Part shown: piece after piece, positions 1 to 64,000 of the stretch | How the letters are laid out: the number at the start of each line of letters is the position of its first letter | How positions within the stretch are numbered: the stretch's first letter is position 1 | NCBI GenBank assembly: GCA_030248225.1 | Contig: JASANE010016168.1 | Span: 1-64,000, forward strand | Direction of reading: 5' to 3' | Length of the DNA stretch: 64,000 bases | Source of the DNA: Trileptium ribeirensis | Lineage: Eukaryota > Nematoda > Enoplea > Enoplida > Thoracostomopsidae | Program-made: the position numbers and the translations under genes | The notes under the pieces: model-generated | The model's input: only the letters and a program-made list of their open reading frames with translations | Databases searched by the model: none | What the model was told of the DNA's origin: nothing

Positions 1-346
1 GATAATTTTTAACTAATTGTGGAAAGTAATTAGAGTGGAAGTTTGTGGCATCTGAAGTTGATTATGTGGACTTTTGTGAAGAGGGTTTGCGAAAATTTAA
101 GAAAATAGGCAACGTGACAGAGGACTTGTAAAATCGATCAAGCTCCCCGCATTTTCAATATATGTACGGCATGTGTCAATTGGGTGAGGCTTGCCTCCTA
201 AGAGTCGGATCGCCGAGGCCCCGCCGCGTGGAGAATTTTAGAAAAAATTTGGGTAAAACTGACTAAAATGTCGGAGGGATTATTCTCTCGTTAACAGTCT
301 ACCCTCACCAAAAAGTCGACGGGCCTGCGACAATTATTATATAATG

Positions 347-365
347 CATAGGTTATCAACCTATG
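347..365. repeat. Perfect hairpin in the left arm
   Basis: CATAGGTT, a 3-nt loop ATC, then AACCTATG: an 8-bp perfect stem. It is also present in the right arm (about 12808-12826). Confidence 0.6.
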
Positions 366-1431
366 GGTCGAACCCCCAAACCATATTCACCACATCCGCA
401 TCCCCGCCATGCGCCTCGAAATTTTTTTGCAACAATTAGGGTACATTTGGCAAAAATTGGCCAAGATGTCGGATGAGAGGTCTTACCCCGTCTAGGTAGA
501 CGGACCTTCGACATCTATGATATATAAGGTAAAGTTTCTTTGTTCAAAATACACCATATTGATCAAAATCTCTCGCGGCTGATTTTCAACTGTTTTCTGT
601 TGCATATATATATATATATATATAATATTTGAACACAAAGTAAAGAAATTTTTTACCTTCAACGCGTGTATATATAGTTGTTTATGCAACTTAACACAAC
701 ACAACTTAGTGCATTAACTTCTCCTGGCTGTGTGTTATTATTCACTATCAAAAGCTCCTGCTCCAAATAAGGAGCAAGACCAAACGTGATGACATACACA
801 GCTTTTCTCTTGCAAAAAGAACACTATTTCGCAATAGCACTATCGTGAAACATCTCTGCGAACAATTCACCATCCCAATGCAACATGTGAGAAATGTGCA
901 ACAACTAGCTTCATCGCACATAAAACTTCTGCCCGATTCACGTCGCTCCCCGGGGTCTGAAAGCGAAAAAAATCAGAAAAGGATCCAGCAAAAGGGATGT
1001 TTTGCACCTTTTTGTGCAATCTCCACTTTTGATTTTCGGGCAAAAGTACAATTTTCATTTTGTGATTTGAGACAAAATTTCAGAAAAATGACCCAAAAAG
1101 CATAAAATTTTGACATAAATGCTGGCTTTGGAGTTTTTCACAGCACTTTATGATCAATATGTCGCCTTTGGTATTGTTTCTACGCTGTGACTCGAGGATT
1201 CCGGCCATATTCGGGGTCGAGCTAACTCCAAAATTTTGACGTAAAGTGCGCAATGTTAAGTTTCAGATGATTGAAAATTTGCACTTTAGAGAAATTGTAT
1301 TGCACTTTTGAGACATAAAATTCAATTTTCGCGTTGGCTCCAGCGCAAAACTCCCGCCAGCAAATATTGTAAAAGGAACTCTGTCTTCGCAAAAAATTTT
1401 TGAATCCTCTGAAATAAAAAACTACCCTCGA

Positions 1432-1549
1432 AATTCCAGGACGTTACTCCAAATTTTCCAGGATTTCGGTGTTTTACTTCTACAAGCGCTCCAAATTAGA
1501 GGATTTTCCAGGACACTTTTCAAATTCCAGGATTTTCCAGGGCACAGCC
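1432..1549 (+). repeat. Internal TTCCAGGA-type short repeats
   Basis: Several copies of a TTCCAGGA / GATTTTCCAGG word occur within about 120 bp. The block is mirrored in the right arm around 11640-11770. It is a simple internal repeat of the arm with no sign of coding. Confidence 0.5.
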
Positions 1550-4039
1550 ACCGTGCATGAAACAATGGATTATTAAACAGGTTAAAATCTGGACCAGCGT
1601 GATCAAAATACAATAGGCCATGTTGACACAGATCACATGAGCAAATTCTATTCTCGCGATACATGCCTGCAGGTTTTTGCTTATATAAACTACTATTCTA
1701 CACTAAAACTTACAATACCATGGTCGAAGTCAAAAATATGGATATACAATTAAAAAAGCACTAAAATTAAAGAAGCAAAAAATATGCGACTCACAAAACA
1801 GCGCAAGCTCGAAACATGTAAAACTTCAACGATTTTTTCTACTTACTACAAGACTGCAATAAAAATGCATTAATTTTGTATGGCACCCTTAGCTCTCTCT
1901 AGCTACGACGCTGTTGCTGTGGATATGGCATAGGCTGTGGTTGTATAAAGCCTTTTATAAAACACATATTTCGTTAGTCCTGTGTGGCTTAAATAAATGC
2001 GATATATACACAAATTAGCTTATATAGTTGGTGATCTAAGGATGGTATGATATAGCCGCCTTAGCCTTCCTTCTCGAATATGCTACACGTTATGTCCACT
2101 TAATTTCACTTAACGTGCGATCAATAGTCATAAAGCTGAACGACATGAGAAATACTCGGAATATACCTATATATTTTTTAAAGTATTTTAGGTTTTCAAC
2201 TGCTCAGTAATCCTCCGAAAGGGTGAAATGTAATGGCTTCGTCAACTTAGGCTATGGCAAATATAGTATACGTATTCTAAAGTGTTATTCCCTAAATTTA
2301 GCTAACGAGGGGGTCCTGTTTTTTCATTATTGAGACCTTTGACAAGAGTTAGAACTAACAATGTCAGAGGATACTATTGAAACAAAGTTAAGTTTCCTAT
2401 TTGGTTTGGGCAAAAAGTTAATTTAAGTTTCCTATTAGCAAAAAAGAATAGTAAAGTTAAAAACCAAAAAAAGTTGAGTTAAACAAAGCTAAGTTTCCTA
2501 TTTCCTTAATTTTTTTGGGCAAAAAATCATTGGAGCAGCGCATATTGTCGTTCGAGAGTTACGTGTCTAACTCCGCTAAGTCTCGTGATACCAATGTTAC
2601 ACCGATAGCACTTCAATAACAAATGCTACGGTCATTTCAGTCATATGTGGAAACTGAAGAACTATGTTACCTTTTCCAATGACCAAAATAACAAAAAATG
2701 TAACTTATAAATCACAAAGTTTAAGAAAAATTATAATTTGATGAATGATTTTTATGTACTAGGGCCTCTAAATACTTACCTCATTTGTCGCATACCACGA
2801 ATAATTAACCCCGAAAAAATAAGACGTTCGAGTGACCTACATATATACATCTATATTGAGGAAGCAACGAAATTCAACGATTTCTGGTGTCAAAATTTAC
2901 ATACCTTTCTCTGGATTAATCCCGCAGGGTTAATCGCGCAGCCGGTATGGTGTTAAAAACTAAAACCAACTTGTTTAACGGGTTAAATAACCCATAATAC
3001 CACCAACAATCCTTTCCAGACTACAAAAAAATTTGTTTTACAAAATTTTGTAATTTTCACTTTTTGAGAATATTTCTTAACATTTGGTTCACAGCTTGAA
3101 AACGATACTCGTGACAAAATGCGAAAGAGCAAAGTTGTTGCACCCGATGAGAGGAGTCGTAGGATCAGTTTTTTTGCTATGAACTCTCGATTTTGAGATA
3201 TAGCGAAATATAAATGCACGGTTGAACAAATTTCAAAAATTTGACTCTCTACTCTGGAGCCACATTTCTTTCAGCAAACCGTGGTTGGCGTGTTAGCGAC
3301 TAATGAAAGAGTCCAAATTGAACTGAGCTGACCTTGTGATCAAACAAAAAATGTTATGAAGAAGCATTCATCCCGTGGTGAGTTATGGCCCACAAACGGA
3401 CATTAAATTTACGGTTTTTGCCGCTAGCAAAGCTATAAAATTCTGACTAACCTCCGCTGTTTCGTTTCAATATCAACAGTAAAATAATTGGTAAAAATTA
3501 TCAACACAGATCTAAGTTATGTGCAAAGCAGTGGCAAATATTAGGGACAGCTGAACATACATAGGGGAACTCCACTCGATACGCACGTTCCGTTTCGATT
3601 GAATATATCTACAAAACATACCTTTAAAACCGGATCGACCATTCATAATCGCAACCATTAAAATAGATTACCCTTTAAGACATGATAATTTTAATATATA
3701 ATTACGTCTAGTAATATCTAGGTGACAATATATTCAAACGTCAGACAACACGTTCGAAATAAAATCTATATGAGAAATTCCTGTAAATTCGGGTAAATTT
3801 ATACTGTGCTAGATAGCGACAGACGAACTAAATCGAACTATCCATACATTACAAAATTCTTAGAACCAGTACATATGATTTGAATACAAACCAGGGTTTG
3901 TGAAGAAAATTTACGATATATAAAACACGTAACAGATGCATATTGAAGTACGTAGAATTGATGTTGATACCCTGTACACCAATTTGAAGTGTAACAGACG
4001 GTACGCTGCTGCACTGTGCACTTCCAAACGCAATGCAAT

Positions 4040-4290
4040 GCGAACTCGCCATCGTGACCGGAAGGGTGGACCTAACGATCACATTTTTCTCGGTCGATCC
4101 CAAAAAGCTACGGAGCTTAACAGGCCGGCAGTGAGCTTCACAGGATGTGCTATGATTCTACCGCATAGGTTGCGTACGTAGTCTACGTGGCACGAGGTCC
4201 CTAGGTAGGTTGGCTCCGTGACTTGTTCACAGGCCAAAGAGACCACACCGCTATTCCCAATCTAGTCCCACCTGGAAGCGTCGTCGACCT
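4040..4290 (+). repeat. 5S-like dispersed module, copy A (left arm)
   Basis: This stretch (core around 4090-4135, with words such as AAGCTACGGAGCTTAACAGG) is related to 42260-42510 (+) and 51850-52060 (-), and is mirrored at 8925-9160. The shared core resembles the middle of 5S rRNA around box A, with a small insertion, and is followed by a G/C-rich tail and a conserved CACGTGTCTA-like or TACGTAGTCTA word. The 5S link is an inference from word similarity. The repeat family itself is directly visible. Confidence 0.55.
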
Positions 4291-5436
4291 AATATTATTT
4301 CTGGTCAGTAGCCTCCCAATCCCTATAAACCGGAGAGTAACCGGAATTCCAGTTCTGGTGAAAATCTTGTTCAGGTTGCTGTTCCGGCAAAAAGCAAAAA
4401 CCATACCGGGATTCCGATTTCAAAATTTCGTTTGAAATGTTACACATTTTTGCTTCATCTGTGGTCCAAACATATGTAATATATATATCTACAATGATCA
4501 AGTTCCAATACAACCAAGCAAAAGAAAAGATTAACTCAGCAATTTGCCGAGTGAAATGTAAGTAGGGCACATAATTTCAGTAGGAATTTTATATCTTAAC
4601 CTGCAGGAGTTTGTTAACAAAACTAAGCCAGGTTGATGCTTGTAGCAGCTATTTTACACATTCAGAAGTCTGCGGAGTATGTTAGAATTAAACCGGTCCA
4701 ACTCGGTAACAGAGTATGGATTACGTAGAAGTACTTAGCGTATGCTTGGCTAACATAAATTGAGTCACGCACCAGCCAGTGCGCTTGTAAACTTTGTAAA
4801 TCAGTCTACATTGAAGTAAAGTAACGTTATCTGTAACGCAGCTAGAAACTGCGTTCTTAGCAGTGAATTGTATTTAATGAAACTATGCGGGCAGTATCAC
4901 AGCTTGTCTCATCTATAGCATTCTGATTAGAAATTTATCATCATTGTCATTTAACTGTCGTGCACTGGTTGCCCAAAGCTAGTCTAAGCAGTGTCTCTGA
5001 CCACTGATTAGAACATTAGCTTCTATTATTTTCCCTTAGAACCATATAAACCAATAATTTCAAGTTTCCTACAAAACAACATGTAACAAACTTATGTGTA
5101 CTAATGGGAGGTAACTAGAGACAGAGCAAAAGTGTGTATTCTACACTCCAAGATAGAAAGCGTAAGATAGATATATAGAGTAAGCACATTCAATTTGACG
5201 CATAATATGCAATGGTATATAGTGGAAGGCATTTTTTGCTCTGGGTGTCCAAAAACCGACATATTGATCGTTAAATAAACATTATTAGCTTCATCAGTCT
5301 CTTTAAAGTTTCAGAAAAGCAATAATACCATCGCAATACATTAAGTTTAATGTAAAAGTAATTTTTGATACATTTTAAATCCTCTGTATCTTCGTTTCTT
5401 CCATCATCTGTTTTCCTATGTACAACCAAATCTCAC

Positions 5437-5606
5437 CCGAACAGCCTCCCGCCGCCCCCCGCCCCACCCCCCCCATCCCCCCCCCAACGCCCCCCCCCCC
5501 CACCTCGCCACAGCCCCCACCACAAAGCCCAACAAGACGAGCAACAACAAAACGACAAAAAAACAAGACCCCCCACCCCACCGACACCCCCCGCCCCCCC
5601 CCCCCC
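5437..5606 (+). repeat. Extreme C-rich, strand-asymmetric tract
   Basis: About 170 bp made almost only of C and A, with several runs of 7 to 13 C and very few G or T. The complementary strand is G-rich and could fold into G-quadruplexes; this strand could form i-motifs. It lies where left-arm homology stops, in the spacer between the arms. It opens long proline-rich or glycine-rich reading frames in several phases; these are composition artefacts, not genes. Run lengths are prone to sequencing error. Confidence 0.8.
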
Positions 5607-6286
5607 TAAATTTCGAAGAGGCATAATGTTCGAGATGTAATGTTCCTTTGGCACCACGATTGACCGGATTGGAGAGAAGTAACGCCTCGCATCGGAGCGA
5701 GGCTCGATTTAAATTGAAAAAAACAATTAATGGATGGACGGGGTTGGTGAGGTCCCTCGGAGTATCATATCGGCCCCGACCCTCCATCTTCATTCACTAT
5801 ATACTGATTATAACCGTACTGATTGTGAAAATTATATCGTCGATATCATTCCGTGCATATATATATATAAATGGACGACCGGTTTTTACTGAGGTATTTT
5901 CAGATACCTTACCATTCCCGACCGCGAATTCTACGTAGCTTGTGCGATTCATGAAACCATTCCATTTGCGAGAATATGGCACGACCACACCTGATAGGAT
6001 GAGATTAGAAAAGTTAGATAGCGATAGTATGAAAAGTTGGTATTTTTGGGGACTCTTTCCAACCACCCCTTCCCATCAAAGCAATTCCCCCAATCGTGGC
6101 TGTTCGCCGGACTGTGAGCAGCAAATGAGCAAAATTTCTGAAAATTATTAGTACAAAAGTCGAAACTTCAATTTACCAGTATTCATTTTCACTTTGGACA
6201 CTGGACAACGCCGTATAAAAATTAAAATATGACTTCATCAGTGTTAATTTTCAATGGAAAATTTTGCATAAGAAGAGTTTAAGATG

Positions 6287-6310
6287 TCAATTCCGAATCA
6301 TCGGAATTGA
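6287..6310. repeat. Perfect 10-bp stem hairpin
   Basis: TCAATTCCGA, a 4-nt loop ATCA, then TCGGAATTGA. It lies in the spacer of the giant inverted repeat. There is no downstream T-run or other context that suggests a function. Confidence 0.6.
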
Positions 6311-6779
6311 GGGTCCGTACGGTTCCGCCCCGGAACGGTTTAGAATTCTCCGGCATTTCCAGTTAGACTGGTCCCGTGGAAATCGGACCATGATCCACGG
6401 ACTTATTCACGGATGATTGGTAGTATATATCCTCGAAAAATGTTTATTTGGTCAAATTAAAACTAATTATTTTAATAATTAACGTATAGTTCTGCATATA
6501 AATATTATAGCGAGGTCTCTCGAAATTGAGATTTACATTGAGCCCGGTAAGAGCACCCAGTGGCCATCTTGGGTACAGCAACTCCGCGAATATTGCGAAA
6601 ATTTTCCCGATGGACATGACTTCAGAGAGCCTGGTTTCACCCCGCTAGTCTGAATCTTATAGCACCGGATATCAAAGTGATCGGCTGGAAGAGCCGAATC
6701 TGGGGCCCGTAGGAGGTGATCATGGTGACGGAAGCCTTTATTGTGTCGCGCTCCCGTGTTTGTTTTCCGTCATTTTGTT

Positions 6780-7240
6780 TGAGCTGACGGCTGCGCACCC
6801 ATATGTAAGCATACGTGTATATATATATTTATATATCTGTCTGTCAGTATAATAAATACGTATTTATTATTACAATTTTTGTTAATATATTTGTTAAGTA
6901 TATATAGTTAGTCAACTTATAAATTTAATATTAAATATTAATAAATTATTTAAATATATATATAAAATATATATAAATAAATAATATTTAAATATCTGTC
7001 TGGAGTGTATATATATTTTTAATATTAACATACAGTTTATTAATATATTTGTTAAGTAAATATTGGATAATTGAATTAAAAATTTATCAAAAATTATATA
7101 TATGTAAATGTTAATGAAATTACGTACTTTCAATATTTAATATTAATAATTTATATTTTAAATATTTATATATTAATAATTAATAACATTAATATTAAAA
7201 TTATTAATTTAATAATAAAGATTACATAAATAATGAATTT
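6780..7240. repeat. AT-only low-complexity block
   Basis: A long stretch of TATATA, TTAATATTAATA and related words with almost no G or C. The ORF seen across it on the minus strand is a low-complexity artefact. Confidence 0.8.
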
Positions 7241-7789
7241 GGGGAGAAATTAAGAGGGAAAGCGTGGGTTTTTGGAAGATGACAGCTGAGGGGATTAAGC
7301 TGTCTGGAAATTGGGGCAAAATTGGGTAACTGTGCGATCCTTGTTCTTGTATATGTCGTATTTGTTAATGTATGCTCGTATTACTAATTGTATGACCGTA
7401 CAGCTTTATCGTTTAACCGAAAGTGTATCCAATTAGTTTATCAATAAATGATAAATGCTCATTGCGTTATTCTGTTTGTTAAATCATATTTAGCGATATG
7501 TACTAGAGATTTTGAAATTGTCGACCCATTCGCCGACCTGCGTTCAGACATGACATCGAAGCGATCGCAAGGCTTAGTTTGTTCGCCGATTATTCAATGT
7601 GTAAATGCGACTTGCGATATTTACCTCTCAAACATCCACCGCAAAGAAGGTTCGAAGGGACCACTTGTCAACCAAATGCAAAAGTGCTATAGAGCAGAAA
7701 CGAATTACGTTAAGCGTATAGCTGGGAATAACCGGCACCGAAATTTATCGGAACCGGAACCAGCAATCGAAAACGAATTTTGGTCATCG

Positions 7790-10700
7790 AAACTTTATAG
7801 CAAAACTGATGAAAGAAGAAATGAAGGTACAGTGGATTTAAAATGTATTAAAACTACTTTTACATTAAATTTAATGTATTGCGATGGCATTACTGCTTTT
7901 CTGAAACTTTAAAGACACTGAGGAAGCTAATAAAGTTTATTTATCGATCAATTATGTTGATTTTTGGACACTCAGAGCAAAAAATGCTTTCCACTATAAC
8001 CCTTTTGTATATTGTGTCAAACTGAATGTGCTTACAGCGCACGGAGTGTAGAATAAACACTCTCACCCTGTCTTAAGTCGCATTCCTTTACTACACATAA
8101 GTTTGTTACATGTTGGTTTATAGGAAACTTGAAATTATTAGGTTCTATGGTTCTAAGAGAAAATAATAGAAGGCAATTTTGTAATCAGTGGTCAGAGACA
8201 TTGCTTATACTAGCGTTGGGCAAGCAGTGCACGTCAGTTACATGACAATGATGATAAATTTCTAAACCGACTGCTGTAAATTAGACAAACTGTGACACAT
8301 CTCGCATAGTTTCAGCAAATATAATTCACTGCCAAGAACGTAGTTTCTAGCTGCGTTACAGATAACGTTACTTTACTTCAATGTAGACTGATTTACAAAG
8401 CTCACAAGCGTACTGGCTGGTGCGTGACTCAATTTATTTTAGCCAAGCATACGCTAAGAACTTCTACGTAATCCATACTCTGTTACCGAGTTGGACCGGT
8501 TTAATTCTAACAACGCCACAAACTTCTGAATGTGTAAAATAGCTGCTACAAGCATCAACGGGGCTTAGTTTTGTCAACAAATTCCTGCAGGTTAAGATAT
8601 AAAATGTAAAATTCCTACTGAAATTATTTGGAATACTTACATTTCACTCGGCAAATTGCTGAGATAATTTTTTCTTTTGCTTGGTTGTATTGGAAATTGA
8701 TCGTTGTAAATATATATATTACATATTTTTTGGACCACAGATGAAGGAAAAAATTCAAACAAAATTTTTAAACCGGAATTCCGATTCCGGTATGGTTTTG
8801 TCCTTTGCCGGAACAGCAACCTGAACAAGATTTTCACCAGAACTGGAATTCCGGTTACTCTCCGGTTTATAGGGATTGGGAGGCTACTGACCAGAAATAA
8901 TATTAGGTCGACGACGCTTCCAGGTGGGACTAGATTGGGAATAGCGGTGTGGTCTCTTTGGCCTGTGAACAAGTCACGGAGCCAACCTACCCTAGGGACC
9001 TCGTGCCACGTAGACTACGTACGCAACCTATGCGGTAGAATCATAGCACATCCTGTGAAGCTCACCTGCGGCTTGTTAAGCTCCGTAGCTTTTTGGGATC
9101 GACCGAGAAAAATGTGATCGTTAGGTCCACCCTTCCGGTCACGATGGCCGGGGTCGTATTGCATTGCGTTTGGAAGTGCACAGTGCAGCAGCGTACCGTC
9201 TGTTACACTTCGAATTGGTGTAGGGTATCAACATCAATTCTACATTCTTCAATATGCATCTGTTACGTGTTTTATATATCGTAAATTTTCTTCACAAACC
9301 CTGGTTTGTATTCAAATCATATGTACTGGTTCTAAGAATTTTGTAATGTATGGATAGTTCGATTTAGTTCGTCTGTAGCTATCTAGCACAGTATAAATTT
9401 ACCCGAATTTACAGGAATTACATATAGATTTTATTTCGAACGTGTTGTCTGACGTTTGAATATATTGCCGCCTTGATATTCTAGACATAATTATATATTA
9501 AAATTATCATGTCTTAAAGGGTAATCTATTTTAATGGTTGCGATTATGAATGGTCGATCCGGTTTTAAAGGTATGTTTTGTAGATATATTCAATCGAAAC
9601 GGAACGTGCGTATCGAGTGGAGTTCCCCTATGTATGTTCAGCTGTGCGTAATATTTGCCACTGCTTTGCACATAACTTAGATCTGTGTTGATAATTTTTA
9701 CCAATTATTTTACTGTTGATATTGAAACAAAACAGCGGAGGTTCCATAAATATATAGCTTTGCTAGCGGCAAAAACCGTAAATTTAATGTCCGTTTGTGG
9801 GCCATAACTCACCACGGGATGAATGCTTCTTCATAACATTTTTTGTTTGATCACAAGGTCAGCTCAGTTCAATTTGGACTCTTTCATTAGTCGCTAACAC
9901 GCCAACCACGGTTTGCTGATGAAAATGTGGCCTTAGAGTCAAGAGTCAAATTTTTGAAATTTGTTCAACCGTGCATTTATATTTCGCTATATCTCGAAAT
10001 AGAAAGTTCATAGCAAAAAAACTGATCCTACGACTCCTCTCATCGGGTGCAACAACTTTGCTCTTTCGCATTTTGTCACGAGTATCGTTTTCAAGCTGTG
10101 AACCAAATGTTAAGAAATATTCTCAAAAAGTGAAAATTACAAAATTTTGTAAAACAAATTTTTTTGTAGTCTGGAAGGGCTAACTGTGGTATTATGGGTT
10201 ATTTAACCCGTTAAACAAGTTGGTTTTAGTTTTTAACACCATACCGGCTGCGCGATTAACCCTGCGGGATTAATCCAGAGAAAGATATGTAAATTTTGAC
10301 ACCAGAAATAGTTAAATTTCGCTGCTTCCTCAATATAGATGTATATATGTAGGTCACTCGAACGTCTTATTTTTTCGGGGTTAATTATTCGTGGTATGCA
10401 ACAAATGAGGTCAGCCTTAGAGGCCCTAGTACATAAAAATCATTCATCAAATTATAATTTTTCTTAAACTTTGTGATTTATAAGTTACATTTTTTGTTAT
10501 TTTGGTCATTGGAAAAGGTAACATAGTTCTTCAGTTTCCACATATGACTGAAATGACCGTAGCGTTGTTATTGAAGTATTATCGGTGTAACATTGGTATC
10601 ACGAGACTTAGCGGAGTTAGACACGTAACTCTCGAACGACAATATGCGCTGCTCCAATGATTTTTTGCCCAAAAAAATTAAGGAAATAGGAAACTTAGCT

Positions 10701-13172
10701 TTGTTTAACTCAACTTTTTTGGTTTTTAACTTTACTATACTTTTTGCTAATAGGAAACTTAAATTAACTTTTTGCCCAAACCAAATAGGAAACTTAACTT
10801 TGTTTCAATAGTATCCTCTGACATTGTTAGTCATAACTCTTGTCAAAGGTCTCAATAATGAAAAAACAGGACCCCCTCGTTAGCTAAATTTAGGGAATAA
10901 CACTTTAGAATACGTATACTATATTTGCCATAGCCTAAGTTGACGAAGCCATTACATTTCACCCTTTCGGAGGATTACTGAGCAGTTGAAAACCTAAAAT
11001 ACTTTAAAAAATATATAGGTATATTCCGAGTATTTCTCATGTCGTTCAGCTTTATGACTATTGATCGCACGTTAAGTGAAATTAAGTGGACGTAGCGTTA
11101 AGCATGTTCGAGAAGGAAGGCTAAGGCAGCTATATCATACCATCCTTTGATCACCAACTATATAAGCTAATTTGTGTATATATCGCATTTATTTAAGCCA
11201 CACAGGACTAACGAAATATGTGTTTTATAAAAGGCTTTATACAACCACAGCCTATGCCATATCCACAGCAACAGCGTCGTAGCTAGAGAAGCTAAGGGTG
11301 CCATACAAAATTAATGCATTTTTATTGCAGTCTTGTTGTAGTAGAAAAAATCGTTGAAGTTTTACATGTTTCGAGCTTGCGCTGTTTTGTGAGTCGCATA
11401 TTTTTTGCTTCTTTAATTTTAGTGCTTTTTTAATTGTATATCCATATTTCTGACTTCGACCATTGGTATTGTAAGTTTTAGTGTAGAATAGTAGTTTATA
11501 TAAGCAAAAACCTGCAGGCATGTATCGCGAGAATAAATTTGCTCATGTGATCTGTCTCAACATGGCCTATTGTATTTTGATCACGCTGGTCCAATTTTAA
11601 CCTGTTTAATAATCCATTGTTTCATGCACGGTGGCTGCGCCCTGAAAAATCCTGGAATTTGAAAAGTGTCCTGGAAAATCCTCTAATTTGGAGCGCTTGT
11701 AGAAGTAAAACACCGAAATCCTGGAAAATTTGGAGTAACGTCCTGGAATTTCGAGGGTAGTTTTTTATTTCAGAGGATTCAAAAATTTTTTGCGAAGACA
11801 GAGTTCCTTTTACAATATTTGCTGGCGGGATTTTTTCGCTGGAGCCAACGCGAAAATTGAATTTTATGTCTCAAAAGTGCAATACAATTTCTCTAAAGTG
11901 CAAATTTTCAATCATCTGAAACTTAACATTGCGCACTTTACGTCAAAATTTTGGAGTTAGCTGGTGCCCAATGTGGCCGGAGTCCTTGAGTCACAGCGTA
12001 GAAACAATACCAAAGGCGACATCTGATCATAAAGTGCTGTGAAAAACTCCAAAGCCAGCATTTATGTCAAAATTTTATGCTTTTTGGGTCATTTTTCTGA
12101 AATTTTGTCTCAAATCACAAAATGAAAATTGTACTTTTGCCCCAAAATCAAAAGTGGAGATTGCACAAAAAGGTGCAAAACATCCCTTTTGCTGGATCCT
12201 TTTCTGATTTTTTTCGCTTTCAAGCCCCGAAGACCTACGTGACTCGGGCAGAAGTTTTATGTGCGATGAAGCTAGTTGTTGCACATTTCTCACATGTTGC
12301 ATTGGGATGGTGAATTGTTCGCAGAGATGTTTCACGATAGTGCTATTGCGAAATAGTGTTCTTTTTGCAAGAGAAAAGCTGTGTATGTCATCACGTTTGG
12401 TCTTGCTCCTTATTTCAAGCAGGAGCTTTTGATAGTGAATAATAACACACAGCAAAGTTAATGCACTAAGTTGTGTTGTGTTAAGTTGCATAAACAACTA
12501 TATATACACGCGTTGAAGGTAAAAAATTTCTTTACTTTGTGTTCAAATATTATATATATATATATATATATGCAACAGAAAACAGTTGAAAATCAGCCGC
12601 GAGAGATTTTGATCAATATGGTGTAGTTTGAACAAAGAAACTTTACCTTATATATCATAGATGTCGAAGGTCCGTCTACCTAAACGGGGGTAGACCTCTC
12701 ATCCGACATCTTGGCCAATTTTTGCCAAATGTACCCTAATTGTTGCAAAAAAATTTCGAGGCGCATGGCGGGGATGCGGATGTGGTGAATATGGTTTGGG
12801 GGTACGACCCATAGGTTGATAACCTATGCATTATATAATAATTGTCGCAGGCCCGTCGACTTTTTGGTGAGGGTAGACTGTTAACGAGAGAATAATCCCT
12901 CCGACATTTTAGTCAGTTTTACCCAAATTTTTTCTAAAATTCTCCACGCGGCGGGCGTAGGCGATCCGACTCTTAGGAGGCAAGCCTCACCCAATTGACA
13001 CATGCCGTACATATATTGAAAATGCGGGGACTAAATAGATTTTACAAGTCCTCTGTCACGTTGCCTATTTTCTTAAATTTTCGCAAACCCTCTTCACAAA
13101 AGTCCACATAATCAACTTCAGATGCCACAAACTTCCACTCTAATTACTTTCCACAATTAGTTAAAAATTATC
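7790..13172 (-). repeat. Right arm of the giant inverted repeat
   Basis: Reverse complement of 1-5425, colinear throughout. The inner end begins around 7790-7805, opposite left-arm positions near 5413; the outer end at 13172 is the partner of window position 1. It carries the mirrored 5S-like module (8925-9160) and the mirrored TTCCAGG block. Differences from the left arm are scattered substitutions and short indels, for example around 12955-13045. The arm ends about 470 bp upstream of the MED13 initiation codon, so any promoter of that gene lies between the repeat and the gene or inside the repeat. Confidence 0.9.
8925..9160 (-). repeat. 5S-like dispersed module, copy B (right arm)
   Basis: Mirror image of copy A at 4040-4290 with a few substitutions. 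See that entry for the family description. Confidence 0.55.
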
Positions 13173-13644
13173 CTCGGTTGTACGAGTTAAGCTGGCAACC
13201 ATTTGACATTCCCCTTCGGGATTCCCAAGCTACTCAAAAAAATATCCGAAACTTCCAATTTACTATGAATAAATTAATGTTAACTATATATAACACGAAA
13301 TAATGTTATAAACTTAATACTACTCGCTAAAATAGGCTTAGGTGTACGTTACACAGCAAATATATTGATGCAAAAAATACCTTATCAAAAGAACAATGTT
13401 TGTTTATATATACCTCAAACCATGGAGTAACCCGAATGCCAGTCCCGGTTTCGACGAAAATGTGTTCAACTTATAGATCTGGCAAGTTTAATTATAGCCT
13501 GGTTCTGTATAGCATTCGGATAAACAGGTAATACAAATATATGGAAAGAAATATTATACATACGAAAACGAATTAGTAACAGTAATATATTGTTTTTGTA
13601 TCGATCTCCAATTGGTGTCAAAACTATCACATTATTTTAGCAGC
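13173..13644 (+). promoter_or_regulatory. Presumed MED13 upstream region
   Basis: This AT-rich gap between the inverted repeat and the MED13 start must hold at least part of the 5' UTR and core promoter if those are not inside the repeat. I see no clear TATA box or initiator. The piece 13425-13530 is distantly related to arm positions around 4335-4470 and to 34480-34600 (shared word TTTCGACGAAAAT), so it includes a fragment of the dispersed arm family. Confidence 0.35.
13632..13644 (+). promoter_or_regulatory. Splice-acceptor-like site just before the MED13 ATG
   Basis: The sequence ATTATTTTAG ends at 13640, four bases before the ATG at 13645. It matches the T-rich AG acceptors used by the other exons of this gene. 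It could be the 3' end of a 5'-UTR intron or a spliced-leader trans-splicing acceptor. No upstream partner exon is visible. Confidence 0.45.
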
Positions 13645-13985
13645 ATGACCTCATCGTCGAAAGAAGCTGCCACTTGCCCTCCGCCACTCACTGGTTTAGA
13701 AGATTGTCCTACAAACATATTTTTTCTTACGGAGCTTAATCGACTAAAATGGTGTCGGTACACCTCTGGCCCCTCAGTACCACCGCACAACAAACAACCA
13801 AAACTAACCTCTACAACTCCTGTTGGTGGCGCCAATCGCCCAACAGGATTAATATCCGACGATCCCGTTCTCGCCGCGTATGCAACATGCATCAAACAAG
13901 GAGTGTTAGCGGCTTGGCGCCGCGCTCCAGTATCGGCGAACGCTAATTTTTCGCTCTTTACCTGCAAGGAGCTATGGGTGTTTTG
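13645..13985 (+). CDS. MED13: MED13 exon 1: N-terminal domain start
   Basis: Starts at the first ATG in the frame (AGCAGCATGACC). It encodes the family N-terminus: the GLEDCPTNIFFLTELNRLKW stretch, then a DDPVLAAYATCIKQGVLAAWRR block and ELWVFW. An upstream TTG at 13612 keeps the frame open but lies before a splice-acceptor-like site. The exon ends in codon phase 2 before the donor GTGAGT at 13986, splitting a Trp codon that exon 2 completes. An insertion of Pro/Thr-rich residues separates the LKW and DDPVL blocks. Confidence 0.9.
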
Positions 13986-16900
13986 GTGAGTATGCATGTA
14001 TATATATATGCTGTATTTATTGTGACTTTTTAGCATATTAGTAATAATAGTATTCTATAGTAAATAATAGTAATGTTATATAGTTAATAATAGTATTCTA
14101 TTGTATTGTGTACTATTCCAGATGCTTCCACTATTAACCGGTACATTTAAAGTAAATTGCGGAGTAAAATTATCCGCATGTATTCAAATCTGCCTTAACC
14201 TCATACAAGTGGTTCGGATGCAGCATAATTTTATTGGTTTAATCAATCAATCTACCAAGCATTGTCACTTCGCAACCATTCTTAGTCCGTGCAATACGTA
14301 TGTACCTCTGCCTTTGGTGGTCATATCTTTGCATGTATCGCGTTCCGTTTCGTTTCGTTGTGCCGCACTTTAAGCGGACAATGATTCATCTTTGAGGCAG
14401 GCAATATGTTGAAAAACAATATGACAATTGGTGCCACAATACATTTCACGCATGATGACGATTTGAACGATGGCCTCCAAACGAGATGTTGGCGAACGAC
14501 ACAGCAAACATAAATGCAGCTAAACTGTTGACCAGGAATTCAACAATTTTAAATTCAGTATGTAGTTTACGCAAAAAATATGTTATCGTGTTATTAATGT
14601 TTTCTTATTGAAACAGAGCGAGTGGAGTAGATTTGGAAAAACTCTTTTATCTATGTTTACGTCGCACATAACTTTTCACCAAATTGGTTGATTTTCGCAA
14701 ATTTTTTTGTTCGACACATGAAATGTAGTTGTGAGCCTAGTTTTGTATTCGCACTACGTACATGATTTCCTGCTTAAATTTTCACCAAAATGATACGAAT
14801 TGGAGATTTTTTAATTTAGGCCATTTGGGATCACCCAAAATTTTAGTTGGGTCGGTTACATCGGTATTTCAATATTACTGTAAAAGCGTTTAGCATCAAC
14901 AACCCTGATTTACGTAGCCAATTAAGCACGAATTACCTAACTTTGAAAATAGTTGTACAGTAATTGCGGAGGCAACGTTTTCAGGTATACGAATGTCGAT
15001 CCGCCTGATTTCGATGTTATTTTCGCCGACATTGGGAATCAGTTCACTTCGCAAGAATATGGCTCTTGGGAAGATGGAATCGACTATAACGTTCGAACAT
15101 TGTTGTTTAAATCGCTTCACAACTTGATTGAGCGGTCTTTATTAAGCGCAGGCTATTGTCGGCTGGGCCGATATTTCGCTGAACCGCTGGGCGCAGGCGA
15201 TGCTTGCAAAGAGTTGCCACATATTATATCTGATGCTACGTCTTTGTCATCACGCGACATAAATGAAGGTGAGTTTCTAATTTTCTTTATCAAGCCTCAA
15301 AAATCCGCTGTAGTGCAAAAGTCCAGGTTTTTGAAATAATGGTAGCGTAAATTGCTTCACGACATGTTACTTGACCCGCAGGGCAATGTAAATATTAACT
15401 TCTTTAATTACACTTGAGAAACTGGTGTATCCTAATGTGTTAGAAATCGTTACATGATTTTTTGGTCTTCCTTGTCCTATACAACTTTGTAAAAGATGTA
15501 ATTCTCTGTCACATCACATCTTGCATAATGAAACATGTACAAATAATTGTTACTACATTGCAGTAGTAAGTGTTTTATTAAGTTTTTGTTTACATATTGG
15601 CATTTTTAAGCAAGTTGAATTCCCAGCAGTTTGAGTCTAACCGTAGCCCTGGAAAAGATAAAATATACTCTATCGAAATATGCTAAGCATAGTTATAGAA
15701 TTTAGTGCTGGATATTATGATATTCGTTTATGATATCAATTGCGCTATTAAGTATTACAAAAGATATCGCATAACATGTCGTACCCTAAATAATTTTACC
15801 TTGATGAAGCAAAGAGTATTTCTGGCTTTTCGAAAACCTGGAGGGGCTGGCAGAATTACACTGCAGCCGCCATTGCATATTAGTGATACTGATTATTTGA
15901 TACGAGCAATATATATACTGTCAAGAATCACCATATCAAGACCATGCCCATGTAATGAAACATGTACAAATATATATAATTGTTACTACATTGCAGTAGT
16001 AAGTGTTTTATTAAGTTTTTTGTTTACATATTGGCATTTTTAAGCAAGTTGAATTCCCAGCAGTTTGAGTCTAACCGTAGCCATGGAAACGATTAAATAT
16101 ACTTTATCGAAATATGCACAGCTTTGCTATAGAATTTAGTGCTGGATATTATGATGTTCGTTTATGATATCAATTGCGCTATTAAGTATTACAAAAGGTA
16201 TCGCATAACATGTCGTACCCTAAATAAGTACGACACAGTTTCACTAAGAATTTGCCATCCTCACCCGGCACAAGTTTGTTAGCACATTAAAGCTATGTCG
16301 ACGCTTGTAGCAGCTTATATACCCTTTCAGAAATATGCGGTATATGTTAGGACTGAACCGGTCCAAGTTGATATACATTTTACAGTATGGATTAGTAAAG
16401 TACTTAACTGTAAGCTTGGCCAATATAAATTGCATGAAGCACTAGCCTGTGCGCTTGTAAACTTTGTAATCGGTCTACATCTGGGTAAAGTAACATATCT
16501 GCAAATTATACTCTATCTCTTTATTCTCTTTTAGAACCATATGAACCAATAATTTCCACTTTCCTACGGATTACCATGTAACAGCCGTATGTCTAGTAAA
16601 GGGAGATGATTGGAGCCAGAGCGAAATTGGTCTAGTCTACGCTCCATGCCTTACAGGAACATTCAGTTTGACGCAGTTTATGCAAACTTGTACAGCGGGA
16701 GGCATTTTTCCACTGGGAGTCCAAAAACCGACATCTTGATCGGCAAATAATTATTTTAGTTTCCTTAGCCTCTTCAAAGTCTCAGAGAGGCAATAATGTT
16801 ATCGCAATACATTAAATTTAATGTAAAATTTATTTTAATATATTTTAAATCAACAGTGTCTTCATTTTGTCCTTCATCTGTTTCACTATTTATATATATA

Positions 16901-19900
16901 TGAGTTTCAAAGACCAGCTTCTGGATCCTGTTTAAATGAAAGCTTCCGGTTATTCCCTGTCTGATATGCACATATGTCAAGTTGGACCGGTTCAGTTCTA
17001 ACATTCCGCAGATTCCTGAATGGGTAAGCTGCTACCAGCATTGGCCTAGTTTGTTAACAAGCTTCTGTCAGTGTGAAGATGAAACATTCTTACTGAAATT
17101 GTCTCCTACTTACTTATTGATCTCGTTATTGATCAACTGGCAGTTGAAAGCTACTACCACCTGAGAACCACTGGGCTATGGCTTGCTCAGTGCGAGGGTA
17201 GTGGATATTATAGGTTGCAAGGATTTGCCCGAGGCATATGTGATACCATAGTAATGCCAGCGGACAGAATTTTAAGATTTTTCAGTTGGAATAGGAAATG
17301 GTGTGTAAGACATGAGGGAACCCTGTCAGATGGCGATCGTGTGTGCTATACTGATGGTTCACTCATGGACACAGACTGTGGAGTTAGAGTAGGGGCTGGA
17401 GTCGTTATTGATAATACACATAGATTACACTTCGCATTAGGGTCCAAGGCAACGATTTTCCAGGCAGAAATTGTTGCAATTTGTAGATGTGCCGAACATC
17501 TCGTGGAACAAGGTACTAGGGGAAGGAATATTTGGATTTTCAGTGACAGCCAGGCTGCGCTTAAGGCTCTAGATAAGCCGGTAGTGTCGTCAGCCACTGT
17601 TCTTGAATGCCATAAGAAATTAAATAGACTAGGTGCCGAAAATGTGCTATGTTTGTCGTGGGTCAAGGGACACTCGTGCATTAGAGGGAATGAAATTGCG
17701 GACAGCCTTGCAAAGAAAGGTGCTTTATTGAATGTGTCTGGGCCGGAACCTTGTGTTCCAGTTTCCTCTTCTATTGTGAAGACTTCGCTGGTGCGTTCTC
17801 TGTTTGGACAACAAGCTAGACGGTGGAGAGGGGGAATAAATTGCAGGCAGACAAGGATTTTCTTTCCTGAAGTCATTTATAGGAGATCTCGCTTCTTATG
17901 GAAGCTTAGCAAAGATAGACTGCGTATTGCTATACATGTTTTAACTGGGCATAATCTCTTAAATGCCCATCTTAAGGTTATGAAACTGAGAGAAAGTAGT
18001 CTCTGCGAATATTGTCGTCAGGAAGCTGAAACGTCTGAACATTTTGTTTTCAGATGTAAAAATTGGGGTGAAGCTAGGCAAAGGTTCTTAGGTGCTCAAC
18101 AACTAGCAGTTACTAATGGTAGGACTATGTGTTTGAGTAAATTAATAGGTTTTTGTGTTGCAACTCAGAGGTTTGATCTAGGTTTATAAGAATTACAACA
18201 CGGTGATGCAAAGGGTCCTACTATTAGGACCTGTGCAAATTATCACACCGTTACTCAAGTCTAATCTAATCTCTAATCTACGTTTCACGGGGTAATTTGT
18301 TGAATTAGTTTTTTTTATTTTGTTTGGTTGTGTTTAAACTGATCCTTATGTGTGTATATATAACGTATTATTGGACCACAGATGAAGCAAAAATGTGGAC
18401 AATCTTAAACAAAATTATAGTTTTTGTCTTTTGCCAGAACCGCAACCTAACATGATTTTTGCCGGAACCGGAATTCCGGTTACTCCGTGCCAAATATTAG
18501 TTCGACCGCCCGCCATACCTTAACTAGTAGTTAGAGTAACACGTTTTTATTGTAGTCAGCAGTGGCGTTTGAATGTTGTATACGTCAGACAACAGTTGTG
18601 ATCATAATGTAAACCGTAATAAATATTCCAATATTGCTGAACCACGGCTATACGTTGATGTTAGTTTTGATCTTAGTGTATCGTGAAAAAAAGAAAAAGC
18701 TAAAGAACTGTAACCGAGTAACGTAAAGTAACAGAAACCGCTAAATTATACTTTATTTATTGCGCTTTTTGTAGATTAAGGATGGACTTGCCAGAATCGC
18801 TTCTCGTCGAACACATAAGTTGCGGTACGGGTTGGTCCATTTAGATCCGTAACTAATGCACTACTGAATTGTAGTTTATATGTGTGCTTTTTGTCGTAGA
18901 CATAGTTCCATTGCTGAAGGTATGGTTGTAATGTTTATTTAGTGTTTGATATTGGTTTTTCAGTTTTTGAAGCTAATTCTGAAGCACTCGGACGTATTCA
19001 TATTCGGCAAGAACAACGATTGGGCCAACGCGACTTTTACGATACTGTCTCGACATCACAAAATACCAGTAAAACTTGCGCAATAAGTACAATGAAATGT
19101 TTTACTTCTGATATGCTGGCATTTGCGTTTTCGTTTTTCTTACATGGTGAAAATCAGGTGTGTGTCAGTGTTGATGTTCAAACTCTCCCGCCAGTCTATC
19201 GTTTACTGCCGTCGTTAATACATCGGAAGCCACTGGTTTTGCTGCTACCGTGGTGCATTGCTGGCATTCCCACTGGTTAGTTTATTATTATTATATTAGT
19301 TTCAATATATTTATTATTTTAACTAATTTTTCTACATTATTTTCTACCTTTGATACTAACCATTTTAAAAATACGTCACTTGAGCACCGCTATGTATACA
19401 TTTTCGTATTGTGCCGAAGGGCAGACATTTTATATCATACCGAAAAACATTTTGAGCTGTGCTCATTAAAAACTTCCACTATGGTATTTTGTTTACAGCA
19501 GCTACACATTAAAGATTGTATAAAACAATTTTTCACTGAAATGAAGACTAAATGGAATAATAGATTATTATAATGTCAGCTTTACTTGATATTTTACAGC
19601 AATATCTACGAATGTTAAAAGACAAATCACCGTAAATTTAAAACAATTTTTTCGAATGTAAGGGCTGAAATAGAAAAATACTCATCTGTTGAAATAATTA
19701 TTCAGATTAATAAATCGTACAATTTTATGCATTTGTAACTTATCTTAGCCTGGAGCAACTGCATCAATTCGGCATTCAACATGCGTAATTATTGAAACGC
19801 GCGAAGCGAGTTTCCCCAAATAGGTTGCTATCGTGCGAATAGGGGAAAATTTCTTTTTTTTTGTTTGTCTGTGACTTTCATAGCCGACACTGGATCGATG

Positions 19901-22900
19901 GATTTTCACAAACTTTGTTTAAAATGAACCGTTATGGTCTCTATATGATTCTTTTGTAGGTTTGATGTGCATTCCGGGTCGGGTTTCGGGTAAGAAACGG
20001 GTCAGAAGGGTCAAAATTTAACTTTTTTGAAATTTCGGTTTTGGAGTTGCGTATATATCGGTCTATAACTCGAAAAATAGAAGGCAGAGCGAAAAACGGA
20101 GGGCACCCCCCGTGTTCGGCCTCAACGAGAGCTACAACTTTGTCTCTTACGTAATTTTTGTGGGACTTCAATCTAACCCAGAAAAATGGGTTAAAAGTCA
20201 TTGGACCACTTGTAGTGTGAACTGCAAAATTCGAGATTTGGTTAATTTTGCCAGATCTCCGTGAAAAGACAGGTCCCTAGGTTTTCGACTACGCTGAAAA
20301 CGATGGCAGAAATGTTTTTGATGTATTGTCAATATTTTCCATGATTAATGATGGTCGAGTTTGAGGACCAGACCCTAACATTTGAAGCCAAACATTCGAG
20401 ACTTGGTTAAGTTCGCCTGATCATCCTGAAGAGACGGGTTGCTTTGGTTTCGACTATTTTTCGGCTACTCGGCAAATTTTTACGCATTCATGAATGGATG
20501 AGGTTGGATAACCTCACTTACTACACTTGTTGTTATCGTTTGAGCGTATTGCTAATTAGAACGTGTTACAAGAATCGCATGTGCTGCGCTCGCAGAAAAA
20601 GGTTAGTCTTTGATTATCATTTTGTATGAACATAAGGAACGACTGGGTCTGTGAAGTGTGAGGTCACGCTCGCTCGTTTCCCCTCGCTTGCGAGTTACTA
20701 GTTTGACAAGAATTTAAAAAGGCGTCTCCGAAAAGTCGATAGGAATTTAGGCTAGGCCTTTCCGAAGTTGTAGCTTAATGCTTGTTTTTAGCGAATTTGT
20801 TACAAACAAGTTTACTATGAATGATATACTGTCTGTCTCTTATGATTTTATAAGTAGGCCTAGTTAATATTTTCTACGCTATGCTAGGGTTATTGTAACT
20901 GCCAGATCTAAACCTCAGTGCTGCCGTGTACAAAACAAACAAAATTTTATTGGTTGATTACCGATATATTTTATAAATACATGCTAAGATTGAAACTAAA
21001 TATTGTTATTCTTGTTACAACAAATAAACGCCATTGTGCCAACCAATAGTAAAACGGTGAGATGCGCAGAACTTTGGGAATTGTTCAGGACAGACGAAAT
21101 TATGCGAGGCTGATTGACATTGTAGCGTGCCGACAAAATTGATTGTGACGGTCGAATGGCGTCTAATGATTATGACTGGATGTAAAACACATCGATCAAT
21201 AATGAACCCTCCCTCGTTTCTAATATACCGGTTGTCCGTGCTACTCAATTTTCTTTGAGTCTCCTTAATTTCTATGAATTCCGTTATGGCCTTTTACTTT
21301 TCTTGAATTAAATGTTTAGTCTTCTTGACTTTTCCACGCCGCGACCTATGTTCCAAAATTATAGTTATATATTGCCTTAAGTTTCGTTGTTCATGTAAAC
21401 TATTCGCTTCGTTGTTTCAGATACAGGTTCCGTTTGGCTCGCACACTTTTAAATATAATTACAACTAGGACTAAGATCTCATAAAATCGATCGCAGACTC
21501 AGTGACATGACGTCACATTCGAACGATCTGTTAAACGCAAACGAACGTCGTTTAATTAAACGTATGCGATCGAACTGAGATTTATTACTCACAAGCGAAC
21601 CGCGGTCGCCTAATTGGAGATAATACTTTACGATTATAACATGAGCTTATATAAACACATCGACATAAAAACAAATATAACAAATTTTTCCTAAATGATC
21701 TGTTCTCTTTTAAACTTAAACATAAGATATTAAACGAAAATTCGTCCGATTTTTTGAGCAGCTAATTCTTATTGTTTTTGTAAACTTTTGAGAACAGTGT
21801 ACACATATTTTATCATACCGAAGGTCGTCAAATTTTACTTAGTTAATTTGAACGATTTTGGTATAGAAATATATATGTTCTTGAATTTTGGTTTCTCGTA
21901 CCCGCGAACACCCTAAGTATATTTGTCTAAAAAATCTACGTTCGTGATTTCTCATTGTAAGTGCCGTTGTGTCATGAACTATCAGGTATATTTAGTTCCT
22001 TTTGCATAGTTGTTTTGATATTCTTCCAGGCAAACAGTTGTCATCGTCTGAATGTGAATACGAATGGCTCGAATGGCAGAAAAGTTATCCTCATTTGGAT
22101 CCATCCTCGGTGGCTCCAAATACATCGAGTCAACGGAGACCGGAAGATGATCTCCTTAATACTACATTTATTACCAGTGCAACGAGCAGTGTCAGTGGCC
22201 CAAAGTCCAATTCGTCTGTGGACAAAAACCTTGTAAAAGGAGGCCCTGGTTCTAATTTAGGTGCAACAGGTACACCTCAAGCGACCATGGGTTCAGAAAT
22301 GTCCGGTGACGCAAACAATAGTAACAGTAATCATAGTACAAATACAATTTCGGGTGGAACAAGCAACGTAAAACTATTATTTGGTAACGGCTGTAGTGAA
22401 TATAACACTGATAGCAGTTGCAATAACAAATATGCTACGAGATCAAACTCTAGTGCTGGTCACAGCGGTGGCGAATATGAGCCGCAGTGTGCAATGCTTG
22501 AGGTGTATGTGGCTGGTAGGCTGCTACTTAACTGGCCAGCTAAGCTAGTGGTCTATGCCCCTGCTTGGACAGAAAATTCCCTTCTTTGTCAAAATAAAGT
22601 AGACGACGTTCATTTGAAGGACCGCGCAACAGCAAACCAAGACCCTGTTCTCGCGGCGGGGGATAATAAAACATTTACTACCAGCATGTCATCTTCACGT
22701 AAAAGGAAATTTGCTGATACCCTGCAAACAAGCTGTAGCTATGGCAACTGGGAGAAGGATAGATGTCCTCAGGGAGGTCCTGTTCGGAAACTATATCGAC
22801 AAACAATGGAAAGGACACAGCTTGGGGTAAGCATATTTTAATTTTTTCACACAGTTCTATGATTTTTTGCTCATTTGCATATTGTACTATAGTACGTTTT

Positions 22901-25900
22901 GCATTTCACAATGCCCTATTATGCATTATCTTTTGTAAACTGGGAATTGCTTTGTATATTCTACGATTATTAATATTTCTTTATGAGCTATGAGGTGGCA
23001 CGCAAGGAATAGACCTATTCTAATTACAAACAATGGTAACTGACCATAACAACAAATAGCAAAATATCGTGCTATGGATGCAGACTTCTCAAAATCTTAT
23101 GCAGGTCGTTTATTGTCAGATATAGAAAGGCAATGTAACTGTATATATATGAGCGAAATATATGCGAACTAGGACGAGGTTAAGCGATAGTTCCCGATTA
23201 CCAGGACAATTATTTTTATGGTTTCCGTGTCTGTCTTAAAATCTTTAGCTTTAATCGCTGAGGATGGGTAATTTTAAAGCATTAAACAAAGTATCAAAAG
23301 CGATATTTCGACCCCAGATTCTATATTTGATTTATAATAAAAGCATATACCATAATATTAATTAAATCAAATTAGCTCTGCGGGCGACTTCCTATTCCTC
23401 TAAACTTGTGATAGCAGAGTTTAGATTTCTTTGATACGATGCAAGATATTTTAACTCAAAAAAGAATCATTAAAAATGACCCAAATAGGAACCAATGTGT
23501 GAACAATCATGATTATAGGCCAAGATGACATGGATATGGTAAGCATAGTTTACAAAGTAGCAATACCTGCGCGCCAAAAATCTCAACACCACAAAATCAA
23601 AATTTCGACAGGGTTTTCGATCATAACTTTCCTTCAGATTAACTATTCTCAAAAACTAAAACCGCGGATCTGTTGTGAGTCCATACAATCGTCTTGATGG
23701 AAACAAGTATTATAAATTTGCTTAATATCAGTCTTAAAAACGGATGTATTTTTGTATTTCTCACTAACCGTAAACAGAAGACGGTTAGATGAAACAGATT
23801 TCGTCTCCTTGGCGTAAGGTGTATACACACAAAAACTGACAACCTAAAAACTCCAAATATTGGAAAACATCCTATACTTTACCAGCGTTTTGTCAATATC
23901 CTCTAATCAATGGTTTATGGCTTCTTTCAATAAAATTTTTACTGCTGGTCGCCTGATGCAATATCAAGATATCTGGATATCATGACGTCGCGGATAATAT
24001 TCGGATACAAAATCGTACCCACAATCTTTGACCATCATCCAATAGGGAACGCATTATACTAAAACTATTTTTGGTAATTATTATTTCCTTTTTATTATAG
24101 TAGCCATGCAGGCTTCTCGATTCACTGGAAATTTTGTCTGGGGGCATGAACTGGGGAGAAGGCCGGATCTGATTCGGAACGGGTCTGGTGACCGCGGTGT
24201 GAACTGAGGCTCCCTGATTGAAAGTTAAAAAATTCAAAATTTAATGTTTTAGTGAAAACCGCTAAAATTGTTAATTAGTGGCCTCATAGACAGTGCAAAC
24301 ATGTTTCTAGTGAGGTTAAGAGCAACTTTCCATTCAATTTTTACTTAAATTAACAAGTTTTGTATCATCTGAGGGTGTTCCTAGGAGGGTGGAACATAAA
24401 AAATTTGCCGAAAGCACCTGACTTGTGGGGACACCCGTTTTTGTCAGGAAGTACCGGCAAATACCGCGCACCCACTTTGAAGAAGCTAGCTATGGGTTAT
24501 GCACCTGGCATTTAATGATACTCCATCTTAGAACGGGGCGACCCCTGACAGGGTTATTTTGAGACAGTTTTTACCCTCTTTGTACAATAACACCTGGCAA
24601 TTTTTACTCTTATGAAAAAGGTCTCCACTGACAAAACCGATATTTTCCCAAATCGAAGTTAAGAAGTTGATAACTAAGATTTGTGTTTTGGGTCGTGCTT
24701 CCTGCGTACCGGCTAACCAGTAGATTTAAAGCACCTCTAACTGATAAGTTTTCAAATTCCAATAAATTTGACATTTGTCCAGTGATTTGGTATTAAAACT
24801 GTACTAGTCGGTAGTGAAACTACATTTGTGAGCGGAGATTGAGCTGTGGCATTACGAATGTACTCAATTTTATGTTCTTGTAACTACATTGCATAGGGCA
24901 TTATCATTGGTAAAAATATTATATTTGAATTCTTCGACCCAAAAAACCCTATAATGGTTTGATCGAAACGATTCTATTTCAATAAATAACACAAATATTG
25001 CAAAATTCTCTATTTTAGCTGTATAAAATTAACTAATTAGCTAATTACTAATTAACCACTCAAAATTTTTTAATCCCAAATATCAGGTGCACACTCTGAC
25101 GTGATAGGCTTTCAAACAAAAAAAAAGTTTTTTAAAATCCGTTCAGTGGTTCTTGAGATCCGTCGGACCGAACGGACGGACATCGACCTTTTTACTCCCA
25201 GACAGAAAATAAAAACCCTTCGCTCGGCTTGGCCGAGCTCCGCTCAATAATATATTCATTAGCCTGCGCGTCAGTGTCAATTTATTAGCCACTTTAGATA
25301 CTTGCAAAACAGTTTTCTGTTACAGCCATTAGATTACTCACGGTAAACCAAGTTAAGTTATTAAAATTACAAAATGACCAATCTTATAAGCTAGGTTTTG
25401 TCTGTCATGCCTTTGTGTTCGACTTTTCGACACTAGCTATAGCTTCACACTATTTCGAAGGAACGGCAGTCATTGCAAGTCAAGTTTTATTGATTTCGAA
25501 AATCTTTCTCAGAAGTTGATGTGTACATAGTGATTTCACGGGCACAAGTTACTAAGACAATAGTTCTAAATGGCCACCGACTGTGATCCCCGTGAACTGG
25601 TCGGAATCGAAATATCAAAAACAAATATCTTAGAAATTATACTTTTTCAAAATCCATTATTAAGGATTAATAAAATCATTTTTCCATTGTAGGTAGACAT
25701 TTTATGACATCAGTTGTAATGCTTGGTTTATTATTTTTAGAGCAAGAAACCGTACTTGTTTTATGTTAGCTGCTACTGCTATTTAAACTCCACAAATTTT
25801 CCTCTGGTTTTTAACAATCGTCCAAACATAAAATTTTGCTCTAAACTCAGTCGGTTTTGCATTGGTTGCCGACAACTTATTACAACGCTTGACTCCGATA

Positions 25901-28900
25901 CAGCATCGCAAATTTTTCAATAAGGCCCGAAATTTGTTTCGCCTGCTTTTGCTTACACATTCATACATAAGTATTCAGACAGTATAAGATCATATAACAT
26001 ATGTATTGGTGTCCCGCACTATCATTCTCGTAATCCTAGATCTGTACAGAACTTGTCTAGAATGGCGTAGTCCGACTTGGTCCACATAGCAGCCATTGAA
26101 TTTTTATAATGATTCCATATTCCAAGACAGCGACGTGTGTTGCCGGATTCTAGTTGTAGATTTTACAGCAGACCGAACTTGATTTTAATATGATTTTTTG
26201 CTCTTGTCTACATAGTAACATGCTATTTATTTTAGGCTGCGTGTTTGTTATCTAACGAATCGAAACCTGCAAAGCAACTATTTCTGTCTTCGCTAAACAG
26301 TTTTCATTCCGAAACCCCCAAATGTGCGACCAATGGTGCCAACACGGAGAGTGTAACTTCTTTGGGTTTTACAAGTCTTAATGACCGTGGCAGTATTAGA
26401 CGCCTGTCTCCATCTGCTGTAGCTGGCTCAATAAATGGCAGCAGTGCTGCGAGTTTGGCAAATGCCGGTAATGGTACAAATATCGCACCATGGTCTTCAA
26501 TATCAAATGAACTCTGGGATATTCGCGATGTTACTATACGGCCAGAATGCACTACTGGTTGTTGTGTCCCGCATGTTCATAGTGGATTACGACAACATCC
26601 GATCATGGCTAATCTAGGGACATGTCCTGCGTCTTTTAAGCCCAGTAGGTGGCCTTCGCATAATTGCGCCCCTGATACCAGTGCAGTCCGTTTCAATGTT
26701 TTAGAAAACACTGCTGTAAACAACAGCACTGCTGGTAGCAGTAATTCATTATTCCACCGTCGTTCATCAGTTGTCAAATATTATAACCAAAGTTCATTTG
26801 TTCATAATAGTAACAACAGCTCCGCTAGCTCACAAGCGGGGCAAGGTGAGCAAACAAATCAGGGAATGGTTGTTGTTGCAACGACTCCTGTAACACCTGC
26901 AGGTTCTGCCGTGCACGCAGCTGATATATCGTCGTCATCCGGCATTGATGATTGTGACGTTACGATTTTAAAAGCATTTTCTGAGGAATGCAGAGATATT
27001 TCGACTACGATGACCGGTGCGGTGAGCTATCCATCTACATCAAAGGATAATAATTTGGCCGCCGTTGTGACAACTGTTTCCGCGTCCGGCATTTGGAATC
27101 ATACGATATATCAACAACAGCACGGGCCATCAGAACGAACACCTGCACCACTGAAACATTTAGCACGCCCAGGCGATGAATTATGTCAGCAACCATTTCT
27201 CGAACAGCACCTCACAGCCGTATCTCCGGTTTCGGCGAGTGATAGTAATACGACCAGCATGTTTAGCGACAACGTTAAAAATATTGCTTGTGATAGTCAT
27301 CATCCTACCGATAACGGTGATACTAAACCAAAATTTGTTTCAATGATAACAACCGAGCCGTTGAGCAGTCCAGAGTGTGATTACACTATGCCAGAGAACA
27401 GTTCTTCATTGACAGCTGTCAGGTACGCTTCCTTTTGTGATAAAAAAGACTGTGGTGCAAAAAAGCGGGACACTGGCCATGGCCGAGCAGCTGAAACCAT
27501 GGTTCCTGTAGGCGTACATGCCGCCAACTCTTCAATGTGGGATCAAGTGATCGCACCCGATGTTATCGGAACAGAAACGACTCGGGTTTCTCTAGTTCGT
27601 CCGGTTTTGAACGATCCAGAGCCGCCTCTTTCCAATGCCTCTGACAGTTCAACTAATAAAACAAACTTTGATGGTTCTAGTGATATATGTCGATCTGAAC
27701 TTGATACTGCTGATACATTTATGGACCGCGCTCGTGGCGTAAACTCCATTGGTGGTGCAACTAGCACAACAGCGCTTGGTCATAATAACCTATCGCATGA
27801 ATCAGTCGGAGCTGGTCATCAGCAATATCACCAGCGCCACGACAGTGGAAGCACCAGTGCGACATATATGCAGCTGACGTCACTTATGCAGTTGTCGTTA
27901 GCTTCCCCGTCTGGATGTGATAGACATCAGTCCGTTGAAGTCAGTGGGAGACTGCAGCAAGAACCAGCTGCGACGACAGCTAGTCTGAGAATGCTATCTT
28001 CTGGACTAAGTAGCGGTTTTCATCATCAAGATGTAGTGGCTGCTGTTCCACATGAATTGCCAGACGCGTTTATGCAGCAGGATGACGACACTGATGATGA
28101 CGATAGCCAGGGAGACAATAGTGTGGTAACTGAAGCAAACAAACTTAGTAGTAGCATTAATGCGGCCATAGGGAGTAACGAAACGGAAGACGACGATTGC
28201 GGCTCCATGCCTCGAAGTCAGCTTCATGCCGGTAGTTCGGCTTTGTTATCGCCGCCGCCGTCGACTGAAACAAATAGTTCTGGTGGACAACAGCAGCCGA
28301 ACGCGTCTGCAAGTGACAAGTCCTCGACGGTGGGCAATGCTTCGGCTACAACGATAAATGCTTCAACTTCAACGCAACTGTATCACCCGCAACAAAATAC
28401 ACCCGTTCATCTATCAAAGTTGCCGTCATCGTCGGCTGGCAGTAATATAACGGTAAGCTCGACAAGTTGTAGCAGTAGCAGTAACAAACTGGCACCATCA
28501 TCGCCACCCTGCGTCGGAATTGGCGCTTATCCACATGGGCCTGGTACTAACAGCGGTATTCCACCGTATTACTCGATTATATATCCAACGCCGCCCGAAT
28601 TTGATCCTGCCAGGGACGACATTTTGCCGTCCCAAGCCGTTCACGAAGCTCCTTCAGTAGCATATTATGATGCGTTGCTTGGCCTTCATTTTGGTACAGC
28701 ATCACAAATCGCGTCAACAATTTCGAAAAGAAGAGACGTCTGTTGTAAGCCCGGAGACTGGTTGAAGTCTGAAGGGCAGTCACTGCGCCAAAAAACGGAT
28801 CGGTATACAGGGTCGCTTAGCAATGCGATAAACGGCCTCGCGTTGAAAGTATCATCTCTGTCGCCAACGAGTATGATTGTGTCGTCGTCACCAGCTAAGC

Positions 28901-31900
28901 AACGACAATCCTTCTTGACCTCAATGGCAGTGTCAGGTGCGACCGAACGGGAGACAAATTTTGGTCATGCAAGCAGTGAAGCGTCAACAAGCATTGCAAA
29001 CGAGTCTAGCACTGAGCACCTATTTTACGGCTCATCGTTATCGTCTGACCAAACTAGTTCGTCGTCAAAGGATGAATACGGCGTTCGTCGTGGTCATTCG
29101 CTTACTTACGCGTCGCTCCTTGCCGACACTGCGCTTAATCATTTTACAGATACCAGCTTTGACTCCTGCCCATTATGTGCATGCAATATGGACCTAGTCG
29201 GTTGGGAGCGTGGATTGTATGTCCCGCCTCCGCAACAAAACAATGAACCTCTATCTTCAGTACGTACTGACAGACAGTCAAAAGGTGGTAGTGGTGCAGA
29301 AAACAATGTGAATCATCTAGCTGGAGCGCGTAATTGCAGCTGCAGTTGTGGTTTTTCAGCATCTCGTGCTCGTACGCTAGCTGCATCCGCAGTTGGTGAC
29401 GGGTTATTTCCCGAAGACCGCTGGCAACTTTGTACTCCGGCTAACATGAAAAGTATACCATTCGATAATTTGGCGGACACGGACTGCGACATAATTTTTG
29501 ACGTAGCAGATTTTCGTATGAACTGGAGGCTTTCCCAACTACATACTGCTAACCTTAGCAGTGTACGCTTAAAAAATAATGTGACTCAGGCGCTGTTCGA
29601 TCTCTACCGTATAACGCAAACTGGATGTTTTTATACAGACGACACTGAAGGAACATGTTTCAGTAACTCTATTGGCGATTTTTCTATCGATCGATCGCAC
29701 ATGGTGTCTGCATTCGAACATACACCGTTACGAGACTTTGAGTATTACTGTGAGTTAGCTTTACACCAAGCTAATTTGTCTAATAACGAAGTCGCCAAAT
29801 CCCCTACTCAGGAATCATTGAAACGCAGCAAAAGTGGAAATCATGAAGTTCACAAATATTTCAGTAACTCGGCTGACAGTAAAAATAACTGTTTGAAGCC
29901 GGGAATAAGCTGCGGTTTACCACCGCCATGCATTGCTACGGGCGTTCCAATGGAGAGTATAATAGGTTTTCGTATTGACACTGGCTTGTTTAAAGCCAAA
30001 GTTCATTCATTTTTGTGTGAGAAAGAAGATTCATCGTTATATCAGTCGAAAGTTTTTGGTAATAGCATTTCAAACCTCAGTGACAATGTTCCAGCAATTT
30101 GTTCTGCAGAAAGACACGATGTGCGTTCGTCAACTGATGCGGAAATAATCGGTAGTTTACGACGTCTTCTGCCGTGTTTACGAGCGGCACTACAACGATG
30201 TCGCGGTGCATGGGAATCCAATAACGCTATTGTCGGTCCTGTTTCGTGGCGTCATTTTGCAAACAAAGTTCAAACCGTGATTGGCTCCCCATCTCAACCT
30301 GGCGGTGGTCCAGCAGTATTGCATGGTGGGGCGAGTGTTCCTAATTCATTTGCTCCTTCGTTTCCGGCAGACGCAGCCGAACCAGTCCCTACTGTTATTG
30401 TTTCGTCGTCTTTGGACGCTTCACCAATGACTTCAGTTGTGCCGTACTCTATGCGTTTTTGGGAACGCGCTCTCGCTGAGCCTTTTGGGGGCCCTCGTGA
30501 TATTATTTATTTGGTGATTTCACCAGACAATCATAACAACAATCTTATTGCAACAGTCCGGTCATATTTTCGCGAGTTGTCCGAAGTATACGAAAATGTT
30601 TGTCGCTTTGGGCGACATCGTCCTATTAATAAAATTCTCAACGATGGTATTATGCGTGTCAACAGTACCGTTGCACAGAAATTTTCGTCTGCTTCGTGTG
30701 CCGGCACTGCGACAGCAGGCCCGTTGAACACAAATTTGAAATCGAAGTTAGACGACAATGAGCACAATAATTTCGAAGAAACAACATTTCGTCGTCTTAG
30801 TGTGTACATGGCAGCTTGTAAACAAATTTTGGCTCTTTATCTTGAATCTGTCGATCCATTAAATCCTTCGACTTTTAGGAAAGACACGGTGCAATCGTCG
30901 ACGCCACAAGGGTCAGGCGTTGCGCCAGTTTCCACGGCTACTTCGGTGTCATCCGGCATTGCAGCATCAAATACATTTTCTACTACCGATCTCCCCATTA
31001 TGGACTCTTTTTCTTCAAACTCAGGGTGCGTTGCGTCGAATTCAACAGCGGCTATGCAGCAGCAGTCATCGTCGCTTCTCACCGGTGGCTCAGCCAACTT
31101 CTTCACTAATCCAACCGCAGCGCCGGCCGTTTTTCTGCAGGCTTGTACGTCCACCAACTCTGACGACCGTGGGTCACCCGCAGATGGAGGCGCAACTGGC
31201 TCAGTGGCATCGGCTACAACAGCTGGATACGGCAGTGGCATGTCAACGTTTGCCCTACATCAGCGCATTAACGGATTTAACGCTAGTTCAGACTGTTCAA
31301 CGCCACTTAACTCTCCGGTTATTGTTATCTATATTGTAGATCCATGGAACTCATCTTCTACAACCATATCAGCCTCCAGTCACAGCCAGTCCAGCAACCT
31401 TAACACAGCGCTCCATCGATGTTATTTGGAAATGCTCCTTCGTCTGCCCGCGACTCTGCGTCCTCATATCCAATTGCAGATCATTCCGCTCCAGCAAATT
31501 CAGTCTCCTACTACACCAACAGGGCTTAAAGCCACATCATTTGGTGTGTATGCCCAGGCACGTACACTTTGTCTGAACAATCTTCTTTACCGAACGAAAA
31601 GCCTTACTGGCTTTGGACCGCCAGGTGCTCGAGATATCCTATCGTGTCAAAGAGATCCGCCGATTATGATCACAGGTGTATGGACGCCGCCGTGCGTGAT
31701 ATATGCGCCAATCCATGGCACGGTTGTAAACAGTGAGATACCGGTTACCGCTAGTTCTCTAGCGATGGTTGCCACTCGAGAGCGTGATAACGTTCTTTTT
31801 GTTTCTTACTGTCTATCGGCAAATTACGATTACCTCATCGTTTCGTGTACAGATCAAAATGGACAGTTAGCTGATAGTTCGATTATTAATATCTCAATTT

Positions 31901-33195
31901 CTCAACGAGCAAAGCGCGTGCACACTGCCGTTGTATGCGAAAGTCTCTCTCGGTTATGGGGCTACGTACTGTCGATTGTTGCAATGAGTGCAAAACCGTG
32001 GCGCCTTGTTATCGGTCGCTTCGGTCGTCTTGGTGCCAGTGAACTGAAAGCTTGGTCAGGATATTTATCCAAGAAGGGCCTTGCAAAGCACGGTCCTGCA
32101 TCTCGAATTCGTGAATACTGCCCACAATGCGCAGAACTTCCGTCGGTAATAGATAATCCGAGTATTCTGTCGGCTTGTCTTGTATCGTTAGAGCCAGAGC
32201 GTAACGTGCGTTGCTTTCTTACAGGCCACCCGCAACTGTGTGACGAAGGTGGTCGTGGGGTGCCATCGTCATCAGTAGGAAATTTCCAGAAGTCCGGCTT
32301 TGCTTCTTCGTCTACGCACCACCAAGCTGCGGGGACATCATCTGGCGGATATTACACCAGCGGTATCGGTGCCTATGCTTGTTTCGGTAGTGGTATTGGC
32401 CATGGTTGTGTCCGTGATACGTCAATAACCCATATCCTAGTATTCTCGACATCGGCACATTCCCAACAAATGAGTCATCTGGCGCTTTCAGGTTTGCCTG
32501 GGGGCGGTCTTGCCGGTACACATGCCGAGACCGAAAACGACGATCCAGATATATTTATGAATTTCGGAATGGACGATGATTTTAACGAACTCCTTGGTAA
32601 TGTGAATTTTGTAGAGTCTCTTGGAGGTGAAGCAGACGATGGTCAAGAGCAGAACTCGATATTCCACCAGTCGGTGAATTTCGGTGGCTCTATCTCCGAC
32701 GAAAATGCCGACGTCTATGCAAATATACAAAATCAGCCCTTGGCATTGGGTTATCTTATATCGACTGCGCCGATGGGGCCTGTTCCGCGGTGGTTCCGAG
32801 GCCACGAGTCGAATGCGTCTTCTTTGCCCGCTCCTGCTCACTTGAAATTTACTCTTCATATTCATAGTAATTGTGTTGAACAAGCAGACGAATTGTTAAC
32901 TACTCCGCATAATACATCGTCATCGTCTTCTGCTGCTGCCGGTGCCTCTCAGTTAAATAGTGGCACCGGCTGCTCGGGTAGCAGCGCCGCATCAGGTGGT
33001 TCACGCCGGTCAGCAACGGCTCGACATTCCTTGGACTCCAATTTAACGACCGATGTACTCCGGTGTGTGATGCAGTCGTACAATGCGCTTTCATGGCTAA
33101 ATGTTGACATTCGCACCGGCGAACGTCGCTCATGCTTCCCTGTACATATTCAATCGTTGATACGACTTTATCAAACTATTAATACCCTGAGATAG
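13645..33195 (+). CDS. MED13: Mediator complex subunit 13 (whole gene, five coding exons)
   Basis: The join 13645-13985, 14985-15268, 18964-19275, 22030-22826 and 26236-33195 gives 8694 nt, i.e. 2897 codons plus TAG, with all junction phases compatible. MED13 (skuld in fly, let-19 in worm) is the large scaffold of the nuclear CDK8-cyclin C-MED12-MED13 module and links it to core Mediator. The N-terminal MED13 domain spans exons 1-4. The C-terminal half carries the Argonaute/PIWI-like region and the conserved C-terminal block, including GRFGRLGASELKAW near residue 2500 and QPLALGYLISTAPMGP near residue 2745. The middle is long, low-complexity Ser/Thr/Asn/Gly sequence, making the protein longer than human MED13 (about 2170 residues). 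The assignment rests on family knowledge and motif order. Intron ends are inferred from consensus and phase; cDNA would settle them. Confidence 0.93.
13986..14984 (+). other. MED13 intron 1
   Basis: GTGAGT donor and GTTTTCAG acceptor. It contains a TAATAGTATTC-type short repeat near 14040-14105 and otherwise nothing I recognise. The ORF at 14101-14373 has no family signature. Confidence 0.75.
14985..15268 (+). CDS. MED13: MED13 exon 2
   Basis: Encodes the next conserved N-terminal block: SQEYGSWEDGIDYNVRTLLF, then SLHNLIERSLLS and RLGRYFAEPLG. These align in order with the family segment that follows the LWIFW motif. The acceptor is GTTTTCAG ending at 14984. The donor is GGTGAGT with the cut after 15268, leaving one base of a codon that exon 3 completes as Val. 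Reading on into the intron reaches a stop only at about 15337, so the exon end is set by the donor, not by the ORF. Confidence 0.9.
15527..15793 (+). repeat. Direct repeat, copy 1
   Basis: About 267 bp repeated at 15954-16227 with roughly 95% identity by eye. It begins AATGAAACATGTACAAA and ends GTACCCTAAATAA. The 160 bp between the copies (15794-15953) is single-copy here. Confidence 0.9.
15954..16227 (+). repeat. Direct repeat, copy 2
   Basis: Second copy of the segment at 15527-15793, with a short TATATA insertion. The arm-family fragment begins immediately after it, so this boundary may be an insertion or rearrangement point. Confidence 0.9.
16227..17111 (+). repeat. Diverged copy of the inverted-repeat arm family, interrupted
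   Basis: 16290-16500 follows left-arm positions 4630-4825. 16520-16930 follows 5020-5413, with about 200 bp missing between. 16975-17111 follows the same family on the opposite strand (right arm around 8490-8636). This copy is therefore itself a small inverted arrangement. Divergence is clearly higher than between the two big arms, so it is older. Confidence 0.7.
17179..18189 (+). CDS. LINE ORF2 C-terminus: RNase H and zinc-finger domains
   Basis: The reading frame is open from at least 17113 to the TAA at 18187; no authentic start exists because the 5' part is missing. The RNase H fold is shown by YTDGSLMDT (first Asp), FQAEIVAI (Glu), IFSDSQAALKAL (second Asp) and KGHSCIRGNEIADSLAKKGA (His and last Asp). 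The C-terminus has LCEYCRQEAETSEHFVFRC, the Cys-Cys-His-Cys finger usual after RNase H in R1/Jockey/I-like LINEs. RNase H removes the RNA template during target-primed reverse transcription. The retained part has no stop or frameshift, suggesting a fairly recent insertion. It cannot move by itself without RT and endonuclease. Confidence 0.85.
   Translation, partial: WLAQCEGSGYYRLQGFARGICDTIVMPADRILRFFSWNRKWCVRHEGTLSDGDRVCYTDGSLMDTDCGVRVGAGVVIDNTHRLHFALGSKATIFQAEIVAICRCAEHLVEQGTRGRNIWIFSDSQAALKALDKPVVSSATVLECHKKLNRLGAENVLCLSWVKGHSCIRGNEIADSLAKKGALLNVSGPEPCVPVSSSIVKTSLVRSLFGQQARRWRGGINCRQTRIFFPEVIYRRSRFLWKLSKDRLRIAIHVLTGHNLLNAHLKVMKLRESSLCEYCRQEAETSEHFVFRCKNWGEARQRFLGAQQLAVTNGRTMCLSKLIGFCVATQRFDLGL
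18214..18231 (+). other. Stem-loop in the LINE 3' UTR
   Basis: GGTCCTA, loop CTAT, TAGGACC: a perfect 7-bp stem 24 bases after the LINE stop codon. LINE reverse transcriptases often recognise a 3' stem-loop, so it is a candidate recognition element. Confidence 0.5.
18300..18520 (-). repeat. Remainder of the interrupted arm-family copy
   Basis: Matches the right arm around 8690-8880, including TTGGACCACAGATGAA and GGAATTCCGGTTACTC. It continues the copy that stops at 17111, which brackets the LINE insertion. Confidence 0.7.
18964..19275 (+). CDS. MED13: MED13 exon 3
   Basis: Acceptor TTTTTCAG, then a poorly conserved stretch and the diagnostic FSFFLHGENQVCVSVDVQ block followed by PPVYRL, as in family members (SFTFFLHG..VC.SV). 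The exon ends at LPWCIAGIPTG with donor G/GTTAGT after 19275, one base into a Gly codon. The last bases of intron 2 are open in frame, but the acceptor at 18962-18963 gives the matching phase. Confidence 0.87.
19276..22029 (+). other. MED13 intron 3
   Basis: Donor GTTAGT, acceptor TTCTTCCAG. It contains a candidate decayed element from about 19785 (ACGCGCGAAGCGAGTTTCCCC) to about 20700 (CTCGCTCGTTTCCCCTCGCTTGCGAG), whose ends look like imperfect inverted termini. Inside it are two related 60-bp segments (20226-20290 and 20391-20453). Nothing coding is recognised. Confidence 0.6.
22030..22826 (+). CDS. MED13: MED13 exon 4
   Basis: Acceptor TTCCAG. It starts with two bases completing the Gly codon of exon 3 and continues CEYEWLEWQKSYPHLDP, the counterpart of the family EWKQFYP segment. 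After a Ser/Asn/Gly-rich insertion comes AMLEVYVAGRLLLNWPAKLVVYAP, which matches the conserved VEVLVAG...YPA..VLVP block. It ends RKRKFADTL..RTQLG at donor G/GTAAGC (22827) in phase 0. RKRKF may be a nuclear localisation signal (inference). Confidence 0.9.
22827..26235 (+). other. MED13 intron 4
   Basis: Donor GTAAGC, acceptor TTTATTTTAG. 3.4 kb of AT-rich sequence with no recognised gene. The part ending near 25255 (words TTCGCTCGGC..GCCGAGCTCCGCTCAATAAT and a GACGGACATCGACC stretch) looks like the terminus of a dispersed non-autonomous element; its reverse complement is vaguely like the start of the element in intron 3. Confidence 0.7.
26236..33195 (+). CDS. MED13: MED13 exon 5: low-complexity centre, PIWI-like and C-terminal domains
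   Basis: A single open exon of almost 7 kb. The first 2.3 kb codes for Ser/Thr/Asn/Gln/His-rich sequence with an acidic run (QQDDDTDDDDSQGDN). Conserved landmarks in family order are YSIIYPTPPEFDP (about 28568), FDSCPLCACNMDL (about 29157), the WERALAEPFG block leading to YLVISPDN (about 30460), FRELSEVYENVCRFGRHRP (about 30565), VIVIYIVDPW (31320), SLTGFGPPG (about 31600), NVLFVSYCLSANYDYLIVSC (about 31790), GRFGRLGASELKAW (about 32010), NPSILSACLVSLEPE (about 32156) and YNALSWLNVDIRTGERRSCF near the end. It stops at TAG 33193-33195. Confidence 0.95.
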   Translation, partial: AACLLSNESKPAKQLFLSSLNSFHSETPKCATNGANTESVTSLGFTSLNDRGSIRRLSPSAVAGSINGSSAASLANAGNGTNIAPWSSISNELWDIRDVTIRPECTTGCCVPHVHSGLRQHPIMANLGTCPASFKPSRWPSHNCAPDTSAVRFNVLENTAVNNSTAGSSNSLFHRRSSVVKYYNQSSFVHNSNNSSASSQAGQGEQTNQGMVVVATTPVTPAGSAVHAADISSSSGIDDCDVTILKAFSEECRDISTTMTGAVSYPSTSKDNNLAAVVTTVSASGIWNHTIYQQQHGPSERTPAPLKHLARPGDELCQQPFLEQHLTAVSPVSASDSNTTSMFSDNVKNIACDSHHPTDNGDTKPKFVSMITTEPLSSPECDYTMPENSSSLTAVRYASFCDKKDCGAKKRDTGHGRAAETMVPVGVHAANSSMWDQVIAPDVIGTETTRVSLVRPVLNDPEPPLSNASDSSTNKTNFDGSSDICRSELDTADTFMDRARGVNSIGGATSTTALGHNNLSHESVGAGHQQYHQRHDSGSTSATYMQLTSLMQLSLASPSGCDRHQSVEVSGRLQQEPAATTASLRMLSSGLSSGFHHQDVVAAVPHELPDAFMQQDDDTDDDDSQGDNSVVTEANKLSSSINAAIGSNETEDDDCGSMPRSQLHAGSSALLSPPPSTETNSSGGQQQPNASASDKSSTVGNASATTINASTSTQLYHPQQNTPVHLSKLPSSSAGSNITVSSTSCSSSSNKLAPSSPPCVGIGAYPHGPGTNSGIPPYYSIIYPTPPEFDPARDDILPSQAVHEAPSVAYYDALLGLHFGTASQIASTISKRRDVCCKPGDWLKSEGQSLRQKTDRYTGSLSNAINGLALKVSSLSPTSMIVSSSPAKQRQSFLTSMAVSGATERETNFGHASSEASTSIANESSTEHLFYGSSLSSDQTSSSSKDEYGVRRGHSLTYASLLADTALNHFTDTSFDSCPLCACNMDLVGWERGLYVPPPQQNNEPLSSVRTDRQSKGGSGAENNVNHLAGARNCSCSCGFSASRARTLAASAVGDGLFPEDRWQLCTPANMKSIPFDNLADTDCDIIFDVADFRMNWRLSQLHTANLSSVRLKNNVTQALFDLYRITQTGCFYTDDTEGTCFSNSIGDFSIDRSHMVSAFEHTPLRDFEYYCELALHQANLSNNEVAKSPTQESLKRSKSGNHEVHKYFSNSADSKNNCLKPGISCGLPPPCIATGVPMESIIGFRIDTGLFKAKVHSFLCEKEDSSLYQSKVFGNSISNLSDNVPAICSAERHDVRSSTDAEIIGSLRRLLPCLRAALQRCRGAWESNNAIVGPVSWRHFANKVQTVIGSPSQPGGGPAVLHGGASVPNSFAPSFPADAAEPVPTVIVSSSLDASPMTSVVPYSMRFWERALAEPFGGPRDIIYLVISPDNHNNNLIATVRSYFRELSEVYENVCRFGRHRPINKILNDGIMRVNSTVAQKFSSASCAGTATAGPLNTNLKSKLDDNEHNNFEETTFRRLSVYMAACKQILALYLESVDPLNPSTFRKDTVQSSTPQGSGVAPVSTATSVSSGIAASNTFSTTDLPIMDSFSSNSGCVASNSTAAMQQQSSSLLTGGSANFFTNPTAAPAVFLQACTSTNSDDRGSPADGGATGSVASATTAGYGSGMSTFALHQRINGFNASSDCSTPLNSPVIVIYIVDPWNSSSTTISASSHSQSSNLNTALHRCYLEMLLRLPATLRPHIQLQIIPLQQIQSPTTPTGLKATSFGVYAQARTLCLNNLLYRTKSLTGFGPPGARDILSCQRDPPIMITGVWTPPCVIYAPIHGTVVNSEIPVTASSLAMVATRERDNVLFVSYCLSANYDYLIVSCTDQNGQLADSSIINISISQRAKRVHTAVVCESLSRLWGYVLSIVAMSAKPWRLVIGRFGRLGASELKAWSGYLSKKGLAKHGPASRIREYCPQCAELPSVIDNPSILSACLVSLEPERNVRCFLTGHPQLCDEGGRGVPSSSVGNFQKSGFASSSTHHQAAGTSSGGYYTSGIGAYACFGSGIGHGCVRDTSITHILVFSTSAHSQQMSHLALSGLPGGGLAGTHAETENDDPDIFMNFGMDDDFNELLGNVNFVESLGGEADDGQEQNSIFHQSVNFGGSISDENADVYANIQNQPLALGYLISTAPMGPVPRWFRGHESNASSLPAPAHLKFTLHIHSNCVEQADELLTTPHNTSSSSSAAAGASQLNSGTGCSGSSAASGGSRRSATARHSLDSNLTTDVLRCVMQSYNALSWLNVDIRTGERRSCFPVHIQSLIRLYQTINTLR

Positions 33196-33478
33196 TAGCT
33201 AATGTTGTTAGTGCTATACGTATATAGGTTTTGTAAACTGTGTTGTATTGTCTGTCGTGCAGGCTGAGTTTTTTGAACTGGTTTTGTACTGTTGTTGGTG
33301 ACTAAAAGTTTATTTTTTGCAATGTCATGCGTCTATTATAGTTCTGGTTCTCTATTGAATTGTACACCTATTTATGTACTTTCAATTATTGTATTTTATT
33401 TCATGAAGATTCATTGAAGATCCAACTGGCGGTTGTGGCTTGAGTCATTTAGCGATCAGTGATTATCTAATAAATAAA
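33196..33478 (+). other. MED13 3' UTR
   Basis: From the stop codon to the paired polyadenylation signals. AT-rich with no repeats. Confidence 0.6.
33469..33478 (+). terminator. Polyadenylation signals of MED13
   Basis: Two overlapping AATAAA hexamers (33469 and 33473) lie 275 bp after the stop codon. They are followed by the GT-rich stretch TTGTTGGGAACGTGTG, a usual downstream element. Confidence 0.7.
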
Positions 33479-36400
33479 CTCGTCAAAATTGTTGGGAACG
33501 TGTGATCTTTTACCTAAATATTTTTTATGTTAATGAGTTTTTCCACGTTTGCCTACTATAGAAGTTTTTTCCTTTTTCATTCCGGAAAGGAATTATTTGA
33601 TTTGGTTTTTCGTAGAATAAATAATTTTAACGTTTTGACGTATGAAGGCTTGTGTATCTTAGAATTAAAGTTTTTTAAAGCGCAGTCTATTATGCTAGAC
33701 TTGCTGTGATTTGAAATATTTTCCACTTTTGCCTGCTATAAGTTAAAGTGTTGGAAAAGAAATGTGTCTTAATTTCCTATGATATTATAACCAAGTGTCA
33801 AAGCTGTGAAAGATATTGCGCATTACAATTAAAGTTTGTCAATGCTTCGTAAGATTTGCCTACTTTAGTTACGTATGATTTTCTGAAGTGTTTTTAGGTT
33901 TCCTATTTTTAATACAATGCCTGTGTCAGTGCTTTGAACTACTATGTATACAGCTAGAATGCTTGACTAGTATAATACACGACACATTGGGTTGCGACAG
34001 CTGTATAACTTTTGGGGTTGTCATTATGCGCCTTACATATGTAAGCATTTGCTAGGCAATGCTGCGTTGATATAACTATGCCAGCTGTCACTGTCATTAC
34101 AAACATAGCTTAAAGTAAAGTTAAATTTGTTTTTAATCTCAATCTAAGCTTAGTTCTAAACCATATTTTAGAATTTCAGCTCAGTGCTTTGAACGTTGTC
34201 ATATTTAACGTTTTTTATTTGTATCATTTATCTACTACAAGTTGTTGCGTTTAAATTCTTTAAATAAAAATGCCGGAAACTGCGGAAACAAATTCGCTTT
34301 CATTCGTAGTAATATCTCACCTTGTGGTAATCAAAGCACAACGGTTAAGAAAGAGCGCCTTCATCATTTTTGTTTCCAAAGGTACCAAAATTTTCAACAT
34401 TATTAACTGAATAATATATTACACCCATATATATTTTAGTAGACCGTGACAAGACTTAGCGGGGGTGAAATTGGTTGGTACTAAGCGGAATTTCAGTTTC
34501 GACGAAAATAGATTTTCGGTTCTGGCAAAATCCAAAATTGGGATTCCCAGCTAAAATTGTGTGACATTTTTTATATTTTTATATAAGTTCTGGTTCAAAT
34601 ATGCATTTTTGACTTTTCATTGATCGTGACATCGAAATTTGCTTTCGACACCGGGCAAAATTTTGACTCGGAGTTGTCCTGCCCTAGAAAATGATTGTAG
34701 GATAAATATATTTCGTGTTATTTTGTCATCGTAATCGTATAAAAATTGTTAAACTCAGCGTCATATTAACAAATCATTACCAGGTTGATGTTTATCACAG
34801 TTAATTGACCCAATGAGGGAGTTCCGGTATATTCTCAAATTGAAATAATTTAACCTCATATGGAATATAATTTGGCCAGACGTACTTAAGTAGGAAGTTT
34901 GATATTTAAACATGACACTGCGACATGAGAACATCAAGTATTTTACGTTGCTGTTAACCTGTTCACCTAAATTGCCTCAAAAACACCAAATACCCGAATA
35001 CCTAATATGTAATTCCAATTTAGTGCGGAAATTAAATAATTTCTAAGCAACGCAGCTCGGGACTACGTTCAGAAAAGGTGACTACTTAGGTATATGTGAC
35101 GGCGTTACTACAGCTTGTCTTAGCGTAAGCACAGTTGTTAGCATGTGATCGCGCTAAAACCGTAAAATGTGCCTCGTTGGTATTAAGCAGACATGATGCA
35201 GACAGTAAGCTAGGCTGTATATAGCTATATGTATCAACATTGCAAGCTTCAGCAGCGGCATCACTAACGTCGGCTATTCTTTTGTTTTAGTTTTAACATC
35301 ATTAGCAGTTTTGAACTATTGCATTGCGTACCATGCTCACACGCCAGATCCAACAAGCATTAGGTTTTAGCACCAATTATGGCTTCTAACCGGTCACTCC
35401 GAGTATTCCATATGTTAAGTAAAGGAAAACAATAGTCACTTCTGTTGTTGCAACGAGCATAATTGGAGCTAATTTTGCATGCATTGCTCCTGGTTGTTGG
35501 CTTTTTAAAGCAGAGCATACATCTCTACCGTTTAAGCAATGGCCGAGAAATGGTCTAGGGATTTCACGCAATGTCCTCCAGGCACCGAATTAGCGGCATA
35601 TGTAACTAACATGCCTTATTTTCAGGTCTGATCGGTTTGAAATGCCATCCTGCTCGCTGAAGTGACGTAATAGTTTTACGGTATATGGTGGAGTTTAGAT
35701 GCGGAGCACTTACGCTAGCTAACTAAATGGTGTCAAAAAAGTTTTGCCGTTTTGTTGATTTAATAAATTTCTAATTTCGATAATGTTGATGCTAAATCCA
35801 CGTGTATAATATATATGTAATTGTAATTTGTTTTATACGCCATTTTTTAGATTTTACTTGTATATACACATTCGAAATAGCTCCTCTAAGGTTCATTTAT
35901 AAATCAGATACTTTCTAAATTCTTTTCGTGGGGACTTAATTCTTTGACAAAATCATAATCAATGACAGCTACAATATATAACTTGCTACCATTTAATTAT
36001 TTCGTTAACAAATTTGAATCCTTAAAAGCAAATTCAACATGAAGCAACTTAGTCTGTCCGTCCCTGCAACATGACGATGTTCTTGCTATCTGTACGCATG
36101 TTTTAATGTCGCGGTAGCTGAATATTCGTTTGGCTAAAGGAGTTTGCAACAGCGGCAAACCAGAGTTCCCTGATCAGAAACGGAACGAACGGAAATGCCA
36201 AAGTCATATTCTTGGAGCGCAAGTTACGAGTCCAATTTTTGTCTTGTAGACGCTACCGTGGCTAGGTGGACAGTTGAGTTGACATGGCACGATCTCGCCG
36301 AAGGACCCAGATATATGTACCCGGAAGGTCATGGAATCTGCATCAGTTTGAAGGGCTCCCAAAACTGGAATTTCAAATACGTATTTTACATACAAAATTA

Positions 36401-37779
36401 TTGCATACATGTGTAGCATACGCTAGGCTGTTTAATTAGATTTTTTCATTCAGAAAGGTTTGGAAATCAGATTTAATGCTCTTATTTTAGGCCCATAATA
36501 GACTTACTATTGGGTTATTTCTTTTCTTAGCATTACGACACTAATTTGAGGTTAATCTGATTTTGATTATACTGCTCATTATGGATTTTATCAAATAGAT
36601 AGTAAATGCGGCACGATATAGCCAAAAGTTCTTGGTGAACGTCGTATATACGCTGTGGAGTTTGCGACATTAGACTTACTTTTATAGTGTGACAAGTTTC
36701 ATAGTTTTGTGCTGCCTCCAACTAGTTTCAAATTCGAACGCGAATATAAAATTTTTGTTTTTTTGTTCGAATTTGTAATAAAAATTGGGGGGGGGCAGGA
36801 CAAAACTGGGAATATTGTTCCCCTGGATGTGGGACAAATGAGGCAAAAATGGACCGCGTCACCGTGCAACGTACATAATATAACGTTACATGAGTGCCAC
36901 AGTCTTCAAGGTTCATCACGACCTTTGATATGTAGATGCAGAGCCGTTACGAAATCCTACCGTGTCAAGATTCGTTGACATCTTTTTATTTTGGGATTAT
37001 CAGTTGATGTACCTAGCATGTTTCTGGTTCCTAAATTTTTGTGAATGTTTAACATTGTAGTAAAAGTTATAATACTGTAATCGTATGTATGAGTTACTTT
37101 TTTAGCTATAAACGCTTTTCAGGTTTGCGTTCATAGCATTAGCATGTATACATCGATTTGTGTTAACAATTTGTACTGTTTATTTCCCTGTTAATTTATT
37201 TTGTCTACGTAAGTATTATGTGTAATTAATATTTATTATCATAAGACCTAATAACGTTTTGATATCAATGATAATTATTTCTATAGCTATGTTGATGCGC
37301 TAATTAACTTATAGATTAAGAAACCAATATATTGTGTATAATTTTCAAAAATGTTTAATGCAGTAAATAAATATGTTCTTATGTTAATTTGTAGCAGGTA
37401 GCGCATGCGAACTCTCCTTACAATTATGTTAAACATTATTGATTTGTACTACAGACATATCTATCAGATAAAGAAGATCCGTGCTACATTCGGACTGTTC
37501 TCGAAACTGATGTCTTCCTTTGCTACAGATAAAATCTTAGTTATTTCTACAGTAATCATTACGCACACACGTGCGTGCAAAGCATTTTTTGAAAATCAAC
37601 CACTAGATAATGTATATATGACTGTACAACTTAATCAACCGCATCTCCGAACACGCAGCCTGACTAGAGTGCGATTAAAACAAAAAAAACACGCCCTCAT
37701 CTAATCTTAACCATCCTTCACCCTTAATAATGCCCCAATAGATATATATATGGTTGACTGTGGGCTTCGGATCTTCGAT
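33479..37779. other. Non-coding stretch downstream of MED13
   Basis: AT-rich with only short unconvincing ORFs. It contains a diverged arm-family copy (34440-35200, separate entry) and a G-run at 36788-36796. I see no gene. Confidence 0.6.
34440..35200 (+). repeat. Diverged copy of the inverted-repeat arm family
   Basis: 34480-34610 parallels left-arm 4335-4480 (GGAATTTCAG, TTCTGGCAAAA, GGTTCAAATATG). 35045-35125 parallels 4830-4920 (CAACGCAGCTCGGGACTACG and TACTACAGCTTGTCTTAGC). Identity is low, perhaps 65-75% by eye, so this is the oldest copy seen. Confidence 0.5.
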
Positions 37780-38130
37780 CAGCGGAACCGAAATCACAGC
37801 TTCAAACGACGTTTTACTACGCATTGCTAACATCTCTGCTACTTTTGCACGGCTTTGCCGGGGAACTGGCATGTTGCTCGAAGAGAAATGAAAGTAGTAT
37901 TCAATGCGTTTGTCACTTCCGTTCTCCTGTACGCCATAGAGGCGTGTTTGTTGAAGAGCGAGATAGCTAAGCTGGAGGTGTTTCAAATGTCCTGCCTCTT
38001 ACCACCCGCATAACCCTTTTTCGTCTTCACAGAAACTAACATGTGAGGAAGATGTATAACCAACTTACGGTCAGATCGATCGTCCAGCGCTCTCGACTTC
38101 GCTGGCTTGGCCCTGTTGCCCATTAGTAGG
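37780..38130 (+). pseudogene. Decayed LINE ORF2 C-terminus (relic 1)
   Basis: Reading in two or more frames gives the hallmarks of the region after LINE reverse transcriptase: a frame with NAFVTSVLLYAIEACLLKS and KLEVFQMSCL (about 37899-37998), then in another frame RSIVQRSRLRWLGPVAH (about 38070-38124). Family members have the same order (SVLLYG.E.W, LEVFE..CLR, RRLRWLGH). Stops and frameshifts separate the pieces, and there is no RT core. It is an old fragment. Confidence 0.6.
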
Positions 38131-38199
38131 CTACGCTGTCCCGGCTGGCAAGACATCTTTGGAATAGCAATCCCAGGCAATTTACTACGATGTAGTCCA

Positions 38200-39030
38200 G
38201 AACCGTGTTCAGTGGCGACGTATCGTGATATGTCATTCGTCGGCTGTAAACTGCAGAGCTTAAGCTCAATAATATATGCGTCCTAAATCGCTGTTTTCTA
38301 TGTCTAGAAACCCCGCTGTCAGTGCTTATTTTATTTTCTAAGGCGCGTTCCGAATTACTACCGATACAGATAATTAAACAAAGCGTGGTCACTACTGCTC
38401 GGATATCCGACATATCGGTTACACGGGTATTAAATATTTTCTGTGTTACGCTGAATTTATTTTCCGCCGTCTTACCGAAAAATTAAGTGTTCATAACTTA
38501 CAACACAGCTAACTCAAAAGCAAGATAACTGAATAGAAGTATGCAACATATGGATATTTATTTTTAATACATTTGGAGGCCAGGGAGTCTAATTAAGATT
38601 CCTGCTAATAAGGACAATAGCGAATTTCTATTAATTATATAGGCCAAAGCTATCGCCCTGCGGTATATGCTTCGTAGACTTGCACTAATATGTGGAATAC
38701 CGCGCATTCACAGCTCTAATAGTTTTCACTGCAAAAAATATAGAAATTAAAACGAGAGCGCAATAAAATTTTCATATAGCAACCAAAGTTTAAGTTCTAA
38801 AAGTTTTTTAAAACATTGCAACAACCTGTAATAAACCGGATTTAAATAATTTACAATGGTTTGTGTAATCTCTAACTTCTTGCGCGGGTGGGATCTCACT
38901 AACAAGTCGGGTGCACGAAAACTGATAGATCACGGGGACTGAAAATAAAATAGAAAACTATAGATGTGTATTCAGAATTTGCTTTGCACCAACAAAATAT
39001 GGTAAAATAACATGTTGCGTATATTAACTA
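38200..39030. other. Stretch without recognised genes
   Basis: AT-rich sequence with scattered stops in all frames. Nothing seen that resembles a family or a structured repeat. Confidence 0.5.
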
Positions 39031-39370
39031 TTTGCGTGTTTATGGAAGCCCAAATACTGGGTATTCTTTATGCACAGCAAACCATTGTTGACTCAACTTT
39101 TTTCTGTCCTGACTGTAAACTTGAGTTTAAACTAAAGTTTAGTCAAACTTAACGCATTGTATAGCCATTTCGTTGGGGCTTCAAATGAGAAAACTTTCAA
39201 CAAACTGAGAAAACAACTGTTTATTGCGGTAATACAAAATAAAGGTAAAAACATGTAAGGCAAACTGATAAATTGCAAATTAACATCAAGGCTCGATTTT
39301 GTCTTGCTATAAATCATGTAGCGGACGAGCTAGAATATTCATGCACGAGAAACTTTTATAGATTTCCTAC

Positions 39371-39828
39371 AGCCCAAAATTTTTTACCCACTGCACGAGG
39401 ACTTAACACTGCAATGTTATCCAGATTTCGTGCATCTGTATCACGAAATAGTACCCATGCGCTGGGATTCGGTACCTATAATATTAGATGCTGCGCTTAG
39501 ACAGTTAGGTGGATCGCCATTGCTTTTAAATATCGATTACACAGGTGAAGCTGCGGAAAATTGCTGGATCTTGGTACGGAAAATTCTTTCGAGCATTATC
39601 TCGTTGTCATCTCTAAAATTTCTGTGTGAAAACCACGATACGCTTATCACAGAGGTTACAAACACTCCCTTGGATCCGCCTTTCAAACATGCCATCTTAT
39701 ATCCCATAGGTGTCCATTGGAGGGTTAACGCTCTTACAGATCGCACACTCCTAGTGACTGCTGCATGTTCCCCACGCGCGGACAATTTCGTAAATGTGGC
39801 TAAATTGGACAAAAATTTCGTAAAATAG
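39371..39828 (+). CDS. Unidentified exon-like open frame
   Basis: An open frame entered through an acceptor-like TTTCCTACAG at 39370. It reads HEDLTLQCYPDFVHLYHEIV and then PMRWDSVPIILDAALRQLGG, with good amphipathic helix spacing (helical-repeat-like) and no low complexity, up to a stop at 39826-39828. Another frame just upstream (39273-39370) reads INIKARFCLAINHVADELEY, which could be a preceding exon or the same gene with a frameshift. The part after about 39670 looks less protein-like. I cannot name the family. It could be a host-gene remnant, a gene with exons elsewhere, or an unknown transposon protein. Confidence 0.3.
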
Positions 39829-39889
39829 TTAGCTCAAATTGGCAAAAATTCTGTCCTCCCCTACCCAGAATTCGACCTATCCTGGGTTG

Positions 39890-40180
39890 CCGCTGTATGG
39901 TTTTTCACATCTTCCATCAGGGCACTTTCCAGTTTTGTTGTGGTCTTCCTCTTTTCTTCTTTCCGCTGTTACATTCAAGGCTTTTCTGGAAATGGCTTTT
40001 CTCGGCCTGCGCTTCACGTCCATACCATGCCAACCGGCGAGATCTTCTCATTTCGATGATAGGTTCGACATTCATACTGTTTAGGATTGTCCCGTTCGGA
40101 ATTCTGGTCTCTCCTTGCATCCAACGGAACATTTTCATTTCCACCGTTTGTAGCATGCTTGAGCTAGCAGTCTTAGATGT
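39890..40180 (-). pseudogene. Decayed RTE-type LINE C-terminus (relic 2)
   Basis: The minus strand reads KMFRWMQGETRIPNGTILNS, then RRSRRLAWYGREAQAE and KKKRGRPQQNWKVP. These are the standard closing motifs of RTE-like LINE polyproteins (LRW..G.TR, RLRWYGH, GKRPRGRP..RW). There is no RT core upstream (above 40180). It lies in the opposite orientation to relic 1 and is from a different subfamily. Confidence 0.7.
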
Positions 40181-40299
40181 CTAGCATACGGGGCTGGTTA
40201 TTGTCGAATACACACTGCTATTCAGATTCAATGGAACTCGCCAGGGGGAGGGCGAAGAAGCGCCTTATTTCCACTCGCTTTTCAAGACTCGCGCTTATG

Positions 40300-42200
40300 C
40301 CGTGAATTACTGGGAGAAGATCCGCAAACAATTATATTCATGGCGCGTTGGCATTGATTTTTTATGCCATTGCATCAAGTATGATAATCCAAAGGAAGCG
40401 GTTATGTGCCAATCCCTGGTTCAACCTAACTGTTATTGACTTGTCTGCATCGGATGTTTGTTCTGTTTTTAGTACATGTGTTTGATGACTTATTTGTACA
40501 CTTAGGAGAGTAGATAAAAACGGCTGGTTTTACCCCCCCCACACACACAAATGGGGTGGGTGGGGTGACAGATGGTATATATGTATATATAAACAAGGGC
40601 AAATAAAATCTCTCCTGCGCTATGATTACCGCTACCAAACATATATTATAATAGCAGATATTAGAAATTGAAAAATTGTAGTAGATATGTTTACTCTGGG
40701 GATTTTGGTCACATGTATATATGACATCATTGTGACTATTTATAAATAAGTATATATATATATATGTATATATATGTATATATATATATGTATATATATA
40801 TAATTACGTGATTATATACGATATCTCATCTCCCAAGTGTATCATGGCGTCACCAGGAACTCGTTGTATAAGAGCTTGCGCATGAGTAAAGTAGCTGTAT
40901 CATGATTATAAGGCTAAAATCGTGGCGTCACCAGAAACTCGTAGTATAAGCGCTTGCGCATTAGTAATGTTGCTGTCTCATGATTATAAGGCTAAAAATG
41001 ATTTCATGGTGTCGCTAACATAGTTGGAGATTACAAATGGCTATATATTAGATTAGAAATAGCTTTCTAATATATATATGTATATATATATTCATTTCTC
41101 CATGCACTATATATACAATTATGTTGTCATAGGTCTACATGCAATTACGTTATATATACATATATATAACCCTCACGTTGTGAGGGGTTGGCTGCTTGAT
41201 TGGTTTTGATTTGCGGTGCTTCAATTTGGGGGTTACATATAGCTACATATATTGAAATACAAATCAAACCATAGACACCACATTACAGTACTAACGCAAT
41301 ACATTTGTATTATACTTATATACTTACATTTCTATGGTATCAACGGCAGAATATGGAGAATATGACACACTGTTGTATGATGATTATTGTACATTTGCAA
41401 TATTTTATATAACTATTTACAATTGTTCGTAGTTAATTATTATATACAACAATTATTTACAATTATATTACAATTGTCCGTATTGAGCTAAGCTGATCCT
41501 CCTTATACATTAATCAACATACTCGATTTTGTATCTTCGATGCTAAAATAATATATAGTTAATTAAACTTAAACTTGTATCAATAATTAGTAATAAGTTA
41601 CCAATAAATTAACATCATATTAAAAATAAACTACAAAATTGTTATATATTTAATTATTTATACACATGTAAAAAATAATATTTCAAATTATTTAAACTAT
41701 GAAATTATACATATTTAAAATGTGTATGTACACCCACCTTTTTGAGTTCTTTGCGGAACTCGTAATCCAATTCTTGTTGAGACGAAACAACAAAACCAGT
41801 CTCAACCATATCTCCCTTCAGAACCAAGACGATGTATTTTTTCAGCGTGTTGCGATAACCGCGCACACCAACTGGAACATTAAACTTTCGTCGTGTTTCG
41901 ACAACGACTCACAATAGCGACGCTGTTCTCCATGATGGCTATTGCAACCATTATGGGGTTAAAAACCAACTTTTGAAACAACGGGAAGGTTGGGAGTTAC
42001 CCTCAAGGTAATGGTTTGATAAACCAACCATTACACCGAGTCTAAAGCAGAAAAACTAAAAGCACTATAGTTCATATTAAATAAAAATTATTTTTCTGGT
42101 GCTTTTGGGTTTTAGCTTCCAATGTTTGGCGTCACTTCATTAGTATTTTATAGCATCGAAAAAAAACCAACACAACAAAAAAAAAAAAAAAAAAACAAAA
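40300..42200. other. AT-microsatellite-rich stretch
   Basis: It contains (TA)n/(TATG)n runs at 40748-40803, 41066-41092 and 41152-41168, the duplicated unit at 40842-40998, and a long A-run at 42177-42202. The 41699-41917 ORF has no family signal. Confidence 0.7.
40842..40998 (+). repeat. 78-bp tandem duplication
   Basis: Two units begin TGGCGTCACCAG and end TGATTATAAGGCTAAAA, with a 78-bp period. A partial third start (TGGTGTCGCTAAC) is at about 41007. The units share CTTGCGCAT and AACTCGT words and differ at about 10 positions. Confidence 0.85.
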
Positions 42201-42204
42201 AAGT

Positions 42205-42540
42205 GTAATAACCGGTGACGCAGCTGCATGGCGCAACTTCCTAACACCATGCCCATACGACCCCGGCTATCGTAACCTCAAGGGTGGACCGTGAGTACTA
42301 AATTTTGAACCTATTCTTGGTCAGACCCAAGAAGCTACGCAGCTTAGCAGGCCGCAGGCGCGCTTCACGGGGTGTGTTCGGACCCCGCCCGAAGGGTTGC
42401 GCACGTGTCTAGTATCAGGTATGATTTCTGAGGTCCCCCAGGGAGGCTAGCACCGACACCTGCTCGCAGGTCATGGAGCTTAGCCGCTATTCCCTATCTT
42501 AGGCTCATCGGAAGTTGTTAAGATCTATTTTAGCGTAGTG
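42205..42540 (+). repeat. 5S-like dispersed module, copy C
   Basis: Related to 4040-4290 and, reversed, to 51850-52060. Shared words include AAGGGTGGACC, GGTCAGACCC, GCAGCTTAGCAGGCCG, CACGTGTCTAG and TAGCCGCTATTCCC. It follows a long A-run (42177-42202), as a retroposed sequence on the opposite strand might. The core resembles 5S rRNA box A with a small insertion (inference). Confidence 0.55.
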
Positions 42541-43878
42541 AGTTTTGAAATAGAATGTGAGAAAGTCCCTAGAAATTCGAAGCTCAAGACGATTTGCCTA
42601 GTTAAAATCGCGGTATGCTCCGTGTTAGAGCATTGACCTATGTGGCCCCCACAGGGTTCCGACGTGCCCTGAGTGTTTAGTGTCGGATTATCCATGGCGT
42701 GGCCTGCACTTGTCAACAAATTCTATTTCGATGAAAACATTCAAAATTCCCTATTGAGATTTTCAACTTATCGCCAATGGCGGGTTAGATTTTTTTGACT
42801 GTATTTCTCAGATTCTACTCTTCGATTCCAGCAAGGGGTAAAACAAACTTGAGAGAAGGCCGTGCTCGTCAGGGCTTGCGACATTCTCGCACACAAGCCA
42901 GGGCGAACAGGGCCTGCTCGTCCGAACGGACAAACCATAGAAAAGCGCAAGTCCCTATCGTCTCGGTACGACATGAGTCTGAACACAATGTGAAAAAGTG
43001 CAACGTTTATTGTAATAATCAAGTCTCATACGGGGACGAGTGTTCCCTGAGTGTGTCGGAAGGCCTAACATCAGCCCGAGGTAGTCGGTTCAATTCAGTG
43101 CAATATGGGGCGCAAGACGGTAAAAATAGGGGACAACGGGACGGAGCATGCGGCCTCACGCGTGTGCGTGAGCTAGGGGCGGTTATCCTTGCTTTAGCTC
43201 AATATTAGCGATTTCTTCAGCTATAGGGCGTAGCAAGCAAGGGCCCTAGGGTGCTTCGGACAATGCTCCTAGACGCTGGTCGCTCTGGGCGACTACTACT
43301 TAAGCGGGGCTGAGGGAAAACGATATTCGGTGCCGACTACGCGAGCTCGACAGCCTAGTTGCAAAGCTAAGTAAGGTAACTCTAACTCCGAAAATTTATG
43401 CTCCAGCTATATTCACATTGGCGCCTATGCATAAACTCGTCATGTAACGTTTGACGTCCCTACCTACATGATAGTACGACTGACCGAACGACTAAGACTG
43501 GGGGGGGCAAAGGAAGTAGAAAATTGAAACAGTTTCCTGTAATTTAAGCCGACTTTACACAGTTATAGTTGCGACGCGGCGTGATGTGTCCTTTTGGACA
43601 ACTTGCGGGACTCTCGTCCAGCCGGTTGATTTTCCCTCAATTTTGATAGCCAGTTACTTTCGCTTTGATTTCGATGTTGGGTTTCGAGCGAGGCGGCGAG
43701 TCCCTTTTCTGACGGACTACACCGATCCAAAGGCTAAATTAGCCTTGTGCCCTACCTAATGTGGTCGTTTGCACTACTCGGGCCCTAGGCGATCGGCCCG
43801 GGACGCGCTTGCGTCCTTTGGTTCGTTCTTCGGTTGCTTGACTTTTGACTCTCCCTAACGCCTATCTTTTTCTTATTT
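42541..43878. other. GC-richer stretch without recognised genes
   Basis: Base composition changes from AT-rich to near-balanced. The open frame 42795-43208 (137 codons, Arg/Ser-rich) shows no domain, and a similar frame exists on the other strand. I regard both as chance frames in GC-richer sequence. Confidence 0.5.
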
Positions 43879-43953
43879 CACTGCAATGTTGCAGTGTTTA
43901 AACTGCACTGTAGTGCAGTCGAGTTATCACCAACGTAATAGTAAACGTTGGTG
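43879..43953. repeat. Cluster of three perfect hairpins
   Basis: Hairpin 1 at 43879-43896: CACTGCAA, TG, TTGCAGTG. Hairpin 2 at 43902-43919: ACTGCACT, GT, AGTGCAGT. Hairpin 3 at 43928-43953: CACCAACGT, 8-nt loop, ACGTTGGTG. All stems are perfect (8, 8 and 9 bp). Hairpins 1 and 2 share the CACTGCA word. The tRNA-like sequence follows directly. Confidence 0.85.
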
Positions 43954-43954
43954 T

Positions 43955-44035
43955 GTTCCTATGGCTGAATGGTTAGAGCGTAAGATTCTGCAGCGGACTT
44001 AAATTCTCCGTGCAGGATCAACTCACACTACGGGA
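43955..44035 (+). ncRNA. tRNA-like sequence (possible SINE head or tRNA relic)
   Basis: TGGCTGAATGG (43962-43972) fits the tRNA A box and GGATCAACTC (44015-44024) roughly fits the B box, about 45 bases apart. The D-arm can pair (GCT/AGC), but I cannot fold a clean anticodon arm, so it is not a functional tRNA. It is either a tRNA-derived SINE head or a decayed tRNA gene. Confidence 0.35.
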
Positions 44036-44039
44036 AAAA

Positions 44040-46430
44040 TATAACTGGCTGACAATGAAACTAGAGAAAAGTGAAACTGGGCCTACACAGTACATAGCCT
44101 AACGGGCACTCATGATAAATAGTGAAACCTGGCTAAACTCAGCGATCAACTCGCTCAAAAAAGAAAAAGGGGTTTTGCACTCGCCCGGTTTGGGGCCGAA
44201 ATGGCCCAGGCGAGGAGGTAAGTTTTCCTTATTTTTGAAAATCCTAAAATTTTATTTGATGGCGGGGACACAATGTGTTTCTCCCGCAAAGGCGAACTCT
44301 GGCGAAGGTTCAGGGGCAAAGTTTTAATTCTGTTTCTTTCGGGCATTATTCTCTAGGGAAAACCATTGTGTAGGGTTAAGGTGAACACCAGTAAATTTAA
44401 TTATTTTAGCCATATAGTTATTTGGAGTCGAATCTTGCGGGTCACCTCCAACCGATGCACTATCATCACAGATCGAAGTCGGCGGATTTTTGCTCAGCTG
44501 GGGGCGTGATCCTCCAGCTCATTTTGGTCACACGGGGCACGAAAACGCCTAAAGAGGTTCCGGTCAGTCGTCCGAACTAGATTAGCGTACAACTATGTGT
44601 CTACTGAGTAAGTCGTCCCTGTTTTCTAAGATCAACTTCAAACATATGAGTAAAATGATTCCGAGACAGCATTCCGTGAAACAGCAAAGACCTTAAGCTC
44701 AAGTTAGCGTGCCTAGAAATTGTTTAGTCTTTTATATCCCCAAATTTTCTTAACTCAGGAGCAAAATGAAATTTAAGGGTTTCCTAAAACCCGACGGAGG
44801 CTGGTCCTCCGTCCCTAATCTGCGCTCTGTCCAAGCTCAAACACGGCATGAGCATTGAACGTTCAACTAAGCTGCAAAGTTGGAAAACCATCAAAACAAA
44901 ACATCGATCAAGTCCTTATTTTGTGGTGCGCACGTTCAAGAAATTCTACCGTGGTCGGCTCAGGAAAATTCGTTGATCCTAACTCAAAAGAAACAGGTCA
45001 TGTAAAAGGTCTGGACGAGTAGTGTCCATTTTGTTGTGCCTTACCTAAGACCACGGGGAATCAGACTGACTTCGACTTGGTTGGTGAATTTTCCCTATGC
45101 TCGGTACCTACGTACCCTAAGTCGCCTCGCGCTTCCACGTCGGAACTCGATCCTAGATAATTATTCCAGTTGGGTCTATGTGTAGCATTTCGGCGGAACC
45201 CGTGGGTTGAATTACAAAAAGGTAACGTGTCTGTTTACATAAAAGGGGACGCTACATTCACTGGGTACCTACACGAACGGCCTGTTACAGTTCACACAGC
45301 AGGGAAATTAAACCCCTGTATACGCCGATCCTTTCACGTACTTACAGCTATCGATCCTTGGGGCAGCACCAGCTGAACCCCCTTCGCGAGGTGTATACCT
45401 GCGCGGAAATCTTTCACGATCGATCCCATAACGAAGCGAAGAGCGAAGAAACGAAAAGCCACCGAGCAAGCGAAAACAACAAACAGTGAATACTGAAAAG
45501 TCAAGCGTCGGAGCCGGTCAGTAGAGTCGACCGAACTCCGCGCTGCCGAAGTCAAACTGATTCGTATTTTCTGAGTGTCGCTCGTAAGCTCGAAATTTTC
45601 GGCCGTACTTTGGGATAGCGATTTTGTCGCCATCCAATCGGTGGCGACTTCTTGACGCCCACTCTTTTCGGGTTTTAGCTCAGTGTCCAATTGGGGACAC
45701 TTCCGGAAAATGAAGTCTTGACGGCTACCGTAAACCGTCGATGTCCTTAAAGAGAGTCGGCTTCAATTAAATTTGCCGACTTTAAGTTTGAATCTTCCGA
45801 GTACTCGGAAGTTGACCATCTGTGATTTTAACCCCGATTTTCTCATGAAACTTGAGCTTTTAAGCTTGAGTAACCTGTAATTAGCGCCGGATGTTCTTTG
45901 AAATCCAATCCAACGCCCACGTCTTGAAGATAACATCCGGTCCCAAGATGGTTGAATCGTCACCCAATTCCCTGTAATGTCCTTAAAAGTTGCAATCTGT
46001 CCCTCATTTCGGACTGTTTAAATTTCCTGTCTTAATTTGGTCGGCAAACAACGACTTCCCCTTTGTGATCGAGATATGCCGCTCGTCGATTTAATTCAAT
46101 CTCGTCATGGAAGGTGACCCGAGTCGCGAGGACACCCAAAAAAATCGAGAAAACCAAATTTAAACCAATTTCGACTATGGTTTCTAAGTGACCAGGCTGA
46201 TTTCTACGCGTTCCAGGGGGGAACCAAAGACGGTAATCAGCCCTTTTCGGGGCTCGAGGTAGGGCATACTCCAGAGACCCCCTAATGAGGTGGGGGCCCT
46301 GCTCGGAGGCCCCAAAATCCCATGGGAAGGCCCTAAACTCGCCCCCCTGTCCGTCCTAGTCGATCACGTTGTGTCCGTCCGTAAAACTCTGAAATTTTAT
46401 CAATTTTTGTATGTTTTGTCCCCGTGCGTC
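44040..46430. other. GC-richer stretch without recognised genes
   Basis: Only short frames. The frame at 45170-45376 reads somewhat protein-like (YIKGDATFTGYLHERPVTVH) but has no family I can name. Probably decayed transposon sequence. Confidence 0.4.
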
Positions 46431-46437
46431 CTCGTTT

Positions 46438-46545
46438 ACGTCGTGTCCTTATATAGATAAGATATATATACATATATATATACACATACATATAATACAT
46501 ACACACGTAGATACATACACATACTACACACAGTAGACACAACGG
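46438..46545. repeat. TA/CA microsatellite
   Basis: Mixed TATA, CATA and CACA runs, for example ATATATACATATATATATAC. ORFs across it are artefacts. Confidence 0.8.
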
Positions 46546-46863
46546 CGTCCTGAGCGACAGAAAGGTCGCTCAGGATAAACACAAACTCAAAGCACAGCAG
46601 ACACAACAACAACAACGACGACAAAAGAAAACCGACCAGAAACGTCGGTTAGAGAGAGAATGAGGACAAAAGCGAAAGGACAGCGAGGACACGAGGCGGG
46701 AGTGGGAAGGGAAACGGGACAAGGGTAATCCGGGAGGATTTCCGAGGGGCTGGGGCCAAATTCGGTCCCAGGACGAAAAACGGAGTCGATTGATACCAAA
46801 CACGGGGGGTTAGACGTAAAAGCGGGTTGGAACCCACTTGTGGGTTCTGATGTGTATTAGTAT

Positions 46864-46970
46864 GGGGGCGTTTAGCGGGCTCTCCTGCGTTAACGGATGG
46901 GCGGAGCGACGCCCGCCGGGTATCGTTGGACTCAGCGTCCAACGGCGGTTCGAACGAGGGGTGATATCGC
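46864..46970 (+). repeat. GC-rich direct repeat, copy 1
   Basis: The core GTTAACGGATGGGCGGAGCG..CCCGCC (46889 on) recurs at 47037-47144, with a period of about 173 bp and roughly 70-75% identity. It continues to CGAACGAGGGGTGATATCGCC. Confidence 0.7.
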
Positions 46971-47036
46971 CACTGGGGCGGTAGGAGTAAAAACGGTACT
47001 AAAATTGGTGCGATTAGAGAGAGTCGTGGCTACAAT

Positions 47037-47144
47037 GGGGGCGCGTTTGTTGGTCGTACGGGTTAACGGAGCGGCGGAGCGAGACCCGCCAGGTATTTTT
47101 GGAGATGTCTCATCGAGACGAATCTAACGAGGGGCGATTCGCCC
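47037..47144 (+). repeat. GC-rich direct repeat, copy 2
   Basis: Second copy, core GTTAACGGAGCGGCGGAGCG..CCCGCC, ending CTAACGAGGGGCGATTCGCCC. Confidence 0.7.
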
Positions 47145-48060
47145 ATTTTAGAGTAGAGGGAAAAATCTCGATTTGTCGGCGCCCATCAGCAGTTGTCAAC
47201 GGCTTCCTAGGCATCTTCGCGTGGCTGTCGCGGGTCAGCGGGGATTCGGGCAAAGGTACAAAGCATATGGTTGGATTCAACTAGTCACGGTGAACAAAAC
47301 GAGGGGTCGCATGCGCCGGTTCTGACGCGGGGTATGGCGGCGGGAGTGTTAGAAAGTGGGGTTCGTATTGGTTGCATACTACAATAGGTCACAGAAACAA
47401 GGCGGGTTGGTCTAAAAAGTTGTCCACAGCACACACACATGAATAGATACATGTATATATTTTATATATGATGTGTCCTAACTGCATGGAAAGTGATGGT
47501 CCGGGTTCCCCGATGACAATCCTACCTAGCGTAAGTAGCGATTGTCTCTACGTGTTACAAGCGAAGTTGCGGCGTTGTCCGGAGGGCCTTTGGGCGTCCA
47601 TTTGCAATTCCCAAAGCGTTTTACCAGCCTACTCTGGTTATTCTCCATACCACGATGTCGCAGACGGTGACGGGCCTTCGAACGAGCCCGGCATCCGTCG
47701 TCCCTTATAGTTGCAAGTGCTACCAAAGTGTGATTTCCGTCTATTCTGGCTTGTTGTTTTCCATAACCATTACCTAGTATATTATTATAACCAAGTAAAT
47801 TTAATATTTTTGATTTCAGTCTTAACAAACGTGTTTTCCTGAACGTGCAGCCAGGGGCCTCCTATTCCCGGACGGTCGTAACCGTCAACCCAATAACACA
47901 TGATGCCTATCGGTTGGGGTTTTCGACTGCTTTCCAACTGTCGTCGACGTAAAACTCTATTTTCGGTCATACAGGTCGGTTGGGGCTCATTTCCTCATAA
48001 GTTGGTCTGATTGTAACACTCGTCCCTAACAAATTCATAAATTACAACGATACAAAGTGA
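47145..48060. other. Stretch without recognised genes
   Basis: Only short frames in both strands and no domain or repeat that I can support. Confidence 0.4.
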
Positions 48061-48084
48061 TCCGTTATTCAAAACGATACGATT

Positions 48085-48440
48085 ATACAAACAGCACTTT
48101 TATACAGATGAATCCATTAATACAAATTACACTTTTATACAAAATGCTTCATTAGTATACTCGACACTTTTATACAAAATGTTTCAATAGTGTAAACAAT
48201 ACTTTTATACAAAAAGTTTCAATAAAGTAAACAATATTTTTATACAAAAAGTTTCAATAATGTAAACAATATTTTTATACAAAAAGTTTCAATAATGTAA
48301 ACAATATTTTTATACAAAAAGTTTCAATAATGTAAACAATATTTTTATACAAAAAGTTTCAATAATGTAAACAATATTTTTATACAAAAAGTTTCAATAA
48401 TGTAAACAATATTTTTATACAAAATCTTCCATTATTATAA
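48085..48440 (+). repeat. 35-bp minisatellite
   Basis: About ten units of the pattern TTTTTATACAAAAAGTTTC plus AATAATGTAAACAATA. The middle units (about 48200-48420) are identical. Units to the left are progressively degenerate (AAATGCTTCATTAG, AGATGAATCCATTA), and the last unit changes to AAATCTTCCATTATTA. There are no unique spacers, so it is not a CRISPR array. Confidence 0.95.
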
Positions 48441-48600
48441 GCGAATTATCATGGGCGCTATTTTAAACAAAATGATTGTCTGACACAATGCGACCCATGT
48501 ATATGCAACCTGCCATGCGCCAACGCGTCCCGTTACAATTTTGGGTACGAAATTTCTGGGATGTCCGTGACAGGGCCAAAACGGCCCTGTTACACAAAGA

Positions 48601-48642
48601 TATCAAACTTTGTATTTATAGGTTATCGACTATGTAGATTAC
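48601..48642 (+). repeat. 42-bp perfect direct repeat, copy 1
   Basis: Starts TATCAAACTTTGTATTTATA and ends TATGTAGATTAC. Identical to 48743-48784, 142 bp downstream. The intervening 100 bp is almost pure A/T. Confidence 0.95.
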
Positions 48643-48742
48643 GAATATAATGTTATTTTAAGCATATAGCTAATACTTTAATTACATAGCTAATATTTTA
48701 TATTAATTAATTTAATAACTTTTTAGTTATTTATCGCAAAGT

Positions 48743-48784
48743 TATCAAACTTTGTATTTATAGGTTATCGACTATGTAGATTAC
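48743..48784 (+). repeat. 42-bp perfect direct repeat, copy 2
   Basis: Second copy. It is followed by a TATATATA run and then TGTAACAACCCC at about 48795. Confidence 0.95.
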
Positions 48785-48881
48785 ATATATATATTGTAAC
48801 AACCCCAATCTTACGAAAATTATAAAACGTTAAATGTGCACTAAAATTCGTAGGGAAAGACGGAATGGACGACCTTATACC

Positions 48882-48992
48882 GGTGGAGTGTGGCCTCCAT
48901 GTGAATTGATATATAACTGTGTAATACTTTATTGATCATAAAATAAACCATTGTATTTCATTTGTGTTATACTCGTAAAGCCACACTCCACC
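48882..48992. repeat. 13-bp perfect inverted repeat around AATAAA
   Basis: GGTGGAGTGTGGC (48882-48894) and GCCACACTCCACC (48980-48992) enclose 85 bp that contain AATAAA. The nearby TGTAACAACC at about 48795 is a common start of Ty3-type LTRs, so this may be part of a solo LTR. No matching end was found. Confidence 0.45.
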
Positions 48993-48999
48993 ACCCGAA

Positions 49000-50130
49000 G
49001 GTGCACGGGATGATTTTGGTACCGAAAATAAAAGAAAGGTAATGGTTACGGGTGTCCGGTCGATCTTCGTGAAATGCATTGATTGATAAAATGTTTGTGC
49101 ACTATATTATATTTGTTGTGGAATACGGATGTGCGTTCGGAGAGGCCAGGGACCGACGGATAAGGAATTTTTGGTGACACAAGAAAGAACGGTCACCATG
49201 AGTCTGATCCCAGCGCACACGCCGAGCGGTTACCAGTATTTGTTTGATATCTGTCGTACCTGTAGTTCATGTATATGTTTTTGTGTAGGGTCAGAAATTA
49301 TCAACACGAATTCAGAGTTTCATATATACATTCCGATCATGTTTAGGTAATCAAATTTTCGGTCCTGGAGAACTGAAATTTCGTATACAAAGTTTCTAAG
49401 GCACTATTTTAAGGTCCAACACTACAAGTTCAATTTTGGGTTTTCTACTAAATTTAGGGGAACGGGGTTGACTAAACCTTATAAAGGACTCCCTAGGTCC
49501 CGGCGGGTCAAAAAATTTGGATCCCCTAAATACTTACGGATCCCCGAACAGGCGCTTAAGCCTCCAATTTTCTACGTCTAAAAGGACACCCAACATAACC
49601 AAAAGTCCCCGATTTTTGGAGCCCGGGACACTTATCGGGTCCCACCCTAACTGTTTAATCGAAAACCGGGGCCACCCACCCCCACGGGTCCGCTCATGAT
49701 CCCCTAAACACAAATGGGACTTTAAAATTTTGGGTTTCTTACGCCTAAAAGGCCTCTAACAGGCCTCCTATAAAAGATACCTTAAATTTCAAGGGCATGA
49801 TTCTGGTCCTGCCCCCGGCCGATAGCAGAAATGTGCCGATATCCCTATGAGCAAACGGCGCCCTGAGCGCCGTTATATCTTTCTCCTAAATTTTTGCCGC
49901 ACCGACCAGCGGGCGGTTTTGTTTTTCTGGCAACTTTCGGCCACTGCCCAGCTTACATTATTGTTGGCGGCGTCGTTTCTTTGATAGCTGCGATGAGACG
50001 TTTGTATATGTTGCCGCTTGCCGATGTGTTTGCCATTTGCGATACATTTGTTCAGTTCTCTTGTTGTGTGCCCACCTCGCTTACGACTGTCTGGTTTAGA
50101 TTTTAAACATTTTGAAATTTGTGTATGCTA
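49000..50130. other. Stretch without recognised genes
   Basis: Decayed, GC-richer sequence with short frames only. 49840-49890 contains CGGCGCCC..GAGCGCCG, a short GC hairpin. Confidence 0.4.
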
Positions 50131-50154
50131 GAGGTTTGAGGGTTTGTAGGTTAC

Positions 50155-50190
50155 CGAGTATAAAAGAACGGGCCTGATCAGTAATGTGGG
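50155..50190 (+). promoter_or_regulatory. TATA box and initiator-like pair
   Basis: GTATAAAAG is followed about 22 bases later by TGATCAGTAATG, which fits an LTR-type TATA plus TCAGT initiator. No coding region of a matching element follows within reach, so this is likely an LTR relic. Confidence 0.35.
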
Positions 50191-50282
50191 ACCAGTCGAG
50201 TTGTCAGGCTTAGAAATTATTGGTTGGGTTTTTAGCGGTTGTCGCCAGCTTTTAATTTTGATTTCTTTTCTTTTTTCTTTGC

Positions 50283-50445
50283 CCGGGTGGGGTCTTCGAC
50301 ATGCAGACGTGTGGAAGATACCCGCCCGAGGCTTTTCACGAGTTTTGAATCTTTTTGCTTAAGTCTAGGACCAGGGGCAGCCCTTGCGGGTGCTGGGGTG
50401 TCTGTCGGATGCCCCTAGCTCCCGTAAGCGCCGCACCCGCGCTGC
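50283..50445 (+). repeat. Direct repeat downstream of the TATA relic, copy 1
   Basis: GGGTGGGGTCTTCGACATGC and the later words GGGGCAGCCCTTGCGGGTGC and CTCCCGTAAGCGC recur at 50688-50857 at roughly 75-80% identity, 405 bp apart. Confidence 0.85.
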
Positions 50446-50687
50446 AGAGATTACAGTGAATTTTGGGGCGCAATTATAATCAAAAAGGGGACACCTCCCT
50501 GCTCGACTGGTTCCCCACCCGCTGGGTTGTGTTCATCGTGGACACCCAGTGGGTGTATTGTTTAGTAGTGCTTTGTTTGGTCTCAAGTTTGGCGTGGAAA
50601 ATCCTTTTTCAGAACTTTTGATGACGCGACTTCGGATTCGGAATAAATCCTGCGTGACAAAATTTCGGGGGGAGGGGTTACGTATAG

Positions 50688-50857
50688 CTCGGGTGGACTC
50701 TTCGACCTGCAGACGCGTGGAAGAGATCCGCCCTAGACATTTCGCAGATTCTTCGAATTTTTCGCTTAAGCCTAGGATCAGGGGCAGCTCTTGCGGGTGC
50801 TGGGTTGTTCGTCGGATGCCTCGCGCTCCCGTAAGTGCTGCGCCCGCGCTTCTACGA
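50688..50857 (+). repeat. Direct repeat downstream of the TATA relic, copy 2
   Basis: Second copy (GGGTGGACTCTTCGACCTGC, GGGGCAGCTCTTGCGGGTGC). The long open frame over it (50549-51082) has no domain and overlaps an open frame on the other strand. Confidence 0.85.
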
Positions 50858-51849
50858 TTCGAACAGGACAATTCAAAGGAAAATTTAGGTTGGCACCACG
50901 AACGGTGGCAAATTTCTAGGAGCAACGCTGTAGGCTTAGACATTAATGACAAATTTTGGGGTTGGGGTTCCGCGTTTCGAGAAAGAGCCCGATTGGAGCT
51001 CGCCAGACCTCATTTCGTTATCCAAAGGAAGCTCAAAAGGGGAAGTCTAACTTCGGCCCTTCTGAATTACTCGCTCAAGTAATTGGTGTGCTTTGGCCCA
51101 CATTTGATGTAAAAGTGGTCATTGTTATGTACCCTCCAGGGGGTGACATTGTCGTTTTGTGAAAGTATACTTATGTTTTTATTTTTATCGAAAAGGGAAA
51201 ACCAAGGAATAAACAATTTTGCGTGTGAATTTAGTAGGCAAAATAGACGGACTCGACTCAGGCCCTCTGTCGCAAAAAGAAGTGCACGATCCCACTAAGG
51301 CGTTTAATGTTATTTGATTAAGGCTCATTGCCCGCCTCCCGCAAGCTGCCCAGTGATGCTCGCTCCCACCATGCCGCCCACCTGCTGCCCCATTCTTGCT
51401 TCCCACCTAAGTGTTTTTCGCGCCTGTACTATAGTTAAATTCCGGCCATTTCCATACCGAGTACCGCGGCACAATTGTAGTCCTCTTAGCTCATCTGCAG
51501 CGCTTGCCCTCACTTCACTCGTCCCGCATCCCCGCCCGCCCCGGCATTAACTAGAATTGGTACAGGTCTCTAAATTTCTTAAAGCAATTGCTCATCCAGT
51601 TTACAGTGCTTCCCCTATAAGGTGGCACGACTAGGCTAAGCGAGTTTCGTCCCTAAATCAAACTAGGATAATACAACTGCACCTCCGCGTATAAGGGGCC
51701 CAAGGGTTATGGGATAATTTCCTGGCTCACTAGATCACCTCGAAATTGGGCTCTACCGTTAGGGAATTTTCGATTTTGGCATAAGGCATAAGATTTAATC
51801 ATAAAAATAGAGGGAATGACGGGTCAGCCTTATCGCGTGTGAGCAGGCG

Positions 51850-52060
51850 TAGGGGATGACCCTCCCTCAGGGGGACCTCCATACCTCTAGACACGTGGGC
51901 CATTACAGGGGCTAGGCCGAACACCCTGGTAAACCCGTCTGCAGCCTGCTAAGCTAAGCGGTTCCTTTCGGTCTGACCAGGGTCCACCGGGGAATCGTGT
52001 AAGCCGGGGTTGTCCGGGCACCACGGTGAAAATTGAGAGTGGTGCAGCTGGGATCCCTTA
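51850..52060 (-). repeat. 5S-like dispersed module, copy D
   Basis: The reverse complement contains GGTCAGACCG, AGCTTAGCAGGCTGC, CACGTGTCTAG and GGAGGTCCCCC in the same order as copy C (42205-42540). Confidence 0.55.
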
Positions 52061-52429
52061 GGACCAGAACCGGTCCTAGCTAGTGCATAAAGTGGGGGCT
52101 ATGCCGTGAGGCGAGTTAATAAATTGGGGATGAGCTAGTCCAAAATTAATAGGTGCCGGACCTCTCGCACGCGCAAAATTCGCAGTCTCTTTAGGACTTT
52201 GTTATTTACAGTACATTTCAATTACCATTATGTGCCTGGTTTATATGGATTGTTTCTGAAAGGGCCAGCTAGGCTGAAGATAGGTAATCCGAAACGGTGG
52301 TTGTTGCGTATTGGCGTGTCTCGGTTTTGGAATACATGTTCATTATTTCAGAATTGTTGCATAGGACTTCGCAAGTTATTGACATTGACTTATATCAACT
52401 GTTTATGTAGATATCTGACATTCGGATTA

Positions 52430-53420
52430 AATTGACAATCATCATCGACCGATTTAAATTATATCGACGTCCGCGGCGGTACTTGTCGTAAACGGTGACA
52501 ATAACGGTAGAGACTTTATCGGCACCCTTGTATCATCATACTTGAATACGGCGTACCCTTATTTGCTAAGCATTCGGTTTGTCCTGAACTCTATCGTATC
52601 GGAAATTCGAAACCGGCTACCGACTCAGTGACCGCCAGTGCCGAGCTGCCGATCAGATTGGGTATCGGTAGTACGCAACCGCGAACTACGAACCAACCGC
52701 CCTGGAAAGCGAATATCGCCGGATCATTGAAAACAGTGAACAATCGTGCGATAATGGTCAGTATGTATATGTATTTTTGACTGTATATATAAAGACACGA
52801 AGTACCTTACTATATTTTATTAAGTGGCCTGTCAGTTCAATATTACAATAACTGGTCGCGTATGTTAAAGGTCAAGTTTAACCGTAATCGATGTTTGTTT
52901 TGTGGTAATGTGCACGTACCTCTAGAGTTAACTTAGTCCCTTTATTGCCCGTGAACTACAAATTTTTTTGAATACTTATTGGGTGCCCTTGAATTAATTT
53001 GACAAATACCCTGTGAATTTAGAGAAAGTGTGATCAAAAGGCACAAATCGCCGTTAGCTTAAATCCAAGCTCTAGTCTAACTGAACGTACCGATTTAATT
53101 AATTTTAGTACACCGTCTGTAAGGCGGTTTAACAAACTGTTCCCAGTATTAATTGGATCTGTGAGGAGTGAATAGGCCACATTGTATAGGTGTGCTTACG
53201 AGTGACAGCGTTCATCAAGCGAAACGAAATTTTCACACAAGCAGACACATACCTAAGGAATAAGTATACGAGGATTCTAGTAAACTGAAATTTTGCTCAA
53301 CAGTAGAGGATTCCGCGGTAAAGTAAACACATATAACAAATTATATATTATATCATCCGTACCCACGTCAGACTGGGACCACGAACGCCACACAAACTGA
53401 AACAAATAGGGATAAATAAC
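52430..53420 (+). promoter_or_regulatory. Presumed 5' LTR and leader of the Ty3/Gypsy-like element
   Basis: This kilobase lies directly upstream of gag. TATATATAAAG at about 52784-52793 followed by CCTGTCAGTTC (about 52830) resembles an LTR core promoter. I could not define TG..CA ends, a primer-binding site or a second LTR, which would be beyond the window. Confidence 0.35.
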
Positions 53421-53435
53421 TGATTCGGAATCAAA

Positions 53436-54170
53436 ATGTCGTTACCAGCGAGCGCAAGTAGAACGCCACTACGCAGCGCAGCGGGAACAACAAATGTAGG
53501 AAGTGGCACTGCCACTACGGCTGGTAGTACAAATGGACCCAGCCCTATCGCCTCGGCAGACCCTCTAGTTGCAATTCTGCAGCAGTTGACGCAACGAACA
53601 ACGACGGCTCCTATCATTCAAGTACGGGATATCCCACCATTTTCAGGAGCCGACGGACAGGACTTTGAAGCCTGGTTGGCTACTTACGACAATTTGACTG
53701 ACGCCAACGGGTGGATCCTGGACCAGAAATTGATTTGCTTTCCAACTGTTCTGAAGGGGGAAGCCCTCAAAATATACGAAAGCTTCCCCGACTGCCAAAA
53801 GCAAACTTATGAAGCCCTTTGCTATAATATGGGCTTCATGTACTCATCATCGCAACGGGACGAGGACGCTTTAATAACGCTACGCATGCGAGTGCAAGGG
53901 GAACGTGAATCGGTTGCACTGTACGGACTTGATTTGCAAAATCTCGTAGACAAAGCGTTCCCGGAGGTCGAGGGTGAACAACGCGACGCCCTAGTACAAA
54001 AATTCCTCCGACAAGGACTACGACGGGAACTAAAATCTGGAGTAATAGGAAAGACATACCCGTCGTTCAAACACATGATGGACAAGCTCAAATATAAGGA
54101 GGAATATATATATCCTAGCTTCTCAGAAAGAGGTGATAGGGATACCGGTTCGCAAAAGCAGCCAGTCTAA
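53436..54170 (+). CDS. gag: Ty3/Gypsy-type Gag (capsid), N-terminal part
   Basis: The ATG at 53436 opens a 244-codon frame. After an Ala/Thr/Gly-rich N-terminus it reads as a retrotransposon capsid: an IPPFSGADGQDFEAWL entry motif, helical stretches with LKGEALKIYESF, an RMRVQGERESVALYGLDLQNL segment and FLRQGLRRELKSGV. This order is typical of retrotransposon Gag. The capsid packages element RNA in the cytoplasm. The frame stops at 54168 although Gag-like sequence continues in another phase from about 54190, so a frameshift has split the gene. Confidence 0.85.
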   Translation: MSLPASASRTPLRSAAGTTNVGSGTATTAGSTNGPSPIASADPLVAILQQLTQRTTTAPIIQVRDIPPFSGADGQDFEAWLATYDNLTDANGWILDQKLICFPTVLKGEALKIYESFPDCQKQTYEALCYNMGFMYSSSQRDEDALITLRMRVQGERESVALYGLDLQNLVDKAFPEVEGEQRDALVQKFLRQGLRRELKSGVIGKTYPSFKHMMDKLKYKEEYIYPSFSERGDRDTGSQKQPV

Positions 54171-54189
54171 AACGGTAAACTGTATGTCG

Positions 54190-55299
54190 CAAAGGGGTGA
54201 GAATACCTAACTAGTAGATCAAATCCGTGAAGCCTTAGATGAGAATAAGCGCACTGCAACCAGTAGCGATGCTACGATCGCTCGGCTTATTGATCTACTA
54301 GATAAACGCACTGAACAACACCTACTAAACGCGATGATGCCGAATAGTGTGACCCCGGCAGCCGGCGCTAACGCTATTCCAGCAGCACCTATAGGTAACC
54401 AGTGCTTCCGGTGCGGTTTTATATGACATTTTGCACGGGAATGCCCGTACTACCGAACTGACGTGTACGACCCACTCCTAAACGAATACCCTCGCTTGGC
54501 AACGCGCACAGCCCCGGGCTATATGCCGAATGCACCCGCGCCTGTTATCGGGTATCCTCCGCAGTACAGCAACCGCCCCCGATACCGAGTAATTGAACAC
54601 CGAGGAGTAGGCCGATCCTCACGACGCGATGAATGGAATCCACAGCGAGGACCTGTAGGGTAAGGGCAGCAAGGATATTACCGCCCTGAGCCTGCTCCGA
54701 ATACATACGGAAACTATGGCCGAACTGAGTACTACAACCGATCGCGTGGCCGCGATACTAACGGACCTAGCAATTGGCATAACAACTATAATATCACACC
54801 TAGCTCGCGTTACACAGGCCCACCACAACAATTGTCCGCCGAAGCAGCACCATTCCGCCCGCGTATACCTAGCGACGGCTGGAACAACGCTAATCAAGTA
54901 GTGGCAGCCCCGCGAGCAAGGCCTTCGCAGGCGCCCACGAATCAACATGAACCATCAGGTCGCCGCAACGCAGGAGTTATGGCAGTAACTCGAGCAGCTG
55001 ACCCCGAGCTCGCTCACCGTTTAGACGTTATGCGACACAAGATGTCAACCTTAGAGGAACGTGCAGGAGCTGGTTTGAATGCCCGATCGGCACAAATTAA
55101 CGCAATGATAACTAGAGACAGTGCAAAACACATATACGATGACCCAAACCTTGATGCGGAACATGAAGATCAAGAAGAATTTGAACCCGAACCAACACCA
55201 TATCAATTGAACCTATTGCAAACGAACAGAACACCGGCACGAATATTTGCCGCAAGCGACCATGTCGTGGGGCGACAATGGGGAATACAACGCAATTGA
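54190..55299 (+). pseudogene. gag: Gag continuation: nucleocapsid and basic C-terminus, broken
   Basis: In the frame one step from the capsid ORF. A Cys-x2-Cys-x4-His-x4-Cys zinc knuckle lies at 54403-54444, but a TGA (54424-54426) occupies one position inside it. A second stop is at 54661-54663. Beyond it come a Tyr/Arg/Gly/Asn-rich RNA-binding-like segment and an acidic tail (DAEHEDQEEFEPEP), ending at a TGA by 55299. The zinc knuckle marks this as nucleocapsid. The defects show that this copy cannot make an intact Gag. Confidence 0.8.
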
Positions 55300-55357
55300 C
55301 AGCTAACTAACTAGCACAGCAGAAGTAGGGCGTAGTAAGGAACAAATCAACTATATA

Positions 55358-58231
55358 TTGGAACGGCGCTCGACTTTACTGTCTCCGACCCCTGGCGCGC
55401 AGGGTGTGGCTCGTAACTCTGTGAGTAATGGTTGGCCAACCGACTTATGTATATATCCCAAAATGGAGTCAGCGCGAAGTGATGGAAACCGAGATACCGA
55501 GAGGAGTGAGAGGGGAGGAGGGGTTGAGGAACTAGAGGAGCCGAAGGAACCTAATGTACCTGATATGCCGAGTGAGAAATATGGGAGATGGCCGTTTGGA
55601 GTTCGGGGGCCGATTAATAGGACATCCGTGTCTAGCAATGACCCAAACGCTGGAACGTGTAACCCATCTCAGGCGGCTGCATATCGGAGGAAACCTAATG
55701 GACTTATGGAGGGAGAACCTAATAAACTTAATGGAATGGAACCTAGAGAGACGCCGTTCGGACTTCGGGGGCCGATTAATATGGGTCGCGTGTCAGGCGA
55801 TGGCTCTAACGCCGGCACGGCACAACCTGGTGAACCCGCGAATTTTCACAGTCTTATTCAAAATAGTATGTGTGTAGCGGAACCAGAAGAACCTGCGGAG
55901 GAACTAGTGAGCCTAATGGAACCTAATGGACTAGCGGATACTGAGAACCTAATGGAACCTAGCGGATGGAATGGAATACTGAGTAACCTAGCGGAAGGGA
56001 ACCGAGAACCAAAGGAACTAAATGAACTTAACCTAGTGGATGCATCCGATACTAAACTGGCTACCACCAATTTAGGGCGGCCGCGTGAGGCCCCTGTAGC
56101 GTTTCAACCGACCGGGGAAGACCGTAAAGAACACTGGTCAGGTGCGATGTAGACCTTCGGGAAACGGGTCAGCCCGATTGTCCTAACTCCGTTCATAATT
56201 CGAAAGCGTATGTGTACCCTAAAATCTTTAGAGGCCGGGGAAGACCGTAGAGGACATTGGCTAGGAGAAGAGAGGCGTTGGGAAGCGAGCCGTCCCGATG
56301 GCCCGAGCTCCGTTCAAAATTGTAATTTATATGTAGGATCAAACTCGTGTAGAGCCCGATCCCTAAATGTAGAGGCCGTGGCATCTGACCAGGTCGGAAA
56401 CTACGGGTTGAGTCAGTCGTGGCATAGCCAATCCAACCGGCAGGTGAATATGTGTGCGTTCGAATCTGAGTCGGCCGGAACCGATGCCTCCAGCGTGTGT
56501 GTAGAACCGGGAAGAGAAGCTGTGCCGCTCGTGTGTGAAAGGGTTTCCGAGCCACAGTGAGACAAAACTGAGCCGAGTGCCGAAGTAAATTTTGGTGTCG
56601 ATGATCATAGTAGTCGAGCAATAATGAGGCTAATCTTGAGTGGTAATGATGAGGAAAGGGAACTAATTGAACCAATGGAGTTAAGTACCGAACCAAGGGA
56701 ACCAGTGACCACTAGCGTAGGCTCGAATGTCGTGATTGTGACGCCCATCGTACTAGGAACGAGTGAAATCGACCAAGTAACCAACCGAATTGCAGAACAC
56801 CCAGCAACACAACCAGCGATAGTGACCTGTTACCTAAGTAGGGACGTAGTGAACGAAATTGGATATGAAAGGACCGGATTGCCGGTAAACCTGATGGACG
56901 TAATTGAACAAACTCTGGCTACACCTCGATCATTGCGAATTAGACCGATTTGGGACCCTATTGACGCGAACCCCACCACAGAACTTACCAGTGATCACAT
57001 GGCAACACCCGAACGGGCCACGCACCAGTTAAACATGCAAACTAACAAACAACACAGCCTTGACTCAGCACTGAGAGTGATATTTTCGAAGGGTCCTACT
57101 GAAGAAAAGGTAGAGCCCCTAATTCTACAGGGTTTGCCCCACGAGGAAAGATTAATATTACGGGGTCCAGAGTCGGAGTTCGCACCCACAATCATAACCC
57201 TGGGACCTGGGGAGGTACCCCGCTATCCATTCCTACCCCCTCGACTACGCCCACGAAGAAAACAGGTACTCGCAAGGGCCTTGATCTATCGAAGAGTCAT
57301 AGCTGTGCCGGAGCGGATTTGCCATGCCCACCAGTTGCTCAGGGCCCGAGCGGCTGGAACGGCCCCACTGGAGCGACGGCGGGACGCCGCCGTTGTGTCC
57401 GGGCTGTTAGGGTTCATATCTCCGTTCTTGCACACTATGGCGGGGATACATGTTAGCAGCAGTATGGTGAGGCACCTCGAGGTATTACTAGAACTAGTTG
57501 CCCGGGTGTTAAACTCAATGAGTATTACCGAGGCCGTTACTGAAATATACCGCTCTCAGATTCCCGTCCTTCAGACATGCCAGGCGTGCGAGGGACAACA
57601 CAACACCAATTTTATGCCCACCAGCGGTTGCACTTTTGTTACATATCACGGCGAGTGGGACTATACGGGGAATTTGTCTGCCGAATATGGCATCGTCCGG
57701 CGCAGTGGAACTATTGCTATCCAACCAAGTCGTACGTAAGGGTTGCACACAGCTTCTGAGCAGACCACATACCGGGAAGCTAACTTAGAATGGTTAGAAA
57801 CTGTGACCATTGCGCCGTACTTGCTGGACTACCTCGTTACTGAATATGGTGAATCCGGTCCCATTGCACCGGTGCTGTCAATTGACCACATTGTATATGC
57901 AGTAATGGCGAATGCTATTTTTAAGCAAGTAGGTAGTGCGCAGAAACGCGAAGAACTGTTATATCTGAGACTATTATGGCTGCATCAGCCCCCTCAAAAC
58001 GTTTGGCAAGCTGATCCGAACGACGACATGGACGCAGGCTCGATTGTCAACCCGGACGCGGACATAACATTCATCGACGAGGAGGAGCTCGAGAGCGAGT
58101 TGAGTACATCGCGTAGTGATATGAGCGAGGACGAGTTTAACATGCCCGCTATCGCGACGCTAGACTAGGACGACGTGGTTTCCGAACTCGACTCACTCCC
58201 GGACCATGACGACCTCGAAGACGAACCATAG
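55358..58231 (+). pseudogene. Long charged region between gag and the Env-like ORF
   Basis: One frame runs through this region and on into the Env-like part, interrupted by stops at 56150, 56558, 57737, 58166 and 58229. Composition is Glu/Pro/Asn/Leu-rich, then mixed. It contains a repeated motif (FGVRGPIN.. at about 55597 and FGLRGPIN.. at about 55756) and a 123-bp tandem repeat (about 56110-56198 and 56233-56320). A short Cys-containing block (CQACEGQH) lies near 57575, and the end is strongly acidic. No family recognised. Position suggests a Gag-side extension or a long cytosolic leader of the Env-like protein. Confidence 0.55.
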
Positions 58232-58285
58232 GTTGATGCAACTGAGGGTGGCCGAGCAATACTGACCAGGTCAAGTCCAGCAATA

Positions 58286-60150
58286 TTGACCTTCTCAAAC
58301 AGACTAAGGCGACGATATGCAGCAGCTGCAGAATTGTGGAGCCGAGGGGTTAGATTCACGGGAATACTGCTTTTCTTGCTAGTCGTCCAACAACTGGGTC
58401 AAACCCAGGCAATCGCCACGTCATTTTCTGACCAGGTAGCACGCTTAGGAGCCATGGTTAACCAACAAGTGGGGACCCTAATCGAACCACAGGGTCTGGT
58501 AACAACAGCCTCGCGATGCACTTTTCTACCGATCGTTTTGCGATTGTCCCTAGATGGGTTACAACCGAGCAGGCAAGCAACCGGTATGGCGTGGTGTGTT
58601 TACACCCCCAGAGGTAAACCATGCCTGAGGGACTGCTGTCCCAACCCGAATTGTACTACCATGCCGGACTTACAACGTAAAATTCAAGAGTTGGAGCAAG
58701 AATTAAAGAGCACATGTCAAGGCGTATTAGACACGAGCTATTACATGGCTCCAATGCGCGGATATTGCGAAGCGAACGTTCATTTTTGTGAAGAGCCTAG
58801 GGCTCGGAAGAAAAGATTTCTCGCTGCCCTCCGGAGCTGCTGGCGTAGTTACAGGATTCTTAGGAGTAGGGGCAGCCTTTACAAATGCGGTGCATCTAAT
58901 ACTGATCTAAACAAACAGGTGGTAGCACTGTCTAAGGAAACGCGAAACACTTACAGTATGGCCCAGGGCAACTCCCGAGCGATCCTGAAATTAACACGCG
59001 CTCACGAGGAGCATTACTCCTTCTTGCACCACGAGATGCAGGAAGTGGTTGGCATGATAGAACAGGTTAGGTGCCAGGAACAACGCTACGTGACAGAGGT
59101 ACATCGCGAATTAGTAAACCACATGTTTCGCACCAGCCTGCGTTCTTCGGTCGACGCCTTCATGGAAGCTATGATGAGCGGGCAACTATTGCCCGAGGTG
59201 GTGGATGCCGCGACACTAATGCGTCTATTCGAAAAGGATCCGAGAATATGACAAACCATACTAATGCGCGAGCCGGCGCTAGCCTACCAATTTGGGCAAA
59301 TTTAGCCAGTGCACATTGACCTGGGCACGTTCAAGTTTGCATTCATCTTAAGCGTACCGCTAGTTATGTCGGACGACGTCCGGCCTTATTTCCGGATATA
59401 CAACGTTGGTTGGAACGTACCGGAGCGTGGTGCGCACATGAGACTACCTCTGCCGGAATACGCCACGCGAGTTGAACGGGCACGGTATGAGGTGCTGAAC
59501 TTGCACGCATGCCACACGCGACATGGCATTGCTTTTTGCGGGGTTCACGCTTTGGCCACAGACCATTCTTCACGCTGTTTGGATTGGATCATCATGGGTG
59601 AAGACTCTCCAGATGACACACGCCGCATATGCAGGAACAGCGCATTGGTCGGACCAATGGTCAACCATAGCGACGTGTACACCACCGCGCAAGGAGTACT
59701 AATTCGAACCGCCGAGCCCAAAGCGTGGTCTCCAAGCAAAAGCACCTCAGCCATGTTACTCGCGGAGAAACCATTAGGATACCAGGAAATGGGGTGCTAT
59801 GGCTGTCACACAGCAATTACACCCAACTAGTGGTCGGACCGCTAATGCTCGCTAGTACATTAGACGCTCAGGAGGTCATCGTTCACATTGGACCTAACAT
59901 CACCATACATGACTTCCCAGATATTCCTCTTAGACCTATCACCTGGAGCTCATTAGAACATGCCAAGGCTACTAACTTACAGGTCCAACAGATAGCTGAT
60001 GAGCAGTTGAAAAGGTTATCGACTTTCCGTACATTACGACAACGGGAGTTGCTCCCTACCTTTGGATGCTCGTTGTGCTGGTAGTTGTAGGTATAGGGGC
60101 CATAATTTACTTCAGGAAGAAGGCAGGCTTCTGCCCTAAATGCATAAGGG
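58286..60150 (+). pseudogene. env: Env-like membrane glycoprotein, frameshifted
   Basis: Order seen: a basic stretch (RLRRR), a hydrophobic signal or anchor segment (about 58355-58400), a Cys-containing ectodomain, a dibasic furin-type site (RARKKR, about 58798-58815), a Gly/Ala-rich hydrophobic stretch, a helical heptad-like region (about 58918-59130), a Cys-rich part (59309-59830), NxT sites (about 59815 and 59899), and a membrane segment (60066-60113) followed by basic residues. These are class I-type envelope features. The hydrophobic stretch after the cleavage site (about 58832-58900) is in a different frame from both flanks, and there are further breaks at 59249, about 59303 and near 59730-60066. 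The protein is not producible from this copy. The family is uncertain. Confidence 0.65.
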
Positions 60151-61322
60151 GACGCATCCAGCTGTGGTGGCAGCAGCGACCATGTAGTCATACAGACCGA
60201 AAGCGACTCGAATTGAACATCAAAACGGGGAATGAGCATGGTACCCCACGCGCAGTTCGGCCTACGGTTTCAGCCCCAGCTGCTTCCACGGGACACCTGG
60301 AAATGCGAACGGTGAGCCCTCATCGGTCGGCTCGACTAAATAACCCCAATGAGGACGAGGACGTTGTTCTGGTGGAACCTAGGGAACTGTTTGCAGTGTC
60401 CGAGCGTGCGCAACGTAGGGGACATCGTACGGTATCTTACCACCGGCAAGTCAATGCAATGCACCACATAGACGCACCGTTGCTCATCAACGCTTTCATC
60501 TACCGGACACCAGTCCTCACGTTGATCGATACAGGCGCGGACGTCTCTATCGTATCACAACATCTGGTAAGTAAGCTAGGCCTCCAGCCCCGTGCAGGCG
60601 ACTCAACGCGGATAGTATCGGCCACCAAACAAGAATCAGCATTGGACGGTAGCATAAGTGTACCCTTGTCAATTGGACCTATTAAGGTGCAGACGAAATT
60701 CTTTGTCACCCAAACCGCTCCGTACCATTGCATTTTAGGAACAAATTTCTTGTCGCAACTGCCAAAGCGTATCATAAATTTTCGCGAGCACTGTTTAGAA
60801 ATAGGCATAGACGAGGAAGAAGACAAAATACCCTTCGCAGGCTTGGAATGCTATGACCCACCCTTAATAGCAGTGATGTGCAGGAAGCTCACCACCATCG
60901 AACCAAATACAGAAACGTTTATCAACGCTATCCCCGAAATTGTTGATACAAGCGTAGGACCCGCTCTATTCGGCCCCGCTCCCGAAATGATGGATATCGC
61001 GAAGGCACATGCGTTGGTGCTCAGGAGTCAGCGAACTATACCAATCGCGGTTATCAATATTGGTAACACACCGGTCACCATATACTCAGGACAAACTATT
61101 GGGCACATTGAAGTCATGAGCAATCCAGTAATACAATTCCTTAAGGATACGAATCAAAATTTGATACAATACGAGGAACATAAGGTGGCTAAACAGCTAA
61201 ACCATATCACTACCCATCCCGGGAGGATTATCGAACACATCGAGGCAGGCAAGCGGTCCATCGACCACGAACGGGCTCAAACAGTATTGAGTAAAATAGA
61301 TTTTGATAGGACACTATTATAG
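60066..61322 (+). pseudogene. pol: Membrane anchor fused in frame to retroviral-type protease (start of Pol)
   Basis: The frame opens with the hydrophobic anchor of the Env-like protein, a Cys-x2-Cys tail and a linker rich in Arg, Ser and Pro. It continues without a stop into an aspartic protease: the active-site LIDTGADVSIVS (about 60523) and CILGTNFLSQL (about 60728), the flap-side and C-terminal signatures of retropepsins. Retropepsin cleaves Gag and Pol after assembly. After the protease there is a further 180-residue segment. The frame ends with TAG at 61320, yet the RT region follows in the same frame, so this is probably a nonsense mutation. Confidence 0.8.
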
Positions 61323-62831
61323 CCCTTCGAATTAAAACAACTGAAAACCGCAATCGCTGAAAATGCAGACGTATTCAGCACCCATGATTTTGACCTAGGA
61401 CGATACACCGAACACCGACACCGCATAGAAACAGGGGATGCAAAACCAATCAAACAAGCACCATGTCGACTGGCGCATTCATTACGCGAACCGCTTAGGG
61501 AAGAACTGAATAGCATGCTAGATGCAGGCCTCATAGCTCCATCGACTTCACCTTGGGGACATCCGAAAGTGTATGTGACCAAGAGCGATGGCTCTCTCCG
61601 ACTATGTTTCGACTTTCGGAAGGTCAACACAGTAGCAGAGCAGGATGCGTATCCACTGCCACGCATAGACGACATACTAGGGTGCCTCAGGAATACGAAA
61701 TTAATGTCAAGGTTTGACCTAAACAAGGGGTTTTGGCAGTTAGAGTTAGATCCCGAGACCAACGATAAAACATCTTTCGTGACGGTACACGGGCAGTACG
61801 AGTATAACGTCCAACCGTTCGGTCTAAATTCATTCCCCGGAGCCTTTCAACGATGCATGTCAATGATTTTGAAGGGCCTTGAGTGGGAGAAATGTTTAAT
61901 ATACATCGATGACATACTAGTATTCTCACCATCATTCGAGGCCCATCTGGCAGACTTGATTCGGGTTTTCGATCGCTTCCGGAAAGCGAATTTGAAACTG
62001 AAACCCTCAAAGTGTCACTTCGGCCGAGGCAGCCTCAAATACTTGGGACACATAATTAGTACCGAATGCGTCAAACCAGACCCAGAGAAAGCAATAGCCA
62101 TTGAAGAATTTAAACGTTCGGAGACGTTGAAACAACTCCAAAGTTTCTTAGGGCTTGTAGGGTACTACCATAAATTCATTCAAAATTACTCGGATATCTG
62201 CGAACCATTGAATGAATTGAAACGCAAGGATACAGAATTCAAATGGACCCCCAGGTGTGAGGAGGCTTTTAAGAAGCTGAAACAAGCATTACTAGATGAA
62301 CCGGTCCTAATCCACCCTGATTTCACGCAGCCGTTTATCTTGCAAACGGACGCTTCCGGAGATGCTATGGGTGCAGTGTTATCCCAGAAAACTAAACAAG
62401 GAATTAAACCCATTGCATACGCCAGCAAGGCCCTCCATGATTATCAACGCAGGTACCCCGCAATAGAAACTGAAGCTCTCGCCATTAGGTGGGCCGCATT
62501 ACATTTCAAGCATTACTTAGTAGGGCACAAATTTCACGTTGAGACCGACCACAAACCACTTAAAACCCTATTTGATAACCCACCCAGAAATTCGCGCTTA
62601 TCTCAATGGCGAAGCGAGCTATTACTCGAGTTCGGGGGATTCGAAATATTATACAGGCCAGGCAGGGAAAATGGCAACGCAGATGCTCTATCACGCGATC
62701 CTAGGTACGACCCGTCTATAGTTGAGGAGCTAGGAGATACTTACGAAGTCCTTATGATGGGCCGAGGACGACCCACCGCACCTCGCCCGCGAACAACCTG
62801 CGCAGCATGGGATCAATCGCATCTGCCGTAA
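61323..62831 (+). CDS. pol: Pol: reverse transcriptase and RNase H, Ty3/Gypsy-type
   Basis: Same frame as the protease ORF. RT landmarks in order are GLIAPSTSPWGHP, LRLCFDFRKVN, YPLPRIDDIL, SRFDLNKGFWQL, the catalytic YIDDILVFS (about 61900) and KYLGHIIS. The connecting region VGYYHKFIQNYSDI and RNase H follow: LQTDASGDAMGAVL (Asp), ETEALAIRW (Glu), VETDHKPL (Asp) and GRENGNADALSR (last Asp). The RT copies element RNA into DNA in virus-like particles. From its RT motifs the element is Ty3/Gypsy-type (Metaviridae). No stop interrupts this part. It ends at TAA 62829, although the sequence continues in frame. Confidence 0.93.
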   Translation, partial: PFELKQLKTAIAENADVFSTHDFDLGRYTEHRHRIETGDAKPIKQAPCRLAHSLREPLREELNSMLDAGLIAPSTSPWGHPKVYVTKSDGSLRLCFDFRKVNTVAEQDAYPLPRIDDILGCLRNTKLMSRFDLNKGFWQLELDPETNDKTSFVTVHGQYEYNVQPFGLNSFPGAFQRCMSMILKGLEWEKCLIYIDDILVFSPSFEAHLADLIRVFDRFRKANLKLKPSKCHFGRGSLKYLGHIISTECVKPDPEKAIAIEEFKRSETLKQLQSFLGLVGYYHKFIQNYSDICEPLNELKRKDTEFKWTPRCEEAFKKLKQALLDEPVLIHPDFTQPFILQTDASGDAMGAVLSQKTKQGIKPIAYASKALHDYQRRYPAIETEALAIRWAALHFKHYLVGHKFHVETDHKPLKTLFDNPPRNSRLSQWRSELLLEFGGFEILYRPGRENGNADALSRDPRYDPSIVEELGDTYEVLMMGRGRPTAPRPRTTCAAWDQSHLP

Positions 62832-63140
62832 ACCGTACGCACAGTCGCACCGCTTGCAACAGGCGCACCAATCCCTATAACAGGGAGCCCAATAGCTCCC
62901 CCGGGGCAACCCAATCCTGAAGCAATCCCATCGCAACTAATTTCCGACACGCAAGTAACTACAGTACCCCCAGCAACGCTGACCCAGCAGGCAGCTACGC
63001 TAAGTGTTATCCCAATTATGATGAGACGGGGAGAAACCCCAGTAATGTCGGTTCGTACCACACTATCTCGGGTCCTGAAGGCAGACCTCAGGCTCGAGGA
63101 CCTAAAAGACCGTTTCGCACCGAATCAGAGACGATGGGCC
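62832..63140 (+). pseudogene. pol: Pro/Thr-rich linker between RNase H and integrase
   Basis: In the RT frame after one TAA, the sequence encodes a Pro/Ala/Thr/Ile-rich linker of about 100 codons, then RRW and a stop at about 63138. Such long linkers are unusual between RNase H and integrase. The next open piece (63134-63337) is in another frame. Confidence 0.5.
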
Positions 63141-64000
63141 TAAGGGCAACCACACTACCGACCGAACAGGAGTTTGATAGGCTCATGAAATTAATGATGC
63201 ACTATGAAACCGAGATACTACCAACCGTCCGAATTGAGGACGCACAGGACACTCACGAAAACATATATCTGCCGTTCTTTTCAGATCTCCCAGATTTCAA
63301 CTTAGTACGGCTCTTTACCGTATATACAACGAAATGACCCGGAGCTGGGTCCAATTTGGTGGTACCTGTACAACAAAACACGGCCCAAGGCCGAGTCAGG
63401 GGCATTAAAAATAGAAATGCGATCTCACTACTTTGAGCTAGCCGCAGACACCAAAATATTATATATGCATCCACTACGACCCGGGGACATAAATTACAAG
63501 TTATGCGTCCCGATCACATTGGTACAGCAAATACTCAAACACGAACACGATACTTTATATGGAGGACATCCTGGCCGCGACCGGCTTATAGCTAAATTAA
63601 AACAGTTCTACTATTGGAAGGGTATGTCCGAACACGTAAACAATGGATCAGGCGATGCACCCTTTGCCAGTCCGCGAAGGACCCCATTTCTAACCACCGG
63701 ATTGGGTAGGGTTCCGTTGGCAAATCAACCAATGTACCGTGTATTTGTAGACATACTGGGTATTCAGGTTAGGTCGCAGGCAGGCAACCGTTATGTCATT
63801 GCATTTATCGACCAATTTATCAAATTTGCAATAGCGGTGCCCATAAGGCACCAGGATGCTCACACAGCTGCCCATGTATTCCTATATGACGTAGTCAATA
63901 GGTACGGAGCTCCCAGGGAGCTGTATTCTGACAGAGGAGGCGCCTTCACAGCGCACATGTTCGAAGAGCTGTGCCAGGAAATGCAAATATTTCGGCACAT
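63134..64000 (+). pseudogene. pol: Pol: integrase, frameshifted and cut by the window end
   Basis: The zinc-binding part shows HDTLYGGHPGRDRL and FYYWKGMS (about 63546-63630). The Cys-x2-Cys half of the HHCC finger is in a different frame just downstream (about 63656-63670), so a frameshift lies near 63645. The rve core has the first catalytic Asp in YRVFVDILG (about 63740) and the second in YSDRGGAF (about 63926). The Glu would lie past 64000. Integrase inserts the element DNA into the host genome. The 3' LTR is outside the window. Confidence 0.8.

What the first reader, a model, noticed from the sequence alone, without database searches (positions are those of the whole stretch)
53436..64000. 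Retroelement with gag - Env-like - pol order and a membrane anchor in frame with protease
The Ty3/Gypsy-type copy has an Env-like glycoprotein between gag and the protease, and its transmembrane segment (60066-60113) is in the same open frame as the retropepsin domain (about 60523). Retroviruses and env-bearing Metaviridae, as I know them, place env after pol. No LTR or other boundary is visible between gag and pol to explain it as two nested elements.
Basis: partly seen in the sequence, partly recalled or inferred. Interest (0 to 1): 0.85.

Follow-up and report, generated by a model that had tools for sequence, protein, structure and literature searches.

The report
Retroelement with membrane anchor before protease
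A decayed virus-like jumping gene in an unidentified, apparently animal genome seems to carry an envelope-like membrane protein between its capsid gene and its enzymes, in one frame with the enzymes rather than placed after them as in known relatives; only this one broken copy could be examined, so the unusual order still has to be seen in other copies.

Summary
53436-64000 is a decayed Ty3/Gypsy-type element running off the window: gag 53436-55299, about 4.7 kb of other coding sequence, then PR-RT-RH-IN. A coding model trained on pol alone calls 53548-64000 coding without a gap; no LTR-like pair brackets the middle; lesion density is like that of gag plus pol (9 of 1565 versus 8 of 1944 codons). 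Nesting is very unlikely. The element's only strong hydrophobic segment (60057-60113) shares an open frame with the retropepsin (60504-60758). Upstream lie a weak signal-like segment, an RKKR site and a coiled-coil-like stretch: an Env-like layout. Searches with pieces of the middle region found no homologue, so "Env" rests on layout. Gag ends at stops in all three frames; the next frame has its own ATG at 55463. Best reading: ORF2 encodes X-Env-like-Pol, with Pol the cytoplasmic tail of a membrane protein. ICTV places Metaviridae Env downstream of integrase, so this would be a new variant. The decisive test, other copies in this genome, could not be run (genome search did not complete). Recurrence, LTRs, splicing and host are unknown.

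The parts
53436..55299 (+). gag-like ORF (decayed: one frame change near 54113, three internal stops); ends at a cluster of stops in all three frames, 55297-55314
   Evidence: coding frames 0 then 1; stops; no Pfam gag match
54403..54444 (+). CX2CX4HX4C zinc knuckle of a nucleocapsid, with a stop codon inside it
   Evidence: read in frame 1; motif recognised by eye
55463..58168 (+). region X: start of the second ORF (first frame-2 ATG 55463), with internal repeats, function unknown; its border with the Env-like part is arbitrary
   Evidence: coding frame 2; ATG; repeats; no Pfam match at a curated cut-off
58361..58417 (+). weak signal-peptide-like hydrophobic segment, with an arginine-rich stretch (NRLRRRY, 58298-58318) upstream
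   Evidence: KD 1.44; RLRR; net charge of the 15 residues before it only +1
58805..58816 (+). RKKR, furin-type cleavage motif, followed by FLAALRSCWR
   Evidence: one of three RX[KR]R matches in frame 2 of 55307-59722
59024..59107 (+). heptad-periodic, coiled-coil-like stretch
   Evidence: 3 of 300 shuffles reach it; a stretch in X at 57440 scores nearly as well, 7 of 300
58232..60002 (+). Env-like ectodomain coding region, frame 2 then frame 1 (from about 59724), decayed
60057..60113 (+). membrane anchor YLWMLVVLVVVGIGAIIYF followed by RKKAGFCPKCIRGRI
60114..60503 (+). open linker joining the anchor to the protease; holds in-frame ATGs at 60303 and 60459; codon signal weak
60504..60758 (+). 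retropepsin (DTG at 60528-60536)
   Evidence: PF13975 E 2.5e-11
61323..62828 (+). reverse transcriptase and RNase H
   Evidence: PF00078 1.1e-27, PF17919 1.2e-37, PF17917 2.3e-34; best PDB matches 4ol8 (2.3e-80) and Ty3-G Gag-Pol 7q5b (5.6e-80)
63507..64000 (+). integrase zinc-binding domain and core, cut by the window end
   Evidence: PF17921 6.6e-13, PF00665 3.8e-12

Best explanation
This is one decayed Ty3/Gypsy-type element whose coding order is gag, then a second ORF (from the ATG at 55463) encoding a region X of about 900 residues, an Env-like membrane protein, and PR-RT-RH-IN. Shown for this copy: the order, the continuity of coding, and the open frame through the anchor into the protease. 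Inferred mechanism: an internal signal-like segment puts the Env-like part in the ER lumen; the anchor at 60057-60113 stops transfer, with its strongly basic flank on the cytoplasmic side; Pol is then made as the cytoplasmic tail of that membrane protein. Pol would reach budding particles through the membrane anchor rather than through a Gag-Pol fusion, and the protease next to the anchor would free it. How ORF2 is translated (spliced RNA or reinitiation) is not known.
For: Pol-trained coding model: 53548-64000 coding without a gap (60501-63998 is largely its training set; 53548-60500 is the independent part); 0 of 20 shuffles of 55307-60300 and not the reverse strand of 53436-64000. On the whole 64 kb, both strands, its other calls are the MED13 exon stretch (with a shadow call on the opposite strand) and 39338-40424. 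No bracketing repeat. Similar lesion density, p 0.63, small counts. TM-protease frame open. TM the only one of KD 1.8 or more in the element's forward frames, +6 in the 15 residues after it. Gag ends at three-frame stops and the next ORF has its own ATG. RT clearly Ty3-like.
Against: One decayed copy only. Two frame changes (near 59724 and 60003) lie in the Env-like part just before the anchor. No homologue for the pieces of the middle region that were searched: 58232-59248, 56561-57736, the other pieces by Pfam alone; none for the anchor-protease piece in the protein collection. Signal-like segment weak (KD 1.44; +1 before it). Hydrophobic peaks of 2.6 or more occur 8 times in the six frames of the window, so such a string alone is not rare. 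Codon signal in the linker is weak: in the window starting at 60120 frame 1 scored 0.02 against 0.01 for frame 0, though with 4 stops. ATGs at 60303 and 60459 would let Pol start by itself. No strict-consensus splice donor lies in 53001-55420, which does not favour a simple spliced ORF2 message.
Confidence: 0.45

Rival explanations
1. Same gene order, but Env-like protein and Pol are separate products: the stop that ended env was lost or shifted in this copy, and Pol starts at its own ATG (60303 or 60459) on a spliced or reinitiated message, as foamy-virus Pol has its own message (recalled).
For: In-frame ATGs before the protease; weak codon signal in the linker; the copy is visibly decayed, so one lost stop is cheap.
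Against: Linker open in frame with the protease over 135 codons, 10 of 2000 by chance; no frame change called there.
Confidence: 0.25
2. A private rearrangement: template switching or deletion joined the middle of one element to the pol of another in this copy only.
For: No second copy could be looked at (26 unanswered requests, listed in the full report); no relative of the gag, X and env pieces tried was found in viral contigs, though such scans find close relatives only.
Against: The joint is in frame and leaves no noncoding relic; no pol relic lies between gag and env (no Pfam match at a curated cut-off for the pieces of 55307-60081); similar decay.
Confidence: 0.15
3. The middle region is not an envelope: it is another membrane protein or a captured host gene, without fusion function.
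For: No match to an envelope family in the pieces scanned; sequons not in excess, 4 seen, shuffle mean 2.2, 328 of 2000 reach 4; useless fold model.
Against: Weak signal-like segment, RKKR, coiled-coil-like stretch and anchor with basic tail stand in the order of a class I envelope (the comparison is from recall).
Confidence: 0.13
4. Two nested elements or an assembly error.
For: None found; the element's own LTRs could not be mapped because its 3' end lies outside the window.
Against: No LTR-like repeat or noncoding stretch between gag and protease.
Confidence: 0.02

Closest known systems
Errantivirus / env-bearing Metaviridae (Gypsy)
   Same: Ty3-type PR-RT-RH-IN, gag, and a membrane protein with a C-terminal anchor (furin-type site in Gypsy Env: recalled)
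   Different: there env is encoded downstream of integrase (ICTV profile, whole text); here the Env-like part lies before the protease and in its frame
Cer1 of C. elegans (Ty3/Gypsy)
   Same: Ty3-type element with an extra, poorly conserved protein
Drosophila MDG1-group elements with sORF2
   Same: a retrotransposon-encoded transmembrane protein other than a classical Env
   Different: a short protein of its own (abstract only); I infer that it is not joined to Pol
Foamy viruses
   Same: Pol would not be made as Gag-Pol
   Different: all recalled: foamy Pol has its own spliced RNA, is not fused to Env, and the order is gag-pol-env
HERV-K Pol-Env fusions
   Same: Pol and Env sequence in one frame
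   Different: order reversed; known to me from recall, here seen only as a phrase count in a search listing

Membership tests
Metaviridae (Ty3/Gypsy) | pol order PR-RT-RH-IN | tested here: met
Metaviridae (Ty3/Gypsy) | RT closest to Ty3-type RT | tested here: met
   of 153 PDB sequences matched (60 shown), the best are 4ol8 (named reverse transcriptase/RNase H, Ty3 by recall; 2.3e-80) and 7q5b (named Ty3-G Gag-Pol; 5.6e-80), well ahead of the rest. No tree against all Ortervirales families was made
Metaviridae (Ty3/Gypsy) | flanking LTRs, PBS, PPT | tested here: inconclusive
   3' end outside the window and own-genome search unanswered; a generic tRNA-derived PBS pattern gave no match in 50000-53439
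Metaviridae (Ty3/Gypsy) | gag with capsid fold and zinc knuckle | tested here: inconclusive
   knuckle present with an internal stop; no Pfam gag match; fold model pLDDT 36.8
env-bearing Metaviridae (Errantivirus) | env downstream of integrase | tested here: inconclusive
   an Env-like region lies before PR; the window ends inside integrase, so a second env after it cannot be excluded
baculovirus-F / errantivirus Env family | sequence match to a profile of that family | tested here: not met
   no such profile matched the pieces at E up to 10 (that Pfam holds Baculo_F and Gypsy Env models is recalled, and HMMER's filters drop most weak matches)

The most novel reading that the evidence does not exclude
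A retroelement lineage in which Pol is delivered as the cytoplasmic tail of the envelope protein (Env-Pol polyprotein), replacing Gag-Pol fusion as the way of packaging reverse transcriptase.
Probability: 0.3. Interest if true: 0.87.

Novelty: new variant of a known kind. Interest (0 to 1): 0.6.

Why it matters
LTR retroelements commonly tie Pol to Gag, which sets its dose and packaging (recalled). An element that ties Pol to a membrane protein would show a different solution to packaging and place a protease directly beside a membrane anchor, with an envelope-like gene between gag and pol instead of after pol.

Tried and rejected
Nested elements: no LTR-like pair or noncoding gap. Relics of a second pol in the middle: no Pfam match at a curated cut-off, only sub-threshold ones such as DUF243 and DUF1540. 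Viral contigs with RT, anchor-protease, env piece, P0001, an RT alignment, P0002, gag and 56561-57736: no related locus in 8 of 8 scans. Genome contigs (bacteria and archaea) with RT and P0002: none in 2 of 2. Two single-sequence structure models, both with mean pLDDT under 38, not searched further. 2A-like peptide: none in 53400-64000; the one slippery heptamer in 54900-55330 (55143) would shift to frame 0, not to ORF2's frame 2. PBS by a tRNA consensus typed from recall: none. Only one GTRAGT donor-like site in 53001-58600, at 55421. One search ended in an error after printing its table; its table was used.

Literature: 'env upstream of pol' with retrotransposon and 'gag-env-pol order' with retrotransposon and env gave 0 papers. 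Other phrase searches listed none whose title or visible abstract start describes this order; nearly all of those papers were seen as listings only, and the library is open-licence papers only. Read further: Troyka (abstract and part 1 of 5) and PwRn1 (two passages), neither about this order.

Full report
What was checked. 53436-64000 carries the remains of a Ty3/Gypsy-type retroelement. Pfam finds a retropepsin (PF13975, 2.5e-11; 60504-60758), reverse transcriptase (PF00078, 1.1e-27), RNase H (PF17919, 1.2e-37) and integrase (PF17921 and PF00665) in that order. Of 153 PDB sequences matching the RT (60 shown) the best are 4ol8 (2.3e-80; Ty3 RT by recall) and 7q5b (named Ty3-G Gag-Pol, 5.6e-80). 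Gag starts at the ATG at 53436 and has a CX2CX4HX4C knuckle at 54403-54444 (read by eye, with a stop inside). No gag or capsid profile matches.

Order and continuity. A four-state model (three frames and noncoding) trained only on pol calls the stretch from 53548 to 64000 coding without any gap: frame 0, frame 1 (54113-55270), frame 2 (55271-59723), frame 1 (59724-60002), frame 0 (60003-63120), then two short changes. Its training stretches lie within 60501-63998, so 53548-60500 is the independent part. The stretch 55307-60300 shuffled 20 times gave no coding call in 20 of 20, and the reverse strand of 53436-64000 gave none. Run on all 64 kb and both strands, a composition-scaled version calls only this element, the MED13 exon stretch (26436-32898, with a shadow on the opposite strand at 30623-31254) and 39338-40424. 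An LTR or long untranslated relic between gag and protease should have appeared as a noncoding gap. Repeats found within 53000-64000 are short ones inside 55.5-56.4 kb, none bracketing the middle, and the upstream flank 48001-53436 has no match in the element. Stops plus frame changes: 9 in 1565 codons of the middle region (7 stops, 2 frame changes), 8 in 1944 of gag plus pol (5 stops, 3 frame changes), Fisher p 0.63 (my counts, leaving out the stop cluster at 55297-55314, which I read as gag's natural end). The numbers are small, but one insertion that decayed as a whole fits best.

Anchor and protease. Frame 0 has no stop from 60003 to 61319. The segment 60057-60113 scores KD 2.53, the only one of at least 1.8 in any forward frame of 53400-64000; 4 of 2000 codon shuffles of 60003-60500 reach it. 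Against over-reading: six-frame peaks of 2.6 or more occur 8 times in the window. The linker 60114-60520 stayed open in 10 of 2000 first-order simulations, but its codon signal is weak: in the 240-base window starting at 60120 frame 1 scored 0.02 (with 4 stops) and frame 0 0.01 (with none). Net charge of the 15 residues after the anchor is +6, before it 0; by the positive-inside rule (recalled) Pol would be cytoplasmic. The first hydrophobic segment (58361-58417, KD 1.44) is weak, with +1 in the 15 residues before it and NRLRRRY further upstream; RKKR lies at 58805-58816, one of three RX[KR]R matches in frame 2; a heptad-like stretch lies at 59024-59107 (3 of 300 shuffles; a stretch in X scores nearly as well, 7 of 300). 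This is the layout of a class I envelope (recalled), but no homology supports it: for 58232-59248 only two sub-threshold, unrelated Pfam matches at E up to 10, two sub-threshold NCBIfam ones, a coiled-coil-level PDB match (E 0.013), none among 3350 candidate proteins, and a useless model (pLDDT 37.7). Sequons: 4 in 563 residues, shuffle mean 2.2, 328 of 2000 shuffles reach 4, so no sign of a heavily glycosylated protein.

Expression. Gag ends at stops in all three frames (55297-55314), followed by a frame-2 ATG at 55463 in the context CCCAAAATGG. So the protein before the anchor seems to begin in a second ORF, not as a Gag fusion. In-frame ATGs at 60303 and 60459 leave room for separate translation of Pol; that is the main rival. 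The only strict-consensus donor in 53001-58600 is at 55421, so a splice from the leader has no visible support.

Relatives. The RT search scored 7991 candidates, 2991 at E up to 1e-3, best 120 listed. P0001 (68% over 87%) and P0002 (68% over 58%), on JGI contigs of 4643 and 3378 bp, group with the window's RT (100/99), and P0003 joins them (100/98), in a tree of 24 rows: the window and 23 of the 120 listed, chosen by me; P0003 is a long branch and P0002 fills under half of the columns, so their exact places are unsure. P0001 starts at residue 31 and P0002 at residue 179 of the RT piece, so neither can test the order. P0002 runs 168 residues past its GPY motif without a hydrophobic segment (maximum KD 0.7), so in that ORF no membrane protein follows integrase. 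None of the 120 matched the gag, X, env or linker pieces at E up to 0.01; this says little, because only 18 of 120 show a protease motif in their first 500 residues and none of those reaches more than 79 residues upstream of it. Scans of viral contigs (8 of 8) and genome contigs (2 of 2) gave no related locus.

What could not be done. The own-genome search was unanswered 26 of 26 times. Recurrence in other copies, LTRs, target-site duplication and what follows integrase are therefore unknown. The host has a MED13 gene in the window; that it is an animal is my inference from the named RT hits (spiders, Trichinella, Manduca, Pinctada, Holothuria among others), and it is otherwise not identified.

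Comparison. The ICTV Metaviridae profile (whole text) states that Env, where present, is encoded downstream of the integrase; the Belpaoviridae profile (whole text) describes an organisation like that of Metaviridae. Cer1's extra ORF lies after pol (passages). I found no paper describing env before protease in the searches listed under Tried and rejected, which cover only open-licence papers and exact phrases. Verdict (my estimates): gene order real for this copy 0.8; Env identity 0.6; Env-Pol precursor 0.45, and with packaging of Pol by that anchor 0.3.

Noticed in passing
1-5419 and 7797-13172: A 5.4 kb inverted repeat, 95% identical, with about 2.4 kb between the arms; its left arm begins at the window start and may be cut by it.
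   Followed up: no
50281-50443 and 50687-50850: Two copies of about 164 bp, 82% alike, about 407 bp apart, downstream of a TATAAAAG stretch near 50160; perhaps part of another LTR-like element upstream of this one.
   Followed up: no
26236-33195: MED13 gene with one open stretch of 2319 codons (Med13_C and MID_MedPIWI matches), a host gene in the window.
   Followed up: partly
39338-40424: Coding signal in two frames; no Pfam match at E up to 0.001 for the ORF 39334-39825; unidentified gene or element.
   Followed up: no
17083-18189: ORF with RNase H and a sub-threshold zf-RVT match, perhaps a relic of a non-LTR retrotransposon.
   Followed up: no
48133-48424: 35-bp tandem repeat, 8.3 copies, 95% matches.
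   Followed up: no
55526-56358: Region X holds diverged duplications at DNA level (55547-55657/55715-55819 and 56112-56237/56235-56358).
   Followed up: partly
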